DNA of 64,000 bases. It comes from a virus. Within the stretch, counting starts at the first letter, position 1, and each line of letters starts with the position of its first letter. The stretch covers positions 1 through 64,000 of the IMG/VR virus record IMGVR_UViG_3300024299_000011; one strand, 5' to 3'. The notes below the pieces were generated by a model. It was not told the DNA's origin. It was given only the letters and a program-made list of their open reading frames with translations, and searched no databases. Shown here piece after piece: positions 1-64,000 of the stretch. A program made the position numbers and the translations under genes.

Positions 1-2397
1 TCTTTTATTAAAGATGAGAAGTTTGATGTAGTACTTTGCGGAGAAGACGACGAAGGCAACGAGATCCTGGAATTCGGTGACTATAGAGTATATAAACCTA
101 AGCAATATTCATTAGAAGAAAATAGAAATAAAGAGATACTTAAAAACTATAAGATAGTAAGAACAGATCAAGATAGAGTTGAATTAGAAAAACATATACA
201 AGAACATACTGAAATAGCATTTGATACAGAAACTACAGGATTAAATACTAGAAAAGCTAAGATGATTGGTTTTTCTGTATGTGGTGAAGCAGGGACATCT
301 TTATACTATCCTTTATATGAATACATACACGATGAGCTACAACCTATATATGAAAATTTAGGTAGATGTGAATACTACTTAAACTTATTAGCTAGTAAGA
401 AGTTAATAATGTGGAATGGTTCTTTTGATATCAGGATAGTATTGACAAATTTTAATATAAATTTAACAGACGCCCTATATATAGAAGGGATGTTATTAAA
501 ACACACTGTACAAGAAGAAGGTCCCTTTAAGCTTAAGTTAAGTGGAATAGAAATACAAGAGTCAATAGGACTTAGTGTTGAAGAAGATGCTAACATAGAA
601 CAGCAGGAATTAAAAGAGAATGTGGAAAGTAAAGGTGGATCTTTCACACAAAAAAACATGGAGATGTACAAAGCTGACTTAGATATATTAGGAGTCTATG
701 CTTGTGCTGATGCAGATCTCACTAAAAGAATATGTGAGTATTATTTAAAGAAATTAGAAGAAGAGAATTTAGTTGAGTTTTATTTTGATGAAGAAGTTAT
801 GCCTTTATATAAAGAAGTAACTATTCCTATGGAACTTAACGGAGTAGAGTTAGATGTTGATTTACTTATAGATACTAAAAACTCCATAGAAGTTGACATA
901 ATCACGTTAGAAGAATCTGTAGTAGGTAAGTTAAAAGAAACCGAAGAGTTTCATAAATGGCTACTAGATACTGCTAAAAAAACATTTCCATCAAATAAGC
1001 AAAAAGTAGCTCAAAAGCTAATAGAAACACACGACCTACCTTTACCAAAAACTGCTACAGGAACTTACAGCTTAGCGGCCAAAGGCTTAGAAAAACTACC
1101 AGACAGTCTAGTTAAAAGCTTTTTATTAAAAGAAGAATTAGATTACACAGATTTAAATTTAGACAATATATCATTGCTTTTACTCAAAGAAAGTAAGAAT
1201 GGGTATATAAACATATCATCTAAGCCCCAAATGAAAGATTTAGTTTTTAACTATATGGGTATAAAACCTTTATCTAAAACAGAAAAAGGAAATCCTCAAT
1301 TTAATGATGATTTTATAGATTCTTTAGACAACAATGAGTTCGCGTGGATAGCCCCTTTAAAAGACTATAATAGACTAACTAAGATAAAGACATCATACAT
1401 AGATAGATTCCTGGATAATAATGAAGTTGGTAAGTATTACTTTTCTTATAAACAACATGGGACTATAAGTGGAAGGTATGGATCTGATGCACAGCAACTA
1501 CCAAGACCTAAAGAAGACGGTCAAGAATCCCCCATGGTTCTTAAATATAATAATATGATAAGAAAGATATTTGTATCTGGACAGGGTAGGGTTTTCGTAG
1601 ATTGTGATTACGAGAGTTTAGAGCCTCATGTATTTGCGCATGTTTCTGGCGATGCTGGTATAATAGATATATTTAAAAAAGGACATGACTTTTATTCTAC
1701 TATAGCAATAGCCACCGAAGGGTTGACAGGCTGTAGTGCAGATAAGTCTGCAGAAAATTACTTAGGTAAAGTAGATAAGCAAAAAAGACAACAGGCAAAG
1801 ACTTATGCTTTAGGAATTCCTTATGGGATGGGTAGTTATGCTTTAGGCAAAGATTTAGGAATACCTACAGAAGAAGCAGAGGTTCTGAGGAAAAAATACC
1901 TTAACGCATACAAAGACTTAAATTCCTGGATGGTAAGAACTAAAGCCCAAGTACAGAAAAAAGGGTTTGTTAAGTCAGAAGCTGGTAGGATACGTCATTT
2001 ACAGGAAGTTAAGAGACTATATAGTATACATAAAGATGCTTTAATGAGCTTTCCCTATAGACGAAAGTTATTAAAACAATATAATATAATAGAAATAAAT
2101 AACTGGTATAAAGATTACAAAAAGGGAATAAATAATAGTATGAATTTCCAAATACAATCTATGGCAGCAAGTATAGTCAATAGGGCGGCTATACAAATTA
2201 ATAGAGAGCTTAAAAAAAGAGGTATTGACGGATACTGCTGTGCTCAAATACATGATCAATTGATAATAAATGTACCAGAGTATAGACAGGATGAGTGTAA
2301 AGTACTTATACAAGGTATTATGGAAAATACTACTAAATTATCATTAGATCTGAAAGCTCCGCCGGAAATAGCTATTAATTGGAGTGATGGTCATTGA
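1..2397 (+). CDS. Family A DNA polymerase with 3'-5' exonuclease (5' end outside window)
   Basis: Replicative DNA polymerase of the PolA family, incomplete at its N-terminus because the reading frame is open from base 1. An internal ATG at 262 would cut off exonuclease motif I (DTETTGL, codons at 223-243), so it is not the start. Exo II is seen as NGSFD (about 412) and Exo III as YACADADLT. Polymerase motif A reads DYESLEPH, motif B RQQAKTYALGIPYG and motif C IHDQ. The residue matching E. coli Phe762 is Leu. The usual motif C Glu (HDE) is Gln here. No 5'-3' exonuclease domain is visible. The gene heads a run of tightly packed plus-strand genes for replication and nucleotide supply. The family call is firm; the effect of the two substitutions is inference. 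Confidence 0.95.
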   Translation, partial: SFIKDEKFDVVLCGEDDEGNEILEFGDYRVYKPKQYSLEENRNKEILKNYKIVRTDQDRVELEKHIQEHTEIAFDTETTGLNTRKAKMIGFSVCGEAGTSLYYPLYEYIHDELQPIYENLGRCEYYLNLLASKKLIMWNGSFDIRIVLTNFNINLTDALYIEGMLLKHTVQEEGPFKLKLSGIEIQESIGLSVEEDANIEQQELKENVESKGGSFTQKNMEMYKADLDILGVYACADADLTKRICEYYLKKLEEENLVEFYFDEEVMPLYKEVTIPMELNGVELDVDLLIDTKNSIEVDIITLEESVVGKLKETEEFHKWLLDTAKKTFPSNKQKVAQKLIETHDLPLPKTATGTYSLAAKGLEKLPDSLVKSFLLKEELDYTDLNLDNISLLLLKESKNGYINISSKPQMKDLVFNYMGIKPLSKTEKGNPQFNDDFIDSLDNNEFAWIAPLKDYNRLTKIKTSYIDRFLDNNEVGKYYFSYKQHGTISGRYGSDAQQLPRPKEDGQESPMVLKYNNMIRKIFVSGQGRVFVDCDYESLEPHVFAHVSGDAGIIDIFKKGHDFYSTIAIATEGLTGCSADKSAENYLGKVDKQKRQQAKTYALGIPYGMGSYALGKDLGIPTEEAEVLRKKYLNAYKDLNSWMVRTKAQVQKKGFVKSEAGRIRHLQEVKRLYSIHKDALMSFPYRRKLLKQYNIIEINNWYKDYKKGINNSMNFQIQSMAASIVNRAAIQINRELKKRGIDGYCCAQIHDQLIINVPEYRQDECKVLIQGIMENTTKLSLDLKAPPEIAINWSDGH

Positions 2398-2398
2398 T

Positions 2399-2635
2399 AT
2401 GAAGATACTTGATATATTCGAATATAAGAGACATAAGTTAAGAATAGAGCAATATGGAGAGTTGCTTTCGGGACTTGACAAAGTAGCAGATATATTATAT
2501 AATCATCTAAGCTATGCTGAGGTTTGGCAGCTAATACAATTAACAGAAGAAGCAAGAATTAGGTACGGAATTGAATATCAAGCATCTGTAAAGGTCTTGA
2601 ATACATATAAAGGGAATGCGAATGAAAAAAGCTAA
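2399..2635 (+). CDS. Small helical hypothetical protein
   Basis: A protein of about 78 residues beginning MKILDIFEYKRHKL, mainly helical and charged, with no family I recognise. The frame also offers GTG at 2384 and ATG at 2387. I chose ATG 2399 because it follows the polymerase stop (2395-2397) with a GGAG at 2381-2384, but the start is uncertain. Its 3' end overlaps the next gene by 14 bases, implying translational coupling. A perfect-consensus promoter-like sequence lies inside it (2475-2503). Confidence 0.6.
   Translation: MKILDIFEYKRHKLRIEQYGELLSGLDKVADILYNHLSYAEVWQLIQLTEEARIRYGIEYQASVKVLNTYKGNANEKS
2475..2503 (+). promoter_or_regulatory. Consensus sigma70-like promoter inside a gene
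   Basis: TTGACA (2475-2480), a 17-base spacer and TATAAT (2498-2503) form an exact sigma70 consensus within the small gene at 2399. A start near 2510 would give a transcript carrying the phosphoesterase and ClpP genes with a leader of about 110 bases. It may be chance inside coding sequence, but a perfect 12/12 match with ideal spacing is notable. Confidence 0.5.
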
Positions 2636-3830
2636 AAAGAAGTTAAGTCAAAAGGATATGAGAAAAGAGCTTATATCCAAGTTCAGTGAAGCAATTATAC
2701 AGGCTAGTAAGACGTATGGAGTTGATAATAGCTTAGTTACTAAAGCTCAGTTTACAGAGTTCAGCGAACTATCTGATTGGGAGTTAAGAAAGCTTGGTGG
2801 GTTTGACTCAATTAAGAAATCAGTATTCCCCTTTGACGGAGATCAGGATCTTGCATCTATTCGTGAATTAGGTAACGCTAAAGCATATATAGCGAAGTTA
2901 GAGCGAGGGTTAGGTGATAAGCAGTCTTTTGAAAAAAGAGCATTGGATACTATAATAGATTCAATAAAGTCGTTAAAGATTAGAAAATCAAAGATTAAGA
3001 AAAAGACTTTAAATAAAAAAAAGAAAATGACAATGGAACTAATGATTTCCGATGTACATTATGGAAAGAAGACAGAAAGCTTCAATTTAGATGTTTGTCA
3101 GAAGCGTATGCAAAAAGTCACAGAAGTATTTCTTGGAGAATTAGAACAAAAAGAAAAGTTTTTTAATGTAGAAAAAGTTGTTGTTGCTCTTATAGGTGAC
3201 ATCATCGAGTCCTATAGCATGCATGGCCAAGAATCAGCTCTTGCTTGTGAATTCGCCAATCCTAGACAAGTACAAGAATCTATAAATTCATTATTCTATG
3301 ATGTTTTATACCCAATAGCTGAGACAGGTATTAAAGTAGTGGTTCCGGCTGTTACAGGAAATCACGATAGGACTGAGCATAAAAAAACACTGAATAATCC
3401 TGGAGAAAACAACCTAACTTGGATAATTTATAATACATTAAAACTACTTTCCGAGGCTCATAACTTCAGTAATATAACATTTGACATTCCTAAATGTGGG
3501 TACACTCATTTAGATATATACGGAAGTATTGTATTATATGAACATGGTGATGAGTTGGGTAATGTAAATAAAGACACTATATTTAAACATATGGAAAAAC
3601 GCGGTAGACAGATTAAAAAACAGATACATATGGCCAGGTTCGGCCATTACCACGAATACGTATGCTTTGATAGGGGTAAAGCTATAGTTAATGAATCTGT
3701 TTGTGGTCAAGATTCTTATGCCCTTGAGAAGGGGTTTGATTCAACTGCCGGACAGACTATTAACTTTTATGTAGAAACTTCAACAAGACCGACAAGCTTT
3801 TACTACAGCTTTCCGATCTTCCTGGGCTAG
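2622..3830 (+). CDS. Calcineurin-like metallophosphoesterase
   Basis: A roughly 402-residue protein with the metal-binding signature of calcineurin-type phosphoesterases: ISDVHYG, IGDIIES, GNHDRTEH, then YEHGDE and GHYHEY towards the C-terminus. These supply the Asp/His/Asn ligands of a two-metal site. The N-terminal 150 residues are lysine-rich and helical and are not part of the core domain, so they may bind nucleic acid. ATG 2622 is preferred over ATG 2616 because AGGGA (2611-2615) sits 6 bases upstream. It overlaps the preceding gene and is followed two bases later by the ClpP-like gene. The substrate cannot be read from sequence; a DNA or RNA phosphodiesterase or phosphatase is plausible in this replication block. 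Confidence 0.88.
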   Translation: MKKAKKKLSQKDMRKELISKFSEAIIQASKTYGVDNSLVTKAQFTEFSELSDWELRKLGGFDSIKKSVFPFDGDQDLASIRELGNAKAYIAKLERGLGDKQSFEKRALDTIIDSIKSLKIRKSKIKKKTLNKKKKMTMELMISDVHYGKKTESFNLDVCQKRMQKVTEVFLGELEQKEKFFNVEKVVVALIGDIIESYSMHGQESALACEFANPRQVQESINSLFYDVLYPIAETGIKVVVPAVTGNHDRTEHKKTLNNPGENNLTWIIYNTLKLLSEAHNFSNITFDIPKCGYTHLDIYGSIVLYEHGDELGNVNKDTIFKHMEKRGRQIKKQIHMARFGHYHEYVCFDRGKAIVNESVCGQDSYALEKGFDSTAGQTINFYVETSTRPTSFYYSFPIFLG

Positions 3831-3832
3831 AT

Positions 3833-4411
3833 ATGAGCGGAATTAAAGTAGATGAACTGTCTCAGTTTCATGACTATAATGTGTATACTCCAGCCAGGTT
3901 AATTTACTTGACAGGAGATATAGACGAGGACACAGCTAGCGTATTTATCAAAAATATACGGTTAATGGACCATGTAACAGATAAAGACATAACCATCCTG
4001 ATAAACTCAGAAGGTGGTTGCGTTCATCAAGGAATGGCAATTTATGACGCCATAAAGGAATGTAATTCTAAAGTAACAACTCATGCAGTTGGTCCGTGCT
4101 ACTCTATGGCAAGTATAATTTTCCAAGCTGGGGACTTTAGGTTGATATCGTCCAACGCTACTATTATGATTCATATCGGAGACGAGGGTTACGGAAAAGA
4201 TCACCCAAAGAATATCGATCGATGGATAAAAGAGAATAGACGGATAGGGCAGGTAGCTGATAATGTATTATTTGAAAAGATTAAAAAGAAGAAGCCTAGG
4301 TTTAAAAAAGAGAAGTTTGATGAACTACTAGTCTTTGATACAATTTACACAGCAGAGCAGGCAGTAGAGATGGGCCTTGCAGATAAGATAGCAGAACATA
4401 AGGAGTTTTAA
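3833..4411 (+). CDS. ClpP-like serine protease
   Basis: A 192-residue S14-family peptidase. The nucleophile is Ser91 in GPCYSMAS, the His is His114 in IMIH, and the Asp lies in VFDTIYTAEQA near residue 168. The INSEGG segment and the GLADKI tail are also typical of ClpP. The length matches a single ClpP subunit without a long extension. No phage ClpX or ClpA partner is visible nearby, so it may work with a host unfoldase or alone. It sits with replication genes, far from the capsid block, which argues against a prohead protease. The start has only a weak SD but follows the upstream stop by two bases. The next gene begins on its stop codon (TAATG). Confidence 0.85.
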   Translation: MSGIKVDELSQFHDYNVYTPARLIYLTGDIDEDTASVFIKNIRLMDHVTDKDITILINSEGGCVHQGMAIYDAIKECNSKVTTHAVGPCYSMASIIFQAGDFRLISSNATIMIHIGDEGYGKDHPKNIDRWIKENRRIGQVADNVLFEKIKKKKPRFKKEKFDELLVFDTIYTAEQAVEMGLADKIAEHKEF

Positions 4412-4590
4412 TGACAGAGGAAGTAGAGTTTAAAAGCCAAGAAGAGTTAAAGAAAATGCTACTACAGCAATATATGGATTCTTATCTAAAAAAGACAGGA
4501 TTATCAGTTGATATGGTCGCACTAGTTGAAGGTAGGGATGATACTGGTAACGTTATATATTATTTCACTGAAAAAAAGGAGAGTAAATGA
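4411..4590 (+). CDS. Small hypothetical protein
   Basis: A 59-codon gene starting MTEEVEFKSQEELKKM, acidic and helical, ending KKESK. AAGGAG lies 5 bases before the ATG, which overlaps the ClpP stop by one base. Its own stop overlaps the next ATG (ATGA). The strong SD and coupling at both ends support it. No family recognised. Confidence 0.7.
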   Translation: MTEEVEFKSQEELKKMLLQQYMDSYLKKTGLSVDMVALVEGRDDTGNVIYYFTEKKESK

Positions 4591-4880
4591 AATTATTAAT
4601 TAAGTTAGCGTGTATGTTAATGCCAAAGATTGTACTTAAGTTCTTCGTAAAGCACAAGTACTTAAAACAACATCAATATCCTGCATCAACTTTAATACAC
4701 AGAAAGAATGCCAAGATTATCTACGAGATCGAATTTAATTGGTTTGACGATAAACTAATACCAGTTAGTTTGGTCCGAGAGACTCAGAGTGGGAAGCAAT
4801 TCTCAGTAAGCTATTACGATATGTATGAGTTTAGAGAGTATCAAGGTAGAGATAGAAGTGCAGGAAATAGTATAGATTAA
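4587..4880 (+). CDS. Hypothetical protein
   Basis: A 97-residue protein with a hydrophobic, basic N-terminus (MKLLIKLACMLMPKIVLKFF) that could form an amphipathic or membrane-associated helix. It is followed by a mixed strand-rich region rich in Tyr, Glu and Asp. AGGAG precedes the ATG, which overlaps the upstream stop. No known domain recognised. Confidence 0.7.
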   Translation: MKLLIKLACMLMPKIVLKFFVKHKYLKQHQYPASTLIHRKNAKIIYEIEFNWFDDKLIPVSLVRETQSGKQFSVSYYDMYEFREYQGRDRSAGNSID

Positions 4881-4896
4881 TAAATAAGGGGGAGTT

Positions 4897-5109
4897 ATGT
4901 TAGGGAGCGCAAGGATTGGGGACAAGGTTGCGGTTGAGTTAATTACAAATAGAACTGTGTATGGAAAATTACTTGAGATTAAAACTCATGGGGTTGAATT
5001 AGATTTAGAAAGATTATTTGATCCATTGACATTTTATCCATTTACGAATATAATCAGTATAAGAAAAGCAGATCAGGAGTTAACACTTAAAAAATTGGAG
5101 TTAAAATAG
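4897..5109 (+). CDS. Small beta-rich protein, possibly Sm/SH3-like
   Basis: A 70-residue protein with the pattern GDKVAVELITNRTVYGKLLE, then a hydrophobic strand and a conserved-looking FTNIISI turn. This alternation resembles the short five-strand barrels of Sm/Hfq-like or SH3-like RNA-binding proteins, but that is inference from pattern only. An AAGGGGGAG stretch lies just before the ATG. It sits immediately upstream of the ribonucleotide reductase gene, with its stop adjoining that start. Confidence 0.7.
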   Translation: MLGSARIGDKVAVELITNRTVYGKLLEIKTHGVELDLERLFDPLTFYPFTNIISIRKADQELTLKKLELK

Positions 5110-7701
5110 ATGTCAAAGTTTGATGTATTTTCAACAAAGTTCGCACAGGATATATATTTACAAAAATACAGTATGAATGGCCAAGAGAAATGGGCGGATA
5201 CAGCTAAAAGAGTGGTTGATAATGTTTGCGGCCAGCTATTAGATAGCGAAACCCAAGAAATATTAATAAAATTAATATCAGAAAGAAAGTTTATTCCAGG
5301 TGGGAGGTATTTATACTCGGCAGGAAGACCTTTTCACCAAGTTAATAACTGCTTCTTATTTAGAGCTGAAGATTCTAGAGAGGGTTGGGCAGATTTAATG
5401 CAGAAAATAACATCTTCACTAATGAGTGGTGGTGGGGTTGGTGTTGATTATAGTGCATTGAGAGAGGCTGGAGCTTCTATTAAGAAGACTGGTGGATTTA
5501 GTACAGGACCCCTTAGTCTTATAAAAATGGTTAATGAAGCGGGAAGGCACGTGATGCAAGGAGGACAAAGGCGCAGCGCTTTATGGTCCGGGCTTAACTG
5601 GTCTCATAAAGACATATTTGATTATATGACATCCAAAGACTACTCAGACAAGCTAAAGAAACTAAAAGAAGAAGATTTTACATTTGAACTTCCAATGGAG
5701 CTTACTAACATATCAGTAATATATGACACTGAGTTTTTTGTTGCAATGGAAGATAAAAAACATGAGCTACACAAACACGCAAAAAGTGTATGGGAGCAAA
5801 ACTGCAGACAAGCATTTTCTACAGCAGAACCAGGAATGAGTATGAATTTTTTAAAAGACAATGAAAGTCTCAGAAATGCGTGTGTTACTGGAGATACTGA
5901 AATATTAACAAAAAGCGGATACACTAGAATTGATTCTAAATTAGATGAGGAAACTGAGATTTGGAATGGATTTGAATGGTCTAAAGTTACCCCTAAAGTA
6001 ACCGGAGAGAATCAACAGATATTGAATATTAAATTTAGTGATGGTAGAGAACTAAAATGCACTCCCTATCATAAATTTCATTTAGCTAAAGGATATTCCG
6101 GCGAATCTGAAATAGTAGAAGCTCAGTCTTTAAGGTTAAAAGATAAATTAATAAAACATGAATTACCGATAATTAACTCTGGCGTAGAATGTAATTTAGA
6201 TGAAATATATACTCAAGGATTTTATTCTGCAGATGGAGTAAAGAATAAAAATTTAATATGGTTATATGAGCCAAAGTTTGAGTTAGAAAGTAGTTTATGT
6301 GTAACTCAGTTAGGTAAAGAATACGTAAACCAAATAGGAGTTAGAAGAAAAGGATTCAAAGCAACGTTTGATTTAAAAGAAAAAGAATATGTACCCTTTG
6401 AAGTTAATTTAAAATCTAAGTTAGCGTGGATGGCTGGGTTATTTGATGGAGATGGATGTGAATTAAAGGAGGGAGGACTACAGTTAACTTCAGTAGATTT
6501 TTCTTTCTTAAAAGATCTACAAACTTTAATAAGCACTTGTGGTGTGAATTCTAAAGTAGTGAAAGGAAATGAAGAGGGCTATAAAGATATGCCGGATCAA
6601 AAAGGCGGAACTAATTCATATTTCTGTAAAGAATCTAAAAGAATTTGTATACCATCAGTCGGAGTTCAAAAATTAAAGGAATTAGGAATGTCTTGTAAAA
6701 GATTAAACTTTGATAAATCCCCTAATAGAGATGCGTCTAGATTTGTCCAAGTTATCGGAATAGAGGAGTTAGGTGTTGAGGATTTTGTTTATTGTTTTAA
6801 TGAGCCAAAAAAACATTTAGGATTATTTAATGGAGTATTAACTGGTCAATGTACTGAAGTAACCTCAGAAGATGATTCTGATAAATGTAACTTAGGTACG
6901 TTATGGATGAATAGATTTGACAATAAAGAAGATTTTGGAGAAGCAGTAAAGTATGCAACACAGTTTCTTTTATGCGGTGGAATATATAGTGACGTTCCTA
7001 ATGAAAAAATTAGAGAAGTTGGCGACAAGAATAATAGAATAGGTCTTGGTTTAGGTGGAATGCATGAGTGGTTAATGACCAGAGGATACGACTACAACGT
7101 AAATCCTGAATTACATAAATGGTTAAATATATATGAGCAGGAATCTAATAGTGCTGCTTATATTGGTGCTAAAGATTTAGGTGTTGCTATACCAAAGGGT
7201 ATACGCAGCGTCGCACCAACTGGAACTATTGGGATACTCGCAGAAACAACAACAGGAATAGAGCCTTTGTTTTGTAAGGCATATAAAAGGCGATATTTAA
7301 AGGATGAGATTTGGGTACATCAATACGTAGTAGATGGTTCTGTTAAAAGATTAATGGAACAAGGTGTTGAAATAGAAAAGATACAAGATGCTTACGACCT
7401 TTCTTTTAAGCAGAGAGTCAAGTTTCAGGCAGACGTGCAGAATTATGTAGATATGGCTATATCTAGCACATGCAACTTACCTCAATGGGGGTCGGAAGAA
7501 AATAATGAAGAGTCCTTGAAAAAGAACTCTAAGATGCTACTAAAATATGCTAAAAGGTTAAGGGGATTCACTTGTTATCCTGATGGAAGTAGAGGTGGTC
7601 AGCCATTAACTAGAGTTGAACTTGATGAAGCTTTGGGTAAAGAGGGGCAAGTATTCGAAGAACATGAAGATGACTGCGTTTCTGGCGTATGTGGAGTCTA
7701 A
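5110..7701 (+). CDS. nrdJ: Class II (adenosylcobalamin-dependent) ribonucleotide reductase, intein-containing
   Basis: This enzyme reduces ribonucleoside triphosphates or diphosphates to deoxy forms and should need vitamin B12 as radical source. Recognisable features are VNNCFLF (redox Cys), the NAC/TEV catalytic Cys segment, CNLG, PTGTIGILAETTTGIEP, KAYKRRYLK and YPDGSRGGQPLT. The C-terminal CVSGVC pair is the thiol-relay tail. The pattern fits the monomeric NrdJ type. The 863-codon frame contains an intein (residues 258-580) inserted exactly before the catalytic Cys. The mature extein is about 540 residues, shorter than the roughly 740-residue lactobacillus enzyme, with the N-terminal domain trimmed. 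It precedes a membrane protein gene and shares the block with thyX and dut. No NrdA/NrdB or NrdD is seen in the window. Confidence 0.93.
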   Translation: MSKFDVFSTKFAQDIYLQKYSMNGQEKWADTAKRVVDNVCGQLLDSETQEILIKLISERKFIPGGRYLYSAGRPFHQVNNCFLFRAEDSREGWADLMQKITSSLMSGGGVGVDYSALREAGASIKKTGGFSTGPLSLIKMVNEAGRHVMQGGQRRSALWSGLNWSHKDIFDYMTSKDYSDKLKKLKEEDFTFELPMELTNISVIYDTEFFVAMEDKKHELHKHAKSVWEQNCRQAFSTAEPGMSMNFLKDNESLRNACVTGDTEILTKSGYTRIDSKLDEETEIWNGFEWSKVTPKVTGENQQILNIKFSDGRELKCTPYHKFHLAKGYSGESEIVEAQSLRLKDKLIKHELPIINSGVECNLDEIYTQGFYSADGVKNKNLIWLYEPKFELESSLCVTQLGKEYVNQIGVRRKGFKATFDLKEKEYVPFEVNLKSKLAWMAGLFDGDGCELKEGGLQLTSVDFSFLKDLQTLISTCGVNSKVVKGNEEGYKDMPDQKGGTNSYFCKESKRICIPSVGVQKLKELGMSCKRLNFDKSPNRDASRFVQVIGIEELGVEDFVYCFNEPKKHLGLFNGVLTGQCTEVTSEDDSDKCNLGTLWMNRFDNKEDFGEAVKYATQFLLCGGIYSDVPNEKIREVGDKNNRIGLGLGGMHEWLMTRGYDYNVNPELHKWLNIYEQESNSAAYIGAKDLGVAIPKGIRSVAPTGTIGILAETTTGIEPLFCKAYKRRYLKDEIWVHQYVVDGSVKRLMEQGVEIEKIQDAYDLSFKQRVKFQADVQNYVDMAISSTCNLPQWGSEENNEESLKKNSKMLLKYAKRLRGFTCYPDGSRGGQPLTRVELDEALGKEGQVFEEHEDDCVSGVCGV
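5881..6849 (+). mobile_element. Intein with LAGLIDADG endonuclease in nrdJ
   Basis: A 323-residue in-frame insertion that starts CVTGDTEILT (splicing block A, Cys1). It has block B as CTPYHKF and two LAGLIDADG-like motifs, GFYSADG and MAGLFDGDG, so the homing endonuclease is probably intact. It ends with block F/G as FVYCFNEPKKHLGLFNG and then VLTGQ. The +1 residue is the catalytic Cys of the host enzyme. The final residues are Gly-Gln rather than the usual His-Asn. Gln-ending inteins are known, so splicing is plausible but not assured. Confidence 0.9.
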
Positions 7702-7940
7702 ATAAGCTAATAGGCGGATCAGGATCGGTTCTCCTAGCTTTGTGTGGATTTCCGGCAATGATAGACGTCATCAACAAGGGACACGCTGACGGGTATTCTG
7801 TGGCGTTCATCTTGATGTGGTGGCTTGGAGAGGCCCTAAGCCTCGTATATGTCTTAAATAAAGACAAAGATCTCATACAAATACTTAATTACATATTTAA
7901 CTTGACATTTATATCAATTATAGTTTATTATATGTTGTAG
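7689..7940 (+). CDS. Small three-helix membrane protein, PQ-loop/SemiSWEET-like
   Basis: An 83-residue protein with three hydrophobic segments: GSVLLALCGFPAMIDVI, the SVAFILMWWLGEALSLVYVL region, and a C-terminal IFNLTFISIIVYYML. The spacing and the Gly/Pro/Trp pattern resemble a single PQ-loop repeat as in SemiSWEET transporters, which act as dimers. This is inference without an alignment. The ATG overlaps the end of nrdJ by 13 bases and has a weak SD, so the exact start is unsure. Confidence 0.6.
   Translation: MWSLNKLIGGSGSVLLALCGFPAMIDVINKGHADGYSVAFILMWWLGEALSLVYVLNKDKDLIQILNYIFNLTFISIIVYYML
7902..7931 (+). promoter_or_regulatory. Sigma70-like promoter before the cloverleaf RNA
   Basis: TTGACA (7902-7907), an 18-base spacer and TATTAT (7926-7931) predict a start near 7938, five bases before the structured element at 7943-8023 and ahead of the helicase gene at 8048. 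It lies within the 3' end of the preceding membrane protein gene. Confidence 0.6.
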
Positions 7941-7942
7941 TA

Positions 7943-8023
7943 GCAAGTATCGTCTAATAGGCATTACCAGGACACCAGCCGTTACGCGCTGGAGATATTG
8001 GACTCGTCGAGCCAATTACTTGT
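7943..8023 (+). ncRNA. tRNA-like cloverleaf element
   Basis: An 81-base element between genes. The ends GCAAGTA and TACTTGT form a 7-bp closing stem. Inside are a GTC/GAC D-like arm in the context TCGTCTAAT...GGACA (very like the D-arm of tRNA-Glu), a CCAGC/GCTGG arm and an ATTGG/CCAAT arm. Every loop departs from a tRNA: the D-like loop is too long, the anticodon-like loop has 8 bases (CGTTACGC) and the T-like arm carries a CTC/GAG extension instead of a TTCGA loop. It could be a degenerate tRNA, an unusual tRNA, or a structured 5' leader of the helicase mRNA. The reading is by eye only. Confidence 0.45.
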
Positions 8024-8047
8024 GAAATTTAACCAAAAGGGACTACT

Positions 8048-9493
8048 GTGGATAATATTAAACTTAGAGAATATCAAAAAGAATCTATCATTGATATAGA
8101 AAAGAAATTCAAAGCTAACGATAAAGTAGTGCTATCTATATGCCCATCTGGAGGTAAAACGATTACTGCATTAAAATATGCTTTAGATAACAAACTTAAA
8201 ACATTAGTATTGGCACATGGGACTGGAGTTCTGAGAACTCAATGGGGTAGTGTTTTAGATTCTCACAACATAAAATGGTCAACCGATTTTACTGAAAATT
8301 TTACTGTAAATTTACCACAATCTTTATATAAAAAGAATAAGTTCCCCAAGATCGATCTATTGATTATAGACGAAGCCCATGAATTTTACTCAGCAAATAT
8401 GGTTAAAACTATTATTAAAAACCTAAAACCAAAGAAGATGCTACTGTTGACAGGAACCCCCTCGGTGTTCATAAAAAAAGGATACCCAATAACAATAATT
8501 CCTGCAGAAAAACTTATTAATGAAAATTATATAAATAATGTTTATTTTGGATTAGCATCTACCAGTGAGGATTTAAAAAATACAAGCTATAATAAAGATG
8601 GGGATGTCAAACGAAACATAAGATTTAAACAAACTAACAACACTCTGGATAGTTTAATGGAGTCTATACATGCCAGACTAAATGAAACTATGTATAAAGA
8701 CAAACCACTACTACAGATGAATTTACCTAGGATATTTAAAAAACTACATAAAACAATGATTGCCTGTAACAACATTAGACAAGCAGAAGAAGTTGGGTTA
8801 TATTTTAGTAAAAAAGGTATAAATAATGTAGTTAGTCATAATGATAATGATATAAATAGCGATAATATACAAGAGTTTCTATCTGATGACCTTGTTAAAG
8901 TGTTAGTGGTTGTAAATAGAGGAATTCTTGGATTCGATATGCCAGAACTTGTTAATATAGTAGACTTAACTTGTTCTAGGAATATAGACAGGATATATCA
9001 ATTATATGCTAGAGTAATGAGAAAGCATGATAAGTTTAATATGAAGTACTTTTTTAAAGTTATTCCAGAAAAGCAATCTGATTTATATAAATTTTATATG
9101 TCAGCTTCACTATGTTTATTGAGAAAAGATTTCATTGAAAAGTACAATGGAAAAAATATAAACGGGATGGAGCTCTGCGTTTTAAAAAAGAGAAAGTCTA
9201 AATCTAACACTAAAGACAGTAAGGTTAAATCAACTAAGACTGAGAAATATATTCCTATAGATGAGTTATTTCAAGGAGAGGTTGAATCTAGCAAATTACT
9301 TATAGATATTTATAATAAACAAAATAAGAAATATAATGAATACTCATATACAACTATAGGAAAGTTAAAAGAAGTTAATTTTGGAATAAAAAGATCTATA
9401 ACAAATGTACCAGAGTCCGTGGTAAAATGGCTAGTACAGGCTTCTGTGGATGATGTAATGCCAAAGCATTTAGAGGAGAGTATGTATGAGTAA
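8048..9493 (+). CDS. Superfamily 2 DEAH-box helicase
   Basis: A 481-residue ATP-dependent helicase. It has a Q-like REYQ segment, Walker A CPSGGKT, Walker B LLIIDEAH, motif III LLTGTPS, then the second RecA domain with motif V VNRGILGFDMPE and motif VI QLYARVMRKHDK. The C-terminal 100 residues are lysine-rich and outside the core. This is the size and layout of phage helicases such as UvsW-like enzymes that remodel branched DNA, although the exact role is inferred. It starts at GTG 8048 preceded by AAAAGGGA. Its transcript probably begins near 7938 and so carries the cloverleaf element in its leader. The stop overlaps the next gene. Confidence 0.88.
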   Translation: MDNIKLREYQKESIIDIEKKFKANDKVVLSICPSGGKTITALKYALDNKLKTLVLAHGTGVLRTQWGSVLDSHNIKWSTDFTENFTVNLPQSLYKKNKFPKIDLLIIDEAHEFYSANMVKTIIKNLKPKKMLLLTGTPSVFIKKGYPITIIPAEKLINENYINNVYFGLASTSEDLKNTSYNKDGDVKRNIRFKQTNNTLDSLMESIHARLNETMYKDKPLLQMNLPRIFKKLHKTMIACNNIRQAEEVGLYFSKKGINNVVSHNDNDINSDNIQEFLSDDLVKVLVVVNRGILGFDMPELVNIVDLTCSRNIDRIYQLYARVMRKHDKFNMKYFFKVIPEKQSDLYKFYMSASLCLLRKDFIEKYNGKNINGMELCVLKKRKSKSNTKDSKVKSTKTEKYIPIDELFQGEVESSKLLIDIYNKQNKKYNEYSYTTIGKLKEVNFGIKRSITNVPESVVKWLVQASVDDVMPKHLEESMYE

Positions 9494-9695
9494 AACACAA
9501 TACAACAGTTCACAGTTAGAATTAATCATGGAACAGCTTAAAAAAGAAGTGATCTATATCCAAAAAAGACGCGAAAATAACCAACCGTTGAAAATAGATA
9601 AAGAGGTTAGTGATTTTTCAAAAAATATTGATATAGTAAGTAATTTAGAAAATCAAATAAAGTCACTGAACGAATGGTTTTATAGTAATGACTAG
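9486..9695 (+). CDS. Small coiled-coil hypothetical protein
   Basis: A 69-residue helical protein (MSKTQYNSSQLELIMEQL...) with heptad-like Leu/Ile spacing. GAGGAG lies 7 bases before the ATG, and the first codons overlap the helicase stop by 8 bases, so it is probably co-translated with the helicase. No family recognised. Confidence 0.65.
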   Translation: MSKTQYNSSQLELIMEQLKKEVIYIQKRRENNQPLKIDKEVSDFSKNIDIVSNLENQIKSLNEWFYSND

Positions 9696-10266
9696 GGCTG
9701 AGTTAGAAAAAAACTACTTCAATATTTATAATAGGTTGAGAAGGGTTAATAAATTGTATTTAGATGAATTATTCCCATACTCATTATTATGGGACAAAAA
9801 AAGATGCATTGACGAAGCTAAAAAATATAAAACAAAAACAGACTTTTATAAAGGAGCCCGTTCTGCATATAACGCAGCAAAGAAATTGGGTATTTTTGAT
9901 AACTGCTGTCAGCATATGAATAGTGCGCAAAAATCCCATGGATACTGGTCTTTAGATAGATGCAAAGGTGAATCATCAAAGTATAAAACTAGAGGAAGTT
10001 GGTATAGTAGCGGATGTGTTGGGTATAGTGTTGCTATTAAAAATAAATGGATTGATACCTGCTGTAAACACATGAAAAAATCACAATCAGCAAAAAAAAC
10101 AGTATTAAATGTAGATACTGGTGAGGTCTTTAAATCTGTTACAGCAGCTAAGATAGCTTATGGATCAAACGTAACTTCGGCGCTAAGAAAAAGACAAAAA
10201 ACAGCAGGCGGCTACCGCTGGGCTTATTGTGATGAAAACGGAAACATACTAAAGGAGAAAAAGTGA
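9688..10266 (+). CDS. Homing-endonuclease-type DNA-binding protein lacking a nuclease domain
   Basis: A 192-residue protein made of DNA-binding modules that usually accompany phage homing endonucleases. Two similar units of about 42 residues are visible: KRCIDEAKKYKTKTDFY...CCQHM and DRCKGESSKYKTRGSWY...CCKHM. They are followed by a NUMOD1-like unit (VLNVDTGEVFKSVTAAKIAY...GGYRWAY). No HNH, GIY-YIG or LAGLIDADG catalytic motif is present. It may be a remnant whose nuclease was lost, or a repurposed regulator. It overlaps the upstream gene by 8 bases and has little SD. Identification of the repeats is fairly firm; the function is not. Confidence 0.75.
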   Translation: MTRAELEKNYFNIYNRLRRVNKLYLDELFPYSLLWDKKRCIDEAKKYKTKTDFYKGARSAYNAAKKLGIFDNCCQHMNSAQKSHGYWSLDRCKGESSKYKTRGSWYSSGCVGYSVAIKNKWIDTCCKHMKKSQSAKKTVLNVDTGEVFKSVTAAKIAYGSNVTSALRKRQKTAGGYRWAYCDENGNILKEKK

Positions 10267-10520
10267 GTTTATTAGAAATTACATTAATAGGAGTTATAGG
10301 TCTTTTATGCTTAGTAAAAGTCGGTATATACGTTAATAAACTAATCAAGATGATTAGATTTAATAACTTAACTGCAATTTCGGCAAACGCGGGAGTTACT
10401 GACTTGATATATTATGTAAATAAAGAAAATAAAGATATAAATTATAGAGTAGATAACCTTATCGATGATATTAGAGAAATCAAAAATGAAGGTAAGGTCG
10501 ATGATACTACCAAAATATAA
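10263..10520 (+). CDS. Small single-pass membrane protein
   Basis: An 85-residue protein with one N-terminal membrane segment (LLEITLIGVIGLLCLVKVGIY) and a charged, helical, probably cytoplasmic tail. It starts at GTG 10263 behind AAGGAG and overlaps the upstream stop (GTGA). No family recognised. Confidence 0.65.
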   Translation: MSLLEITLIGVIGLLCLVKVGIYVNKLIKMIRFNNLTAISANAGVTDLIYYVNKENKDINYRVDNLIDDIREIKNEGKVDDTTKI

Positions 10521-10779
10521 CGACATTATAAAACATGAGAGATTTACTGACGTTGCTATACAGATATCAAAACCAGTATATGTTACAGATTCGGGAAAGC
10601 TAAAGATCAGAGGTAACTGGCTTAATACTGGTAATCCATCTTTTGTCATAGGCTCGATGAGGAATATGGTCGGAAAGTCAACATTGATAATACTTCCTGA
10701 TGAGATTGAGAAATGGAGCATATGTTTAGATCCAGATGCTACGCATTTGAAAGGAACTAAGTGGGGGAGTTTGAAATGA
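10501..10779 (+). CDS. Hypothetical protein preceding thyX
   Basis: A 92-residue protein from ATG 10501. The frame extends upstream to 10465, but that would overlap the previous gene by 56 bases. ATG 10501, with AAGG nearby and a 20-base overlap, is more likely. The sequence is beta-rich (VAIQISKPVYVTDSGKLKIR). It ends with an ATGA overlap into thyX, suggesting coupling. No domain recognised. Confidence 0.6.
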   Translation: MILPKYNDIIKHERFTDVAIQISKPVYVTDSGKLKIRGNWLNTGNPSFVIGSMRNMVGKSTLIILPDEIEKWSICLDPDATHLKGTKWGSLK

Positions 10780-12563
10780 AGGTTGAATTGATAGCAATGA
10801 CAAAAGTTGTAAATGAGAAATTACTTAAAGAACTAAAAAGTAATTCTCCAGCAGAATTAATAATGTATTGCGCTAGGGTATCTAATCCAAACGACCAGAC
10901 ATCCGGTAATACTAAATTATTAGAGTATTGCGCAAAACACAACCACTGGTCAGTATTTCAAATGAGTAATATGGTAGTTGAGATTGAAACAAGTAGAGCA
11001 ATAGCACAACAAATACTCAGACATTCTAGTTTTGATTTTCAAGAATTTTGTATGTCCGGAGATACTGAAGTTTATTTTGACTTACCTAACGCAATTAAAA
11101 AAGGTAAAAGAAGTTTAAGTAGAATGAAACTTAAAGATTTATATAGAAAATGGTCAGAAGGAGCCCTTCCTATAAAACACAGATACAGCGGTAAGATGCA
11201 AAAAATGGAGATGAAAAGCCGGATACGTAGTATGTTTGTTAGGGTATATGACGAAAAAACAAAGAAATTATCTCATGCCCACATAAAAGAGGTATTTAAA
11301 ACTGGCGTAAAAGATTTATTTGAAGTAGAATTAGAAAATGGAAAAAAGATTAAATGCACTAAAGAACATAAAGTACTCACTCAGTCTGGGTTCAAATCAT
11401 TAGAAGATGAATTTGGATTACAGTTAATTAATAATATTGCAGTAATAGAAAAAAATGGATTTATAGGATGTAATGGAATTCCTCTACACCAAAGTTATAC
11501 TTTTCTTAAAGAACAAAAGGAAATTCACTTAAAAACCGGAAATGGAGTTCAGGGGATTGCTGACGTATGTAACGTGTCCTATCATACAATAAGAAAGTGG
11601 CTTAAAATTCATAAACTACAATTCTCTAAACAAGAAACAGCAGACATGACAACTATAAACGGCGGGGTTTGGAATAAAGGAAAGTCTGGATACTCTTGGG
11701 GAAATCACAGTAAAGAAACCAGAGAAATAATGTCCAAAAAAGCAAGAAAAGGAAAAGACTCTAATTTTTGGAAGGGTGGAGTAACTAAAGAAAGGCAAAA
11801 AATACAAGCAGACATAAATAAGTATAGAATTGACATAATTAAAGATTATGGAGGTAAATGTGGGTTATGTGATAAAAAACTAAAAGGACAAACAGACTTA
11901 CATCACATTATCCCAGTTAGCGATGATATGTCATTATCTAGAGAATATTCTAATTTAATGCCAACTCATAGAAGATGCCACATGAAGCACCACAGTAAAG
12001 CTGGGGATTTGAAAAGGTGGAAAGAAGGTTCGAAAGGAAATACACTAACAGTTAATTGGGCTAAGATTAAAAAAGTTAAGTATTTAGGAAAAGAGATGAC
12101 ATACGATTTAGAAATAGATCACCCAAGTCATAATTACGTCGCAGACGGAGTTATAGTACATAATTCACAAAGATATAAAGAGATATCAGCGCTTGATGAC
12201 TCTTTTGAGATATATGGAGCACGGAGTCAAGATAAGAATAACAGACAAAATAGTATAGATAATATGTCAGATGACGATCGTTTATGGTTTGAGGCAGCTC
12301 AGTTGGACATACAACAAGAATCTGTGGATAAGTATGAAGAGGCGCTATCTAGAGGGGTCGCCAAAGAACAAGCCAGATTCCTGCTACCATTGAACGTTAA
12401 AACAAAACTATATATGAATGGGTCAATCAGATCTTGGATACACTATCTAATGGTTAGATGTAGACCAGAAACCCAGCTAGAACATAGAGAAATTGCTAAT
12501 GAGATAAGGTGTATATTAATAAAAGAGTTTCCAGAACTAAAAGAAACTTTAGATTTTACTTGA
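10776..12563 (+). CDS. thyX: Flavin-dependent thymidylate synthase, intein-containing
   Basis: ThyX makes dTMP from dUMP using FAD and methylene-tetrahydrofolate. The extein reads AELIMYCARVSNP, HWSVFQM, AIAQQILRHSS FDFQEF joined after splicing to SQRYKEI, and LPLNVKTKLYMNG with RSWIHYLMVRC near the end. The ThyX motif (RHRxxSxxxxSxRY type) is thus RHSSFDFQEFSQRY, with Ser in place of the third Arg. The 595-codon frame contains a 372-residue intein splitting that motif, leaving an extein of about 223 residues, which is normal for ThyX. ATG 10776 is preferred over GTG 10761 because GGGGGAG lies 6 bases upstream. It works with Dut and NrdJ in dNTP supply. A promoter for the next genes overlaps its stop. 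Confidence 0.95.
   Translation: MKVELIAMTKVVNEKLLKELKSNSPAELIMYCARVSNPNDQTSGNTKLLEYCAKHNHWSVFQMSNMVVEIETSRAIAQQILRHSSFDFQEFCMSGDTEVYFDLPNAIKKGKRSLSRMKLKDLYRKWSEGALPIKHRYSGKMQKMEMKSRIRSMFVRVYDEKTKKLSHAHIKEVFKTGVKDLFEVELENGKKIKCTKEHKVLTQSGFKSLEDEFGLQLINNIAVIEKNGFIGCNGIPLHQSYTFLKEQKEIHLKTGNGVQGIADVCNVSYHTIRKWLKIHKLQFSKQETADMTTINGGVWNKGKSGYSWGNHSKETREIMSKKARKGKDSNFWKGGVTKERQKIQADINKYRIDIIKDYGGKCGLCDKKLKGQTDLHHIIPVSDDMSLSREYSNLMPTHRRCHMKHHSKAGDLKRWKEGSKGNTLTVNWAKIKKVKYLGKEMTYDLEIDHPSHNYVADGVIVHNSQRYKEISALDDSFEIYGARSQDKNNRQNSIDNMSDDDRLWFEAAQLDIQQESVDKYEEALSRGVAKEQARFLLPLNVKTKLYMNGSIRSWIHYLMVRCRPETQLEHREIANEIRCILIKEFPELKETLDFT
11049..12164 (+). mobile_element. Intein with HNH endonuclease in thyX
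   Basis: A 372-residue in-frame insertion beginning CMSGDTEVYF (Cys1, block A) and ending SHNYVADGVIVHN with Ser as +1 residue, which are canonical splicing ends. Block B is CTKEHKV. The centre carries a helix-turn-helix-like stretch (GIADVCNVSYHTIRKW), a NUMOD3-like unit (HSKETREIMSKKA) and an HNH nuclease with a CGLC zinc knuckle, DLHHIIPV, NLMPTH and RRCHMKHH. All catalytic positions look present, so both splicing and homing may be active. The nuclease class differs from the LAGLIDADG type in the nrdJ intein. Confidence 0.93.
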
Positions 12564-12587
12564 CAAATTCGGATATTCTGCTAAAAT
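12560..12587 (+). promoter_or_regulatory. Sigma70-like promoter for the dut gene group
   Basis: TTGACA (12560-12565), a 16-base spacer and TAAAAT (12582-12587) overlap the thyX stop. The predicted start near 12594 leaves a 17-base leader containing AAAGGAG before ATG 12611. Confidence 0.7.
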
Positions 12588-12610
12588 ATTATTAAACAAA
12601 GGAGATTAGT

Positions 12611-12808
12611 ATGAAATATAGAATAGGGGATTTAGTTAAATATAAATTTAATATGGGCGATGGAGATATTGGGTTAGGTTTCGGATTAATAAGAGAAATA
12701 AGTGAAGTGGAAACTATTAACGGAACAGTTAAAACTTATAGTACATCATCAGATAGATGTATACTTAGGAAAGATATAATTGGTAAGTTTGAAGAAGTCA
12801 AGGAGTAG
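12611..12808 (+). CDS. Small hypothetical protein
   Basis: A 65-residue protein (MKYRIGDLVKYKFNMGDGDI...) with a beta-rich pattern in which GDLVKYKF and a later ILRKDIIGKF resemble the small barrel proteins phages often encode. It is the first gene after the promoter at 12560 and has AAAGGAG before its ATG. No specific function recognised. Confidence 0.7.
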   Translation: MKYRIGDLVKYKFNMGDGDIGLGFGLIREISEVETINGTVKTYSTSSDRCILRKDIIGKFEEVKE

Positions 12809-12810
12809 TT

Positions 12811-13419
12811 ATGAACTTAAAATGGATAATTAACGGAATGAAGAACGCCAATCCAGATGAGGCTATTGCTTTTCACCTAAAAGCTTTGCCTATATTTATT
12901 ATAGTTTGTCTGGCTTTTTACTTAACAGGTTGTGGTAGCAATCAAGTACAAGGCACAACGATAGTTGAAGTACCTAAGATTATAGAGACCACTATAACAG
13001 AAGATACGATACAAGGTACATATTTCTTTGTAGAAGAGTCTAGTGGAGAGATTAGCGGAGCATTAGGCATTACTGTTGATTTTCTTGGCAGGATTGATGT
13101 TGAAGAAGTTGAGCAGTTTAGATCTACTAATTTTAATAGTACTTTCGGACTTCACCCAAGGATTTCATTTTCAAATATAACACAAAGAGATGATGATACT
13201 GTAATATATGCAGGAGATGTTACTTATACTGCAGCTCATGATTTAGAGTCAGACGGGTCGACTACGAACTTATCGGCAGGAAGGCACTATACTGTATATA
13301 CTTTATCATTTGATGAAAACGATGCGCTTGTATTGACAATACAGATACACTCAGGCAGTACAATATCTTCCGGTGGTATAAATAGTATTATAATAGAACG
13401 AGAATTTAAGGAGTTATAA
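12811..13419 (+). CDS. Predicted lipoprotein
   Basis: A 202-residue exported protein. A hydrophobic segment (IFIIVCLAFYL) ends in the lipobox LTGC around residue 41, so lipidation at that Cys and anchoring to a membrane are expected. The n-region is unusually long (about 25 residues); ATG 12838 is an alternative start, but AAGGAG lies close to ATG 12811. The mature part is beta-rich with Thr/Ser-rich strands and has no domain I recognise. Phage lipoproteins may block superinfection or act in lysis, but nothing here decides. It overlaps dut by one base (TAATG). Confidence 0.75.
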   Translation: MNLKWIINGMKNANPDEAIAFHLKALPIFIIVCLAFYLTGCGSNQVQGTTIVEVPKIIETTITEDTIQGTYFFVEESSGEISGALGITVDFLGRIDVEEVEQFRSTNFNSTFGLHPRISFSNITQRDDDTVIYAGDVTYTAAHDLESDGSTTNLSAGRHYTVYTLSFDENDALVLTIQIHSGSTISSGGINSIIIEREFKEL

Positions 13420-13856
13420 TGGAAATCAAAGTAAAGAAACTAAATAAAGAGGCTAAGTTACCTTTTAAAGCAACAGACGGATCAGCCGGGTTTGATTTAT
13501 TTGCTGTCACAGAAAAAGTAAGAATGGAATTAACTGGCCCAGTTGTTGAGTATGATACCGGATTAAGTTTCGAAGTACCTAAAGGTCATGTAGGGTTATT
13601 ATTTCCTAGATCTAGCGTAACAACTAAGACCACATTAATGTTGGGTTGCTCTATAGGTGTTTTAGATAGCGATTTTCGCGGGTCTGTAAAATTCCAATTT
13701 AGACAAGTAAATCCTGCAGCAAGAAAGATCTATAATGTTGGAGACAGGATTGGTCAAATAGTTGTGTTACCTATACCTACTCTAAACTTTGTCGAAGTTG
13801 ATGAATTAAGTGACACTATCAGAGGGGAGTCTGGTTTCGGAAGCACTGGAGAATGA
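13419..13856 (+). CDS. dut: dUTP diphosphatase (dUTPase)
   Basis: A 145-residue trimeric-type dUTPase that hydrolyses dUTP to dUMP, supplying ThyX and keeping uracil out of DNA. All five family motifs are visible: DGSAGFDL, PRSS, GVLDSDFRG, GDRIGQIVV and the flexible C-terminal RGESGFGSTG. The catalytic Asp is in motif 3. The length is typical. Its stop overlaps the next small gene (ATGA). Confidence 0.96.
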   Translation: MEIKVKKLNKEAKLPFKATDGSAGFDLFAVTEKVRMELTGPVVEYDTGLSFEVPKGHVGLLFPRSSVTTKTTLMLGCSIGVLDSDFRGSVKFQFRQVNPAARKIYNVGDRIGQIVVLPIPTLNFVEVDELSDTIRGESGFGSTGE

Positions 13857-13975
13857 GATCATTTATCTCTACAGTAATTTTAACTGCATCAGAAATCCAT
13901 ACAGTAGACCTAATTCTTATTGTTATATTGATAATTATAGGAGTAGCCGCACATCTAGATAAAAGGAAATACTGA
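13853..13975 (+). CDS. Tiny single-pass membrane protein
   Basis: A 40-residue peptide (MRSFISTVILTASEIHTVDL...) with one strong hydrophobic segment (LILIVILIIIGVAA) and a basic end, HLDKRKY. The ATG overlaps the dut stop. A GGAG is very close upstream. The composition favours a real gene, but it is short. Confidence 0.55.
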   Translation: MRSFISTVILTASEIHTVDLILIVILIIIGVAAHLDKRKY

Positions 13976-13976
13976 C

Positions 13977-14255
13977 TTGAGCAAAACTAAGAATAAAGAA
14001 CATAAGCCAGATGAGCATTTAAAAGGTTTAATTAAAAAACTTAGGAGCGAGAATAAACAATTAAGGCAGAGGTTGAAGCAAATTGAGAATAAGTCACACT
14101 TCTACGAACATATAGCAGATGAAGTTGTAGAAGATATAACAGTTGGTGACGCCTGTACTTTCTGTGGAAAAGGGAATTTACAGACGATAGACCTCAAGTT
14201 TTTGTCTCTAATTAAATGTGATATTTGTGATTTTAGTGAAAGAGTTAAAAAATGA
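13977..14255 (+). CDS. Coiled-coil protein with zinc ribbon
   Basis: A 92-residue protein starting at TTG 13977 with AGGAAA upstream. The N-terminal half is a strongly charged coiled coil (LIKKLRSENKQLRQRLKQIE). The C-terminal half has two CxxC knuckles (CTFCGKG and CDICDF), as in a zinc ribbon. This suggests a small nucleic-acid-binding or regulatory factor. The stop overlaps the following HNH gene. Confidence 0.7.
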   Translation: MSKTKNKEHKPDEHLKGLIKKLRSENKQLRQRLKQIENKSHFYEHIADEVVEDITVGDACTFCGKGNLQTIDLKFLSLIKCDICDFSERVKK

Positions 14256-14662
14256 CAACAAAGAGAAAACCTAATAGAAAATCCTGGATTACATCTCAAT
14301 TAAGGAGACTATCCCTCAGATGGCCTCCTAGAGGCAAGGCGCTTAAAGAAGGTAGAAGAGAACTCCCTAGAAAGATAAAGAAAGACGGAACTCCTTTTAA
14401 GAAGCCCAATTTTGAATATCAATGCAACGCTTGTAAAGAGTGGTTTAAAAGTTCAGACATACAGCTCGATCACATCGAACCTATCGTAGACCCAAAGGCT
14501 GATACTGTGTTATCTGAAGAAGAGTTTATTGGTAAATTCGCTATAGGATTATTATGTTATGAAGAAGGGTACCAGCGGCTCTGCGAACCCTGCCACGATA
14601 CCAAAACCAGGAATGAAAATAATATAAGATTTAGTGTAAAAAAACTTGACACTAGTGACTAA
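14252..14662 (+). CDS. HNH endonuclease
   Basis: A 136-residue protein with a basic N-terminus (MTTKRKPNRKSWITSQLRRL). It has an HNH core made of CNACKEWF, IQLDHIEPI, a Leu/Cys segment LLCYEE and LCEPCHDTKT. The two CxxC pairs should bind structural zinc and the DHIEP histidine is the general base. There are no NUMOD repeats, so it may be a working phage nuclease rather than a homing enzyme. A promoter for the next gene lies over its 3' end. Confidence 0.85.
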   Translation: MTTKRKPNRKSWITSQLRRLSLRWPPRGKALKEGRRELPRKIKKDGTPFKKPNFEYQCNACKEWFKSSDIQLDHIEPIVDPKADTVLSEEEFIGKFAIGLLCYEEGYQRLCEPCHDTKTRNENNIRFSVKKLDTSD

Positions 14663-14674
14663 ATAATATACAAT
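14646..14674 (+). promoter_or_regulatory. Strong sigma70-like promoter
   Basis: TTGACA (14646-14651), 17 bases, TACAAT (14669-14674). The predicted start near 14681 gives a 23-base leader with AATAGGAG before ATG 14704. The -35 box lies inside the end of the HNH gene. Confidence 0.75.
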
Positions 14675-14703
14675 ATAAGAAATACGTCTAAATAGGAGAC
14701 CTA

Positions 14704-15036
14704 ATGAAAAGTATTAATGATATAAATGAGGCAGGAGATGACCTAGCTTTAGTTCCAGCAGCTGAGCTTAGGGATATGACTATAACCGAAGAAGAGATGT
14801 ATACTAGGGATAAGTCTAGTTTATTACAATCGTTGATGTCCACTATGGTATCTAAGGCAAACAATAACGGAGTATTTGGGTACAGCGCTAGCGTAAATCC
14901 AAAGATAGACCGGAAGTTACTATCAGAAATTAAAGATCAGTTTTCAGAATTAGGGTATAGTGTTGAAGTAGAAGAAGTTAAAACCCCAACTCTAGGAGAA
15001 CAGGTTGTCCTTCATATTTCATGGGAGAAAAAGTAA
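14704..15036 (+). CDS. Hypothetical protein
   Basis: A 110-residue acidic protein (MKSINDINEAGDDLALVPAA...) with a helical N-terminal half and a strand-rich C-terminal half (YSVEVEEV, VVLHISWE). It is the first gene after the promoter at 14646, with AGGAG 5 bases before the ATG. Small phage proteins of this layout are common near nucleotide genes, but I recognise no family. Confidence 0.7.
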   Translation: MKSINDINEAGDDLALVPAAELRDMTITEEEMYTRDKSSLLQSLMSTMVSKANNNGVFGYSASVNPKIDRKLLSEIKDQFSELGYSVEVEEVKTPTLGEQVVLHISWEKK

Positions 15037-15257
15037 TGTATTTAGTTGACCCTAAAAATGATTTAAAATCAGTTTCTCTGACGTTCTTAGTTGTATCTTA
15101 TATATTACTAGTTATAGCATCTGTATTACAAGCAGGAGAGTTAATCAAATCTGTTGGTTATTTACCTGAGTTATTTTATGCATGTTCTGCTTTATATTTT
15201 GGACGAAGAGTTAAAGTTGGATCAAAAACCTTTTCATCAGAGCCGGAGAAATCATGA
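15036..15257 (+). CDS. Small two-pass membrane protein
   Basis: A 73-residue protein from ATG 15036, which overlaps the previous stop (TAATG). GGGAG lies about 9 bases upstream, so this start is preferred over ATG/TTG candidates at 15021. Two hydrophobic stretches (LTFLVVSYILLVIASVL and LFYACSALYFG) are followed by a basic tail. No family recognised. It directly precedes the exported protease. Confidence 0.6.
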   Translation: MYLVDPKNDLKSVSLTFLVVSYILLVIASVLQAGELIKSVGYLPELFYACSALYFGRRVKVGSKTFSSEPEKS

Positions 15258-16102
15258 GAGTAATAATAACATTAATATTATTTATGGCAGCGACTATAAC
15301 CCAAGCAGCATTCAACCCAAAGACCAACGCAGACTTTTATGACACATCAGTTCGTGTATATAATTTGGAAATGAATAGCGGCGGAACCGGGTCAATCTTT
15401 AGGTCATACAAAAACGCAAGTCATATCCTGACTAATAAGCATGTATGTGCTTTAATAAAGCCAGGTGGTTACGTTAACTATAAAAATAAAGATTACATCA
15501 TCACTCACTATAAAGAATATAAGAGACATGACTTATGTCTGGTTCGTATAAACAAGGGACTAAAGATTAGCTTGAATATATCTCAAACTATATCTAAGGT
15601 ATCTCAAACTGTATATGTTTCAGGACATCCTAACTTATTACCTCATATTGTAACTAAGGGACATATATCTGATAATATGGATATCCAAATAATTACAGGT
15701 AATAGACCTTGTAATAAAAAAGAGATCATAGAAGATCCAGCAAGATGTTCATTCTTTGGAGGAATGCCCATCATAGAAGTATCAGAAAGCACTGTTGTAT
15801 CTAACTTAATTAAGCCAGGAAGTTCTGGTAGTGCTGTGTTTAATTCTGCAGGAGAGTTAGTTGGAGTTGTTTATGCTGGTAGCGGTAGAGGCTTTAGCCA
15901 CGGATTCATTGTACCTCATATATATCTACTATACTTTGTTCAAAATGCACATAGACAATCTTGGGTTAGAGTTGGGTTAAAGTCTAAAACTAAAGGATCT
16001 AATAGTTCTATTTTTAATTATGAAAACTGTACTGGGATTATCACTAAACCAATTAAAACTATATGTGATAGCATTCAAGACAACTTAATCTGGAGAAAAT
16101 AA
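15254..16102 (+). CDS. Exported trypsin-like serine protease
   Basis: A 282-residue protein with a signal peptide (MRVIITLILFMAATITQA, cleavage after QA). It has a chymotrypsin-fold triad: His in ILTNKHVC, Asp in KRHDLCLV and Ser in KPGSSGSAVF. The GELVGVV strand after the Ser is typical of S1/S46-like bacterial proteases. Several Cys residues (for example HVCAL, RPCNKK, RCSFF and ENCTG, ICDS) could form disulfides, fitting a periplasmic or extracellular location. Substrate is unknown. It is one of three exported protease-like proteins in this genome and has AGGAG-like SD just before the ATG. The role (lysis, receptor processing or defence) is open. Confidence 0.87.
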   Translation: MRVIITLILFMAATITQAAFNPKTNADFYDTSVRVYNLEMNSGGTGSIFRSYKNASHILTNKHVCALIKPGGYVNYKNKDYIITHYKEYKRHDLCLVRINKGLKISLNISQTISKVSQTVYVSGHPNLLPHIVTKGHISDNMDIQIITGNRPCNKKEIIEDPARCSFFGGMPIIEVSESTVVSNLIKPGSSGSAVFNSAGELVGVVYAGSGRGFSHGFIVPHIYLLYFVQNAHRQSWVRVGLKSKTKGSNSSIFNYENCTGIITKPIKTICDSIQDNLIWRK

Positions 16103-16375
16103 ATGGAGTATTTAATAGGATTATTAGTAGCAGCGTTAGGTGGAGTTTTTTACTATAAGAAGAAAGCCGGAGATGCTTCTGTAGCAGCTAAATTAGCTGA
16201 AACAAAGGGTAGAGATGCAGAGCTAAAGCAGCAAGCAAAAGAAGTAAAGCAGGCTATAAAAGACATAGATGACAGCTTAGCTAAGATAAAAGCTAAGCGG
16301 ACTGCAGATAAAAAGAAGAATGATAATTTATCTTTAGTTGAACTTAGAGATAAGATAAGAAAGGGACAAAAATGA
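16103..16375 (+). CDS. Membrane-anchored coiled-coil protein
   Basis: A 90-residue protein with an N-terminal membrane segment (YLIGLLVAALGGVFYY) followed by a long charged coiled coil rich in Lys, Ala and Glu. This is the layout of Rz-like inner-membrane spanins and of some phage anti-host membrane proteins, but no motif decides. GGAG lies 7 bases before the ATG, which adjoins the protease stop. Its stop overlaps the next gene by 4 bases. Confidence 0.65.
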   Translation: MEYLIGLLVAALGGVFYYKKKAGDASVAAKLAETKGRDAELKQQAKEVKQAIKDIDDSLAKIKAKRTADKKKNDNLSLVELRDKIRKGQK

Positions 16376-16605
16376 AATTAGTAAAAGGATTTGGTATAAA
16401 TATTGGTATTGATGAAGATGTGGTAAAAAAACTAAACGTTCACTTGTCTGATCATTTTAAAAATAAGAAGTTAATTAAGTTGGATAATAAAAGAGACTTA
16501 GTTATCCAGAAGTTAAATGAATATAAATACGAGTATTACAACATGGTATTAAAGAAAGCTGAGTTAGAATCATTAATCAAGGATTTAGATAATGAAGCTG
16601 TGTGA
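16372..16605 (+). CDS. Small helical hypothetical protein
   Basis: A 77-residue protein (MKLVKGFGINIGIDEDVVKKL...) with a short strand region then two helices rich in Lys, Tyr and Leu. An AAGGGA SD precedes the ATG, which overlaps the previous stop. No family recognised. Confidence 0.65.
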   Translation: MKLVKGFGINIGIDEDVVKKLNVHLSDHFKNKKLIKLDNKRDLVIQKLNEYKYEYYNMVLKKAELESLIKDLDNEAV

Positions 16606-16972
16606 TATTAAATGTGGATCATATTATGAAACACGTGATGAGTTTATCTTTAGAGTTGAATCTATATACAAACAAGAAAACACTTCTAACGTATTATTTG
16701 AAATAGACGATTGGATATATGGTGACAACAAGAAACTTATGAATATTAGTAACGATAATAGATTAATTAAATTAACCTCATCAGAGCTTGAAGATGTATC
16801 AGAAGTAAGTGGTACTAGGTTTGACATTAGAGAGTATGAGGCAATGATTGACTTAGTAAAGACTGTCTCCTCCCGAGGCCCCCACTACAGACCCATGAAA
16901 CGTAACGAAAAACGAACTACCTTATTCAATATTTTAATTAAATATCATAGGATGACACATGAAGAGTGTTAA
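16592..16972 (+). CDS. Hypothetical protein
   Basis: A 126-residue mixed alpha/beta protein (MKLCDIKCGSYYETRDEFIF...) with a basic C-terminus (YRPMKRNEKRTTLFNILIKY). AAGGA lies 8 bases before the ATG, and it overlaps both neighbours by about 14 bases. No domain recognised. Confidence 0.65.
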   Translation: MKLCDIKCGSYYETRDEFIFRVESIYKQENTSNVLFEIDDWIYGDNKKLMNISNDNRLIKLTSSELEDVSEVSGTRFDIREYEAMIDLVKTVSSRGPHYRPMKRNEKRTTLFNILIKYHRMTHEEC

Positions 16973-17357
16973 ACTTATTATTGGTATTTTATTCTTATTA
17001 CCTCAATTTATTTTTGCTCAATGTCCTGAAGATATTCAATCAATTAAAAAAGGACAAGTTGCTAATTGTGAAGGTCTTCTATTTTCACCAGAAGCAAGTA
17101 AGAATGTAGCAAACACACAAGATGATGCTAAGCACTATAAAGAATTATCTGATCTACTGTATAAGCGCCAAGAACTAACTACAAAAGACATAACTATCCT
17201 GGATAAAAGATTACATCTATATATGGAGCAAAGTAATACTTTAGCAACACAGCTATATAAAAAAGAGCAAGACGGTAAGTGGCAGAAGTTTATATATTTT
17301 GGTTTAGGCGTATTAGCAACAGGATTTGCATTCTACGGGGTGTCTCATCTCAAATAA
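16959..17357 (+). CDS. Exported protein with signal peptide and C-terminal membrane segment
   Basis: A 132-residue protein. MKSVKLIIGILFLLPQFIFA is a clear signal peptide, with cleavage before QCPEDIQ. The central part is helical and the C-terminus carries a second hydrophobic helix (FIYFGLGVLATGFAFYG). The mature protein would therefore sit in the periplasm anchored by its tail. A spanin-like lysis role is possible given the neighbouring coiled-coil membrane protein at 16103, but this is inference. AGGA lies 6 bases before the ATG. The next gene begins inside its last codons. Confidence 0.7.
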   Translation: MKSVKLIIGILFLLPQFIFAQCPEDIQSIKKGQVANCEGLLFSPEASKNVANTQDDAKHYKELSDLLYKRQELTTKDITILDKRLHLYMEQSNTLATQLYKKEQDGKWQKFIYFGLGVLATGFAFYGVSHLK

Positions 17358-17718
17358 CGACGACATTGAAAGATTAATGGAGATTGCTACATCTAGCACA
17401 GCCCCAATTAAACACGACGATCCTGAGGTTCTCCAGTTCATAGAAGAGTTGGGGATTACCAGTGGAACAGCTAAAGTTCCAACATATACGTTATATTACA
17501 CTTATGTGTTATGGAGAGATAAGCGAAAGAAGTTAAGTAGATTATTATTTTTTAGAGAAACCGCTAAACATTTTGAGAGAGTCCAAGGAAAAGGGACTAA
17601 CAATTACCTCCTAAACGCAGAGCCCTTTGATCTAACACCTGAAGGTTTTTTTGCAGCTAGAGCACAACTGAGACGAGAGCGATATGCAAAAGAAAAAAGG
17701 AAAAACAAAAAGAAGTAA
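17347..17718 (+). CDS. Hypothetical basic protein, probable ATC start
   Basis: A protein of about 123 residues with a strongly basic C-terminus (LRRERYAKEKRKNKKK). In frame there are only TTG 17326 (poor SD, 32-base overlap) and ATG 17377 (no SD). ATC 17347 lies 6 bases after GGGG (with GGTG pairing potential) and would give the natural-looking N-terminus (M)SNNDDIERLMEI. I chose it by analogy with two other ATC starts in this genome. The body contains PTYTLYYTYVLWRD and FFRETAKHFERVQG. No family recognised. If ATC is wrong, ATG 17377 is the next choice. Confidence 0.6.
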   Translation: MSNNDDIERLMEIATSSTAPIKHDDPEVLQFIEELGITSGTAKVPTYTLYYTYVLWRDKRKKLSRLLFFRETAKHFERVQGKGTNNYLLNAEPFDLTPEGFFAARAQLRRERYAKEKRKNKKK

Positions 17719-18208
17719 GGAGAAATTCCCCTCCTTAAAGAGAAACTTAAACTCTAAGGTTAGACAGGAATACGTTGATTATGATTATATTGATGGATTC
17801 AACAACTACAGCACTGGCGAACAAGTAATGAGACCTTTAACTGACGAAGAGAAGCAATTCCTAGAAGACTTTAATAATGAGTATTATAACGCCTCTGTTG
17901 GAAAACAAGCAGATGAAGGTAAGAATAACCGATTCGTAAAGGGTTATGATGAAGATGGTTTAAGTGAAGTAAAGAAGTCTCAGGATGCAAACAATGCCCG
18001 TCAGAGAGACTTATACGGTAAGGTACGTAATAAGGTGGGTGCCACTAAATTACTCAACTACGAGGATTCTACGGCTATTATTGATGATCATTTTAAGAAG
18101 AGATTAAGTGCTAGTGAATATGAGGATGCTTTAATAGATTATTTAGATTCTACCGAAGAGTTTGAGGAGACCAGCAAGCCCCGTAATAAGAATGGTAAGA
18201 AATCCTAA
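17684..18208 (+). CDS. Hypothetical acidic/basic protein, last gene of the first plus block
   Basis: A 174-residue protein with a very basic N-terminus (MQKKKGKTKRSKEKF) and an acidic C-terminal half ending KPRNKNGKKS. It includes the segment PLTDEEKQFLEDFNNEYYNA. It is hydrophilic throughout, with no membrane segment. It overlaps the upstream gene by 35 bases and its 3' end overlaps the convergent holin-like gene by 66 bases. It could be a virion or packaging-associated protein, but nothing identifies it. Confidence 0.7.
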   Translation: MQKKKGKTKRSKEKFPSLKRNLNSKVRQEYVDYDYIDGFNNYSTGEQVMRPLTDEEKQFLEDFNNEYYNASVGKQADEGKNNRFVKGYDEDGLSEVKKSQDANNARQRDLYGKVRNKVGATKLLNYEDSTAIIDDHFKKRLSASEYEDALIDYLDSTEEFEETSKPRNKNGKKS

Positions 18209-18463
18209 AGCTTTAAGACCTCCGTGAACCATACTAATATGGCGTTTAATTGGCTCTAATTCAGACTTTATATTGCCTTTTTCGTTCTCAACTATTTCTT
18301 CTAGATGATGTGATCTTTTCATATGTTCTTTAAGATTCTGTTCCTGAACAATCAGGACTTTCTCGATATTATCCAAACGAACGTCATTTTCTTTGTCGTG
18401 CCTATCCATTTTATCGTGGATCTCTTTTAACTTGTTGTATAACTCTTTTTTATCCCAGAACAT
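18143..18463 (-). CDS. Tail-anchored coiled-coil protein, holin/hemolysin (XhlA)-like
   Basis: A 106-residue protein with a long charged coiled coil (LYNKLKEIHDKMDRHDKEND, then LDNIEKVLIVQEQ) and a C-terminal hydrophobic segment (LKALGFLTILITGLAGLLKLF). This matches the layout of XhlA-type phage lysis accessory proteins and tail-anchored holin-like proteins. It is the last gene of the minus-strand tail block, where lysis genes are often found. A GGTGA sits 6 bases before the ATG. Its 3' end overlaps the convergent plus-strand gene by 66 bases, and I see no terminator hairpin there. Confidence 0.7.
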   Translation of the reverse strand: MFWDKKELYNKLKEIHDKMDRHDKENDVRLDNIEKVLIVQEQNLKEHMKRSHHLEEIVENEKGNIKSELEPIKRHISMVHGGLKALGFLTILITGLAGLLKLFGRI

Positions 18464-18464
18464 A

Positions 18465-20471
18465 TTATTTCACCAATTTCATCATCCTTCTATATTGAGG
18501 GTTTTGTAAGATATGGAACATAGCAGCTCGTCTACCTTTAACATCTTTTTGTGACATATTATCAATAAGTGTTGATAGTTTATCACCTTCTTCTCCATAC
18601 TCTTCTCTAATCGACTGTGCCTGCGCTGTTAACTCTTCAGGACTCGCTTTTTCTGCATGTTTAAAAGCCCTTTGGTGTGTTTTATAAGGAGCTTCTTTAG
18701 CGTCTATTTTATTTTGATCTACTTTAGACGCATCTTCTATTAACTTAACGTTAGCCGGTTCATTAAGAGTTTTCATAACTAACCCCTTAACTCCCCCAGG
18801 ACTATCCATTGATTTTAACAACTTGCCTGATAAAACCATACCCTCTGAACCCATTTTAGCTAAATTACCAGCAACAGTTTTAATAAATTCTGGAGGTGCG
18901 CTCATTAGTTTATTAGCAGCTAAACCAGATACATTAGATCCTGCAGTAGCAACTGCTCTAGGAGTTCCTAGTAAAGTAAATGTAGATCCGCCTTTAATTA
19001 TCTTTTCTGATAGATCTAAGCGACCAACGACATCAACCAATTCTTTTTCATACTTAGCAGCAATATTTGGTGATATTTGTCTTACATTTTCCACAACATC
19101 TGTTACAATCCTCCTAGCTTCATCTCCTGTGAGATTTTCACCCTCAAGCTTAGATAGTACTTTTGTTATCTTATCTTTAGTTTGTTCCGGTAAATTCTTT
19201 TCATTAACTTTCAACCTATCAAGTGTGTTTTTAATGAGACCATATTGTTTCTTTAATTCAGGCATACCTTCAGTAATATCACCTAACTTTTCACCAACAC
19301 CTTTATATAACTCTCTAGCGGTTCCTGCAGGTTTAACCACTAGAGGAGACATACCAAATTGAGGTCTATATGCCTTAATAGCTAATTCAAAATCTCTAGC
19401 CTGTTCAGGAGTAACCATTACTTTTTTAGCTGTTTCTTTAGGTAATACAAGTCCTTCTGGTAAATCTTTTTTAGCAAAACCAGAGAACATGTCATTAACT
19501 TTAGTTCCCTTTAATTTATTTATTTCAGCTTCTATGCCGCTGGCATAAGAACCAGTCTCTATAGTTCCGTGCTTTTTAATAGACTTTAGTTGTTTCATAG
19601 CTTCAGATATTTCATCAGTTAAATCAACTTTAGCCCCAGATTCCGTAGCTCTTTGTATTTCTTTTTGCATACCGCCACCGACTTTATCCTGTAAACCTTT
19701 TATGTCTTCAAATAACTCTCCACCTTTTTTAGAAACCAAATCCGCAGCTTCTCTTCTACCGGCAGAAGTGGCTAAAACTTCCCCTTTTTTTCCACGCTTA
19801 AACGATTCTATCATATCTTCAATAATTGGAACAGATTTAATTTTAGATCCAACACCTTTTACTGCTTTTATTCCAGACGTAGCTAGGGGAATTAACGGCC
19901 CAGTAGCAGCTCCAATAGCAGCTCCCTCACCAGCACTCTCTAATCTATCTCCAACACCACCTTCACCCATACCAAATCCGGCAATAGCACCAGTACCGGC
20001 ACCTATTCCACTAGTAACGGCAACTTTACCTGCAGTACCTAGACCTTTAGCGTATTTATATGCTTTGGCGAACTTACCAGGACCTGCCACACCTCCAGCA
20101 AGGGTTCCTCCCATATATGTTCCAGGATGTTCTTCTGATGCTTGCGTATTTCTTCCTCGCTCAGCTTCTAAACCTTCTCTATATGATTGTAGTAGTTTTT
20201 CTTTATCTAATGTCGGGTCCCATTCGTCTCCAGCAACGCTAATATCAGTAACTGGACCACCTACTCCTTCTAATCCAATAGCTCTACCAGCAGCTTCAAA
20301 ACCCCCAGCAATCTCATCACCAAACCCAAAAGTAGCTCCTTGAGAAACTCCTTGTAACGCAGCCTGAGCTTGTCCCATTGACTCTTCTTGAGGACCACCT
20401 TCATTAAGATATGCATCTGGATCAAAATCATCTTCAGCTAAATATGCATCTGGATCGAATGTATCTGCCAT
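18465..20471 (-). CDS. Internal virion / DNA-ejection protein
   Basis: A 668-residue protein starting with a duplicated motif, FDPDAYLAED then FDPDAYLNEG. A long Gly/Ala-rich region follows with glycine-zipper hydrophobic stretches (GTYMGGTLAGGVAGPGKF, AVTSGIGAGTGAIAGFGMG, GAAIGAATGPLIP). The rest is long and helical. Podovirus ejection proteins enter the cell envelope to form a DNA channel, and this composition fits that group. It lies with three other Ala/Gln/Gly-rich genes on the same strand. SD AAAGG precedes the ATG. The role is inferred from composition and position. Confidence 0.75.
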   Translation of the reverse strand: MADTFDPDAYLAEDDFDPDAYLNEGGPQEESMGQAQAALQGVSQGATFGFGDEIAGGFEAAGRAIGLEGVGGPVTDISVAGDEWDPTLDKEKLLQSYREGLEAERGRNTQASEEHPGTYMGGTLAGGVAGPGKFAKAYKYAKGLGTAGKVAVTSGIGAGTGAIAGFGMGEGGVGDRLESAGEGAAIGAATGPLIPLATSGIKAVKGVGSKIKSVPIIEDMIESFKRGKKGEVLATSAGRREAADLVSKKGGELFEDIKGLQDKVGGGMQKEIQRATESGAKVDLTDEISEAMKQLKSIKKHGTIETGSYASGIEAEINKLKGTKVNDMFSGFAKKDLPEGLVLPKETAKKVMVTPEQARDFELAIKAYRPQFGMSPLVVKPAGTARELYKGVGEKLGDITEGMPELKKQYGLIKNTLDRLKVNEKNLPEQTKDKITKVLSKLEGENLTGDEARRIVTDVVENVRQISPNIAAKYEKELVDVVGRLDLSEKIIKGGSTFTLLGTPRAVATAGSNVSGLAANKLMSAPPEFIKTVAGNLAKMGSEGMVLSGKLLKSMDSPGGVKGLVMKTLNEPANVKLIEDASKVDQNKIDAKEAPYKTHQRAFKHAEKASPEELTAQAQSIREEYGEEGDKLSTLIDNMSQKDVKGRRAAMFHILQNPQYRRMMKLVK

Positions 20472-20472
20472 A

Positions 20473-21882
20473 TTATAAACCTTTATTATTTAATTTTTCT
20501 AAAATAGCTTTTGCTCTAGGGTCATCTTTATTTGATTCAGCCCACTTTTTAGCAGCTTTATCTTTAGCACTAAGTTCTACTTTCGGTACATCCTTCTCTA
20601 TAGATTTCTTGTAGTTTTCGTCAAGAAGGTATCTAGCATCTTCTTTAGAGATACCCTCTCTCCTAGAATACAACTCGGCTTCAGTGTCAATTGATTTATT
20701 GATTTTTTCATGAGCAGCTTTTTTACTAATTTCTAATAATCTTTTTAAATTCTCATAAGAAGTTTCGGTAATCTGCCCACTAGACGCCTTTTTCAAAGTA
20801 TCCAACAAACCACCAACTAAAGATGGATTTTGAACATAACGCTTAACATCATTCTCAGTTAAAACACCAACTTCTCCAGCAATAGCTTTAGCAACCTTAG
20901 GTCCAATCATGGCTAAAGATTGTCCACCAGTTTCATAAGCATCATCTAATAATCTATTAATGTTATCAACTTCATTAATTGTTTTAGATGCAGTTTTCCA
21001 TGCATCAGTTTTACGAAGACTATCTACAGCACTTTTTGCATCATCTTGTTGTTTTTGGGTTATACTATGTTTCATTTTAACACCACGACGAGTCTCTCCA
21101 GTCTCTTTAATACCCAACGCTTTTTCTCTTAAAGTTAAAGATTGTTTTTGATATTCACTCATCCCACTCTTACCTGAATCCATAATTTTATCTAAATGTG
21201 TCAACTCTCTTAAAGTTATTGAAGGATGAATTACAATGGGATCAACTTTTGTTTTCTCAGCTTCAGCGTTTAATCTTTTTTGAAGATCGTCTTTTAAAAT
21301 AACAGCTGCAGCATTTGGTTTTTTAGTAACAGGATCTACATAGTCGCTTGGGTGATCCATTATCTTCTCCCAGTTAATTTTCATACCGAGACGTTCACCT
21401 TCCATTTTAGCTTGTTTTAAAGACTCCTCTTTTTCTTGAGTAGTTAAACTAAATAAACTAGAGGCTCGCTCTTCTTTAGAATCAGCTAAATCCATACCCT
21501 GCTCTTTTTGTTCTTGACTCAAATCAAACGCTAAAGCATCTCTTTCATCTCTTGCCGAAGCTCTTTCTTCTTTTTTTGCCGCAGCTTGCGAGTTCATCAT
21601 TGCTTTATATTTCTTCAGAGGATCGTTAGACCGCTCTTCTAAACTATCTGCCATACTCATATCAGCTTTATACCCTGTACCAGATACTAGAGCTTGGTTG
21701 AGTTGTTGAAATCCACGAAGTAAGTCTGCTTTTTTTCTTTGCTCGTCACGTTGAGCTAAAGCGTCTTCTAATAAAGGATTAGTTGGTTGTTCAAATGACT
21801 CATCTTCTTCAGGAACGTATTCCTGTCCTTCTATGGAATTTTGAAATTGATTTAATAGATCTTGATCGTCTTCATATGCCAT
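20473..21882 (-). CDS. Coiled-coil internal virion / ejection protein
   Basis: A 469-residue, highly charged, almost entirely helical protein with no signal peptide. The N-terminus is acidic (MAYEDDQDLLNQFQNSIEG) and a central stretch (SQEQKEQGMDLADSKEERAS) looks like coiled coil. It sits between two Gly-rich ejection candidates with one-base gaps, and GGAG lies 7 bases before the ATG. The probable role is as a soluble core or ejection protein inside the capsid; this is inference from context. Confidence 0.7.
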   Translation of the reverse strand: MAYEDDQDLLNQFQNSIEGQEYVPEEDESFEQPTNPLLEDALAQRDEQRKKADLLRGFQQLNQALVSGTGYKADMSMADSLEERSNDPLKKYKAMMNSQAAAKKEERASARDERDALAFDLSQEQKEQGMDLADSKEERASSLFSLTTQEKEESLKQAKMEGERLGMKINWEKIMDHPSDYVDPVTKKPNAAAVILKDDLQKRLNAEAEKTKVDPIVIHPSITLRELTHLDKIMDSGKSGMSEYQKQSLTLREKALGIKETGETRRGVKMKHSITQKQQDDAKSAVDSLRKTDAWKTASKTINEVDNINRLLDDAYETGGQSLAMIGPKVAKAIAGEVGVLTENDVKRYVQNPSLVGGLLDTLKKASSGQITETSYENLKRLLEISKKAAHEKINKSIDTEAELYSRREGISKEDARYLLDENYKKSIEKDVPKVELSAKDKAAKKWAESNKDDPRAKAILEKLNNKGL

Positions 21883-22853
21883 TAAGATTCTCCATCTTTT
21901 TTCTTATCTTTTTTATTAAACGCTGAGACTATGTCAGCAATACCACCACCGATACCGGCGTATTGACCAGCAACTGCGTTATGTCCTGCCTGGGCAATCT
22001 TACCCCCAGCAGTCAACTGCTCAGCTTGTCCACCAGCCCTTTGAATATCGTTTTGAAACTGTTGTTGTATCAATTGTTTATTTCTAAGTTCATTTTGATT
22101 TCTATTTTGAATGTTCGCATCTGATGCTGCTTGACGTGCTGCTAGATTTGCTGCTTGAGCTTGATTTCTAGATGCTACATTTTGACCCATAACCCGCTGT
22201 CTATTAGCCGTATTGAATTGATTAATAGCGTCCTTAGCCTTTGCTATATTAGCCTGTTCACCAACATCCTGAGACCTTAGGTTACCTGCCATAGAGCTTT
22301 GTTGAGCTGTTGCTTGTAACGCTCTAGCTTGTGCATTTTGAATTGCTTTATTACTTGCAGAAGCCTCAGCATCTATTGATTGTTGTTCACCTTTAAGTTG
22401 CGCTGCTAGTTCCATCCCAGAACCAAGAACTCCACGTTGAGCCATTTCATTTAATATTGATTTTTGCCTAGCTCTTGCATTTTGATTAACATCTCTTTTA
22501 ACGTCTCTCATTGCAGCTTTATCGCCTTCGGTGTAACCACCCTCTGCGACTTCAGACATAGTTTTTAATGCGTCCATTTGTTGTTGTACAACTTCAGGAT
22601 CTGCAGATACTTGCTCCATTGCTGAGGGATCTAATCCCAGAGACTGTAGTGCTTCAGGATTATATTCTCCTATAACTCTAAGTTCTTCTAAGATTGCTTT
22701 CTGTTCTTCTATGCCGGGAGTTTCTACGTTTTGTAATAATTCTATAGCCCGTCTTTGAGCGTCCTCTGCAGACTCTCTACCTTTTTTAGCTTCACTTGCT
22801 CCGGCTAATCCACCGATTAAACTTGCAGCACCTGCTATAATTGTTGGCCACAT
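21882..22853 (-). CDS. DNA-ejection (transfer) protein
   Basis: A 323-residue protein with an N-terminal glycine-zipper segment (WPTIIAGAASLIGGLAGAS), an Ala/Gln/Asn-rich helical body and a second Gly-rich end (AGQYAGIGGGIADIVSAF). This strongly resembles P22 gp7-like or T7 gp14-like proteins that insert into the envelope during DNA delivery. GGGAG precedes the ATG, and the stop overlaps the next start by one base. The assignment is from composition, size and neighbours. Confidence 0.78.
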   Translation of the reverse strand: MWPTIIAGAASLIGGLAGASEAKKGRESAEDAQRRAIELLQNVETPGIEEQKAILEELRVIGEYNPEALQSLGLDPSAMEQVSADPEVVQQQMDALKTMSEVAEGGYTEGDKAAMRDVKRDVNQNARARQKSILNEMAQRGVLGSGMELAAQLKGEQQSIDAEASASNKAIQNAQARALQATAQQSSMAGNLRSQDVGEQANIAKAKDAINQFNTANRQRVMGQNVASRNQAQAANLAARQAASDANIQNRNQNELRNKQLIQQQFQNDIQRAGGQAEQLTAGGKIAQAGHNAVAGQYAGIGGGIADIVSAFNKKDKKKDGES

Positions 22854-22864
22854 ATATTAACTCC

Positions 22865-24439
22865 CTATTTACCTTTAAATCCAACTGAAGGATCTATATA
22901 TTCATCGGTTCCATAATATTCATCACCTTGAGCTTTACCGCCCAAAGTTCTTGCATAATTTTGTTGATTTAAGAAATCTTGAAATTGCTGATATACGTTA
23001 TCTTCAACTCCTTGAGCATTCTGAGTTCTACCTCCACTTCTAGTAGAAGCTAGTTGATTAATTGCACTACGACCACCAGACACCATATCTAAAGCATTAG
23101 CTTCAGCCATAGACATCCCTCTACCGGAGTCATTTATATTTGCATACAAATTAGTATTTCCTGCAAGTTCATTAAATTGATCTTGTCTAGAAGATAATCT
23201 ATTAGCTAAAGCAGAGTCTCCAGTTTGTGCCGAGTAAGCAGATCCTAAATCAGCAGCTTGTGTTATATTTTGACGAGAATCAGATCCCATCATTTTTGCT
23301 AAAGCGGCATATCTATCCACATCTCCCTGAGTTGCAACATCTTGTGCGGTTTTAGCCTCAGTACCTTGCACTGCTATATCACCAACCCCGTTAAGGTTTT
23401 CCATAACATCGAAAGATCTAGTTGGAGCTGTTACACCAAGTTGAGCTAATTGAGAACTAGTCAAACCCTGCTGTCCCATTTCTTTAGTTTTATAAGCATC
23501 TACTGCAGATCCTAACTGATCCCATTCTGTTTGTCTTTGTTGCTGTACTGGATCAACATAAGACCCCAGCATGTCCATGAAAGCTTCTTCATTTAATCCC
23601 GCTTGGGTGTTTAAGCCACTCATAATACCTTGTTCTTGAGAAGCTAAGCTAGCCACAGTACCAGCACCTTGTTGAGCAAGTCTTTGAGATTCTGTTGCAG
23701 ATTTTAAGTCTTGTGAAATATCAGATCGTAACCCACCAAGTCCTTGTTGAGATAATAAAGCTTGATCTAGCCGTTGCTGCCCAGTTGAATACCCAGGTCT
23801 AGCCGCTCCACCAAATGTTTTTCTTAGTAAATTAAACCTACCGCCTTCAGAACCCAATGCTTCTTGAGCATCTTGAGCTGATTGTAAATACTCTCCAGAC
23901 TCTTTAGCCGCCTGTTGTTGACGTAAAGCTAATAACCTCTCGTCTATCCCACGACCTGCTTGAATATTTTGATATTGATTAAATCCAGGATCTTGTGTGA
24001 ATTTTTGTATTCCCAGATCTTGTTTACGATTTTCATAATCTTTAATAGTAGCGCCTTCGCCTAATTTAGCGCTACCTATGTTTTGTCCAATTTTATTTAA
24101 AGTTTCTTGGTATTTAGCACCCTCTTCTGTTACTTTTCTAGCCCCAGATATAGCACTTCCTAAATTCTTGTAATATTCTCCAGCTTCTCTCTCTTCTTTA
24201 CCTATCTCTTTTTTAACGCCTTTACCAACTTGACCAGCAATTTGTTGACCAGCACCTTGATTAGCTTGAATGTATTTTTGAAGATTAGTAAATCTACCAG
24301 AACCTTGAGGTCGTTTATCAGGAGTTGCCATCCCACCAGGAGCCGCATTACCGACAGTTTGTAGAGGCCCAGGAGCAGATACTCCAGATCTATCAACAGC
24401 TTGATCATTCTCTTCTTGATTATCTTGTATACTAGCCAT
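22865..24439 (-). CDS. Gln/Ala/Gly-rich internal virion protein
   Basis: A 524-residue low-complexity helical protein rich in Gln, Ala and Gly (GRFTNLQKYIQANQGAGQQ, LNTQAGLNEEAFMDMLGSY). It is the first gene behind the late promoter motif at 24466-24484 and heads the five-gene ejection/lysis group. Members with this composition are part of the ejection apparatus in podoviruses. No catalytic motif is seen. SD AAAGG lies 5 bases before the ATG. Confidence 0.72.
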   Translation of the reverse strand: MASIQDNQEENDQAVDRSGVSAPGPLQTVGNAAPGGMATPDKRPQGSGRFTNLQKYIQANQGAGQQIAGQVGKGVKKEIGKEEREAGEYYKNLGSAISGARKVTEEGAKYQETLNKIGQNIGSAKLGEGATIKDYENRKQDLGIQKFTQDPGFNQYQNIQAGRGIDERLLALRQQQAAKESGEYLQSAQDAQEALGSEGGRFNLLRKTFGGAARPGYSTGQQRLDQALLSQQGLGGLRSDISQDLKSATESQRLAQQGAGTVASLASQEQGIMSGLNTQAGLNEEAFMDMLGSYVDPVQQQRQTEWDQLGSAVDAYKTKEMGQQGLTSSQLAQLGVTAPTRSFDVMENLNGVGDIAVQGTEAKTAQDVATQGDVDRYAALAKMMGSDSRQNITQAADLGSAYSAQTGDSALANRLSSRQDQFNELAGNTNLYANINDSGRGMSMAEANALDMVSGGRSAINQLASTRSGGRTQNAQGVEDNVYQQFQDFLNQQNYARTLGGKAQGDEYYGTDEYIDPSVGFKGK

Positions 24440-24465
24440 AATTACCTTTTATTTTAGAAGTATTC

Positions 24466-24484
24466 CCTCAGTTATATTTGTTAA
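24466..24484 (-). promoter_or_regulatory. Late promoter motif (copy a)
   Basis: On the minus strand this reads TTAACAAATATAACTGAGG. It matches the first 13 positions of the consensus TTAACAAATATAAAGTGAA and diverges after that. It lies immediately after the stop of the gene at 24485-24892 and 27 bases before the ATG at 24439. Confidence 0.7.
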
Positions 24485-24892
24485 TTAAATAGTTAATATT
24501 GTTAGATCATATCTAGTTTCGGCCTGTAAGCCCCCGATATTAGTAATAGTCACTAAACTCGCATTCTGACTCCAAGAAATTACAGGTACTTGGGTCGGAA
24601 ATGAGGTGTTATCTGACGTAATAACAGATCTAACAGTCAATATTCCTTGTATTTTATTTACTATACCAGACTTAAAACTGACAGTATTTAAAGGCTGACC
24701 AGTAGCTCCTGTAGTAAACGACAAAGTCTTAACTTCCTGAGCTAGGTTATCAAAGTCTACGTTTTTAGCTAATACACTTCTGACTTGCTCATGAAATGAG
24801 TTAATAATGAATGCAAGCTTTCCTATGAGTTTCTGATCATCTTTATCAAAATCCTCAACGGTTACTCTTTTTAAATCAGGCGTCTTACCGAT
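24485..24892 (-). CDS. Virion-associated hypothetical protein, probable ATC start
   Basis: A 135-residue protein whose reading frame is open from the TAA of the upstream tail gene (24907-24905). The only conventional start is TTG 24724, which would remove about 56 well-formed residues (GKTPDLKRVTVEDFDKDDQ, KLAFIINSFHEQV). ATC at 24892-24890 follows GGAGG by exactly 6 bases, so I take it as the start. The C-terminal half is beta-rich and ends ITNIGGLQAETRYDL. Small proteins of this type commonly follow the tail protein in podovirus-like genomes. Read-through of the in-frame TAA is an alternative. The function is unknown, probably virion-associated. Confidence 0.7.
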   Translation of the reverse strand: MGKTPDLKRVTVEDFDKDDQKLIGKLAFIINSFHEQVRSVLAKNVDFDNLAQEVKTLSFTTGATGQPLNTVSFKSGIVNKIQGILTVRSVITSDNTSFPTQVPVISWSQNASLVTITNIGGLQAETRYDLTILTI

Positions 24893-24904
24893 AGCAGACC
24901 TCCA

Positions 24905-27900
24905 TTATGTCCAGGCCTTTTCAGATATAGGTCTAAATGTGTATGTTATTCCGTATAATGCAAACTTCTCTCTAGCACTGTTGAATATAAACTCAGCTTT
25001 AATGAATCTACATCTTTGTTTTTGTCTAGGGATATATGTTCTTAATGGAACCCCACTAAAACCTCCGCCCCAATTATGTTCTCCCCAAATAAATAAACCC
25101 CAGTCACCCTTACCTGATTTAGTAAAATCTATAGTTTGAAATCCTGGACTTAAGTCTGATGCATATCCAACAGTAGCTCTAGAAAAGTTATTATTTTCAA
25201 ATATAAAAGTACCCTCTCTAACGTGCTTAGATATAGACGGATCTCCTAATGGATCAGCAGAGTAAACTACATCACAATTAATACCTTTATATAAAGTAAT
25301 AGGACCTTCTATAAATTGAGTTGAGTACTGCATAACAACATCTGTTACGTTATTTTCTTTACCTACAATTAAAACCTCTTCTTCACTAGATCCAGTAGAT
25401 CCGTCGTAGTTTTGGTAAAATACACCAGCATCTAAATTTAACTTATTAATTACAGTATTAAAGGCTGCTTGGGTTTCTTCAAATGTAGAGACGTTAGCTG
25501 CCCAGTCACAAGTACCACCAACCGTAGTAGTAATATCTATTGAAAAGTTATTTGCATCCACTTTTGTTACAATATAATTACCGTCAATAACTGGAGTAGA
25601 TGTACTATTACTTATTGTTATAAATCTGCCAGTTTCTAATAAATGACCAACTTCAGTTATTACTGTAGGAGTTCCTAACGTCACTGTAGACCCAACTGCG
25701 CTACCAGGAGTTATAGATGTTAAATAATCAGTATCTGATACACCAGGATCTAAGTCTAATGATTGAGCTAAAGAGTTCAACTGCTGTGTTAAATTAACTC
25801 CTGGAGTTGCTTGTAAGTTTCCTAAGAAATCGCCAAACCCTTGACTAGTAACTGTTATTACAAAACCATTACCTATACCATTTAATACCCCATCAAAAGC
25901 GTCTGTAGTATCTCCATTACGAGTTGTTACAGTTTCAACCAACGGTCCAGTATTAGATGTAATAAATTCTAAAGAGGTGGTACTTAGTGTATTTTTTGTA
26001 AATAAAGCAACGTCAGAAGTTGTTACTGCAGTGGTTACGTCCACTCTAACTTGAACAGCATCAGCTATATCATTAAATATTAAAGTATCTAGCTCAGTTA
26101 ACGTTCCAATAGCATCATAAAATACAGCATATTTAGTGTTATCTGCTGCAGAGTATAATATATAATACTTACTATGTAAATCTAAGATAGATCCGGTATA
26201 CGAAGTAAAATCATAACTAGTTTGTTCTGGAGCACCTGTGCCAGGATCTAAATCTAATCTAGACAATAATTGATTAAACTCGGATATAGTTAAATATTGA
26301 GTCTGAACTACAGCGTCACCAACATCTACGTTTGAAGACGAGGATAACTTTAAGGTTGTGTCTGCAATAGAATCTGTAGGGATTGATAAAGCGAAGTCTC
26401 TATCCGCATAATCAGTACGATCAAACAGCTTACGTTCTTGCTCTATAAAATTCTCATCATCAGGACCTAAGTATAGTTTATCATTTGATTGATTAACTAT
26501 CCCACAAGTTTTAGCTATGGTAAATATAGTGAAACTATTTGTCACAGTACTATACCTTAAGCACTGTGTTGCAACAGTATCTGTCTCGGAACTTGGAAGC
26601 CATAAAAGATATGACCTATCTGTTTCATAAGACACTCCGAAGGAATTAAACTTAAAATCATATCCTGAACTACTAACTAGCTTAACGATATCATCAATAT
26701 CCTTAGATATAATATTAACACCAGTATCTGATATAATTGCTATACCTTGGTTAGTTAGACAATATATTTGGTTATTTAAAACCACAGCAGTATCTGGGGC
26801 AATTATCTTAGTAGATTCATCAAATAAATCCACAGCATAAACACCGTTAGATCCAGTCAATCTATATATACCATCATCTTTTAATATGAATAAACTCTCT
26901 CTTAATGCTAATATTCTTTGTATCTCTTTATCTTCAGGACCAATGTCTATGAAATTTAATAAAGGAACAGCTTCTGGTTGTTGTAACTTAGCATAATAAA
27001 CTCTATTAGGTTTAGTTTCTGTCTCTCCAGAAAAAGTCTGAGCACCAACGGAAGGTGGTAATGCTGGATTAAACACATCTCCTGTAGCGGCATTATTAGC
27101 TGTAATCGTAAATTGATTAATTCCAATATCTCTACTCTCAAAAAGTATAAGACCAGGAAGATCACTTGCTCCTGATATATAAAATGCATATACAGTTCCG
27201 CTTGAATTTCTATTAATTATATTAACTAAAGATCTAGCAGTCTCATCTATCTGTTGAGATGGGCTTGCAGCGGCTGAGAGTAATACTTTATTAGTAGAAG
27301 AATCTTCTCCAATACCTTGCTGAGTTACTGTTACAGTAAAGCTATTAGCTATACCAGCTATAGCACTATCTACAGCATCAGTGGTGTCTCCGTTATTAGT
27401 TGTAGTTAAAGTAACTAATGTACTTGCTGCAGTATATGCTACATCAAAGTCTGCAGCGGTATCTTGGTCTAATATTGCAGCGGCAGTAGCATCGGCAACT
27501 TGAGCTACAGTAGTAACCCCCCTACTAACATTAACCTTAAATCCAGTTCTTCCTACAACATCTGTATGAGTAACAATGTCGTTAGCTGGATCGCTATTTA
27601 CTGGAGTAATTGCTGTGTAAGAAAATCCCTTTTGAAGGTCCTCAAGTGATATTAATCTAGATGAATCAATAGACTCTGAATCAACAGTTATTATCGTAGC
27701 TGGTGCTGTATGAGTAACATCAAAATCGCTATTAATATCATTCAATACTATAGCCTGTGCAGTTAAATCTGCTAATTCTTCTATCAATGTTGTATTTGGT
27801 GCATTTATAGATATAGTGCTTACATCAACTCTAATACCTATCATCCCTAATAAAGGAGTTCCAGACAATGTACCAGGATCTATTGTACCACCTTTATCAA

Positions 27901-29224
27901 ACCAAACATAATAAGTAACACTAGTATCTGGAGTATAAAGAACAATAACCTTACCCTCTACATCATCAGCTATTACCCCAACGTAGTTAGTAAAATCTAA
28001 AGTCTGTGTTGTTTTTGTATCATCATACCATACATAATATTTACGCTTATCTCCTGCAGAATTAACTAAACAATACTTACCGTCTAGGTCTGCCGGAATA
28101 GCTCCAGAGTATGCACTATATTCTAATTCGGTGATTTCTTTTCCACCTTGAAATGTATATACTTGTGCAGGATTAATAGTGTCGTCAATAGTTATCGATG
28201 ATGTTCCACTAACCAGTCCTTGAACTGTTAATAATCCTAAGTCTTTCCTTGCTCTTCCAATAGTATTTCCATAAAATAATGTACTTTGATACATTGTAAT
28301 ATCTTTAGCTTTTGGAGGAGGTTCGTTTGCTTGATCTATACCATCTCCAGAATTTGGATTAGTATATAAAAAAGTACCACCGCTTCTGAAATCCTCTGGC
28401 GCAATATCTTCTACAGATACAATGTCACCTGGAACTGAGGTTGTTACAAAGTCTTCGATAACTAATTGCATTTCATCACCAGGATCTATATCTTCTACAG
28501 TAAGACTTCCTACTGTAGTAAATACTGCAGTACGGTATACTTGATAAAAATATATACTAGTATCCACGTTATCTGGTATAACAAAGCTTAAATTAACATT
28601 AGCGTTTGCTTGAGTAAAGTTAGAAATAACTAATCTTGAACTTGGAGATCCTAATAATAAATTATCATTATTATCTTTATATCCCCATACGATTCTATAT
28701 GCTACTTCGCTACTTGGAGGCAAATATCCGTCAGCATTACTAACTAAGTCACCAGTAACATCTAACGCCTTAGCTGCACCCGAATCTATTATAAAATCTG
28801 CTGCTGTAGTGAAGTCTGCTGCTGTTTTAGCTGATATCTTCTTTACGCCATCATCTGTAGTAAAGTATAGGTTCTTATTGGACTCAAATGCTCGTATACG
28901 ACGACCATCTTCAATCTCACTGAATGTACCAGAGAATGCTTGAAAGTTACCGTCAGCGTTGTTTTCGTGAGAATTATCGTTATATAATAGAGTATTGTTA
29001 TTGTGTACTAATACCCTGTCTTTGTATGAAATAAGTTGATTTGCTCTATCAGAACTTGTGCCAAAAGTGTTACCAAACTGTGAAAACCCACGTCTAGATT
29101 CTACTATATCGTCACGGTCGATGATCACATTGTCAGCAACAGTCATAGCTCCTTCAGGAACAGAACCTAGTTGGTTTGAGTCAGTGAACAGGCCACGCGC
29201 CTTCAAAAGAGTTTTTTGGCTCAT
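24905..29224 (-). CDS. Large podovirus-type tail tube/nozzle protein
   Basis: A 1439-residue, beta-rich protein beginning MSQKTLLKARGLFTDSNQ with SVPEGAMTVADNVIIDRDDI. This is the start style of T7 gp12-like tail tubular B and P22 gp10-like stabilisation proteins. A central portion (LRESLFILKDDGIYRLTG, VVLNNQIYCLTNQGIAII) looks like propeller repeats. The end (LRTYIPRQKQRCRFIKAEF) is also typical. It is larger than those relatives because of repeated insert modules: units containing YYVWYD/YYVWFD/YAVFYD followed by NGDTTDA and GI.NSF.VTV occur at least twice. SD AAAGGA lies 5 bases before the ATG. It is the key structural gene of the tail block. Confidence 0.82.
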   Translation of the reverse strand: MSQKTLLKARGLFTDSNQLGSVPEGAMTVADNVIIDRDDIVESRRGFSQFGNTFGTSSDRANQLISYKDRVLVHNNNTLLYNDNSHENNADGNFQAFSGTFSEIEDGRRIRAFESNKNLYFTTDDGVKKISAKTAADFTTAADFIIDSGAAKALDVTGDLVSNADGYLPPSSEVAYRIVWGYKDNNDNLLLGSPSSRLVISNFTQANANVNLSFVIPDNVDTSIYFYQVYRTAVFTTVGSLTVEDIDPGDEMQLVIEDFVTTSVPGDIVSVEDIAPEDFRSGGTFLYTNPNSGDGIDQANEPPPKAKDITMYQSTLFYGNTIGRARKDLGLLTVQGLVSGTSSITIDDTINPAQVYTFQGGKEITELEYSAYSGAIPADLDGKYCLVNSAGDKRKYYVWYDDTKTTQTLDFTNYVGVIADDVEGKVIVLYTPDTSVTYYVWFDKGGTIDPGTLSGTPLLGMIGIRVDVSTISINAPNTTLIEELADLTAQAIVLNDINSDFDVTHTAPATIITVDSESIDSSRLISLEDLQKGFSYTAITPVNSDPANDIVTHTDVVGRTGFKVNVSRGVTTVAQVADATAAAILDQDTAADFDVAYTAASTLVTLTTTNNGDTTDAVDSAIAGIANSFTVTVTQQGIGEDSSTNKVLLSAAASPSQQIDETARSLVNIINRNSSGTVYAFYISGASDLPGLILFESRDIGINQFTITANNAATGDVFNPALPPSVGAQTFSGETETKPNRVYYAKLQQPEAVPLLNFIDIGPEDKEIQRILALRESLFILKDDGIYRLTGSNGVYAVDLFDESTKIIAPDTAVVLNNQIYCLTNQGIAIISDTGVNIISKDIDDIVKLVSSSGYDFKFNSFGVSYETDRSYLLWLPSSETDTVATQCLRYSTVTNSFTIFTIAKTCGIVNQSNDKLYLGPDDENFIEQERKLFDRTDYADRDFALSIPTDSIADTTLKLSSSSNVDVGDAVVQTQYLTISEFNQLLSRLDLDPGTGAPEQTSYDFTSYTGSILDLHSKYYILYSAADNTKYAVFYDAIGTLTELDTLIFNDIADAVQVRVDVTTAVTTSDVALFTKNTLSTTSLEFITSNTGPLVETVTTRNGDTTDAFDGVLNGIGNGFVITVTSQGFGDFLGNLQATPGVNLTQQLNSLAQSLDLDPGVSDTDYLTSITPGSAVGSTVTLGTPTVITEVGHLLETGRFITISNSTSTPVIDGNYIVTKVDANNFSIDITTTVGGTCDWAANVSTFEETQAAFNTVINKLNLDAGVFYQNYDGSTGSSEEEVLIVGKENNVTDVVMQYSTQFIEGPITLYKGINCDVVYSADPLGDPSISKHVREGTFIFENNNFSRATVGYASDLSPGFQTIDFTKSGKGDWGLFIWGEHNWGGGFSGVPLRTYIPRQKQRCRFIKAEFIFNSAREKFALYGITYTFRPISEKAWT

Positions 29225-29233
29225 TAGTTTCCT

Positions 29234-30193
29234 TTATCTTCGATTAAATCGTTTAGAAAATACAGCAGTTCTAACTAAACCATGTCTATTGACAACCTTT
29301 TGAGGGGCATCATCAATACGACTATCTATTAACATACCTGAAGCTTGTTGCATCTGCTTTACTTTAGTCAATGCATTTTGTAACGCCTGAGTATCGCCTA
29401 ATGCCTCTAGAACTCTACATGCAACCATTTCTGCTAATAATGGATGTAATTCTGTAGGTATTTGAGCTATAGCAGCTTCACATGCAATAGATATATGGTC
29501 TCCGGCTTTTAATTCTTTAGGTATATCTGTTGTGTTAAATGTAACAGTTTTATTACCAGAATCAACGTTAGTTGGAGATAAGTCTTTATTTAATATAGAA
29601 CTTGGAGAGTCAGCTTTATAAAAGTCATATGTAGAGCTTGTAGTAAATGCGGAAGGAACGTCATTTATAACTACCTTACTAGTACCGTCACCGTTATCGA
29701 CAACACCTTGAATTACTCCTACGTTTTCTAATTTAACTAAACTAGAAGGTCTCATGTAATATACAAAAACCAATGATCCGTTTGTTTGTCCGCCAATAGG
29801 GGGAGTTAATACCACTTTATTACCTTTGACATAAAACTTTCTAATATTAGCTTCAGATCCTGAATTAGATTCTGCGAATCTCTCACCAACACCAATACGA
29901 GTTAATTCAACAAGATGATTTCCATCAAGTTTAAATTGAACATCACGTAACTTATTACCTAAAGCTCTATGTGGAATTTCATAATCACTACGATCAGCTT
30001 CAAGAGCCTTATCTTCTTCATATAAAAGATGGTCCTCGTGAACCGACATAATACCAGGAACAACTCCTAGCTGTAATTCTTCGTTAGCAAATTCAAGTAA
30101 ATCTTCATCAGTAAAAGATTCTTGGCTTACAGGAATCATAGCTCTTCTTTTTATACTAGATATTAATTCATCACTAGTCATTGGCTTACTCAT
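29234..30193 (-). CDS. Head-to-tail adaptor / connector protein
   Basis: A protein of about 319 residues (MSKPMTSDELISSIKRRAMI). The ISSIKRRAMIPVSQESFTDED N-terminus, with an FANEELQLGVVP helix and RSDYEIPHRALGNKL, is typical of podovirus head-tail connector proteins that bind beneath the portal. The centre is beta-rich and the C-terminal third helical. ATG 30193 is preferred over 30211 because AAGG is 6 bases upstream. It overlaps the upstream endonuclease gene by 8 bases. The function is inferred by family pattern and by its place next to the tail protein. Confidence 0.75.
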   Translation of the reverse strand: MSKPMTSDELISSIKRRAMIPVSQESFTDEDLLEFANEELQLGVVPGIMSVHEDHLLYEEDKALEADRSDYEIPHRALGNKLRDVQFKLDGNHLVELTRIGVGERFAESNSGSEANIRKFYVKGNKVVLTPPIGGQTNGSLVFVYYMRPSSLVKLENVGVIQGVVDNGDGTSKVVINDVPSAFTTSSTYDFYKADSPSSILNKDLSPTNVDSGNKTVTFNTTDIPKELKAGDHISIACEAAIAQIPTELHPLLAEMVACRVLEALGDTQALQNALTKVKQMQQASGMLIDSRIDDAPQKVVNRHGLVRTAVFSKRFNRR

Positions 30194-30908
30194 TAATAAC
30201 CTTCCAATCATTTATTACTTTATTTTTATAATACATATTCCTGGCTCGCCTCTCACCGATAGATAAGAATCTAGAAAGTTCACATATACTTTTAAAGTCA
30301 TGTACGACTTTACTTTTTATGTTGACAATAGATCCAGATTTACTGTTGTGAGATGGTTTTCTTTTATACTTAATAGTCGGATCATAGTTTTTCTCTAAAA
30401 GTATTTTATAATTGCCATATAAATACCCAGTTCTGACTGCATTTTTAGTCTGCGTATATTTAAAATTATTAATTTCGCAACACTCTGCTATGGAGTTGAA
30501 CTTTTGAATATCGTCAGTTTCTATATTAATACACACAACAGGCTTTCCTACAGTCTTCCTACTCATTAACTTAGCTTTAAGTATTTGTTCTTCAGTTCTT
30601 TTAGTCCCTAGCGTGGATCTTAGACCCAGGGTACCTTCTCCACCTAAAGTTGAATTATAACCAACATTATAAGTGTTATATTTATCTATATAAAATATCT
30701 CTTTATCTAACATTTGTTTAAATGTCTCAGCTCTATCTATTATATCCCAAGATATAGAATCAAATCCATATTTTTGTATGGCATAATGAAATGCGCATTT
30801 AGGATTCTTACTTCTACTTTTATGTGATTTTTTACGTTCACTCAAAGTTCTACTAGTACATCCTATGTATATTTTATTTGATGGAGATTTAGCTAAGTAA
30901 ATAATCAT
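30186..30908 (-). CDS. GIY-YIG homing endonuclease
   Basis: A 240-residue free-standing endonuclease. The catalytic core starts YLAKSPSNKIYIGCTSRTL (GIY variant, YIG intact), with Arg in the following helix (LSERKKSHK) and the Glu in EIFYIDKYNT. Behind it are DNA-binding repeats: NUMOD-like GKPVVCINIETDD with FNSIAECCEI, and GSIVNIKSKVVHDF with KSICELSRFL. It sits in the late tail operon between a small structural gene and the connector, with TAATG coupling. It has no promoter of its own, so it would be expressed late. Free-standing enzymes of this kind typically cut the homologous site in related phages. Confidence 0.88.
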   Translation of the reverse strand: MIIYLAKSPSNKIYIGCTSRTLSERKKSHKSRSKNPKCAFHYAIQKYGFDSISWDIIDRAETFKQMLDKEIFYIDKYNTYNVGYNSTLGGEGTLGLRSTLGTKRTEEQILKAKLMSRKTVGKPVVCINIETDDIQKFNSIAECCEINNFKYTQTKNAVRTGYLYGNYKILLEKNYDPTIKYKRKPSHNSKSGSIVNIKSKVVHDFKSICELSRFLSIGERRARNMYYKNKVINDWKVINE

Positions 30909-31105
30909 TACGATTTCTTTTTAAGAAGTTCTTTAGCTTTATCTAACCCTTTAGTAAGACCTTTTTTATCCTTAGCTGCTACAGTTACTTTTTGTAACTC
31001 ACTAAAATCATCACCCATCATCTGAGATGCGATACCGTGAAGCTCTTGTAAAGCTGCCATTTTACCTTTAGATTTGTTGCTGTGGTCTTTCTTTTCTTTT
31101 TTCAT
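30908..31105 (-). CDS. Small basic hypothetical virion-block protein
   Basis: A 65-residue, lysine-rich helical protein (MKKEKKDHSNKSKGKMAALQ...) preceded by GGAGG. It lies in the tail block and couples to the GIY-YIG gene by a TAATG overlap. A small virion or assembly protein is possible; no family recognised. Confidence 0.65.
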   Translation of the reverse strand: MKKEKKDHSNKSKGKMAALQELHGIASQMMGDDFSELQKVTVAAKDKKGLTKGLDKAKELLKKKS

Positions 31106-31118
31106 ATACTTTCCTCCG

Positions 31119-31571
31119 TTATATGAATTTAATTAATGTTGATATTAATAATCCCATCCCTAATACAATATTCAAGATAGATTGTTTGGCTACTTGAGAG
31201 TTCAGGATATGTTGTGTTGCTTTTATGTGAATCATTGCTTCTTTATTATCTTTTTGATTTAAAGAGCATAAATGTTCTATTACTTTAACCTCAGCTACTA
31301 AAGCTTCGATCTCACTGCTATCATTTTTATAAATAGTAACTTCTTTTACTATAGTCTCTTTGTGTTGTAATTCATTAATAGAATGTTCATTCTTTTTTAG
31401 TTTAGATTTAATAACATCTATTTCTCTTTTTAGTGGAGATAAATCTACGCTAGACTCTTTTATAATTTCAACAACCTCTTTTAATGGAGCAGATACCCCT
31501 TTTGAGGGTGATATAACCCCTTTTAAGGGTACTTCTAACTGTATTCCTTCACCAAATGTCATCTTAGCCAT
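31119..31571 (-). CDS. Coiled-coil protein with C-terminal membrane anchor
   Basis: A 150-residue protein with a long helical centre (LKREIDVIKSKLKKNEHSIN) and a C-terminal hydrophobic helix (ILNIVLGMGLLISTLIKF). The tail-anchored layout resembles lysis accessory or superinfection-related proteins, but there is no decisive motif. GGGAG lies 6 bases before the ATG, which overlaps the upstream stop. Confidence 0.65.
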   Translation of the reverse strand: MAKMTFGEGIQLEVPLKGVISPSKGVSAPLKEVVEIIKESSVDLSPLKREIDVIKSKLKKNEHSINELQHKETIVKEVTIYKNDSSEIEALVAEVKVIEHLCSLNQKDNKEAMIHIKATQHILNSQVAKQSILNIVLGMGLLISTLIKFI

Positions 31572-31984
31572 TACGATCTCCCAACTAAATGAACGTCTCC
31601 AACAACATCAATAGACATAACACGAACTCTACGAGCAACAACAATACTACCTGGATTCTCACCAGAGAAATTAACCCAATGATCTCCTGAATCTGATAAA
31701 CTAACCTGAACGTTTATTGTCCCCGAACCGTCAATTCTGGCAGCAATTAATCTCATAGAAGAACAATCTAAAGGTGGTATAATCTCTGTACCATTATCTG
31801 AAACTTCGACACCTATAACGCTTGCGCTTAACTTAGCTGGATGAGATGTAACACTATCTCCGTCTAAATGATCAAGTTCCATGTTTATCTGTGTATCAGT
31901 AATTTTAACTTTCTTAGCTTTAGATACAGGATCATGTTCGTCTCTAGCTATTCTTATTGGGTCTTTTTTAATATCTTCAGCCAT
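31571..31984 (-). CDS. Beta-rich structural protein
   Basis: A 137-residue protein with a helical/charged N-terminus followed by a beta domain (MRLIAARIDGSGTINVQV, SDSGDHWVNFSGENPGSI). Such small domains occur beside phage tail fibres, where they act as adaptors or decoration. AAAGGA lies 6 bases before the ATG. The position just after a fibre gene supports a virion role; the exact function is unknown. Confidence 0.65.
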   Translation of the reverse strand: MAEDIKKDPIRIARDEHDPVSKAKKVKITDTQINMELDHLDGDSVTSHPAKLSASVIGVEVSDNGTEIIPPLDCSSMRLIAARIDGSGTINVQVSLSDSGDHWVNFSGENPGSIVVARRVRVMSIDVVGDVHLVGRS

Positions 31985-31994
31985 TGTATATCCT

Positions 31995-34304
31995 TTATAC
32001 GCTTGTTACTAGTGCTCTACACTTCACTGTACCAGAAACAAATCCAGCTATATTTCCACTGGTATATTGTAATTGTCCAGAAGTGCTTACATTAAATAAT
32101 ACTTGAGAGTTATCTCCGTTACCTGTCTGAGTTATAACCCAATCGGCTCCACGTTGAACTATCATTAATTTTCCTGATTCAAATAAGTCTGCAGTAGCGT
32201 CAATTGCTACAGAGTATTGTATTTCAGCAGATCTAACACTTCCGTTAGCAAAAGCAACACCAGTTACGCTAGCTAAAGTTGTTTGGTTATTAGCCATACT
32301 AAAAGAAACTTGATCTAAATCTCCGAGAACATAAAAAACACTATCGTCTACATACTTCTTAGTTGCTACGTCTTGATCTGCGGTTGGATCAACTACGTTA
32401 GTAATTTTAGCAGCGGTAACTAAGTCAACAGATAAACCGTCTAATTTAATACTACCCCTAGTTCCAGTAGAAGAACCAGATCTAACAGTCACATCCCCAG
32501 AATTTCCAGTACCAAGTTGATTACCTGATTCAACAACAACATCTCCAGACTTACCAGAACCACCACTCACTATACCAGAAGTTAGGGTTGTATTTCCAGA
32601 TGTGGCAGAGGTTGAGCTAGCACCCACTACCCCGGAACCAAATGTAGAAAAACCAGTTCCTCCAGTAGCTAATGCAGTTGAATCTCCACCAGACCTAACA
32701 GTCACACTACCAGATATTCCTGCAACAGAAGTAATAGAACCCGATTGGGCATTAAATACTCCACTGTTTCCTCCAGTAGAAGATCCAGTTTCAATTCTCA
32801 AGGAACCAGAGTCTCCGCTAACACCCTTTTGATCTCCAGATTGAATATAAACTGTACCAGTATTAGATGTGTCAGCAACATCAACAGTACCTGCAAGTAA
32901 ATCTTTATCAGAACCAACACCCAAGTTAACTAAAGCAACGTCAGCAGTTCTTCCGCCAAGTATACCGTTATGAGCTGCGCCAGTAGATGTATCTACAATG
33001 CCCCCAGTTAAAACTGCTCCATCAGTTAATAATAATTCTTTACCTATTATCTTCGCCCAACCACTTGTTGCACTACCTATTTCTTCTGTAGAACCAGGAA
33101 GTAAGTTTTGATTAACTGCAGTAGGAGAAGTTAAATTACCTAAGTTTTGATTTGCTTTACCGTCTATTTGTGTTTGAATTGCACTTGTAACACCGTCTAG
33201 CGTTTGATACTCGGCGTTAGAAACACTACCGTCGGCTATCTTAGCGGCATCTATAGCTGCAGCAACTTTAATGTCCGCATCTTCTATATTTGTAATAGTA
33301 TTAGAATCAGCATCAATAGTCTTGTTGGTTAAAGTCTGAGTAGCATCGTGACCAACTAATGTTGTATTCGCATCAGGAACATCAAATGTTCTTGTGGTTG
33401 CTGTTGTAAGTAAATCAGCTCTAAGTTGAAATTGCTTAGTGTTGTCACTGTTATCTTGAACTGTAAAGCTGTTATCTAGTACAGTAATTGCATTTGTGTT
33501 ATCTAAAGTCTTATTTGTAAGTGTTTGAGTAAAGTCTTCTAATACGAAGTTATCATTACTTGCTGAATCGGGAATTGTAAATGTATTTTGGTTCCCGGTT
33601 TCACGATCTAAACTATCAGCACTAGATCCTGTAATTAGATTTGTTGAAGATTTTAAGTTCTTATTTGTAAGTGTTTGAGTTGAAGATGCGTCCACTATCT
33701 CAGCTTCGGCGCCAACGTCACCTATTTTAAATCTAGAAGCAAGTGTTGAATCATATCCTATTTGAACGTCAGTAGCATCAGACATTTCAACAGTTATTCC
33801 CGCATCAGCTAAATTAGCACTAGACTGTGTTCCGCCATTATTAATCGTAATATTAGCATCTGTAACTTCCATAGTTGTTGAATTAACAGAAGTTGTTGTA
33901 CCATTAACAGTTAGATCTCCGGTAACTATAAGATTATCATCAAAGGTTTTATTACCAGCAAAACTCTGAGCAGTAGTAGATACAGCACCCGGGTTTGTAC
34001 TATCGGCAGGATGTATGTTTATTCGGTAATCTACTTTACCAGAAGCAGTTACCGAGTCTATTGAAACTCCAGCAGCAGTTGCCGTAGCGTTAAATGCGCT
34101 TAATGTTAATCTAGTATTGTGCCATTCATCAGCAGCATTATCATATACAAATACAGTATCTTCATCTAATACAACTCTAGCAGCTCCGTCTGAATCTCCA
34201 GAAGGAAGAGACGCTCTAGTTGCTACTGGCGGAAGCCATGTAGTTGCAGTTGCTGCACTATCAAAATCAAAATTGGATGTAAATGGATTAAATCTTAAAC
34301 CCAT
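31995..34304 (-). CDS. Tail fibre / tail spike-type protein
   Basis: A 769-residue fibrous protein. The N-terminus (MGLRFNPFTSNFDFDSAATA) is typical of podovirus fibre proteins. It contains many repeats of the type TQTLTNKTLD, which occur in trimeric fibre shafts, and a module GDLTVNGTTTSVNSTTMEVT that also appears in the neighbouring fibre at 34632. The region around residues 480-640 is Gly/Ser/Thr-rich (for example TSGIVSGGSGKSGDVVVESG). The C-terminal 110 residues (VSFSMANNQTTLASVTGVAF, VRSAEIQYSV) are shared with the small protein at 37745. No catalytic depolymerase motif is evident. It probably binds the receptor. SD AGGAG. Confidence 0.8.
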   Translation of the reverse strand: MGLRFNPFTSNFDFDSAATATTWLPPVATRASLPSGDSDGAARVVLDEDTVFVYDNAADEWHNTRLTLSAFNATATAAGVSIDSVTASGKVDYRINIHPADSTNPGAVSTTAQSFAGNKTFDDNLIVTGDLTVNGTTTSVNSTTMEVTDANITINNGGTQSSANLADAGITVEMSDATDVQIGYDSTLASRFKIGDVGAEAEIVDASSTQTLTNKNLKSSTNLITGSSADSLDRETGNQNTFTIPDSASNDNFVLEDFTQTLTNKTLDNTNAITVLDNSFTVQDNSDNTKQFQLRADLLTTATTRTFDVPDANTTLVGHDATQTLTNKTIDADSNTITNIEDADIKVAAAIDAAKIADGSVSNAEYQTLDGVTSAIQTQIDGKANQNLGNLTSPTAVNQNLLPGSTEEIGSATSGWAKIIGKELLLTDGAVLTGGIVDTSTGAAHNGILGGRTADVALVNLGVGSDKDLLAGTVDVADTSNTGTVYIQSGDQKGVSGDSGSLRIETGSSTGGNSGVFNAQSGSITSVAGISGSVTVRSGGDSTALATGGTGFSTFGSGVVGASSTSATSGNTTLTSGIVSGGSGKSGDVVVESGNQLGTGNSGDVTVRSGSSTGTRGSIKLDGLSVDLVTAAKITNVVDPTADQDVATKKYVDDSVFYVLGDLDQVSFSMANNQTTLASVTGVAFANGSVRSAEIQYSVAIDATADLFESGKLMIVQRGADWVITQTGNGDNSQVLFNVSTSGQLQYTSGNIAGFVSGTVKCRALVTSV

Positions 34305-34306
34305 TA

Positions 34307-34585
34307 TTAACTCCTAACAACGTCTATTAGTCTATTTGATGCGTCGTAAGAAAGTGTCAAAGTTGCCACGCTTACTGCATTTAATTTAAAAACTACAGTT
34401 TCTATCTCACCAACTCCATCTCCGGCGGCTACGTAAGTTAATTGTATTTGTTCATATTCATCAGGAACCAAGCTATTCATAACTATAGTTCCAGTACTAA
34501 TCCCACCACCAGATAGATCTACCGATGATTTTCTTATTACTTGATTAGCATCTAATGTGCTTAGTCCGTTAGCATCTTTAGCCAT
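34307..34585 (-). CDS. Small beta-rich fibre-associated protein
   Basis: A 92-residue protein (MAKDANGLSTLDANQVIRKS) with strand-rich sequence ending LTLSYDASNRLIDVVRS. GAGGA precedes the ATG. It lies between two fibre genes two bases from the next one, so a fibre adaptor or chaperone role is plausible. No family recognised. Confidence 0.65.
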   Translation of the reverse strand: MAKDANGLSTLDANQVIRKSSVDLSGGGISTGTIVMNSLVPDEYEQIQLTYVAAGDGVGEIETVVFKLNAVSVATLTLSYDASNRLIDVVRS

Positions 34586-34631
34586 TATCTCTTCCTCTCA
34601 GCAATGAAATAGTCAATTAGGCTTTTGTCCA

Positions 34632-37600
34632 TTACTTTACCCGCCTGGCTGATATTTTGTATGCTACTTCTAGATTTGTGGTTGATGTATTCGCCGCTGC
34701 CTTTAGATACCAATTTTCAGTGCTTGTAACAATTATCCCGTTCCTAGATAGTGTCAATGTATCTCTATTGGTACTTGAACCCCTCTTTGTGGTTACTAAA
34801 TATTCAATGCCCTCAGTCCCAGGGGATGTTGTTCCCGATACGTTATTTATACCCAGTTGAACTAAGCTTGTTGTTGTTGCTCCATTTGAATAATAGACTG
34901 CATGTGCTTGTATATCCCATTCACCTGGTGATAGAGATATTGTTGCAAGATCCCCGTATGTGCTTGCTGTAATGGGAAAAGAAATAAACCCCGAACTTGC
35001 CTCAACCAATTCAGTTTCACCATAAACACCGAATACTGAGAAGTCTGGGAGCTCTTCAATTGTAACGTATGTGAATTTGTCATCACCCGTATATAGTACC
35101 TGATTAGCTCCTGAGTTCTGGTTAATTCTTATGTCAATATAGTCACCTTTAACTAACTTAATAGTATCGCTACCACTTATTTGCATAAATGTAGACGTTG
35201 CACCAAACTGCGTCTCTCTGTCTAGGTTAGAATAAACTGCGCCATTTTTAAATAATATAAAAGTCGCCGACTCTGATTCAGTCCAAGCTGTACTACCCGC
35301 AAACAGCAAGGCAGATTTAACGCTATAGTATCCTGTTTTTGGTGCTGTAAATTTCCAACTTGCGCCAGTTGTAACCAAGCCTTGGTCGTCATATTCTTGA
35401 CCATCAAAATCTATAATTGTAGTACTACCTGTAGAGATAACTTGTCCTGAGTCTGTTTTATATCTAGCTTTTGCTGTACTAAACAAAGCCTCAGTCGTTG
35501 AAACTAGGTTAGATGCTTTCAGACCTTCAATTGGAACCGAAACCGTGAATGAAATATCTGAACCATTTCCAATGGAATTTCCGTTAACAGGAGTTAACCC
35601 GGAGCTAGCGGTGTCACCGCGGCCCATGTTTAGAAAAGAATCGCCACTTGTCCCTAGAACATTTAAATCAATAGAAGTAGCATAACTTGTACCCATGCTA
35701 CCTAGCATTTTTACAGAAGATGCTATAGACGAATCAATAGCTTTACCGTTAGGTAGTCCTATTTGAGCTTCGACACCCGTGTTTGTTCCTGAATTAAAAT
35801 CAATTGAAAGCTCATAATTACTACCAACCCTTCTCCACCAACAATCGACACTTGAAATGCTACCGAAGCCTTGAGTCGTTGGCGTATAAGCTTCCCACTC
35901 TGTAATTATAGCACCAGGAGCAAATTGTTCTGGACCAACTTTTACATTATCTAAAATCATTCCATGAGCACTTGTATTTGTTGTAGCTATATGAAATATT
36001 AATCTATAATTTTTAGAACTAGTAGTATAAAACTCTCCTTGAAATTTTGTATGAGTACTACTATCGGCTGTAGCAATAACATCACCATCGTTGTCGTTAC
36101 TAACTCTCCCAATGAGTGTTGTGTTATCGATATCATAAACAAACACAGCAATGTCTCCTGAAACAAACCCAGGATTTACTGTAGAATATTCAAAAGATAC
36201 ATTTAACTTCTTACCGTTATCATCTGCGTTATCTATTGTAAAATCAGTTGAAAAACCTTGGCCTTGTTTACTAGCACCATCTTTAATTAACTGTAAACTG
36301 CCTACTCCTCTAACTATAATACTAGCGTTAACAGTTCTACCTAAAGATATACCAGAAGCAGTCCCACCAGTCCCATCTACGGGGGTTGCCGAAGCTCCGT
36401 CGTTGTAAAGACTCCAGCCAGAAGTGTCATTTTCTATATCAGGATTAGATATATAGTTTATCCCACCCTGACCACCACCACCACCAAGATCTATTAGCGA
36501 CGTTCCATCATCACCTTTATAAGTATTGGTAGTATCATCAAAATACACAGCACCTTTTTTTCTAGCCAATAAACCTAAGTTTGTTGAAGTATCGCTACTG
36601 ACAACAGCTCTATTAGTCGCAGAAGCAGCTCCCGTTAAGTCAATATTAGATGTTGTTATTGTTTTATTAGTAACAGTCTGTGCATGGTCTTCTAACACTA
36701 CGTCATCAGCAACAGTTGCATCAGGAATTGTAATTACACTTTGGTTGCCTGTGGCTCTAGTTATACTATCAGCACTTGCTCCAGTAATTGTATTAGTGCT
36801 AGACGCTAGATTCTTATTTGTAACAGTTTGAGTGCTACTTACATCCACAACTTCAACTTCAGATCCTAAAGCACCTAATTTAAACTTAGAAGCTAAAGCG
36901 TCTTCATAAATTATAGAACCATCTGTACCAGTTCTCTCTACAGTTAATCCTGCACCCTCAGAAGATCCATCAGTACCTGTTTTATTTACTGTTATATTTG
37001 TATCCGTAACATCAAGAGTTGCCGTGTTAAGCGTTGTAGTAGTCCCATTAACCGTCAGATCTCCAGGAATTGTAACGTTGTTTGTGTCATCAATTAGAAC
37101 ACCAGATCGTTCTACAGCATCACCAGCAGCATTAGATTTCATTACTGAGTTATCTACGCCTGCACCATAATCATCTATCTTAGCGTCTAGTTGAGTTTGC
37201 ACATCACCAGTTAATCCGTTTAATCTAGACAGCTCAGTGTTATCTACATCTCCGTTACCGATCTTAGTAGCATCAATTGCCGCAGCAGCTTTTATATCAG
37301 CATCAACAATATTAGTTATTGTGTTATTATCAGAGTCAATAGATTTATTAGTAATTGTCTGTGTATCCGTATCTCCTACAAATTCCCCACCTGGAGCATC
37401 TTTAGCGTCCACTGTAACACCGAGACCATCTCTACTCAATACCTTATTGGCCTTAGCTAACTCAGTTTTTAAAGAAGTTAAAGCTAAATCCTGAATAGTA
37501 TTAGTATCTCCGTCAATTGTTTTATTTGTAAGAGTGTCTGTAGTTGCTTTTCCGATTAAAGTGTCATCAGCATCAGGAAGATCTATACTTCGATCTACAG

Positions 37601-37730
37601 TCTGTTTTGCTTTTAATGTAGTACGAGTTCCGGTAGTAGAGGCCACATCAGCTTCGATAGCCACCTCTTTGGTTCTATCCGTATCGTTTTGTATCAAAAG
37701 ACCTTTGATTATTGATAGTAAGTTAAGCAT
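34632..37730 (-). CDS. Large tail fibre with ligand-binding domains
   Basis: A 1032-residue fibre. Residues 1-370 hold shaft repeats such as TDTLTNKTIDGDTNTIQD and TQTITNKSIDSDNNTI, and a GDLTVNGTTTTLNTATLDVT module paralogous to that of the fibre at 31995. Around residue 420 begins a jelly-roll-like domain (NYISNPDIENDTSGWSLYND, ILDNVKVGPE) resembling galactose/carbohydrate-binding modules. Further on are a possible C1q-like beta domain (GASWKFTAPKTGYYSVKSAL) and another beta domain at the C-terminus (SLSPGEWDIQAHAVYY). The multi-domain C-terminus is the likely receptor-binding part. GGGAG lies 7 bases before the ATG. Domain names are by pattern and need profile searches. Confidence 0.8.
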   Translation of the reverse strand: MLNLLSIIKGLLIQNDTDRTKEVAIEADVASTTGTRTTLKAKQTVDRSIDLPDADDTLIGKATTDTLTNKTIDGDTNTIQDLALTSLKTELAKANKVLSRDGLGVTVDAKDAPGGEFVGDTDTQTITNKSIDSDNNTITNIVDADIKAAAAIDATKIGNGDVDNTELSRLNGLTGDVQTQLDAKIDDYGAGVDNSVMKSNAAGDAVERSGVLIDDTNNVTIPGDLTVNGTTTTLNTATLDVTDTNITVNKTGTDGSSEGAGLTVERTGTDGSIIYEDALASKFKLGALGSEVEVVDVSSTQTVTNKNLASSTNTITGASADSITRATGNQSVITIPDATVADDVVLEDHAQTVTNKTITTSNIDLTGAASATNRAVVSSDTSTNLGLLARKKGAVYFDDTTNTYKGDDGTSLIDLGGGGGQGGINYISNPDIENDTSGWSLYNDGASATPVDGTGGTASGISLGRTVNASIIVRGVGSLQLIKDGASKQGQGFSTDFTIDNADDNGKKLNVSFEYSTVNPGFVSGDIAVFVYDIDNTTLIGRVSNDNDGDVIATADSSTHTKFQGEFYTTSSKNYRLIFHIATTNTSAHGMILDNVKVGPEQFAPGAIITEWEAYTPTTQGFGSISSVDCWWRRVGSNYELSIDFNSGTNTGVEAQIGLPNGKAIDSSIASSVKMLGSMGTSYATSIDLNVLGTSGDSFLNMGRGDTASSGLTPVNGNSIGNGSDISFTVSVPIEGLKASNLVSTTEALFSTAKARYKTDSGQVISTGSTTIIDFDGQEYDDQGLVTTGASWKFTAPKTGYYSVKSALLFAGSTAWTESESATFILFKNGAVYSNLDRETQFGATSTFMQISGSDTIKLVKGDYIDIRINQNSGANQVLYTGDDKFTYVTIEELPDFSVFGVYGETELVEASSGFISFPITASTYGDLATISLSPGEWDIQAHAVYYSNGATTTSLVQLGINNVSGTTSPGTEGIEYLVTTKRGSSTNRDTLTLSRNGIIVTSTENWYLKAAANTSTTNLEVAYKISARRVK

Positions 37731-37744
37731 TAATTATCTCCCTC

Positions 37745-38221
37745 TTATTGAGCTAAGCTTTTAGCTCTAAAATGTATTACACCAGAATAATTTAAAGAAT
37801 TTATATCATTTGATTTATATTGAACTTGTCCACCTGAAGTAAGATCAAAATCTACTCCAGAGTTACCAACAACATTACCGATAGCTATAGACCACCCAAC
37901 GTTATTATCATAAATAAGGTGCATTTCACCAGTCTCAGCAAAACCAGACGGGTTTGCAGTAGAAATTCTATAAACTGAATATTGAACAACAGCAGATCTT
38001 ACTGCTGCGTTATTGAAAACTAGGCCTATTATATCAGCAAGTGTTGCTTGATTATTCACAATATTGAACGAAGATTCTAATATATCATTAGGCCCAACAA
38101 CGTCATTTAATACGCTAGTAACCTCTTCTGCCCATTTAGTTGCATCTGAGCCCCAGCCTGGTTCATCACCTTTAGTTGGATACGAAAACGGTTTGTTATT
38201 GACGATCAATGTTTTAGGCAA
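37745..38221 (-). CDS. Short fibre-tip-like protein
   Basis: A 158-residue protein starting at TTG 38221 with AGGGG 6 bases upstream. Its last 110 residues (SFNIVNNQATLADIIGLVFN, VRSAVVQYSVYRIS, GQVQYKSNDIN) align by eye with the C-terminal domain of the fibre at 31995. It is the first gene behind late promoter copy b. It could be an interchangeable tip or adhesin that assembles with a fibre; this is inference. Confidence 0.72.
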   Translation of the reverse strand: MPKTLIVNNKPFSYPTKGDEPGWGSDATKWAEEVTSVLNDVVGPNDILESSFNIVNNQATLADIIGLVFNNAAVRSAVVQYSVYRISTANPSGFAETGEMHLIYDNNVGWSIAIGNVVGNSGVDFDLTSGGQVQYKSNDINSLNYSGVIHFRAKSLAQ

Positions 38222-38249
38222 GATATACCCCTAGATTGTGAGTTAAGGC

Positions 38250-38268
38250 TTCACTTTATATTTGTTAA
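38250..38268 (-). promoter_or_regulatory. Late promoter motif (copy b)
   Basis: On the minus strand this reads exactly TTAACAAATATAAAGTGAA. It lies 29 bases before the TTG of the first fibre-block gene and 8 bases from the -35 box of the divergent sigma70 promoter at 38277. Confidence 0.78.
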
Positions 38269-38276
38269 ATTTACTC

Positions 38277-38304
38277 TTGACACGGTCTAAATCTGTGATA
38301 TAAT
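38277..38304 (+). promoter_or_regulatory. Consensus sigma70 promoter, leaderless type
   Basis: TTGACA (38277-38282), 16 bases, TATAAT (38299-38304). Seven bases past the -10 box falls exactly on the A of ATG 38311, so the mRNA would start at the start codon. It is divergent to late promoter copy b. Confidence 0.85.
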
Positions 38305-38310
38305 GCCTAT

Positions 38311-38508
38311 ATGGAACTTATTTTTATATTAATGGTAATTTTAATAATAGCTATATTCAGATCAACGTCTAATAGTGAGAGTAATAAACACTGTTACACG
38401 CTGAAAAAGAATCATAATTGGGTCAGAAGTGGAGAAGAACCGGATACTTACCTGGTTTGTTCTATATGTAAGATGTTACCTGGCGGAGAATCAGAGGAAG
38501 GGAATTAA
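38311..38508 (+). CDS. Small membrane protein from a leaderless transcript
   Basis: A 65-residue protein with an N-terminal membrane segment (LIFILMVILIIAIF) and a hydrophilic tail containing CYTLKKNHNW and CSICKML, which could bind metal. It lies just before the endolysin gene, where holins often lie, so a pinholin-like role is possible, but a single helix with a Cys tail is not diagnostic. There is no SD; the promoter at 38277 predicts a transcript that begins at this ATG. Confidence 0.65.
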   Translation: MELIFILMVILIIAIFRSTSNSESNKHCYTLKKNHNWVRSGEEPDTYLVCSICKMLPGGESEEGN

Positions 38509-38907
38509 ATGTATAAATTTAGCAGGAAATCAAAGGCTAAGCTAGAAACATGTCACCCAGATCTACAGAGAGTGTTCAATGAGGCTATTAAGCACGTAGA
38601 TTTTACTATACTAGAAGGTATACGGTCCTTAGAGCGTCAACAGGAGTTAGTTCGTTCTGGGGCTAGTAAGACGCTCAATTCTATGCATATAGAGAAACCT
38701 GATGGAACCTCGCATGCTGTAGACGCAATTGCTTATCCGATTCAGTGGGATAATTACAATAGAAATTATTTATTTGCTGGATTTATTAAAGGAATTGCCG
38801 CAGGAATGGGGATTAAGCTTAGGTTAGGAAGCGATTGGAATGGTGATTTCGATACTACAGATCAATCATTCCATGATTTGCCCCACTTCGAATTGGAGAA
38901 GAAATGA
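38509..38907 (+). CDS. M15-family peptidase endolysin
   Basis: A 132-residue L-Ala-D-Glu-type peptidase like T5 endolysin or the VanY/M15C group. The family pattern is visible: ILEGIRSLERQQELVRSGAS, then the zinc region SHAVDAIAYP, KLRLGSDWNGDFD and HDLPHFEL near the C-terminus. The likely zinc ligands are a His before or at SHAVD, Asp in VDA and His in PHFEL. There is no signal peptide, so release would need a holin. It follows the membrane protein at 38311 with no gap. Cleavage of peptidoglycan peptides at lysis is the expected role. Confidence 0.88.
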   Translation: MYKFSRKSKAKLETCHPDLQRVFNEAIKHVDFTILEGIRSLERQQELVRSGASKTLNSMHIEKPDGTSHAVDAIAYPIQWDNYNRNYLFAGFIKGIAAGMGIKLRLGSDWNGDFDTTDQSFHDLPHFELEKK

Positions 38908-39290
38908 AATACCACGATCCATTACATATACCCAGTGCTGAGAGAGTTGTTTGGCATAAGGGAGTAGAGGCTTTAATATTAAATAAAGAGCTACTAGATC
39001 AACAGAATTGCTGGACTAATTTAGATAAAATCAAAGAGTTACATTCAGAAAGATTGCATTTATGTGATATGATGATGGAAAGTGACGATATAGACTTCCT
39101 GACATTATGTGACGCTTATTATACTTTAATTGAATTTGAATTACAAGAAGCTTGGGGATTTCCTTTAGATAAGAAATTTCATATGTTTTGGAGAAGAGTA
39201 AAATGCGAATGCGCTAAGCTAGATAACCAGGATGCATATCCTTTTGGGTATTATTCAATTAGCGGAGGATGTCCTTTACATGGCTCTTAA
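38904..39290 (+). CDS. Hypothetical protein
   Basis: A 128-residue helical protein rich in Leu, Asp, Glu and His/Cys (HSERLHLCDMMMESDDIDFL; C-terminal CECAKLD and CPLHGS). GGAG precedes the ATG, which overlaps the endolysin stop. The sequence recalls other small phage proteins, but I recognise no family. Confidence 0.65.
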   Translation: MKYHDPLHIPSAERVVWHKGVEALILNKELLDQQNCWTNLDKIKELHSERLHLCDMMMESDDIDFLTLCDAYYTLIEFELQEAWGFPLDKKFHMFWRRVKCECAKLDNQDAYPFGYYSISGGCPLHGS

Positions 39291-39477
39291 GATCCTAGCT
39301 TTTATATATAGACATACAGGATATTATAGTCCTTTAATTAAAGTGTATCAGTATGATGCGGTCATAGAATATATTAAAGAATGTAACTACGATATAAGCG
39401 AACTTGGTATTCACTTATTTATAGGATGTTGGCAGACAAATCATGGATTATATAAAACTCATAGGAGGTTTAAATGA
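39280..39477 (+). CDS. Small hypothetical protein
   Basis: A 65-residue protein from ATG 39280 (MALKILAFIYRHTGYYSP...). The frame extends upstream to ATG 39232 inside the previous gene. GGAGG about 10 bases before 39280 supports the shorter form. Aromatic-rich, no domain recognised. Its stop overlaps the next gene (ATGA). Confidence 0.6.
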   Translation: MALKILAFIYRHTGYYSPLIKVYQYDAVIEYIKECNYDISELGIHLFIGCWQTNHGLYKTHRRFK

Positions 39478-39623
39478 ATGTATCATTTAAAGAGATTGAA
39501 GATTGTATACATAAAGAACCTTGGGCCTATATTTGCTACTGCCACCACGCACAAGGTCCATTAACAAAAGAAGAAGTTGTGTATATGTATTATAAATATA
39601 AGGAGAACTATGATTCAAGATAA
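39474..39623 (+). CDS. Small Cys/His-containing protein
   Basis: A 49-residue protein (MNVSFKEIEDCIHKEPWAYI...) with CYCHHAQG, a possible metal site. AGGAGG lies just before the ATG, and it overlaps both neighbours by a few bases. Unknown function. Confidence 0.6.
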   Translation: MNVSFKEIEDCIHKEPWAYICYCHHAQGPLTKEEVVYMYYKYKENYDSR

Positions 39624-39861
39624 TTGGGATAAGTACAACGATGTACAAAAGAAAATAACATCGCTAGCTGATTCTCTTGGAGTTACAGAAGTTCACTTAA
39701 GAAAAAATGCTAAGAATTTTGACCTGATTATTAGACTACAGGTACAGCACCTCTTGATAGATAAACTAACTATACTTGAAACAATACATAATAAAAAAAT
39801 AAATAAAATATGTTCAAGTGAGGTGGTTTCTTTAGAGGAATATAAATGCAATATAATATAG
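39610..39861 (+). CDS. Small helical hypothetical protein
   Basis: An 83-residue protein from ATG 39610 with AAGGAG 5 bases upstream. A longer in-frame ATG at 39577 lies in the previous gene and has no SD. SLADSLGVTEVHLRKNAKNF resembles a helix-turn-helix, so DNA binding is possible but unproven. Confidence 0.6.
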   Translation: MIQDNWDKYNDVQKKITSLADSLGVTEVHLRKNAKNFDLIIRLQVQHLLIDKLTILETIHNKKINKICSSEVVSLEEYKCNII

Positions 39862-39884
39862 ATTACAAGGTATAGGAGATTTAA

Positions 39885-40331
39885 ATGATAACAATGAAGA
39901 TTGAGATACCAGTTGGATCTAATGTTAAGTATGAGATAGATAAAGTTACTGGAGAGTTGAGGGTTGACCGACTGTCAAAACTGACATATCCTGCAACATA
40001 TGGGTACATAAAAGATACGTTAGCTGAAGATGGGGACCAATTAGATGTGTTCTTATTAGGAAGTGACGTGTATATTCCAGGATCTATAATAGATGTTGAT
40101 ATATTAGGGATGCTTGAAATGTCAGACAATGGGATTGTTGATAATAAAGTAATAGCTAAGGTTCATTGTGATAATTTAGGAGTAGCTCAAGATTACTTAG
40201 ATAGGCATGTTAGGGTTATAAAGACTTTCTTGAGGAACTATAAAGAGAATACTATTGTAGGTAACTATGTAGATAAATCTGATACTGTTGAGTATTATGA
40301 AAAATGTAAGGAAGTTTATGAAAAGAAGTGA
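39885..40331 (+). CDS. ppa: Soluble inorganic pyrophosphatase (family I)
   Basis: A 148-residue enzyme that hydrolyses pyrophosphate to phosphate, pulling DNA synthesis forward. The family signature is clear: IEIPVGSNVKYEIDKVTGEL, YPATYGYIKDTLAEDGDQLD (metal-binding Asp cluster) and DNGIVDNKVIAKV. The length is a little short of the 170-175 residues of bacterial enzymes, from a trimmed C-terminus. It begins at ATG 39885 with AGGAG 6 bases upstream. It lies in the small lysis-side island rather than next to polymerase or NrdJ, but would serve replication. A phage-encoded pyrophosphatase is uncommon. Confidence 0.92.
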   Translation: MITMKIEIPVGSNVKYEIDKVTGELRVDRLSKLTYPATYGYIKDTLAEDGDQLDVFLLGSDVYIPGSIIDVDILGMLEMSDNGIVDNKVIAKVHCDNLGVAQDYLDRHVRVIKTFLRNYKENTIVGNYVDKSDTVEYYEKCKEVYEKK

Positions 40332-40503
40332 TGCGTTGGAAATTATAGATACAGTATTATATGAACACGAGTTACCTCTACTACAAGGTATAGATAAAGA
40401 AATATTAGGTAGATTAGAACGAGCTGGGATGTTACCTCCTGCGGTTGATCCTAAGGTTTTTGGTTTAAAGCCAGAGCATGTGTGGGAACCTGAAGATGAC
40501 TGA
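40318..40503 (+). CDS. Small hypothetical protein
   Basis: A 61-residue protein from ATG 40318 behind AAGGAAG, overlapping the pyrophosphatase stop. Acidic and helical (IIDTVLYEHELPLLQGIDKE) with a Pro-rich end (LPPAVDPKVFGLKPEHVW). No family recognised. Confidence 0.6.
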   Translation: MKRSDALEIIDTVLYEHELPLLQGIDKEILGRLERAGMLPPAVDPKVFGLKPEHVWEPEDD

Positions 40504-40720
40504 GTATAGATTAATTACAAATGGATTCAGGTATAGTATTCAATATTTAGGTAAGAAGTATATTTTCTTTAGAGAACCTAAGTGGTTAAATTATACATAC
40601 TATCCCTATTATATGGGTCTTAATGAGCGGTTTTACGGGACTAAGTTGGAATGCGAAGATCATATAAAGAAATTACTAGATTATGAGTCAGAAAGAAATG
40701 CAAAGTGGAGTGTTGTGTGA
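40496..40720 (+). CDS. Small aromatic-rich protein
   Basis: A 74-residue protein from ATG 40496 (MTEYRLITNGFRYSIQYLGK), rich in Tyr, Phe and Trp, probably a small beta domain then a helix. It overlaps the previous stop (ATGA) and the next start. The gene at 41035 also contains an INGFRYES segment, so the two may be distant paralogues. Confidence 0.6.
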   Translation: MTEYRLITNGFRYSIQYLGKKYIFFREPKWLNYTYYPYYMGLNERFYGTKLECEDHIKKLLDYESERNAKWSVV

Positions 40721-40896
40721 AAATAGTTGAGTGTTATTTTGAAGATTGTGGCGAGCCTGTTGTGGGGACTAAAACTAATAGTAAAGGCGCAAAGTTCTAT
40801 GTTTGTGATTATCATTACCAGATGCTATTAAATGTATTTACTCCGGATGATGTACAAGAAAAGACTTTCGAGAGAGTAGATGAAGAAACTGTTTAG
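40717..40896 (+). CDS. Small zinc-finger-like protein
   Basis: A 59-residue protein starting at GTG 40717, overlapping the preceding stop (GTGA). CYFEDCGEP followed by FYVCDYHYQ gives a C-x4-C...C-x2-H arrangement that could bind zinc. Unknown function. Confidence 0.6.
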   Translation: MKIVECYFEDCGEPVVGTKTNSKGAKFYVCDYHYQMLLNVFTPDDVQEKTFERVDEETV

Positions 40897-41038
40897 TGTT
40901 TATATAATTGTTATACTACAGGCGTATTTGGCAGGTTACTGCTATTTAGAAAAAGAGTATACAGCTGCAGGAGTGTTGGTTTTATGTACTGTGGCGACGT
41001 TTCTGGTGGCTAAAATGATAAGAGGAGCAATGAAATGA
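40880..41038 (+). CDS. Small two-pass membrane protein
   Basis: A 52-residue protein (MKKLFSVYIIVILQAYLAGY) with two hydrophobic segments separated by LEKEYTAAG and a basic end. It overlaps both neighbours. A holin-like role near the endolysin is possible but unproven. Confidence 0.55.
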   Translation: MKKLFSVYIIVILQAYLAGYCYLEKEYTAAGVLVLCTVATFLVAKMIRGAMK

Positions 41039-41220
41039 TTGATTGGTTCTATGGAAAAGCGGAACCAGAGCATCAGATGTGGTTTGGTATAAATGGATTT
41101 AGGTATGAGTCATCTCGGTGGAGTCCATCAAGAGAAGAGAAAGTTAAAGAGCGTGGTTGGTATTTATACTTGTTTGTTGCAGGATATCAATTGGTGTTAT
41201 TTAGAGAGGTAGAAGTATGA
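41035..41220 (+). CDS. Small hypothetical protein
   Basis: A 61-residue protein (MIDWFYGKAEPEHQMWFGIN) with many aromatics and a hydrophobic C-terminal strand (YLYLFVAGYQLVLFREVEV). GAGGAG lies a few bases upstream. ATGA coupling to the previous gene. Confidence 0.6.
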   Translation: MIDWFYGKAEPEHQMWFGINGFRYESSRWSPSREEKVKERGWYLYLFVAGYQLVLFREVEV

Positions 41221-41285
41221 GGTTTTGGATCAAGATTGCTTTAATAGTACATGCGTTGGGGTTTTAATATAAAAAGGGGATGTAG

Positions 41286-41432
41286 ATGATTTTAGAAAAA
41301 GTAATAGCATTTATTAAATATATAGTATTTTTGTTTGTATTAGTGTTTTTTTGTGCTGGAATTGACTGTGTTTTTAATAATACAAAAAAGATAGATCATT
41401 GTAATAAAGTAAAGTATATAGATGAAAAGTGA
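41286..41432 (+). CDS. Small single-pass membrane protein
   Basis: A 48-residue protein with a strong membrane helix (YIVFLFVLVFFCAGIDCVF) and a basic tail. AAGGGG lies a little upstream of the ATG. It is the last gene of the plus-strand island and ends 11 bases from the convergent endonuclease gene. Confidence 0.55.
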   Translation: MILEKVIAFIKYIVFLFVLVFFCAGIDCVFNNTKKIDHCNKVKYIDEK

Positions 41433-41443
41433 ACAACTACAAC

Positions 41444-42775
41444 TTAAGTTAAGATTAATGAATATATATTATTAGTACTTTCCATTATTTTTATAAATCC
41501 ATTTTTTTTGAGCATAGCTGGGCCACTCTTTGATCCATCGTAATCACTTCCCAATATTCCCGGAAGTTTGTGCTTCATTAACTTTTGTCTACTATACTTA
41601 ACTCCATCTTTAATGTAATGATAACTTCTCTCAGTTTCTCCAATATAACTAAACCCCAAAGCTAAATACACCTTCCCTCCATTCTTATAACTAGACACAG
41701 CATAGGACAGTATACTATCTGGATTATATTCTTTTATAAAGGCCTTTAGTAACTTACTGGCCCCACCAACAACAACAATACTCCCTTTATAACATAACCT
41801 ATACAACTCCCATTTAAACTCAACTCTCCTACCCCTAGGAACACCGAAGCTCATTAAACAAACCAACTCCTCTTCATAATACAATCCATAACAAACCGTT
41901 GTAGGTATACTTTTTTGTCTATGATATTTATCTAAGAATGATTTATGTTCAGACCATCCGACCTTACGTACCTTGCATTTTCTGGCATATATTTTAGATA
42001 TAGAGTCAGCATAGCACCAGGAATATCCTTTATACTTCTTATTGTTTAATATAGATCTTCTTATACCGGTTTTATCAAAACCACCTACACTGGCGTCTAC
42101 ACCTGACTTAAAATACAACTTATCTCCATTATCATTTACGCCAATAAATGGTCTGGCGGTAGTTTTTCTATCTCTATAAGATTGCTTAAACTCTGATTTT
42201 GTTAAGGTTTTTATTGGATTCTTCTCCCTATACTGCCTAGTTTGGCTTATCTGACAACTCTTACAGATCCTCATTAACTTATCCCAAGTTTTATTATAAA
42301 CATTAAATCCACTTAAAGGGAAAACTAAATTACACTTAGTGCATTTTTTACAAGAAATATCGTTAACTTCAATATGGTGATTTCTATTATACGCTATAAT
42401 GGGTTCTTTTAAATTCTTGTAATACTCCTTTCTTGACTCTGATATCTTTAATTTAGTTTCTTCAGTATAAACAACTCTACTGTCTATAATATTTACCGTA
42501 TTATATCCTTTAGGTGCTATACTATTGTTTTCCTTTATGTAGTATTCTTCCCTGGCAGCTATATTATCAAAAGGTATATTATCTTCAAGGACCGTCGTAG
42601 TGAATTCGTTCCAAGAATACTTCTTTAACGCTCTGTAGAATACTGTACAACTCTTGTATGAATTATAGGTCTTATCTGACTTTCTCCACCTTCTAGCTGT
42701 AGTTTGAATAGTTGAGCCTATATAGACTTTACCGTTAATCTTGTTTTCGTGTTTATATATTATCCCAGTTTTCAT
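41444..42775 (-). CDS. GIY-YIG homing endonuclease with GNAT-like C-terminal domain
   Basis: A 443-residue free-standing homing endonuclease. GIIYKHENKINGKVYIGST is the GIY-YIG core, with TTARRW as the Arg helix and REEYYI as the Glu. A NUMOD3-like unit (TEETKLKISESRKEYY), a zinc finger (CKKCTKCNLVF, ICKSC) and a further NUMOD-like unit (YFKSGVDASVGGFDKTG) follow. Residues 250-443 (YGLYYEEELVCLMSFGVPRG, VVVGGASKLLKAFIKEY, LALGFSYIGE) form an acyltransferase-like domain often attached to phage homing enzymes. It has its own consensus promoter giving a leaderless mRNA and lies downstream of the capsid gene terminator, so it can be expressed independently of late genes. Confidence 0.88.
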   Translation of the reverse strand: MKTGIIYKHENKINGKVYIGSTIQTTARRWRKSDKTYNSYKSCTVFYRALKKYSWNEFTTTVLEDNIPFDNIAAREEYYIKENNSIAPKGYNTVNIIDSRVVYTEETKLKISESRKEYYKNLKEPIIAYNRNHHIEVNDISCKKCTKCNLVFPLSGFNVYNKTWDKLMRICKSCQISQTRQYREKNPIKTLTKSEFKQSYRDRKTTARPFIGVNDNGDKLYFKSGVDASVGGFDKTGIRRSILNNKKYKGYSWCYADSISKIYARKCKVRKVGWSEHKSFLDKYHRQKSIPTTVCYGLYYEEELVCLMSFGVPRGRRVEFKWELYRLCYKGSIVVVGGASKLLKAFIKEYNPDSILSYAVSSYKNGGKVYLALGFSYIGETERSYHYIKDGVKYSRQKLMKHKLPGILGSDYDGSKSGPAMLKKNGFIKIMESTNNIYSLILT

Positions 42776-42781
42776 ATTACC

Positions 42782-42810
42782 AGTATACTATACATGAGGT
42801 TGTATGTCAA
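42782..42810 (-). promoter_or_regulatory. Consensus sigma70 promoter, leaderless type (minus strand)
   Basis: On the minus strand TTGACA (42810-42805), 17 bases, TATACT (42787-42782), then GGTAAT and ATG at 42775. The expected start is exactly the A of ATG. It drives the homing endonuclease. Confidence 0.85.
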
Positions 42811-42843
42811 GTAAAAGGTGGTATACAATTCATGGTGAGACAT

Positions 42844-42873
42844 AAAAAAAAGGACCCCATTGCAGAGTCCTTT
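42844..42873 (-). terminator. Rho-independent terminator after the major capsid gene
   Basis: On the minus strand AAAGGACtC, a short loop (TGCAAT) and gGGTCCTTT, followed by a run of eight T (plus-strand A run at 42844-42852). It lies 36 bases past the capsid stop and separates the abundant late message from the endonuclease gene. Confidence 0.82.
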
Positions 42874-42908
42874 ATATAATATCTTAACTGAGTAGTTAAG
42901 TATTTAAA

Positions 42909-44129
42909 TTAATTAACTATTCCTTTTACAAGACAATTCTTGCCAGGAGCGTAGCACAAAAGCGCTTGATCGCTGTATGCTCTTAATTCATATCCTGCAG
43001 CATTTTCTAACTCACGGAAGAAAGTGTCACCTTGATCAGGACGGTTGAATGTGATATCACTAGAACCAATTCTTAACATTTCTTCTTCACAAAGAACATA
43101 AGAAAATCCTTCTTTAACATAAATGCTAGGAACGATTTCTACTTTACCATTTTGGCCGTAGAAAGTGATTTCTTGATGTCCAGCTTCTGAAACAGAAACA
43201 CTGTAAGAACTATCATACTGACGTAGAGCAGTTTGCTCAGTTAAAAGGTCAGACCAAGTTCTAGGGTTAACGAAAACACATACGTTGCTATCAAGACCTT
43301 TTTCAACTGCACGAGCAATTGCATCTTGAACCTTAGCGAAAGAAAGAGGATTTCCAGCTAAATCGATTTCGTTACCTTTCCAAAGGTTATATTGAGAAGC
43401 ATCTATGCCGAATAAAACTCCAGTATTAGTTAGTATCTTATGGATACCAGCAGCTTCTTTACCTTTAGCACCTTTATAATAGATGATGTCAGTGGCAACA
43501 GTACCAGCAGGCATCGCATCTACAGTGATTTCACGAGTATCCATGTCAATTCCTGAAATCTGAGCAGTACCACGTAAAGTAGTAGAAGTAGCATCATAGA
43601 TGTCAATCTTCATAGCTTCAGAACCAGCGAATATTCCAGGTGCCCAATCAGCAGTAGTAACAACTAAAACGTTACCTACAGGAAGTGCATCTACAGATCC
43701 TATGCCAACACCACCATAAAACAAACCAACTTCAAGTCTTTTAGACATTGAACGAAGCATGTTTCTTACTAGGAACTTAGTAGCGTTTTCAAATGCTTTT
43801 GGCTCTCCACCAGCAGCTCTTGAAGCAGCAGCGATACCAAGACGAGATCTAAGCATCATTTGTGAACCTTGAACAGAAGCGTCACGGATTACACCGTTAA
43901 CAGCGTCATCTAATGCGAAAGCATCGTCAGTTGGTCCAGCATAAGTAATACCGTGCTCTAGGCCTAATATTACAGGTTGGTGATATAAGCTACCTAAAGC
44001 TTTCTTTCTTCCAGAAAATGGAACTTTCTGCATGAACTTTGTTCCTTCTGGGATTAAATTTTCTAATTTATCTGCGTATATTTCTTTAAATAAACCATTT
44101 AGTGTGGTTATGGTATTTTCTCCAGCGAT
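42909..44129 (-). CDS. Major capsid protein, ATC start
   Basis: A 406-residue HK97-fold-type capsid protein. Segments such as SLYHQPVILGLEHGITYAG, NATKFLVRNMLRSMSKRLE, ADWAPGIFAGSEAM and KVQDAIARAVEKGLDSNVCV match capsid proteins of N4-like and related podoviruses. No ATG, GTG or TTG lies between the upstream stop and ATG 44033, yet the 32 codons before that ATG read as (M)AGENTITTLNGLFKEIYA and DKLENLIPEGTKF, the usual start of this family. ATC at 44129-44127 follows AAGGAG by 6 bases and is followed by an Ala codon, so I take it as the start. It is preceded by late promoter copy c and followed by a strong terminator, as expected for the most abundant virion protein. Confidence 0.88.
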   Translation of the reverse strand: MAGENTITTLNGLFKEIYADKLENLIPEGTKFMQKVPFSGRKKALGSLYHQPVILGLEHGITYAGPTDDAFALDDAVNGVIRDASVQGSQMMLRSRLGIAAASRAAGGEPKAFENATKFLVRNMLRSMSKRLEVGLFYGGVGIGSVDALPVGNVLVVTTADWAPGIFAGSEAMKIDIYDATSTTLRGTAQISGIDMDTREITVDAMPAGTVATDIIYYKGAKGKEAAGIHKILTNTGVLFGIDASQYNLWKGNEIDLAGNPLSFAKVQDAIARAVEKGLDSNVCVFVNPRTWSDLLTEQTALRQYDSSYSVSVSEAGHQEITFYGQNGKVEIVPSIYVKEGFSYVLCEEEMLRIGSSDITFNRPDQGDTFFRELENAAGYELRAYSDQALLCYAPGKNCLVKGIVN

Positions 44130-44294
44130 AATGTGCTCCTTGGTTATTATACGTTATTTACATATAATTGTTGATATTTATTGTTTATTATTTAATGATA
44201 TGTGCCAAATAATTAATCAATATTACGGGTTTACCAAGAAGCTCCAAACGGCGTACTTCCGATTCCAACAAAATATAACATAATATATTGCTCT

Positions 44295-44313
44295 ATCACT
44301 TTATATTTGTTAA
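44295..44313 (-). promoter_or_regulatory. Late promoter motif (copy c)
   Basis: On the minus strand TTAACAAATATAAAGTGAT, 18 of 19 positions of the consensus. It lies 165 bases before the ATC of the capsid gene, giving the longest leader of the set. Confidence 0.78.
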
Positions 44314-44324
44314 CTTATACACCA

Positions 44325-44351
44325 TATTGGGCACATTATTTGCACCCAATA
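44325..44351 (-). terminator. Hairpin between scaffold gene and capsid promoter
   Basis: TATTGGG(CA)...(TG)CACCCAATA makes a 7-bp perfect stem extendable by CA/TG. It sits 10 bases past the scaffold stop and just upstream of late promoter copy c. There is no T run on the minus strand, so it may be a weak terminator, an RNA-processing site or an mRNA-stabilising structure. Confidence 0.5.
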
Positions 44352-44360
44352 CAATATTAC

Positions 44361-45353
44361 CTAGAAATTACTCCAAAAATCCTTAGCCTTTTTAGCTGGA
44401 GTTGGCTCTTTGTCAGCTAAAGCTTTCTTATCTTCGGACTGACCTGTAGGTTTAATGTTAGTTGCCTCAGCGGTTGTCTTCTTAGCTCTCTTGATCCTGC
44501 GCTTACGAAGCTTAGTTGAAACATCATTTCCCAGGACCTTTTCTATGATATCCTCAGGCATAGCTTCAAACATCTGACGAATCTCGTCTTTAATTTGCTT
44601 CTCAACTATGGGTAATACATCAGTAACTGTAATGTCCTCATTACCTTGATCTAACCCAATCATTAGGTTTTCAGCAATCCTCTTAACCACATATGGGCTT
44701 TTAGGTAGATCTGAACTAGCTAAAGAATCTGTAATCTCAACATCTAACTGCCTAGAATACTCTTCTTGGGCTCTAGATTGCTCTAAACTAACCTTTTCAT
44801 TCTGAAGCTCTTCTCTTGCTTTTCTCTCAACTTCGATCTCTTTTTGTAGCTTTTCAAGCTCTAATTGCTCAGGAGACTTCTTCATATCCTCAACACGCTT
44901 TTCTAAGTATGACTCAGCAAGCTTATCCATATCATGCCCAGCTGCCTTTAAAGCTTGAATTGGGTCTGATTGCATCAAATCAGCAAAACTCTTCATTTGC
45001 TTTTCCATGCCCGAAGCCTTTTGAAATCGCTCATCTGCAGCAAATCCCTTTTGTAAAAGTTCACGAATTGAGCTTTCATCACCTAAATCGATCTCTTTTT
45101 CAACGTCTTTACCGTTAATCTTAAAGGTCATTCTCTTTTTTAGTTCTTGGATTGCTTCTACTTTTTCCTCTTCAGACGCATCTTCATCTTCGAGTACTTC
45201 GGTTAATTCTTCTTCAGTAGCATCTTCAGCGTCTATTTCTCCGCTATCCTCACCTTCTACTTCTTCAGATTCAATAACTTCATCATGTGACGCGTCTATT
45301 GTACCTATTACTTCCTCAGCTGATGCTTCGGGGCTATCTTCTTGTATTGACAT
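44361..45353 (-). CDS. Capsid scaffolding protein
   Basis: A 330-residue protein with a very acidic N-terminus (EVEGEDSGEIDAEDATEEEL), a long helical coiled-coil centre (LELEKLQKEIEVERKAREEL) and a basic C-terminus (KLRKRRIKRAKK). This charge layout and the place directly upstream of the capsid gene are typical of podovirus scaffolds, which guide procapsid assembly and then leave. AAGGAG lies 6 bases before the ATG. Confidence 0.85.
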   Translation of the reverse strand: MSIQEDSPEASAEEVIGTIDASHDEVIESEEVEGEDSGEIDAEDATEEELTEVLEDEDASEEEKVEAIQELKKRMTFKINGKDVEKEIDLGDESSIRELLQKGFAADERFQKASGMEKQMKSFADLMQSDPIQALKAAGHDMDKLAESYLEKRVEDMKKSPEQLELEKLQKEIEVERKAREELQNEKVSLEQSRAQEEYSRQLDVEITDSLASSDLPKSPYVVKRIAENLMIGLDQGNEDITVTDVLPIVEKQIKDEIRQMFEAMPEDIIEKVLGNDVSTKLRKRRIKRAKKTTAEATNIKPTGQSEDKKALADKEPTPAKKAKDFWSNF

Positions 45354-45393
45354 ACATTTCTCCTTAATATCCCATATAGGGGTAATTAGTGCC

Positions 45394-45627
45394 TTATATT
45401 GGCAGTTGGTTAATTAGGCTCTCCACAATTGGAGCTACCTGGTTATATAAATCAACTACATAGTCTATAATTTGTTCTTGATATGGTTCGGACATAAAAT
45501 ATATGTTTCCGGCCATACTCAGGATTGTTACAATAATGTACATTTTATCTCTAACTTTGCGCTTAAACTTCAGCTTTCTCTTAGCTTTGATTCTTTGTTG
45601 TACATTTGTTAGGTTTTGTTTAGACAT
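45394..45627 (-). CDS. Small single-pass membrane protein
   Basis: A 77-residue protein (MSKQNLTNVQQRIKAKRK) with a basic N-terminus, one membrane helix (MYIIVTILSMAGNIYFM) and an acidic C-terminal helix. ATG 45627 is preferred over TTG 45630. It lies beside the NlpC-like gene in the capsid block, so it could be a lysis or entry helper. Confidence 0.62.
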   Translation of the reverse strand: MSKQNLTNVQQRIKAKRKLKFKRKVRDKMYIIVTILSMAGNIYFMSEPYQEQIIDYVVDLYNQVAPIVESLINQLPI

Positions 45628-46099
45628 CAATCATCTCTTTAAGTAATTTAGCCGGGCTATGCATAGAACAGGCGCATCCTGACAATATAGCAACAAACTC
45701 TGTACAAAAATAAGAGTCTTTGTTATTCCAGGAATTAACCTCTGGCATTGGTTCTTTAAACATAATCAACTTTACGTATGATAGCGCAAAAAATGATATA
45801 CCTTTCCAGTCATAACTCCGACCCCAAAGAGATGTTAACTCTTTAAACACGTCCATTGACTTTCTATAAGATCTATCACAAGGAATTTTAGCTATTTCAT
45901 TGTTTATCTCTAACCACTTAGTATAAGGTATTATCCTAACACCAGTAGTAAATGTAGATTCTATTACCATATTTTCATTTAATAACACAGCAACATGGCT
46001 TGGGTTATCTATTAATCCAAGATTTTCATATTTAGCGGCCCAGGATATTAATCTAGATCCGCACTTTTTGTTGTTACTGAATAAGTATTCAACTTTCAT
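45620..46099 (-). CDS. Permuted NlpC/P60 (YiiX-like) cysteine hydrolase
   Basis: A 159-residue protein with the circularly permuted papain-like pattern: His in NPSHVAVL (N-terminal part) and Cys in DSYFCTEFVA (C-terminal part), with an aromatic strand (GISFFALSYVKL) between. Relatives hydrolyse peptidoglycan peptides or acyl groups. There is no signal peptide, so it may act from the virion or in the cytoplasm. It lies between structural genes with one-base spacing. The family is inferred from residue order; catalytic activity is not shown. Confidence 0.7.
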   Translation of the reverse strand: MKVEYLFSNNKKCGSRLISWAAKYENLGLIDNPSHVAVLLNENMVIESTFTTGVRIIPYTKWLEINNEIAKIPCDRSYRKSMDVFKELTSLWGRSYDWKGISFFALSYVKLIMFKEPMPEVNSWNNKDSYFCTEFVAILSGCACSMHSPAKLLKEMIDV

Positions 46100-46776
46100 T
46101 ACACGACCTCATGTATGTCTAAATTCATAGACACTGTAATGGTCTCCGTTCCGTTATTTGTATACTCCACAGAAATATGTAGACCTAAAAATAAATCAGC
46201 ATCATAAGTGTAGCTTTTTTTATACTCTCCATCAGGCATATTAACAGAAAATCCAAATTGATTTAATGGATATAATGGAATTGTAGTAAGTAGCCCGGTA
46301 TCAGTATCTAATATCTTAAAATTAACAGTATCGCCCACTTTTGTACCCAGGATATGTGCTCCGGTTATTTTAGCGGCAGCATACGGTATTTCAAAAACTA
46401 AAGAACCCGTGGCACCGGCAGCAATAGTAACCGGAGTTACGCCATGTTCTCTACCAAATAACTTTTTACCATCAGGAAGTGTTTTTGATGCAAACGGTTG
46501 TTGCGATTCTACTATTGCTTTAATTGCTTTATCTTTAAGGAGTGCAACCCCATCGTGAGCTGCAATTAAGTTGTCTAATGTAGTTTCGTCACCAACGCTA
46601 AGTGAATCTTTAAAGTATATATTTAAAACATCAGAAGTTTCCCCAACTTCTCCAGAAGCAGTATAATCAAGAGCGATTAAGATCGACGAGCTTTGTATTT
46701 CTAATGCAAGCTTCCCATCATATACCCCATTTAATGTATCTGCCGTTATTGAGTACGTATATTTTGTCTGTGCCAT
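46099..46776 (-). CDS. Beta-rich virion protein
   Basis: A 225-residue protein from ATG 46776 with GGAGG upstream (an earlier in-frame ATG at 46791 is poorer). MAQTKYTYSITADTLNGV starts a beta-rich domain ending ETITVSMNLDIHEVV. The lack of hydrophobic segments and the position between head genes suggest a surface or decoration protein. No family recognised. Confidence 0.68.
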   Translation of the reverse strand: MAQTKYTYSITADTLNGVYDGKLALEIQSSSILIALDYTASGEVGETSDVLNIYFKDSLSVGDETTLDNLIAAHDGVALLKDKAIKAIVESQQPFASKTLPDGKKLFGREHGVTPVTIAAGATGSLVFEIPYAAAKITGAHILGTKVGDTVNFKILDTDTGLLTTIPLYPLNQFGFSVNMPDGEYKKSYTYDADLFLGLHISVEYTNNGTETITVSMNLDIHEVV

Positions 46777-47510
46777 TAAGCGACCCTCCATATAGATATT
46801 CTGGCATTTCTTATTCTTCCAGTACCGCCGAGATCGGTTTGTCCATATTGTATTTTTAAATTAACAGCACCTGCAGTTAGTGTAACTTCTTTCATTCCAG
46901 AAAACATAGACCATACTGTAGCATCTTCACCTTTGTGATGCATAGTTACCTCACCTTCACCTGATCCGCCGATCATCATTCTAGCTTCAACCATATCTTC
47001 TTTTGGACATGATATCTCAGCAGACCATTGGACTAAGTAATCACCAGCATCTAGAGATGTTGTAGTAAGATTAACCTTATCAACCCATCCGTTAGATGTG
47101 GTTGTAGATTTTCCGTCTGAGTCTAGATAATTATAATGTGTACCAAAAACAGATGCACTAGTTTCATCATCTTCATATTCTAAATTACCACTAGTTGAAT
47201 TATACTTTAATATCTTACCATTAGCAATATCTGTATCATCTACGGTAATACCTTGTATTCTATCAGCATTCCATGTAGCATAATCTTCACCAAACTTTAA
47301 AAAATTGATCCCATCTGAGGTAGATAAGTCAGACGTTCCGTCATTCATAGTCAAAGTACCGGCGGTTAGTAATGAAGAAGTATCATCTGATGCGGCTAAT
47401 ATCCAATAATCAGTAGGTTCTATTGTAAATGTGCCACTTGCTGGAACTTCTATCCCAACGTCCGTAACGTCTACAATTGATGCTGTATTATTTTTAAGTA
47501 TTTTATCCAT
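46776..47510 (-). CDS. Beta-rich virion surface protein
   Basis: A 244-residue protein (MDKILKNNTASIVDVTDVGI) with a Thr/Ser/Asp-rich N-terminal half and a jelly-roll-like C-terminal half (LDAGDYLVQWSAEI, NARISIWRVA). The MDKILKNNT...VP.SG start recalls head-fibre or decoration proteins of several phages. It overlaps the next gene by one base. The role is inferred. Confidence 0.68.
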   Translation of the reverse strand: MDKILKNNTASIVDVTDVGIEVPASGTFTIEPTDYWILAASDDTSSLLTAGTLTMNDGTSDLSTSDGINFLKFGEDYATWNADRIQGITVDDTDIANGKILKYNSTSGNLEYEDDETSASVFGTHYNYLDSDGKSTTTSNGWVDKVNLTTTSLDAGDYLVQWSAEISCPKEDMVEARMMIGGSGEGEVTMHHKGEDATVWSMFSGMKEVTLTAGAVNLKIQYGQTDLGGTGRIRNARISIWRVA

Positions 47511-47977
47511 TAATTATTACCTATTAACTGCAGATTAACACCAGGATTCTTTACTGTTCCGTTTGTTCTGACGGCAAGCTGCTTACCTTGAGTTAAGGTT
47601 ATATTTACTGTAAACGTTGTAGATCTTGATGCGACTACACTATGCGTTGAGAGTAGTGTGAGGTTAATTTGATCTCCATCATGCTCGTATATTTTAACAT
47701 CATATGTATTTAAATTCTCACATGTAGCAACAACGGTTATTAACTTTGGGTTAGATATAAAAACAGGAATTCCTGATCTGTTAGAAACAACACCACCGGC
47801 TATTTTAAGCCAAGTATTACCTGTATTGCTACCCGGTCTAGAAAAAGTAAACCCAGGGCTCGCCCCTGCGCCAATCTCTTCAATAGCGGTTTGAACTTTA
47901 TCCGCAGTAAATCCGTTAGTTGAATTATCAAAAGGTGTTTCCTCTGCGGTCTGCTCAAATTCATCTCTACCAGACAT
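47510..47977 (-). CDS. Virion surface/decoration candidate
   Basis: A 155-residue protein starting MSGRDEFEQTAEETPFDNST, with a NGFTADKVQTAIEEIG motif often found near the N-termini of phage head-fibre or baseplate adaptor proteins, and a C-terminal beta domain (TFTVNITLTQGKQLAVR). GAGGG precedes the ATG. One-base coupling on both sides. Confidence 0.68.
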   Translation of the reverse strand: MSGRDEFEQTAEETPFDNSTNGFTADKVQTAIEEIGAGASPGFTFSRPGSNTGNTWLKIAGGVVSNRSGIPVFISNPKLITVVATCENLNTYDVKIYEHDGDQINLTLLSTHSVVASRSTTFTVNITLTQGKQLAVRTNGTVKNPGVNLQLIGNN

Positions 47978-48285
47978 TATGCCCTCTCTGCAATAGTTAC
48001 GTTGATACTAGCACCTGTATCAGATACTATATAAAGTATTTGAGAACTAGATGCCTCATAACTTCTTATAGAATCCTTACCATGCTTAAACCCATCAGAT
48101 AATACTGTAGCAGCGCTTGGTGTTGTTGACCCATCTCCGAAATATACTCTAATCTTCCCTGAAGGTTGTATAGTGACCACTTTTCTCTCATCTAAAACAG
48201 TGACGCCTACTTTTACTTCAGACACTACTGAATTTGACACAGGAATTACACCTTGAGATGATGGGCCATCTAATGCTTCTATCAT
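47977..48285 (-). CDS. Small beta-rich virion protein
   Basis: A 102-residue protein (MIEALDGPSSQGVIPVSNSV) made mostly of strands, including KIRVYFGDGS and SSQILYIVSDTGASINV. It is coupled to the neighbouring surface-protein genes and is probably a decoration or adaptor domain. No family recognised. Confidence 0.62.
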   Translation of the reverse strand: MIEALDGPSSQGVIPVSNSVVSEVKVGVTVLDERKVVTIQPSGKIRVYFGDGSTTPSAATVLSDGFKHGKDSIRSYEASSSQILYIVSDTGASINVTIAERA

Positions 48286-48503
48286 TAGTTAGATCCCTTA
48301 TCGTCGGCTTCAACCACTTTTACTACTTCTAATATATTATTTTTTATTTTAGGTAATATTACTTGTTGCATATTTGCTAATAACTTAAAATGAGTAACAG
48401 TATCTTCAGTCTTCCATCCGTTAAACTCTGCTTTGTTTGCAATAAAGTTTAAAAATTCTGTAACTTTTTTTAAATCATCTTCATTAAAATTGTTTTCGTT
48501 CAT
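48285..48503 (-). CDS. Small helical hypothetical protein
   Basis: A 72-residue, mostly helical protein (MNENNFNEDDLKKVTEFLNF) with GAGG before the ATG. It is the first gene after the terminator at 48512, so it heads the 48503-44361 group and depends on read-through or an unseen promoter. Unknown function. Confidence 0.62.
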   Translation of the reverse strand: MNENNFNEDDLKKVTEFLNFIANKAEFNGWKTEDTVTHFKLLANMQQVILPKIKNNILEVVKVVEADDKGSN

Positions 48504-48511
48504 ATTAACCT

Positions 48512-48545
48512 CAAAAAATAAAGGGGAGAAAAACTCCCCTATTTG
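48512..48545 (-). terminator. Rho-independent terminator after the repeat protein gene
   Basis: On the minus strand AAATAGGGGAG, a TTTTT loop and CTCCCCTTTATTTTTT: a 6-bp GC core extended by A-T pairs with a U-rich tail. It begins directly after the stop of the gene at 48547. Confidence 0.8.
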
Positions 48546-48546
48546 A

Positions 48547-49512
48547 TTAACTTAATTCTAGAGTTCTAATTGCGTGTCCACTTTTAGCAGAATCGTAATA
48601 TACATCAACAGCGGCTCCAGCTCTCATTTCAATATAAGATCCAGGAGATATAGGAAAACCATTAGCAGCATCTACACCACTATGTCCAACATACATTTTT
48701 CTATTATCGTTATTATATACTAATAGGTATTTTCTACTAGCAAGATTTGCTGCAACAACTTTTTCAGCAGTTCCAGCAGCGGCTAAAGTATCAGCTGCAG
48801 ATAAAATTGCAGTATCAGCTAAAGCTGCATCACTTGTGGCTAAAGTTCCGCTAGCAAGATTAACGTCAATCGCTCCACCAGTACTAGTAATAGCAGTTCC
48901 AGTTCCATCATGTAACCAAGAAGCTATAGCATCATCAGTTGCATTTAAATCGTCGATATCTAATTGAACAGCATCAACAGTAATTGAATTTCCACCGTCT
49001 TGAATATTAACAGCAGCAACTCCGGCAGCATTGTTGATTGTAACATCACCAATATCCACTCCATCGTTTGCACCAAGAGTACTTCCTGAGGCATCCACTT
49101 TATCGTCAGCGAAAGTAAGATCGTCAACGTCTAACTGAGTAGCAGTAACCGTAACACTTGATCCAGATACGTCTACCTTATCTGTAGCAAATACTAAATC
49201 TCTGATGTCTAAATCTGTAGCAGTTACAGCAATTGATGTATTTGATAAATGCACATCTAAAGCAATATCTCCGTTTTCTGAAGTACTGGTAAAAAAAGCA
49301 GTACCATCTCCTAGACGAACAGAATCGTCAACGTGGCTTAAATCCACTTCAACATTTACACCTTCTGCCATTCTAACATCTAATGCTTTCTTTCCACCTA
49401 CGTCTGTATGCGTAAGTAACGTACCATCACTGGCCCGCAAAAATGCACCAACACTATCACTATCAGCTATTGTATTAGCATCCGTGGTGTCGAATATTAA
49501 TTGATCTTTCAT
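48547..49512 (-). CDS. Repeat-containing virion surface protein
   Basis: A 321-residue Ala/Asp/Val-rich protein. It contains imperfect repeats of the type VTATDLDIRDLVFATDKVDV, VTATQLDVDDLTFADDKVDA and VDAVQLDIDDLNATDDAIAS, each about 30 residues. It ends in a beta domain (MYVGHSGVDAANGF). The N-terminal part shares DSVRLGDGT..F with the neighbour at 49568. Such repeats build elongated head fibres or decoration proteins. It is the first gene behind late promoter copy d and is closed by the terminator at 48512, so it may be a monocistronic, highly expressed virion gene. Confidence 0.72.
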   Translation of the reverse strand: MKDQLIFDTTDANTIADSDSVGAFLRASDGTLLTHTDVGGKKALDVRMAEGVNVEVDLSHVDDSVRLGDGTAFFTSTSENGDIALDVHLSNTSIAVTATDLDIRDLVFATDKVDVSGSSVTVTATQLDVDDLTFADDKVDASGSTLGANDGVDIGDVTINNAAGVAAVNIQDGGNSITVDAVQLDIDDLNATDDAIASWLHDGTGTAITSTGGAIDVNLASGTLATSDAALADTAILSAADTLAAAGTAEKVVAANLASRKYLLVYNNDNRKMYVGHSGVDAANGFPISPGSYIEMRAGAAVDVYYDSAKSGHAIRTLELS

Positions 49513-49552
49513 ATTTTATTCTCCCTTTATTTTTGTTTAGAGTACCCAATCA

Positions 49553-49571
49553 CTCATATTATATTTGTTAA
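49553..49571 (-). promoter_or_regulatory. Late promoter motif (copy d)
   Basis: On the minus strand TTAACAAATATAATATGAG, 16 of 19 consensus positions. The stop codon of the upstream gene (49570-49568) lies inside the motif. It is 41 bases before the ATG at 49512. Confidence 0.72.
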
Positions 49572-50074
49572 ATCCAATAATGTATTTCCAATGTATCGCC
49601 ACCCTTAGTGCTGCTTACATAGATAGTAATAGCGGTAGTTGCTATTATATCGTTTATTTTCTTAGTATTTCCGGGTATTACTGTAAAATTCCTATTACCA
49701 GTAGAGTACCCAAAACTAATCGTACCTTTAAACCTAGACCTTATCTCAAACCACTTAGTCCCTATAGGAAGGACGTAGTTATACTCGGTTCCAGAAGTCA
49801 CCATACTTACAGAATCTGTATCAGGAACTTGTCCAACAGAGTTGTTTATAACACTAACATCTAGTCCAGTTTTGGTCCCAATAGCTGTTGATGAAAATAA
49901 CGTAGTTCCATCACCCAATCTAATTGAGTCCGTAGTATGATCAACAATAACCTCAATAGGACTACCACCGCCAGCGGCACCATCGACGATACAAACCCTT
50001 AAGCAGTTTTTATCTACATCGAAAACGCTACGCAGTACTTGAAATGCGTCATATCCTTTTAAGTTATTGGCCAT
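49568..50074 (-). CDS. Virion surface protein
   Basis: A 168-residue protein (MANNLKGYDAFQVLRSVFDV) with a DHTTDSIRLGDGTTLFSST segment resembling DSVRLGDGTAFFTSTS of the gene at 48547, and a C-terminal beta domain (NRNFTVIPGNTKKIN, TIYVSSTKGGDTLEIHYW). AAAGGA precedes the ATG. Probably decoration or head-fibre related. Confidence 0.68.
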   Translation of the reverse strand: MANNLKGYDAFQVLRSVFDVDKNCLRVCIVDGAAGGGSPIEVIVDHTTDSIRLGDGTTLFSSTAIGTKTGLDVSVINNSVGQVPDTDSVSMVTSGTEYNYVLPIGTKWFEIRSRFKGTISFGYSTGNRNFTVIPGNTKKINDIIATTAITIYVSSTKGGDTLEIHYWI

Positions 50075-50089
50075 TAGGGTCCTTTATTA

Positions 50090-50302
50090 TTACTTGTTCT
50101 TATCGCCGTAATACGCTGACTTCATCATCTTTTTAGTTTTGTCCCAAAAGCCTTTCTTTTTCCATATGTTTTTTCGAACGACCTCATTACCTTCAGCCTT
50201 TTTTAATTCTTTTCTTTCTTTGGCAGTCAAGTCGTCATCGCTGTTATATTTAGCTCCGACCGCATCTTTAAACCCTTTAATCAAATCTCTCTTCCTGCTC
50301 AT
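50090..50302 (-). CDS. Small basic virion-block protein
   Basis: A 70-residue, very basic protein (MSRKRDLIKGFKDAVGAKYN; KNIWKKKGFWDKTKKMMK). AAGGGG precedes the ATG. Perhaps a DNA-associated virion protein; no family recognised. Confidence 0.62.
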   Translation of the reverse strand: MSRKRDLIKGFKDAVGAKYNSDDDLTAKERKELKKAEGNEVVRKNIWKKKGFWDKTKKMMKSAYYGDKNK

Positions 50303-50817
50303 TATGACCCCTTATATTTATTATATTTTTTAACGTAATCGTGATCTTTGTAATTTCTTGCATCTATATCTTCTGGCTTTAAGTTATGTCCTTGAAACCA
50401 CGAGTAAGCAGCTTTTTCCGGATCACCCTGTCTTGCTAAAACATACTTAGCTAAATGTCTAGCTATCTGTTGTTCTTTATTAGGATCGCTTTCTAAAGAT
50501 GCTTTCATTTTATCTGGAGGTAAAGCGCTTAATCCTTGTAATTCAGGATTTACTTGACCGTCTCTTCTCATCATATTTAAAACTTCATTAACTGTATTCG
50601 GCATCAAACCATAAGTTCCTGCAGCACGATGTCCTTTATGCATTCCACTTTGTATTTCTTCGTGGTTAAAGTTTCTTCCACCACCGGATTCAATTTGGCC
50701 TATTGTATTTAAAAAGTTAGTTACGTTTTCATCGTCTTCTATTCTATTTTCTATAGACTGTTGCTCATCCATTTGTTGAGCCATTTTATAAGCTTCAAGT
50801 AATTTTGGATCTGGCAT
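50302..50817 (-). CDS. Lysozyme/transglycosylase-like virion protein
   Basis: A 171-residue protein from ATG 50817. A longer form from 50853 would add MFLPALFTIGLI, but only 50817 has AGGAC at good spacing. The segment NFLNTIGQIESGGGRNFNHE places a candidate catalytic Glu in an IESGGG context, followed by AAGTYGLMPNTVNEVL, as in lytic transglycosylase-like domains. The C-terminal WFQGHNLKPEDI also fits. Located next to the portal, it may be a virion enzyme that opens peptidoglycan during DNA entry. The fold assignment is by motif only. Confidence 0.72.
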   Translation of the reverse strand: MPDPKLLEAYKMAQQMDEQQSIENRIEDDENVTNFLNTIGQIESGGGRNFNHEEIQSGMHKGHRAAGTYGLMPNTVNEVLNMMRRDGQVNPELQGLSALPPDKMKASLESDPNKEQQIARHLAKYVLARQGDPEKAAYSWFQGHNLKPEDIDARNYKDHDYVKKYNKYKGS

Positions 50818-50852
50818 AATAAGTCCTATTGTAAAAAGTGCAGGTAAAAACA

Positions 50853-53009
50853 TTATTCTGGTATTACGTCTGCCGCGTTAGTTGGAAGGTTCTCAAAGGG
50901 GGGTGGCGGAGTTGCTGGTTGAGGTAAAGTTGGATCAGGTTGTTCTCCAGGTTGTTGTAACATTTCTTCAGTCTGTCCCATAGCGCTTTGATTAACCATA
51001 TCATCTGGTGATGGTTGATTCGCAGGAGAGCCTCCTGGAGGTGCTAGAGGCTGTTCGCCTATGTGCATCAGTATATCTGGGTCCACCTGTCTTAACGCGT
51101 CTATGTGCGCTTGTATGTGGTTTAAAACATTACTAACTAAAGTAGGGTCTTCTTTTAATGCTGGATCTGATAGTATGTCTCTATGTTCTTTGATATGTAG
51201 AGAATGAGGTTCTATGTCAATAACTTGAACCTCTCCTCCGGCTATCATCTTCTCATTTTCAGATTTAACTAACATTAACTGACGATCAATACTATCGGTC
51301 ATAGTCTCAAGCTTACCGCTATTTATAACACTGATATATTGCTCTGGGGTTTTTATTAAATTCATCTGTAGCATCTGCTCTGCCATCTGAACTCGTCCAG
51401 CTGTCGTCTTAGCAAGAGGATTACCTACGTCAACTATTACTCTATTAACTTCAGATAAATCATCACCATTAAATTCTTTCATGTATGTTCTATTTGCTTC
51501 ACCAACGATAGATGCAACTCTAGGTGCTGAGGCAAAATCTTTAAGTAACATAATTAAACCAGTACCAACATCTTCAATTAACTTAACATAAGAATGCTGT
51601 AATCCTGATATAAATTGCAAAGACATACTTTGAACCAAGGCCAAAGCATTTCCAGATTCTAATGAAGCTTCTGGGTTTCCTCTAGATACAGAGTTAACAC
51701 CAGATACAGTTTCCATGGTCTTTTCTAATATAGATATAAAGTTAAAAACTTCAGGAGGAGTTGCTGTCAAATTCAAAGGTTCAGGTTTACCTGCTTGAGT
51801 GTTATACTCTATAACGTTTAATCCACCAGCGAGCTGCCCAGGGCTAATGTCTGCACCTCTAGGAATAAGTACATTTTGTACTGCAAACGCATTGTGGTTT
51901 GTTAACACAGCACTATATAAACTATTTACAGCATCTTGAATGGGAAGTAAATCGAATGTGTCAGTATACCCATAAGGAGTACCTAATATGTCTCCCGGAG
52001 ATACTCTGTATAAAGGTAATTTTCTATATGGATTAATTGTGTCTAATAAAACTGCATCAGATTCAACAAACAACAAATAACGACCATCAGGCATTGATTC
52101 AGTTTGTCTGTGGTAAAACTCATATATAGCAATATCGTCTGATTCATCATAAAATACACCATTAAAGTCATATCGTTCTTTTTCGTCTTTAGTTTCTTGA
52201 TTTAATATCTCATCTCTCATTTCAGGATATTTAGCGGCTAAGTCAAATCTGTTTTTAAACGACCTTATAAGAACCCAATCTTGTTTCTGATTATCTTCTT
52301 TAGTGCTATCAAATACAACATCAAATGGAGATACTGTACTAAATACGACATCACCTTCATATACAGGATACCCAGACTCTAGTTCAACTGGATTCCCATC
52401 CTCGTCTAACTCGTCTTCTTCCATTGGAGATCCGTCTTCGTCAAACATCTGTTCTTCGATCTCTTCCCCAGACTCTTCATCTATTGATGATTGAAACGAC
52501 TGTTTTCTCTTATTTACTGGCTCAATATAGTCATGAACTTCACCTGCTGTAGAGTTCCACTCCATCTTAACAAAACCAGAACCAAATACAATTGCATGCT
52601 CTATTGCTGTAGATAAGTAGTCTTCTAGGCGTTTTTCTCTCATATAATAGTCTAATAGGCCATTTGCTAGCTTAGTTTGAACTAATGACTTATAATCAGT
52701 ATTAGTCGCTCTAGCCTGCATTGCTGGTCTATTTGAAGTTACCATAGTAAGCATGTGACGACATATGTTACGATAATGATTTACAGGTAAATTAACCAAT
52801 TCGCCCTGTTCTCCAGAAAACGTTAATCTGTGACCAGATCCAACATCTGTGTAATATGCACCATGGTATGCTGACCATGCTTCTTTTAATTTATCTAAGT
52901 ATCCGTTGACGTCAAGTGTATGAAACCATTTATTAGCTTTTTGAAGCACAATCCTGGCAGTATCTTCGCCATCTTTAGCTGCGAAGTATTCTCTATCTTT
53001 AGACGTCAT
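50853..53009 (-). CDS. Portal protein
   Basis: A 718-residue podovirus-type portal, the ring through which DNA enters and leaves the capsid. Recognisable stretches are KLKEAWSAYHGAYYTDVGSG, VNHYRNICRHMLTMVTSNRP, DYYMREKRLEDYLSTAIEHA, SPFDVVFDSTKEDNQ and DLLPIQDAVNSLYSAVLTNH, followed by a helical crown region. An acidic insertion around residues 170-210 (EESGEEIEEQMFDEDGSPME) and a Pro/Gln-rich C-terminus complete it. The size is close to P22-like portals (about 725). It follows late promoter copy e by 27 bases and lies next to terL, in the usual order. Confidence 0.9.
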   Translation of the reverse strand: MTSKDREYFAAKDGEDTARIVLQKANKWFHTLDVNGYLDKLKEAWSAYHGAYYTDVGSGHRLTFSGEQGELVNLPVNHYRNICRHMLTMVTSNRPAMQARATNTDYKSLVQTKLANGLLDYYMREKRLEDYLSTAIEHAIVFGSGFVKMEWNSTAGEVHDYIEPVNKRKQSFQSSIDEESGEEIEEQMFDEDGSPMEEDELDEDGNPVELESGYPVYEGDVVFSTVSPFDVVFDSTKEDNQKQDWVLIRSFKNRFDLAAKYPEMRDEILNQETKDEKERYDFNGVFYDESDDIAIYEFYHRQTESMPDGRYLLFVESDAVLLDTINPYRKLPLYRVSPGDILGTPYGYTDTFDLLPIQDAVNSLYSAVLTNHNAFAVQNVLIPRGADISPGQLAGGLNVIEYNTQAGKPEPLNLTATPPEVFNFISILEKTMETVSGVNSVSRGNPEASLESGNALALVQSMSLQFISGLQHSYVKLIEDVGTGLIMLLKDFASAPRVASIVGEANRTYMKEFNGDDLSEVNRVIVDVGNPLAKTTAGRVQMAEQMLQMNLIKTPEQYISVINSGKLETMTDSIDRQLMLVKSENEKMIAGGEVQVIDIEPHSLHIKEHRDILSDPALKEDPTLVSNVLNHIQAHIDALRQVDPDILMHIGEQPLAPPGGSPANQPSPDDMVNQSAMGQTEEMLQQPGEQPDPTLPQPATPPPPFENLPTNAADVIPE

Positions 53010-53035
53010 TTATCCACCTTTGGGTAAATTGGAGG

Positions 53036-53054
53036 TTCACTTTATATTTGTTAA
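53036..53054 (-). promoter_or_regulatory. Late promoter motif (copy e)
   Basis: On the minus strand TTAACAAATATAAAGTGAA, an exact match to the consensus. The terL stop codon (53053-53051) is embedded in its first bases. It is 27 bases before the portal ATG. Confidence 0.78.
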
Positions 53055-54520
53055 TTTTTCAAGGATTTGCGTACTTTAAAGATATCTGAAAGGAAATCGT
53101 ATTTTTTGTCTTCAGTCTCTCTAGAATATGCGTTATCTGGTGATAAAGCACCATAATGTGCTGGATATGGGTTCTTAGAGAAGATTATATTACGAATAAG
53201 GTATATAACAGCGTCTAGAGCGTCAAAGTGACCTCCATCAGCGCTTCTAGCAAATTGCTTATAATTACCAGTACTTGTACTACTATTAGCTCTTTTTGCC
53301 CATTTACCGTTCTTTAAGTGATATATCAGTGTCTTACACCTGGGGTGTATTATAACCTCTCTATTAAGCACTTTTAATCTAACATTATTGATTGCTGCTT
53401 CTTTATTATCCTTCTTTGTTGGAAGGAAGTTTAAACCATGGCCCATTTGTAGATCATTTAGTAATATAATGTTATTATTATCTGCAAACATCAAATAAGG
53501 CAGCTTTTCTCCGTATAATCCAGTTAATTTCTCTTTTATACCTGTAGCAAGCTCTTTACTGTTCTGTTTACGCCTTAAAACGTACTCATCCTCAATAACT
53601 ACAGTATTTTTGGTAAAATCAAAGTAAGCAAATAGAGCTACTGTAAAATCCTTACCACCTATATCCATTGCAACATATACATCGAAGTACTTAGGTCTTT
53701 CATACTCACCATTAACTATGTCTTTTTCTGCAGCTACGTCAAATTCAGGAATTACAGTTGTTTCACTGTCTCTTATTATCTCACATAGGTACTCAGCCCT
53801 AAATCTAGGGTGATCTCGTCCACCTGGGTACCTTTTAATGATCCTTTGTATCTCTTCAGCGGTTAGTCTAACATTATCATCAATAGTATACTTAAATAAC
53901 CTATTTTCAAGGTCGGCAGGTTCAACAAATAAGGTAATAAAGGGGTGTTCTGGGTCTTTTGGGTCTGGGGTGGATGATAATATACCAGTTCCACCGGTCA
54001 TAGTTGTTGTTGGTATTAAAACCGAGTAAACAACCTCCTCTAAATCATTACAGAATCCTGCCTCATCAACAATCCATAGATCACATGTACCACCACGAAC
54101 GTTGTCGTAGTTTTGGTTATCTGATCCAGCAGCTTGAATCTCACTTCCGTTCTTAAATCTCCAAACTTTCTCGCCTTCTTTCCATTCTGGCATCAAATCT
54201 GGAGGACAGTCCTTTAATATGACTTTCATATTCTTATTTAGAATGTTCTTGACCATCTTTAATTTAGGGGTTACGAATTTAACTACGGCGTCTGGCCTTT
54301 TTAAGCAAGATTCTATTGCTAGTATTGATAGAAGGTAGGATTTGCCGTTCTGCCTACTAATTAACATAGTAGTTATATCATCAGTATCGTCATAGAATTG
54401 ACGGTAGATCTTTTTTTGTAAATCATCAAGCTTCCACTCAAGGATGCCTTTATTCCACAGTATCTTTACTGCTTGTTTTCGACTTACCTCGTCGTTTTGA
54501 TTTCTTTTCAGAGTCGCCAT
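53051..54520 (-). CDS. terL: Terminase large subunit
   Basis: A 489-residue packaging motor and nuclease. The ATPase has a deviant Walker A, SRQNGKS, Walker B LWIVDEAGF and coupling motif ILSSTPDPKD. The RNase H-like nuclease follows with AMDIGGKDFTV, FADNNN and the C-terminal HFDALDAVIYLIRN. ATG 54520 is preferred over GTG 54526 because GGAAG lies 5 bases upstream. It overlaps the upstream gene by about 70 bases and is followed by the portal after late promoter copy e. The motor type cannot be placed in a packaging class without a tree. Confidence 0.93.
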   Translation of the reverse strand: MATLKRNQNDEVSRKQAVKILWNKGILEWKLDDLQKKIYRQFYDDTDDITTMLISRQNGKSYLLSILAIESCLKRPDAVVKFVTPKLKMVKNILNKNMKVILKDCPPDLMPEWKEGEKVWRFKNGSEIQAAGSDNQNYDNVRGGTCDLWIVDEAGFCNDLEEVVYSVLIPTTTMTGGTGILSSTPDPKDPEHPFITLFVEPADLENRLFKYTIDDNVRLTAEEIQRIIKRYPGGRDHPRFRAEYLCEIIRDSETTVIPEFDVAAEKDIVNGEYERPKYFDVYVAMDIGGKDFTVALFAYFDFTKNTVVIEDEYVLRRKQNSKELATGIKEKLTGLYGEKLPYLMFADNNNIILLNDLQMGHGLNFLPTKKDNKEAAINNVRLKVLNREVIIHPRCKTLIYHLKNGKWAKRANSSTSTGNYKQFARSADGGHFDALDAVIYLIRNIIFSKNPYPAHYGALSPDNAYSRETEDKKYDFLSDIFKVRKSLKN

Positions 54521-54875
54521 TAACACTTCCAGCTATTTGTAAAAGATCCGCTTCGGTTAAACCGTCGGGTACTTTAGTATAGTCAGCATTTACTGTACTT
54601 TTATCGTCAAGTAAACGCTTATTTTTAATATGCAAGTCCAACGCTCTGGTTTCTTCTAAAGTTAATAGTCGAATGTTAGATATTGCTTCGATGTTTTGAA
54701 TCTGTACTTCCAGAATTCTTTGCTCTGGAGTTAATGCTAGATTAAGTATTAAATTTCTATCTACGTTCTGTAGTTTATCCACTTCTTTAAGCAATATAGT
54801 AACTGTATCTTTCAGCCCTTCATTTTCTTGCTTAAGTTCTAGATTTAAAGTCTGTAATTCACCTTTTGTGGACAT
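54450..54875 (-). CDS. Candidate small terminase or packaging-associated protein
   Basis: A 141-residue protein with a coiled-coil N-terminus (LKQENEGLKDTVTILLKEVD), a helical middle (RNLILNLALTPEQRILEVQI) and a very basic C-terminus (KKSKRRGKSKTSSK). It overlaps terL by about 70 bases and is directly upstream, where the small terminase usually lies. No helix-turn-helix is obvious, so the call rests mainly on position, size and charge. Confidence 0.55.
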   Translation of the reverse strand: MSTKGELQTLNLELKQENEGLKDTVTILLKEVDKLQNVDRNLILNLALTPEQRILEVQIQNIEAISNIRLLTLEETRALDLHIKNKRLLDDKSTVNADYTKVPDGLTEADLLQIAGSVNGDSEKKSKRRGKSKTSSKDTVE

Positions 54876-55150
54876 TAGAAGTATCTTTTTTCTTTAACTT
54901 GATCTGTAGCCTTAATGAAGTTCATTTTACTAAGAGCGCTTTTAACTTCTAATAAGTCTTTAGCAACTTCTTTATCTAAATTATAAGGTTGAAATCTTTT
55001 TAAATATTGAGTGTATCCATATAATGAAGCCAGTACCAATACTATGATGCTATCTGCAAACGATGGAGTTAGTATTATCATCTTACCAACAAAAACAAGA
55101 AAAACTATAAGAGAGTAATTCAGAGATATATCTTTCAATTTTTTAAGCAT
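54875..55150 (-). CDS. Small membrane protein heading the packaging block
   Basis: A 91-residue protein with two hydrophobic segments (SLIVFLVFVGKMIILTP and DSIIVLVLASLYGYTQYL) and a basic helical C-terminus. It is the first gene behind late promoter copy f, with AAAGGA 6 bases before the ATG. The two-segment layout fits a class II-type holin, but position beside terminase rather than the endolysin leaves this open. Confidence 0.65.
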   Translation of the reverse strand: MLKKLKDISLNYSLIVFLVFVGKMIILTPSFADSIIVLVLASLYGYTQYLKRFQPYNLDKEVAKDLLEVKSALSKMNFIKATDQVKEKRYF

Positions 55151-55246
55151 ATAATGTCCTTTTCATATAAAATTGAATCTTTATTGGCGTAATAACCTTG
55201 TTGCTTTCGCGTGTTCCCGTTTGGGCCATGTCTCTTGCCGTTAGTA

Positions 55247-55265
55247 TTCACTTTATATTTGTTAA
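55247..55265 (-). promoter_or_regulatory. Late promoter motif (copy f)
   Basis: On the minus strand TTAACAAATATAAAGTGAA, an exact match to the consensus. It sits 97 bases before the ATG at 55150, and 8 bases from the -35 box of the divergent promoter at 55274, as in copy b. Confidence 0.78.
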
Positions 55266-55273
55266 ATCGATCC

Positions 55274-55302
55274 TTGACTTTATATATTTAATGTATTATT
55301 AT
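55274..55302 (+). promoter_or_regulatory. Sigma70-like promoter, leaderless type
   Basis: TTGACT (55274-55279), 17 bases, TATTAT (55297-55302). The predicted start (about 55309) is within one base of ATG 55310. The upstream ATG 55301 overlaps the -10 box and cannot be on the transcript. Confidence 0.78.
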
Positions 55303-55309
55303 GGAATGT

Positions 55310-55969
55310 ATGAAATACTTATTATTTACATTATTTTTTACAAATATAGCTTATTCTAAACAGTTAAGAGTCGCAGTGATAGATACTGGGATACAAAAAG
55401 CATACACTAAGCAAGCTAATCTATGCAAATCAGGACATAAGTCTTTTGCTAAAGATAAGAGTGTAGTTGATACGCATGGACATGGTACAAATATTGCAGG
55501 ATTGATAAAAAATAAGGCTGGTAAATCTAAATACTGTATAATAGTAATACGATTTTATTCTAACGGTGCCGGAGACCTTTCAAAAGCGTTTATAAGATCT
55601 TTAGAATATGCTTATATATTGAAGCCGGATATACTTAATTTAAGTGGTGGTGGGCTCTTCTCCGATAAAAGAGAACGTCTAATTATAAAGAGAATCTTAG
55701 ACAAAGGTATTATAGTCAACGCCGCAGCGGGTAATGAGAGTTTAAATCTAGACAATAACTGCCTTTACTATCCTGCGTGTTACGATAAAAGAATAAATGT
55801 AATAGGGGCTAAGAATGTACCTCAATCCAATTATGGAAAGATTGTTGATTATACTATAAATGGTAAGGATCGAAAAGCCTTTGGGATAACACTTTCCGGA
55901 ACAAGTCAATCTACTGCAATTTTCACAGGATTGATGATTAAGGCGTTTGGTATGTATGGGGTTTATTAA
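55310..55969 (+). CDS. Exported subtilisin-like serine protease
   Basis: A 219-residue S8 protease. MKYLLFTLFFTNIAYS is a signal peptide. The triad is Asp in RVAVIDTG, His in DTHGHGTNIAG and Ser in LSGTSQSTAIFTG, with the oxyanion Asn in NAAAGNES. The catalytic domain follows directly after the signal peptide with no pro-domain, and at about 200 residues it is compact compared with the 270 or so of bacterial subtilisins. ATG 55310 is chosen because the promoter predicts a leaderless mRNA beginning there, and because the signal peptide then has a normal n-region. The function in the phage cycle (envelope protein cleavage, lysis, release) is unknown. Confidence 0.88.
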   Translation: MKYLLFTLFFTNIAYSKQLRVAVIDTGIQKAYTKQANLCKSGHKSFAKDKSVVDTHGHGTNIAGLIKNKAGKSKYCIIVIRFYSNGAGDLSKAFIRSLEYAYILKPDILNLSGGGLFSDKRERLIIKRILDKGIIVNAAAGNESLNLDNNCLYYPACYDKRINVIGAKNVPQSNYGKIVDYTINGKDRKAFGITLSGTSQSTAIFTGLMIKAFGMYGVY

Positions 55970-56195
55970 CTGCTTACTGTTAACTCTATATGTTAACACG
56001 AGACAACCTAGTAGCGTTAACGCAGCATTTAATGCTACAGCTAAAGCTAGTTATATTCAAACCGGCCTTGATAAAAAAGTAAAAGTATTAGAAAAAAAGT
56101 ATGTACCTAAAGTGATAAGGAAGAATATAGGATGGATGACTTTGATAATAAAGGTTACGAACGAGAAGAAGATAAGTTACGAGTGGACGTTTTAG
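55956..56195 (+). CDS. Possible exported small protein
   Basis: A 79-residue protein from ATG 55956 (MGFINCLLLTLYVNTRQPSS) with a short hydrophobic start resembling a weak signal sequence, then an Ala-rich and a basic region (KKVKVLEKKYVPKVIRK). It overlaps the protease by 14 bases and the gene at 56132 by 64 bases, so its 3' part is doubtful. Unknown function. Confidence 0.5.
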   Translation: MGFINCLLLTLYVNTRQPSSVNAAFNATAKASYIQTGLDKKVKVLEKKYVPKVIRKNIGWMTLIIKVTNEKKISYEWTF

Positions 56196-56308
56196 AAGCG
56201 ATGGAGCGATATAGAATTATGGCTCATGTATTTTTTAGGAGATTAGATAAGGATGAAAAAATTGACGCACTTACAGAGGTTGCAGAGTTTATTAGAGAAA
56301 ATAGTTGA
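56132..56308 (+). CDS. Small charged hypothetical protein
   Basis: A 58-residue acidic helical protein (MDDFDNKGYEREEDKLRVDV...ALTEVAEFIRENS). Its composition looks more protein-like than the alternative frame here, but it overlaps both neighbours (64 and 56 bases) and has a poor SD. Confidence 0.45.
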   Translation: MDDFDNKGYEREEDKLRVDVLEAMERYRIMAHVFFRRLDKDEKIDALTEVAEFIRENS

Positions 56309-56810
56309 TAAGTTTGATGACATGGTCAGACCGGTTAAGGTAATTCCTCATAAATTCTCTAGATCGTTAGCATTTGCTAAAATAGGATATAATAGCCATG
56401 ACTTTGATGATTATTACTTAGTTGAGCTTGAAGTTTTTAAACTTAAAAGGATGTTATATTTATTTGAAAACCACGGACACCATTGTCCTACTTGTGATAC
56501 ATATATACCTAAAATGAAATCAATTAAATTGGCTATAAAGTTGGGAGAGAAGTGGTTAAATTCTGATTATTTCCGCTTCTGGGATTTACATAATAAGAAA
56601 TACGGAGATACTGAGATTGGTTGGGAATCTATACCAAACTCAACAAACAGTTTAATGATTACATTAAAAGATGGTAAAAAGTACGAGAGGTCAGAAGAAG
56701 AGAGAAAATCTCTTATAGATTCTCACAGGAAAGATGAACGAGAGAAAGAAAAGCATAGACAATTATTCTATAAAATAATAGCTAAATATGGGAGATACTA
56801 TTGGGACTAA
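56253..56810 (+). CDS. Hypothetical protein with CPTC motif
   Basis: A 185-residue charged protein (MKKLTHLQRLQSLLEKIVDK). It carries HGHHCPTCDTYIPKMKSI, a Cys/His cluster that may bind zinc, and ends with a very charged helix (RSEEERKSLIDSHRKDEREK). GGAG lies about 10 bases before the ATG. Proteins of this kind occur in other large phages, but I recognise no function. Confidence 0.65.
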   Translation: MKKLTHLQRLQSLLEKIVDKFDDMVRPVKVIPHKFSRSLAFAKIGYNSHDFDDYYLVELEVFKLKRMLYLFENHGHHCPTCDTYIPKMKSIKLAIKLGEKWLNSDYFRFWDLHNKKYGDTEIGWESIPNSTNSLMITLKDGKKYERSEEERKSLIDSHRKDEREKEKHRQLFYKIIAKYGRYYWD

Positions 56811-56983
56811 AACACTTGGTAATTATAATTTTTATTGCTTATATATTTGCAACACAACAAATGATGAGCGGTTACATTGATATGAATAACAGTTTATCTG
56901 ATTCATTGGCAAAGTTAATGAATGTTTGCTCTAATGCAAATAGTAGTGATTTAAATAATAGATATAAAGACTTGACAGATTAA
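56801..56983 (+). CDS. Small exported or membrane protein
   Basis: A 60-residue protein starting at TTG 56801 behind GGGAG with a 6-base spacer. It has a hydrophobic N-terminus (LVIIIFIAYIFATQQMM) and a hydrophilic end. It overlaps the previous gene by 10 bases. A promoter for the next gene overlaps its last codons. Confidence 0.55.
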   Translation: MGLKHLVIIIFIAYIFATQQMMSGYIDMNNSLSDSLAKLMNVCSNANSSDLNNRYKDLTD

Positions 56984-57000
56984 TATATATTAGATATACT
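56972..57000 (+). promoter_or_regulatory. Consensus sigma70 promoter, leaderless type
   Basis: TTGACA (56972-56977), 17 bases, TATACT (56995-57000). The expected start, 57007, is within one base of ATG 57006, so the message would have no leader. Confidence 0.8.
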
Positions 57001-57005
57001 TAGTT

Positions 57006-57236
57006 ATGGAAAAAGGTCAATATTGGAAGAAAAAAGGAAAGCAGACTGTTATTAAAATAGCTGATGTATTTTTTGTTAATCAATTAAATATGAAAGTTGA
57101 TGTTAATTTTTTATATAAAACGTCACTTAATGAATATATGGTAATAAATAAATCACCAATTATCTTAGAGTTATCAATGAATGACTTTAATAACTGGGAA
57201 AAAATAGAAAACATAAAGGAGTTTACTCATGAATAA
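57006..57236 (+). CDS. Small hypothetical protein from a leaderless transcript
   Basis: A 76-residue protein (MEKGQYWKKKGKQTVIKIAD) with a basic start and beta-rich body. There is no SD; the promoter at 56972 places transcription start at the ATG. It is the first gene of the small-gene run leading to the RNA-repair cassette. No family recognised. Confidence 0.65.
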   Translation: MEKGQYWKKKGKQTVIKIADVFFVNQLNMKVDVNFLYKTSLNEYMVINKSPIILELSMNDFNNWEKIENIKEFTHE

Positions 57237-57348
57237 AAGAGGATCATTACTAAAAAGATTAGTAGAAGGGGTGTTTGTTGGTTTTGGCATCGGATTAGGT
57301 CTTGTTGTATCTGTAGTTATTATACATTTAATACAGACGGCGGTTTAA
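57229..57348 (+). CDS. Tiny single-pass membrane protein
   Basis: A 39-residue protein (MNKRGSLLKRLVEGVFVGFG) with a basic start and one membrane helix (GIGLGLVVSVVIIHLI). AAGGAG lies about 7 bases before the ATG, which overlaps the previous gene by 8 bases. Confidence 0.58.
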   Translation: MNKRGSLLKRLVEGVFVGFGIGLGLVVSVVIIHLIQTAV

Positions 57349-57349
57349 G

Positions 57350-57574
57350 GTGAGCAAAAAAGAAGACGAGAAGAATCCAGAAGATTATATTCTTGATATA
57401 CAAAAAGCTTGCGCAGAGCTTGGGTGGGATATTTGTATAGAAAATAAAGACGCAGTTCAAGGGTTGGTCATAGGCACTGATAACTACGTAACTTCAGTTG
57501 TTAGTCAATTAGACGATGGCGATGATTATGAAATATGGAGCTATCCTTCAGAAGATAACTCTAACTTACATTAA
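57350..57574 (+). CDS. Small acidic hypothetical protein
   Basis: A 74-residue protein starting at GTG 57350 just after the previous stop, with AAGG next to the start codon. The sequence (LDIQKACAELGWDICIENKD, IGTDNYVTSVVSQLDDGDDY) looks like a compact alpha/beta domain. Unknown function. Confidence 0.6.
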   Translation: MSKKEDEKNPEDYILDIQKACAELGWDICIENKDAVQGLVIGTDNYVTSVVSQLDDGDDYEIWSYPSEDNSNLH

Positions 57575-57583
57575 AGGAATATT

Positions 57584-57802
57584 ATGGAATTTTTAACATT
57601 TGTTGGATATTTTATGGCATCTATGGTTATATACCAGTTAATAAGTTTTGGTGGATTTTATGGATATAAGTATTTTACACAAAAAAGACTTGAGAGTAAA
57701 ATAAAGTCTGGTGAAATTAAAATGATTACTATGGATGACATAGTTAGTGAGTTAGGTAAAACACAAAATAAAGAAGAAGACGGAGATGGGACATGGCATT
57801 AA
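57584..57802 (+). CDS. Small membrane protein
   Basis: A 72-residue protein with an N-terminal hydrophobic region (LTFVGYFMASMVIYQLISFG) and an acidic cytoplasmic-type tail (MDDIVSELGKTQNKEEDGDG). AAAGGA precedes the ATG. Unknown function. Confidence 0.6.
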   Translation: MEFLTFVGYFMASMVIYQLISFGGFYGYKYFTQKRLESKIKSGEIKMITMDDIVSELGKTQNKEEDGDGTWH

Positions 57803-58044
57803 AATCAAGTAATTTTTATAAGTTTATATTCGACGGTGGGCAGGAATATACGGTAACGCATGAATCTGAAGAGATTAAATCTGTAATTAGTGCAGTTAGT
57901 GATGGGTTATTAAACTTAGATTATATTAAACTTCAGTATCAAGAGAGTGAACCTCTTTATGTTAAGAAAAATAGATTGTTCTCGATTCAGAAGTTATCAC
58001 CAAAAACAATAGGAACTCAAACTAGAGTGTGGAGACTAACATGA
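57793..58044 (+). CDS. Small beta-rich hypothetical protein
   Basis: An 83-residue protein (MALKSSNFYKFIFDGGQEYT) with strand-rich sequence and a C-terminal KNRLFSIQKL segment, overlapping both neighbours. Unknown function. Confidence 0.6.
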   Translation: MALKSSNFYKFIFDGGQEYTVTHESEEIKSVISAVSDGLLNLDYIKLQYQESEPLYVKKNRLFSIQKLSPKTIGTQTRVWRLT

Positions 58045-58205
58045 AAGTATACATATTATTAGATAGCGAAAGTAACGTGGTTGCTGTTTATGACGACAAA
58101 GATCTAGCAGCTAAAATGCTACCAGTTATAGAAGAAAAGATTAACGATAAAATAGTATTACAGGTTTTTAAAATGAATCAGGATATTAAGTTAATAGGCT
58201 TATGA
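58041..58205 (+). CDS. Small alpha/beta hypothetical protein
   Basis: A 54-residue protein (MKVYILLDSESNVVAVYDDK) with a strand-helix-strand pattern. ATGA overlap with the previous gene and a short overlap with the lipoprotein gene downstream suggest coupling. Confidence 0.58.
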   Translation: MKVYILLDSESNVVAVYDDKDLAAKMLPVIEEKINDKIVLQVFKMNQDIKLIGL

Positions 58206-58603
58206 AATTAATATTAACAATATCTTTACTACTATTAACAGCATGTTCCGGTTTCGAACGTACGGGATATATAGATCCTGAGTTTATACCATACGTAGAG
58301 TTGTTTGAAGAATATAAAGGTAATAGTATAGGTAATATGGATATAGTTTTTGAAATCCACAAAAGACCTAAGGTTGGTGTTTGTCACTATGCTGTTGAAA
58401 TGCGCACAATCGGCATAGATCCTACATATTGGAAATCTGCCTCACCTGCTCGTAAAGAGAATTTGATATTTCACGAGTTAGGTCACTGTGATCTTAACTT
58501 AAACCACACCGAGGAATACGGGATAATGTTCTTTTCTTTACTAGGTACTGATTTTTATAAAGAATATAGGGAAGATTTAATAGAAGACTTATTCGGGAGG
58601 TAA
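58202..58603 (+). CDS. Metalloprotease-like lipoprotein
   Basis: A 133-residue protein with a lipoprotein signal (MKLILTISLLLLTAC, lipobox LTAC, lipidated Cys15). It has a zinc-protease motif HELGHCDLNLNH (His91, Glu92, His95, with His102 as a possible third ligand). The spacing between the second and third His is one longer than in metzincins, so the metal site needs checking. It should sit on the periplasmic or outer face of a membrane. It is the third exported protease-like protein in this window. Overlap with the preceding gene suggests coupling. Confidence 0.8.
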   Translation: MKLILTISLLLLTACSGFERTGYIDPEFIPYVELFEEYKGNSIGNMDIVFEIHKRPKVGVCHYAVEMRTIGIDPTYWKSASPARKENLIFHELGHCDLNLNHTEEYGIMFFSLLGTDFYKEYREDLIEDLFGR

Positions 58604-58604
58604 A

Positions 58605-59036
58605 ATGGAAAAAGAATTAATGATATTAGTAGGGCCTATAGGTTCTGGTAAAACAACTTTTTCTAAAACACTTGAGAACGACACGTCTATTCGTATATCG
58701 CAAGATGAGATGGGTAGGAAAGCTTATCTAGAGCATTTTAAAGCAGCTATCCGTAATGAAGTTCCAAGGATATTAATTGATCGTCAAAACTTCAATAAAG
58801 AGCAACGTGAAAGATTTATAAAACCAGCTAGAGAAGCTGGGTACTGTGTGACCGTATTTGAACTAAAAACAAATACTGCTACATGTATAGAAAGAGTTGT
58901 TACTAGAGTTGGTCATCCGACTGTTGTAAGCGGAGATGTTGAGTTAGCTCAAGAGATAGTAAATAGGTATTTGATTAACTACGAAGCACCTACAGCAGAT
59001 GAATATGATAATTTAAATATAGTGGAGGAATTATGA
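58605..59036 (+). CDS. Polynucleotide kinase-like P-loop enzyme
   Basis: A 143-residue kinase domain of the T4 Pnk/AAA_33 type. It has Walker A GPIGSGKTT (residues 10-18), a SQDEMGR segment as in nucleic-acid kinases, the Arg/Gln-rich LIDRQNFNKEQRERF lid segment and FELKTNTATCIERVVTRVGHPTV. The C-terminal phosphatase domain of T4 Pnkp is absent, but a phosphoesterase is fused to the ligase at 60809. It would phosphorylate 5'-OH ends of broken RNA before ligation. GGGAGG lies just before the ATG. It is the first enzyme of the RNA-repair cassette. Confidence 0.85.
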   Translation: MEKELMILVGPIGSGKTTFSKTLENDTSIRISQDEMGRKAYLEHFKAAIRNEVPRILIDRQNFNKEQRERFIKPAREAGYCVTVFELKTNTATCIERVVTRVGHPTVVSGDVELAQEIVNRYLINYEAPTADEYDNLNIVEEL

Positions 59037-59368
59037 GCGAATATGTTCCAAATAGATGGGAATTAATCCAGTTTAAAGGTAAAGAAACTAACTATAAAAT
59101 ACTAGGATCTTGGTCTGGCGGGTATGTTGATGGGGATAGTTGGAGATTATCATCCGGAGTAAAAAGCATAGAAGATGGTGGTGATTTTTATCTAGTAAAA
59201 AACCACTCAGGATCATTATACAGGTGCAGAAAAACTAGTAGAGGTATGAACATAGTAAGTGCTGGGGTATTTGATTCAATTTTAGATGAAGCGAAATTAG
59301 TGGATGGTTTAGAAGTATCTATAATAGATATAAAAGATTATTTAAAGGGGGGTATTAATGGATTATGA
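59033..59368 (+). CDS. Hypothetical protein with SWSGGY motif
   Basis: A 111-residue protein with the segment ILGSWSGGYVDGDSWRLSSG, a pattern I associate with conserved phage proteins of unknown function. It is compact and beta-rich. GGAGG precedes the ATG, which overlaps the kinase stop. It lies between the kinase and ligase genes. Confidence 0.65.
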   Translation: MSEYVPNRWELIQFKGKETNYKILGSWSGGYVDGDSWRLSSGVKSIEDGGDFYLVKNHSGSLYRCRKTSRGMNIVSAGVFDSILDEAKLVDGLEVSIIDIKDYLKGGINGL

Positions 59369-59657
59369 ATCAATAAAGTTTGAATATATACAACACTTTC
59401 ACAAAGAAGAGGGGTGTGGTCATGATATAAAGATACCAAACTCTGATGTATTTATTATTTTAGAAGAGTTTCCATATCTAGAGATATATGATAAAGAGTA
59501 TTCTGACAAACTAGGATCTGGTTACTTTTATGTTAGGAAGGTTGGAGAAATGACAGCAGAGCACTCTATGACTTATTATAAAGATATGTATAATTTAATT
59601 AGATTAGATTATGATGCGTTATATCAACGAGTACAAGACATAACGTTGGAATTTTAA
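59358..59657 (+). CDS. Hypothetical protein
   Basis: A 99-residue acidic protein (MDYESIKFEYIQHFHKEEGC) with many Tyr and Glu residues. AAGGGG lies upstream, and it overlaps the previous gene by 11 bases. No family recognised. Confidence 0.62.
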   Translation: MDYESIKFEYIQHFHKEEGCGHDIKIPNSDVFIILEEFPYLEIYDKEYSDKLGSGYFYVRKVGEMTAEHSMTYYKDMYNLIRLDYDALYQRVQDITLEF

Positions 59658-59878
59658 TGACAACTGTATCACTATCAATAGAAGAGTTTGATAAGATGAG
59701 AGAAGATCATATTGCTTTTAATAAAATAAAACATCTATGCAAACATCTTATAATAAAAGAAACAGATAAGATGCGACCAGAAGAGAGAGTGTTTGCTGGA
59801 GAAGGTGGGCAAGAGTATCTTGGTTTAAACCACAGGCAGATGGAATTACTATTATTAAAGATAAGGAAGTTGGTGTAA
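59657..59878 (+). CDS. Small hypothetical protein
   Basis: A 73-residue helical protein (MTTVSLSIEEFDKMREDHIA) with HLCKHLIIKE and a C-terminal helix (RQMELLLLKIRKLV). TAATG coupling with the previous gene; the Rnl2-like ligase gene follows directly. Confidence 0.62.
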   Translation: MTTVSLSIEEFDKMREDHIAFNKIKHLCKHLIIKETDKMRPEERVFAGEGGQEYLGLNHRQMELLLLKIRKLV

Positions 59879-59879
59879 T

Positions 59880-60812
59880 ATGTTTAAAAAATATAATTCA
59901 ATTGAAAATTCATATCAACAGAAGTTTATTTTAAGAATGTTAGAACAATACCCTGAACTAAAGGATGCTAAGTATTCTATTAGGGAAAAATTAGATGGGT
60001 CTAACTTACAATTATATTTTGAGACTAACAAACAAATGAGAGTCGGTAAAAGAACTTCCTTTTTAGAAGAAGGTGATAAGTTCTTTGATGTATGGAGTAC
60101 TCTTAAAAAATACGAACCTCAGGTAATAAAACTACAACAATACGTTGATAATTACGGATGTCACTGTACCGTTAGGGTATTTGCCGAGTTATACGGTAGT
60201 GGAGTACAAAAAAGAATAAATTACGGAGAAGAAAAGAGTATATCTTTTTTTGATATAGAAATTAATGATAAGATGTTATCTCAGAAACAATTTGAACAAA
60301 TTATGGCAGATTTACAAATTGATAATATAGCGCCTTTATTAAAGTATGTTGGCAGTTTAAAAGAAGCACTAGAATATAGTCCTGACTTTAATAGTAAAGT
60401 ACTTGGGGTAGAAAATAACCCATCTGAAGGCATAGTTATTAAACCTTATGAAAGAGAATACTACAGTAAAGTAGGATCTAGATTCTTATTAAAGAAAAAG
60501 GCTGATGCATTTTCTGAAAAAATGAAAGTAAAGCCTGGGAAGAAGCGTACTGACGAAGTCACTAAAATAGTTAACGCTAAAATTGAGTTCCAGTCTTATA
60601 TAAATGACAATCGAGTTAAGAGTACTTTCTCTAAGCATGGAGAGATAGAATCTCCGGACCAACTTGGAAAGTATATTCAATTAGTGTTGGCCGATGCTAA
60701 GGGTGATTTCTTAAAAGAATATAATATTTCTGATTTAGATGATAAGGAGCTTAAGAAAATATACGGCTCTGGCGGAAAACACATAGTAGCATTACTTAAA
60801 GGGTATTTATGA
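59880..60812 (+). CDS. T4 Rnl2-like RNA ligase
   Basis: A 310-residue ATP-dependent RNA ligase. The adenylated Lys is Lys37 in motif I IREKLDGSNLQ. Further nucleotidyltransferase motifs are RVGKRTSFL, FAELYGSGVQKRINYG (motif III area), NPSEGIVIKP (motif IV) and RFLLKKKADAF (motif V). The C-terminal 90 residues form a helical domain like that of Rnl2. Rnl2 enzymes seal 3'-OH/5'-phosphate nicks, best in duplex RNA. It overlaps the next gene by 4 bases (ATGA), and the two ligases probably act on different substrates. Confidence 0.92.
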   Translation: MFKKYNSIENSYQQKFILRMLEQYPELKDAKYSIREKLDGSNLQLYFETNKQMRVGKRTSFLEEGDKFFDVWSTLKKYEPQVIKLQQYVDNYGCHCTVRVFAELYGSGVQKRINYGEEKSISFFDIEINDKMLSQKQFEQIMADLQIDNIAPLLKYVGSLKEALEYSPDFNSKVLGVENNPSEGIVIKPYEREYYSKVGSRFLLKKKADAFSEKMKVKPGKKRTDEVTKIVNAKIEFQSYINDNRVKSTFSKHGEIESPDQLGKYIQLVLADAKGDFLKEYNISDLDDKELKKIYGSGGKHIVALLKGYL

Positions 60813-62500
60813 AACGCTGGTTTACTTCAGACATTCACCTAGGACACAGGAACGTTATAGAGTATTGTGCTCGCCCCTACGCTAACGTTCATGAAATGGA
60901 TAAAGCAATAATTGAACAATGGAATTCGCAAGTAAATCCTGAAGATGAAGTATATTTTCTAGGGGACTTTGGTATTAATAAAAGAAAAGCTTTAGATAAA
61001 GAATTAGTTAATAGTTTGAACGGCGTCAAATATATAACATTAGGTAATCATGATTCTGGCTTCGTTCGTTGGCATAATAAAAAAAATATAGAAAGTATAG
61101 TCAATGGTTATATAAAATCGGGATGGGATGGTTGTGGGATTGAAGACCATCTATTACTGAAGAATGGGGTTGAAGTTATTATGACACACTTGCCTCCAGA
61201 TAATAGTAGAGATACTCGTTACTCTAAATTTAAACTAGAAAACGATCCTAATAAAATATATTTAAGTGGACATCTTCATGGAATGTATCGCAAGAAAGAT
61301 AATATGATTGATGTTGCGTTTGATGGGGAGCTTAAGTTATTATCTGAAGATGATATAGTTAATTTAATAGAAGATGAGAGGTCGTTTATTCCAACAAGAT
61401 TAACAGAGCATTATAAAGAAGAGAATCTATTCCTGAAACCATTTGAAGATGAAGTTAAGAAGAAGAATTTACGTAAAGTTGTTAAAGGAGATCTTGTACT
61501 TTATAACTATACAGATAAATGTACGTTTGATAGAGCTTGGAATGAAGTTACAATACATTCTCGTGGGCTAATCTTAAATAGAACTACAGGAGCTTTTGTT
61601 GCTGTCCCTTTTGAAAAGTTTTGGAATATAAATGAAATGCCAGTTACTCAATTAGAGAACCTTCCAGATGAACCATATACAGTTACAGACAAGTGCGACG
61701 GTTCGTTAGGTATAATCCACCATCATAACAACAAATGGAACGTAGCAACTCGTGGGGCATTTTCTAGCCCACAAGCAGTAAAGGCTGAGGAGATATTAAA
61801 GAAATACGATATGAGTAAAGTATACACAAAATTAACCTTACTTGTTGAGATCATATATCCTGAAAATAAAATTGTTGCTAATTACGGAGATGATGAGAAG
61901 TTAGTTTTACTTTCGATGGTAGATAGAGAGTCACAGCAAGAGCAAACTAGAATCCAGTGTGGTATGATATCAAAATGTACTGGAATTGAATTAGTTAAAG
62001 AGTATAACCATACAATAGAAGAAATGATTGAACTAAAGAAGACCATACCTAAAGATGAAGAGGGTTTCGTTGTTAGATTTGAGTCAGGATTGCGTGTTAA
62101 GATAAAAGGTGACGAGTATTGTAGAATTCATAAAATGATATCGCGCATGAGTCCCTTATCTTTCTGGGAATCTATGGATGATGGTAATGTTAACATCGAT
62201 TATCTACAGGAATTGCCTGAAGAGTTTCGTGACGAGGCTGAGGAGATAACAGATAAGCTAGAATCTCAGTATAAAGACTTGCTTATAGAAACATCGGAAG
62301 CGTTTAATGAAATTAAGGTAAAACTTGGACTATGTATATCAGAAAGTCTAACTGAAGATAAAAAGAAGCTTGGGTTGTATATAAAGAAACATCAACCAAA
62401 GCATGCTACCATATTCTGGGCATATTATTTAATGAGACCTGATAATATTGATAAATATATAAAAAGGATTATTAGACCAAAGGGGAATGAGTATATTTAA
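60809..62500 (+). CDS. Metallophosphoesterase-RNA ligase fusion
   Basis: A 563-residue two-domain protein. Residues 1-180 are a calcineurin-type phosphoesterase: TSDIHLGH, FLGDFG, LGNHDSG, MTHLPPD and LSGHLHG. After a linker, residues from about 200 form an RNA ligase of the RnlA/DRB0094-like type: HSRGLILN, motif I TDKCDGSLG with Lys295, ATRGAF, LVEIIYPENKIV, EGFVVRF (motif IV) and LRVKIKGDEYCRIHK (motif V). A helical C-terminal domain follows. The phosphoesterase could remove 2',3'-cyclic phosphate or 3'-phosphate ends, the kinase at 58605 supply 5'-phosphate and the ligase seal. This resembles a bacterial Pnkp (kinase-phosphatase-ligase) whose kinase is encoded separately. Confidence 0.9.
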   Translation: MKRWFTSDIHLGHRNVIEYCARPYANVHEMDKAIIEQWNSQVNPEDEVYFLGDFGINKRKALDKELVNSLNGVKYITLGNHDSGFVRWHNKKNIESIVNGYIKSGWDGCGIEDHLLLKNGVEVIMTHLPPDNSRDTRYSKFKLENDPNKIYLSGHLHGMYRKKDNMIDVAFDGELKLLSEDDIVNLIEDERSFIPTRLTEHYKEENLFLKPFEDEVKKKNLRKVVKGDLVLYNYTDKCTFDRAWNEVTIHSRGLILNRTTGAFVAVPFEKFWNINEMPVTQLENLPDEPYTVTDKCDGSLGIIHHHNNKWNVATRGAFSSPQAVKAEEILKKYDMSKVYTKLTLLVEIIYPENKIVANYGDDEKLVLLSMVDRESQQEQTRIQCGMISKCTGIELVKEYNHTIEEMIELKKTIPKDEEGFVVRFESGLRVKIKGDEYCRIHKMISRMSPLSFWESMDDGNVNIDYLQELPEEFRDEAEEITDKLESQYKDLLIETSEAFNEIKVKLGLCISESLTEDKKKLGLYIKKHQPKHATIFWAYYLMRPDNIDKYIKRIIRPKGNEYI

Positions 62501-62503
62501 TAC

Positions 62504-62532
62504 TTGTATATTGAATAAAAATATGTTATAAT
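62504..62532 (+). promoter_or_regulatory. Sigma70-like promoter for the AAA+ gene
   Basis: TTGTAT (62504-62509), 17 bases, TATAAT (62527-62532). The predicted start near 62539 leaves a 21-base leader with AAAAAAAGGA before ATG 62560. Confidence 0.75.
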
Positions 62533-62559
62533 TAACAAAACACAAAAAAAAGGATTAAA

Positions 62560-63519
62560 ATGGGATTTAAAGATTACGTAAAAGTACACGATAAATATGT
62601 GGTACAGCTAGACAGTGATAGACAACCTAAACTACCTGCAGGACATTACCAGCTACATTATATACAAGAAGCTGATCAATTGTTATTTGAGAGAATTAGC
62701 TTTAATTCTGATGAGATCCTAGAACTTCCGTCAAAAGAGTTTCAATTAGTAGCAGGACAGATAGACACATTCCTGGGCGATGATAGCCGCAAGTTATTTA
62801 ATGATTATAATTTTGTATATAAAAGATCGGTGTTAATGCATGGAGTCCCAGGTACAGGAAAAACCATTCTGGCAAACAGGATTGCTAATAAAGTTGTTGC
62901 TGGAGGTGGTGTTGTTTTATTCAACCCGAACCCTCAAATATTAACTAAAGCTTTTAAAGTGTTTGATGATATTCAACCTGATACTAAAATAGTAGTTATA
63001 TTTGAAGAGTTGGATCAGTTACTTAAAAATTATGAAGGTGAGTTATTACATATTTTAGATGGGGAAGTACAGAAAGATAATATTGTATATATAGCAACTA
63101 CGAATTATATATCTAAAGTCCCTGCTAGAATAATGAGACCTGGTAGATTTTCATCTATAGTTCAGATCCAATACCCAGATGCTAAGTGTAGAGAGTACTA
63201 CCTTGATAAAAAGATAGGACATATTGATTCAAAAGAAGAGATTAAATCTATAGTTAAAAAAACTGATGGGTTTTCTATTGACGAATTAAAAGAAGTTGTA
63301 CTATCTAATAAGTGCTTACAAGTTCCTCTTGATGACGTTATTGGTAGAATAAATGAAACTAAGGAACTATGTAAGAACGACTCAACCTTTAATGAGTATG
63401 AAGATAGGTATGAAGACGGTCCTTTTCGTAGTGATAAGTATAGACTTAGAGATTTAATGTATGAAATGAGAGACGCTCAAGAATATCAAGCAACGAATAA
63501 CATAATGGGGAACAAATGA
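62560..63519 (+). CDS. AAA+ ATPase
   Basis: A 319-residue protein with one AAA+ module. Walker A is LMHGVPGTGKT, Walker B is VVIFEELDQ (Glu where Asp is usual), sensor 1 is YIATTNY and the arginine-finger region is ARIMRPGRFSS. The C-terminal lid has YYLDKKIGHI and FSIDELKEVV. The first 90 residues are a separate domain. The pattern is closest to FtsH/BCS1/katanin-type ATPases, not to helicase loaders, but without an alignment the subgroup is uncertain. It has its own leadered promoter and is coupled to the next small gene (ATGA). Confidence 0.85.
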   Translation: MGFKDYVKVHDKYVVQLDSDRQPKLPAGHYQLHYIQEADQLLFERISFNSDEILELPSKEFQLVAGQIDTFLGDDSRKLFNDYNFVYKRSVLMHGVPGTGKTILANRIANKVVAGGGVVLFNPNPQILTKAFKVFDDIQPDTKIVVIFEELDQLLKNYEGELLHILDGEVQKDNIVYIATTNYISKVPARIMRPGRFSSIVQIQYPDAKCREYYLDKKIGHIDSKEEIKSIVKKTDGFSIDELKEVVLSNKCLQVPLDDVIGRINETKELCKNDSTFNEYEDRYEDGPFRSDKYRLRDLMYEMRDAQEYQATNNIMGNK

Positions 63520-63695
63520 TAAAAGTAAATATAGATATTAATCAATTAAAGAATGAATTAACTATGATACACAATGAGCTATTTGCATCAATAAACGGAA
63601 CAGATAATCAACGAAGAGACGCTGTTAATCTTGTAGTAGAAAAGATACGTACTTTAAAAAACCAAATAGATAATATTGAGGTTATAGTAAAATAA
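63516..63695 (+). CDS. Small coiled-coil protein
   Basis: A 59-residue helical protein (MIKVNIDINQLKNELTMIHN, ending KNQIDNIEVIVK) overlapping the AAA+ stop (ATGA). Coupling suggests a partner or co-regulated protein of the ATPase. Confidence 0.62.
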   Translation: MIKVNIDINQLKNELTMIHNELFASINGTDNQRRDAVNLVVEKIRTLKNQIDNIEVIVK

Positions 63696-63716
63696 TTTTA
63701 ACAGGAGATTTGAACG

Positions 63717-63818
63717 ATTAAATATTATAAAGACAGACTGAAATTGTTATTTTTTGATTTGATTTGTTTATTAATTTTTACTTTATTAATTATTGCACCG
63801 TTTTTTACGGGTTCTTAA
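63717..63818 (+). CDS. Possible tiny membrane protein with near-cognate start
   Basis: A frame of 33 codons starting at ATT 63717 (or ACG 63714, which is 6 bases after AGGAG). It encodes (M)KYYKDRLKLLFFDLICLL and a hydrophobic helix ending APFFTGS. The composition is that of a small membrane protein. No ATG, GTG or TTG start lies in frame ahead of the helix, so it depends on a non-standard start. Confidence 0.35.
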   Translation: MKYYKDRLKLLFFDLICLLIFTLLIIAPFFTGS

Positions 63819-63875
63819 CAAAGGGGTTGATATGCAATTAATATGCCAAAGTAATTTTAACAGTAGAGAGGATTT

Positions 63876-64000
63876 ATGGAAAACGAAGAAATAAGAAAGA
63901 TTAATTATCACGGTTGTCCTTCTTGCGGTGAAGAATTTTCTTATGGTGACAGTGTTCAGCATTTTAATGATAAATATTCAGAAGAAAATAAAAGACTAAG
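63876..64000 (+). CDS. Zinc-knuckle protein, 3' end outside window
   Basis: The frame starts at ATG 63876 with GAGAGG 4 bases upstream and is open to the window edge. MENEEIRKINYHGCPSCGEE shows a CPSC zinc knuckle, followed by an acidic region. Incomplete, so no further call. Confidence 0.6.
   Translation, partial: MENEEIRKINYHGCPSCGEEFSYGDSVQHFNDKYSEENKRL

Follow-up and report, generated by a model that had tools for sequence, protein, structure and literature searches.

Apparent AUC initiation of a phage major capsid gene and recurrent ATC and ATT starts in virion genes of its relatives

The capsid gene and its surroundings

The window analysed here comprises 64,000 nucleotides (positions 1 to 64,000) of the 70,290-base IMG/VR virus record IMGVR_UViG_3300024299_000011. 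Its major capsid protein gene, when read from an ATC codon, occupies 42909-44129 on the minus strand and encodes 406 amino acids. The product matches the major head protein family PHROG 14242 in a profile comparison (E 4e-21), nearly end to end, and the HK97 fold is predicted for it by AlphaFold (pLDDT 85); Foldseek comparison of this model with the PDB returned the capsids of SU10, SPO1, and HK97. By profile match and modelled fold, the protein is a member of the HK97-fold major capsid proteins, and it differs from its PHROG family in the start codon of its gene, ATC in place of ATG. The gene preceding the capsid gene stops 232 nt upstream, and directly downstream lies a homing endonuclease-like gene whose product combines a GIY-YIG domain with a C-terminal half resembling Mom (41444-42775, minus strand).

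Mobile elements and nucleic acid enzymes are found elsewhere in the window and in related records. The ribonucleotide reductase and ThyX genes (5110-7701 and 10761-12563, plus strand) each contain an intein with a homing endonuclease domain. In at least 10 relatives (L034, L036, L038, L039, L047, L050, L058, L059, L061, and L068) the capsid gene carries an insertion that in most cases splits it close to residues 48-61 and often contains stop codons, which gives these insertions an intron-like appearance. The capsid gene of L046 is split near residue 14 (around position 3000), and the interrupting sequence ends with AAGATATAGTCC, recalling the 3' terminus of group I introns; in Rfam, nothing matched this insertion at the gathering score. 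The plus strand of the window also carries three protease-like genes of the ClpP, trypsin-like, and subtilase-like types (3833-4411, 15254-16102, and 55301-55969), an inorganic pyrophosphatase gene (39885-40331), and an RNA repair set (58605-62500) consisting of a kinase-like AAA protein, an Rnl2-like ligase, and an Rnl1-like ligase with a metallophosphatase domain, the last in a phage without tRNA genes. Host labels derived from binning conflict, since the relatives L074, L075, and L076 fall within MAGs labelled Proteobacteria, Bacteroidales, and Alphaproteobacteria.

The start region of the capsid gene

Downstream of an in-frame TAA (44156-44154), the capsid frame reads CGT ATA ATA ACC AAG GAG CAC ATT ATC GCT GGA GAA AAT ACC. 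The first-pass annotation had claimed that this frame lacks ATG, GTG, and TTG from the upstream stop to ATG 44033, and the sequence bears this out: the first canonical in-frame start is Met33 (44031-44033), preceded by 32 codons at the coordinates originally given. It had also described an AAGGAG, which is present as a Shine-Dalgarno sequence at 44136-44141 and ends 6 nt before the ATC at 44127-44129, and an Ala codon after this ATC, which reads GCT. Across all frames of the 45 nt that precede the ATC, the only canonical start codon is an ATG followed directly by TAA. Initiation at the ATC would yield the predicted N-terminal peptide AGENTITTLNGLFK, with its Met present or absent.

Alignment with related capsids, proposed at the outset as a check, places the ATC exactly on the start ATG of the relatives. 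The corresponding positions read ATG GCT GGT GAA AAT ACA in L002 (82% identical) and ATG GCC GGA GAA AAT ACG in L004 (87% identical), with a similar Shine-Dalgarno sequence before each. All capsid relatives with a readable N-terminus begin with ATG, although N-terminal length is variable and the L046 locus is split at that point. Among 41 aligned capsids, that of the window is alone in lacking an initial Met. The segment encoded by codons 2-32 (44034-44126) includes a predicted helix at residues 7-18 and K15, Y18, and P27, which are three of the 25 residues invariant among the 41 sequences; all three would be lost with a Met33 start. Comparison with the two closest relatives gave pN/pS of 0.055/0.73 and 0.041/0.60 for codons 2-32, values that indicate strong purifying selection. 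Because of the low pN/pS and the invariant residues, this segment appears to have been translated through most of its divergence. A pattern scan of IMG/VR revealed no other capsid gene with an ATH start, the chance matches lying mostly inside other open reading frames.

A second probable ATC start in this record

A check of all genes of the record against the relatives G001, G002, and G003 revealed a second gene that appears to start at ATC. This gene of the virion region (24485-24892, minus strand) encodes 135 amino acids, and its orthologues align with it at residue 1. Its start region reads TAA TGGAGG TCTGCT ATC GGT AAG ACG, so that GGAGG (24899-24903) lies 6 nt before the ATC (24890-24892). 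The ATC aligns with the starts of the orthologues, which are ATG in G002 (76% identical), GTG in G001, and ATG in G003. The earliest canonical codon in this frame is a TTG located 56 codons into the gene.

Distribution of non-canonical starts in the family

The frequency of such starts was surveyed in about 2.06 Mb of sequence, nearly all from 50 related records, by identifying codons that align with the start ATG of homologues and are preceded by a Shine-Dalgarno sequence. Canonical starts with a Shine-Dalgarno sequence numbered 2010 (1959 ATG, 34 GTG, and 17 TTG). Six non-canonical starts (five ATC and one ATT) were left after removal of off-by-one alignments, and no CTG, ATA, ACG, AAG, or AGG start passed the filters in this survey. 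The six occur in virion genes or genes of the virion region; they fall in four records, a clustering that is no more than suggestive (P = 0.056). In addition to the two genes of the window, they comprise the gene after the capsid gene, which starts with ATC in G022 and G026 and ATT in G035, and a gene of G035 for a 1404-amino-acid internal-virion-like protein (PHROG 511), which starts with ATC. The window homologues of these genes have canonical starts, TTG for the former (37745-38221, minus strand) and ATG for the latter (24905-29224, minus strand). The ATT of G035 is the weakest of the six cases because an in-frame GTG, without a Shine-Dalgarno sequence, is present at codon 7. No family match was found for the ATC-started genes other than the capsid gene and the 1404-amino-acid gene, and when IMG/VR was scanned by pattern for more ATH-started versions of the gene that follows the capsid gene, only the known records and chance matches, mostly within other open reading frames, were retrieved.

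A homology-free scan required a strong Shine-Dalgarno sequence at 5-7 nt, an open frame spanning 50 codons or more, and no canonical start upstream or nearby. Among the non-canonical codons, ATC ranked highest with five sites, which are the same five found by homology, and every other codon had two at most. Several candidates were discarded on inspection: apparent AAT, TTT, ATA, and ATT starts were off-by-one alignments beside a real ATG, an apparent GCA start in L166 reflected an interrupted capsid gene, and an ATC in the G028 homologue of the 1404-amino-acid gene has a GTG two codons upstream. A possible CTG start, with GGAGG at 6 nt and 75 codons, was noted at position 17549 (plus strand) of L180, from the relative G025.

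Sequence context of the ATC and ATT starts

The six sites were compared with a background of 1814 canonical starts, each having some Shine-Dalgarno sequence. AAGGAG, GGAGG, or a longer match at 5-7 nt precedes 6/6 ATC and ATT sites vs. 12.7% of the canonical starts (p 4.5e-6). Two pyrimidines stand directly before the codon at all six sites, compared to 19.7% of the canonical starts (p 6e-5), a pattern recognized post hoc. The effective number of sites is five if those of G026 and G035 represent a single inherited event. The leaders align poorly outside of the Shine-Dalgarno sequence, and no folding signal indicative of a conserved leader structure was detected at the start sites.

Evolution of the ATC and ATT starts

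Phylogeny of the capsids recovers G021, G022, G026, and G035 as a single clade (SH-aLRT 99), distant from the window record and its relatives G001 and G002. G026 and G035 are sisters, as also in the tree of the gene that follows the capsid gene (99/99). The proteins encoded by the latter gene in these sisters are 70% identical, with pS of 0.59, and the start is ATC in one and ATT in the other; for these reasons the simplest view is that a pyrimidine-ending AUY start has been kept since the ancestor of G026 and G035. ATC and ATT starts appear to have originated on two or more occasions within the family, affecting different genes. G022, G026, and G035 share a non-canonical start in the gene that follows the capsid gene; the capsid genes related to that of the window begin with ATG.

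Probable initiation at AUC and its precedents

To our knowledge, AUC start codons are almost unknown. Reconstruction of 61,358 ancestral prokaryotic AUG starts revealed switches to GUG and UUG, two to CUG, and one to AUU, but none to AUC, a result limited by annotation (PMC5622118). The start codon of infC is ATT in E. coli, and in Streptomyces it is ATC (PMC5472188). Conserved AUU (cvfC1) and AUA (ccpN) starts with extended Shine-Dalgarno sequences are found in S. aureus (PMC13009471). The phage genes share with infC (AUU/AUC/AUA) an AUH start where AUG is expected and a strong Shine-Dalgarno sequence (PMC5472188; PMC13009471); as in genes of the infC type, no canonical in-frame start precedes the conserved coding sequence, AUH occupies the position of Met1 of the homologues, and the Shine-Dalgarno sequence is well spaced. 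They differ in that infC is a host regulatory gene held low by IF3, while the phage genes include that of the major capsid protein. The S. aureus genes likewise combine a conserved non-canonical start with an extended Shine-Dalgarno sequence, but there the start limits initiation of host genes, and the codons are different and do not include AUC (PMC13009471). The sigR gene of Streptomyces is another natural protein-coding gene with a rare start, although its codon is GTC rather than ATC and IF3 repression has been demonstrated for it (PMC5472188). The literature searched contained nothing relevant on ATC or AUU starts in phages.

The reading favored here, with a probability of about 0.8, is that AUC 44129 of the capsid gene and AUC 24892 of the second gene start translation in an infC-like manner by means of strong Shine-Dalgarno sequences, and that AUG was repeatedly replaced by AUC or AUU in virion genes of the family. 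The ATC start that the first-pass annotation claimed for the capsid gene is supported by alignment with the ATG of relatives, purifying selection, the invariant residues before Met33, and recurrence in four records. Strong Shine-Dalgarno pairing would set AUC in the ribosomal P site, where the initiator tRNA would be accepted despite the mismatch at the third position; a few family members would have exchanged the AUG of virion genes for AUC or AUU repeatedly and then kept it. Initiation at AUC is inferred to use fMet-tRNA and to be efficient enough for capsid supply, or to be derepressed late through a loosening of IF3 control.

Two observations fit this reading poorly. AUC and AUU starts are weak where measured (PMC10303841, PMC13009471), as in a B. 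subtilis rny mutant with AUC, in which expression was much lower (PMC10303841), so use of AUC for the most abundant virion protein is surprising. Furthermore, no other capsid gene read in this family has an ATC start. The low activity of AUC and the need for capsid protein might be reconciled by late derepression linked to IF3, by a change in the initiator tRNA, or by a message so abundant that the efficiency of AUC suffices.

Alternative explanations

In part of the family, AUC and AUU might instead constitute a dedicated third class of start codons for virion genes, read in late infection by a GAU-type or otherwise altered host pathway. This proposal appears rather unlikely; if true, capsid synthesis would be tied to changed initiation rules. 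A GAU anticodon reads AUC better than AUU and leaves out AUA, CUG, and ACG. The specific version, in which a host tRNA with this anticodon initiates, either as an altered initiator or as elongator tRNA-Ile after damage to tRNA-fMet, agrees with the observed codon set of five ATC, one ATT, and no ATA. The phage encodes an RNA repair set with a PNK-like protein and two RNA ligases, and VapC, by cleaving tRNA-fMet, reportedly promotes initiation at elongator codons (PMC3905216). However, with only ~5 independent events, chance alone would give no ATA with a probability of roughly 10%, and RNA ligase homologues are also present in relatives that use only ATG. A phage-encoded altered initiator is not indicated either, as neither the record nor the relatives checked contain a tRNA gene or an Rfam element. 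No initiator-like tRNA core with GAT was found in 399 genomes of one phylum, which may not be that of the host. Initiation by a GAU tRNA is therefore considered quite unlikely.

Errors of sequencing or assembly, or a minority or defective variant of a working phage that has ATG, could in principle account for the ATC codons, which are one base apart from the ATG carried by the relatives of the window capsid. Such contigs do contain errors, as seen in G002, a relative whose capsid gene has a broken frame and whose sequence includes runs of N. An error would nevertheless have to produce the same change at two separate starts of one otherwise intact record, in which TATGG is not depleted (158 occurrences vs. 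144 in G001 and 168 in G003), arguing against a systematic ATGG-to-ATCG artefact. It would also have to recur at four further ATC or ATT starts in three other records, with no ATA, CTG, ACG, AAG, or AGG, and would give no reason for the association with strong Shine-Dalgarno sequences. Sequence accuracy can be gauged from G035 (L098-L101) and G049 (L107), assemblies of the same phage from two metagenomes, which differ at about 3 of 11,889 bases (99.975% identity) in an overlap that ends short of the G035 ATT start. Because the ATC and ATT starts recur across genes and related records, error is decidedly unlikely, and they look like a real, recurrent departure from normal start-codon use.

Production of the capsid protein from Met33, with the 32 preceding codons no longer translated, is highly improbable even though ATG 44033 has AAGGA 9 nt upstream. 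It is opposed by the strong purifying selection on codons 2-32 and would remove the predicted helix together with three of the 25 invariant residues, while Met33 itself is not conserved among family capsids. It would also leave the second ATC gene unexplained, in which the first canonical codon is the distant TTG. Finally, entry into either gene from upstream by frameshifting or stop-codon read-through is scarcely credible: the second gene shares its frame with the gene upstream, one TAA lying between them, and a 6-codon ATG mini-ORF overlaps its start site, but the relative frame of these two genes varies among relatives, and the capsid gene is separated from the previous gene by the 232 nt noted above, with its lone nearby upstream ATG running straight into TAA.

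Significance of the apparent AUC and AUU starts in virion genes

Gene callers restricted to ATG, GTG, and TTG would truncate or miss genes that start with ATC or ATT. The ATC and ATT sites offer natural material on how Shine-Dalgarno strength and the preceding nucleotides may offset a codon mismatch. If the AUC start of the capsid gene is real, the late gene with the heaviest expression can be served, or regulated, by a non-canonical start codon.
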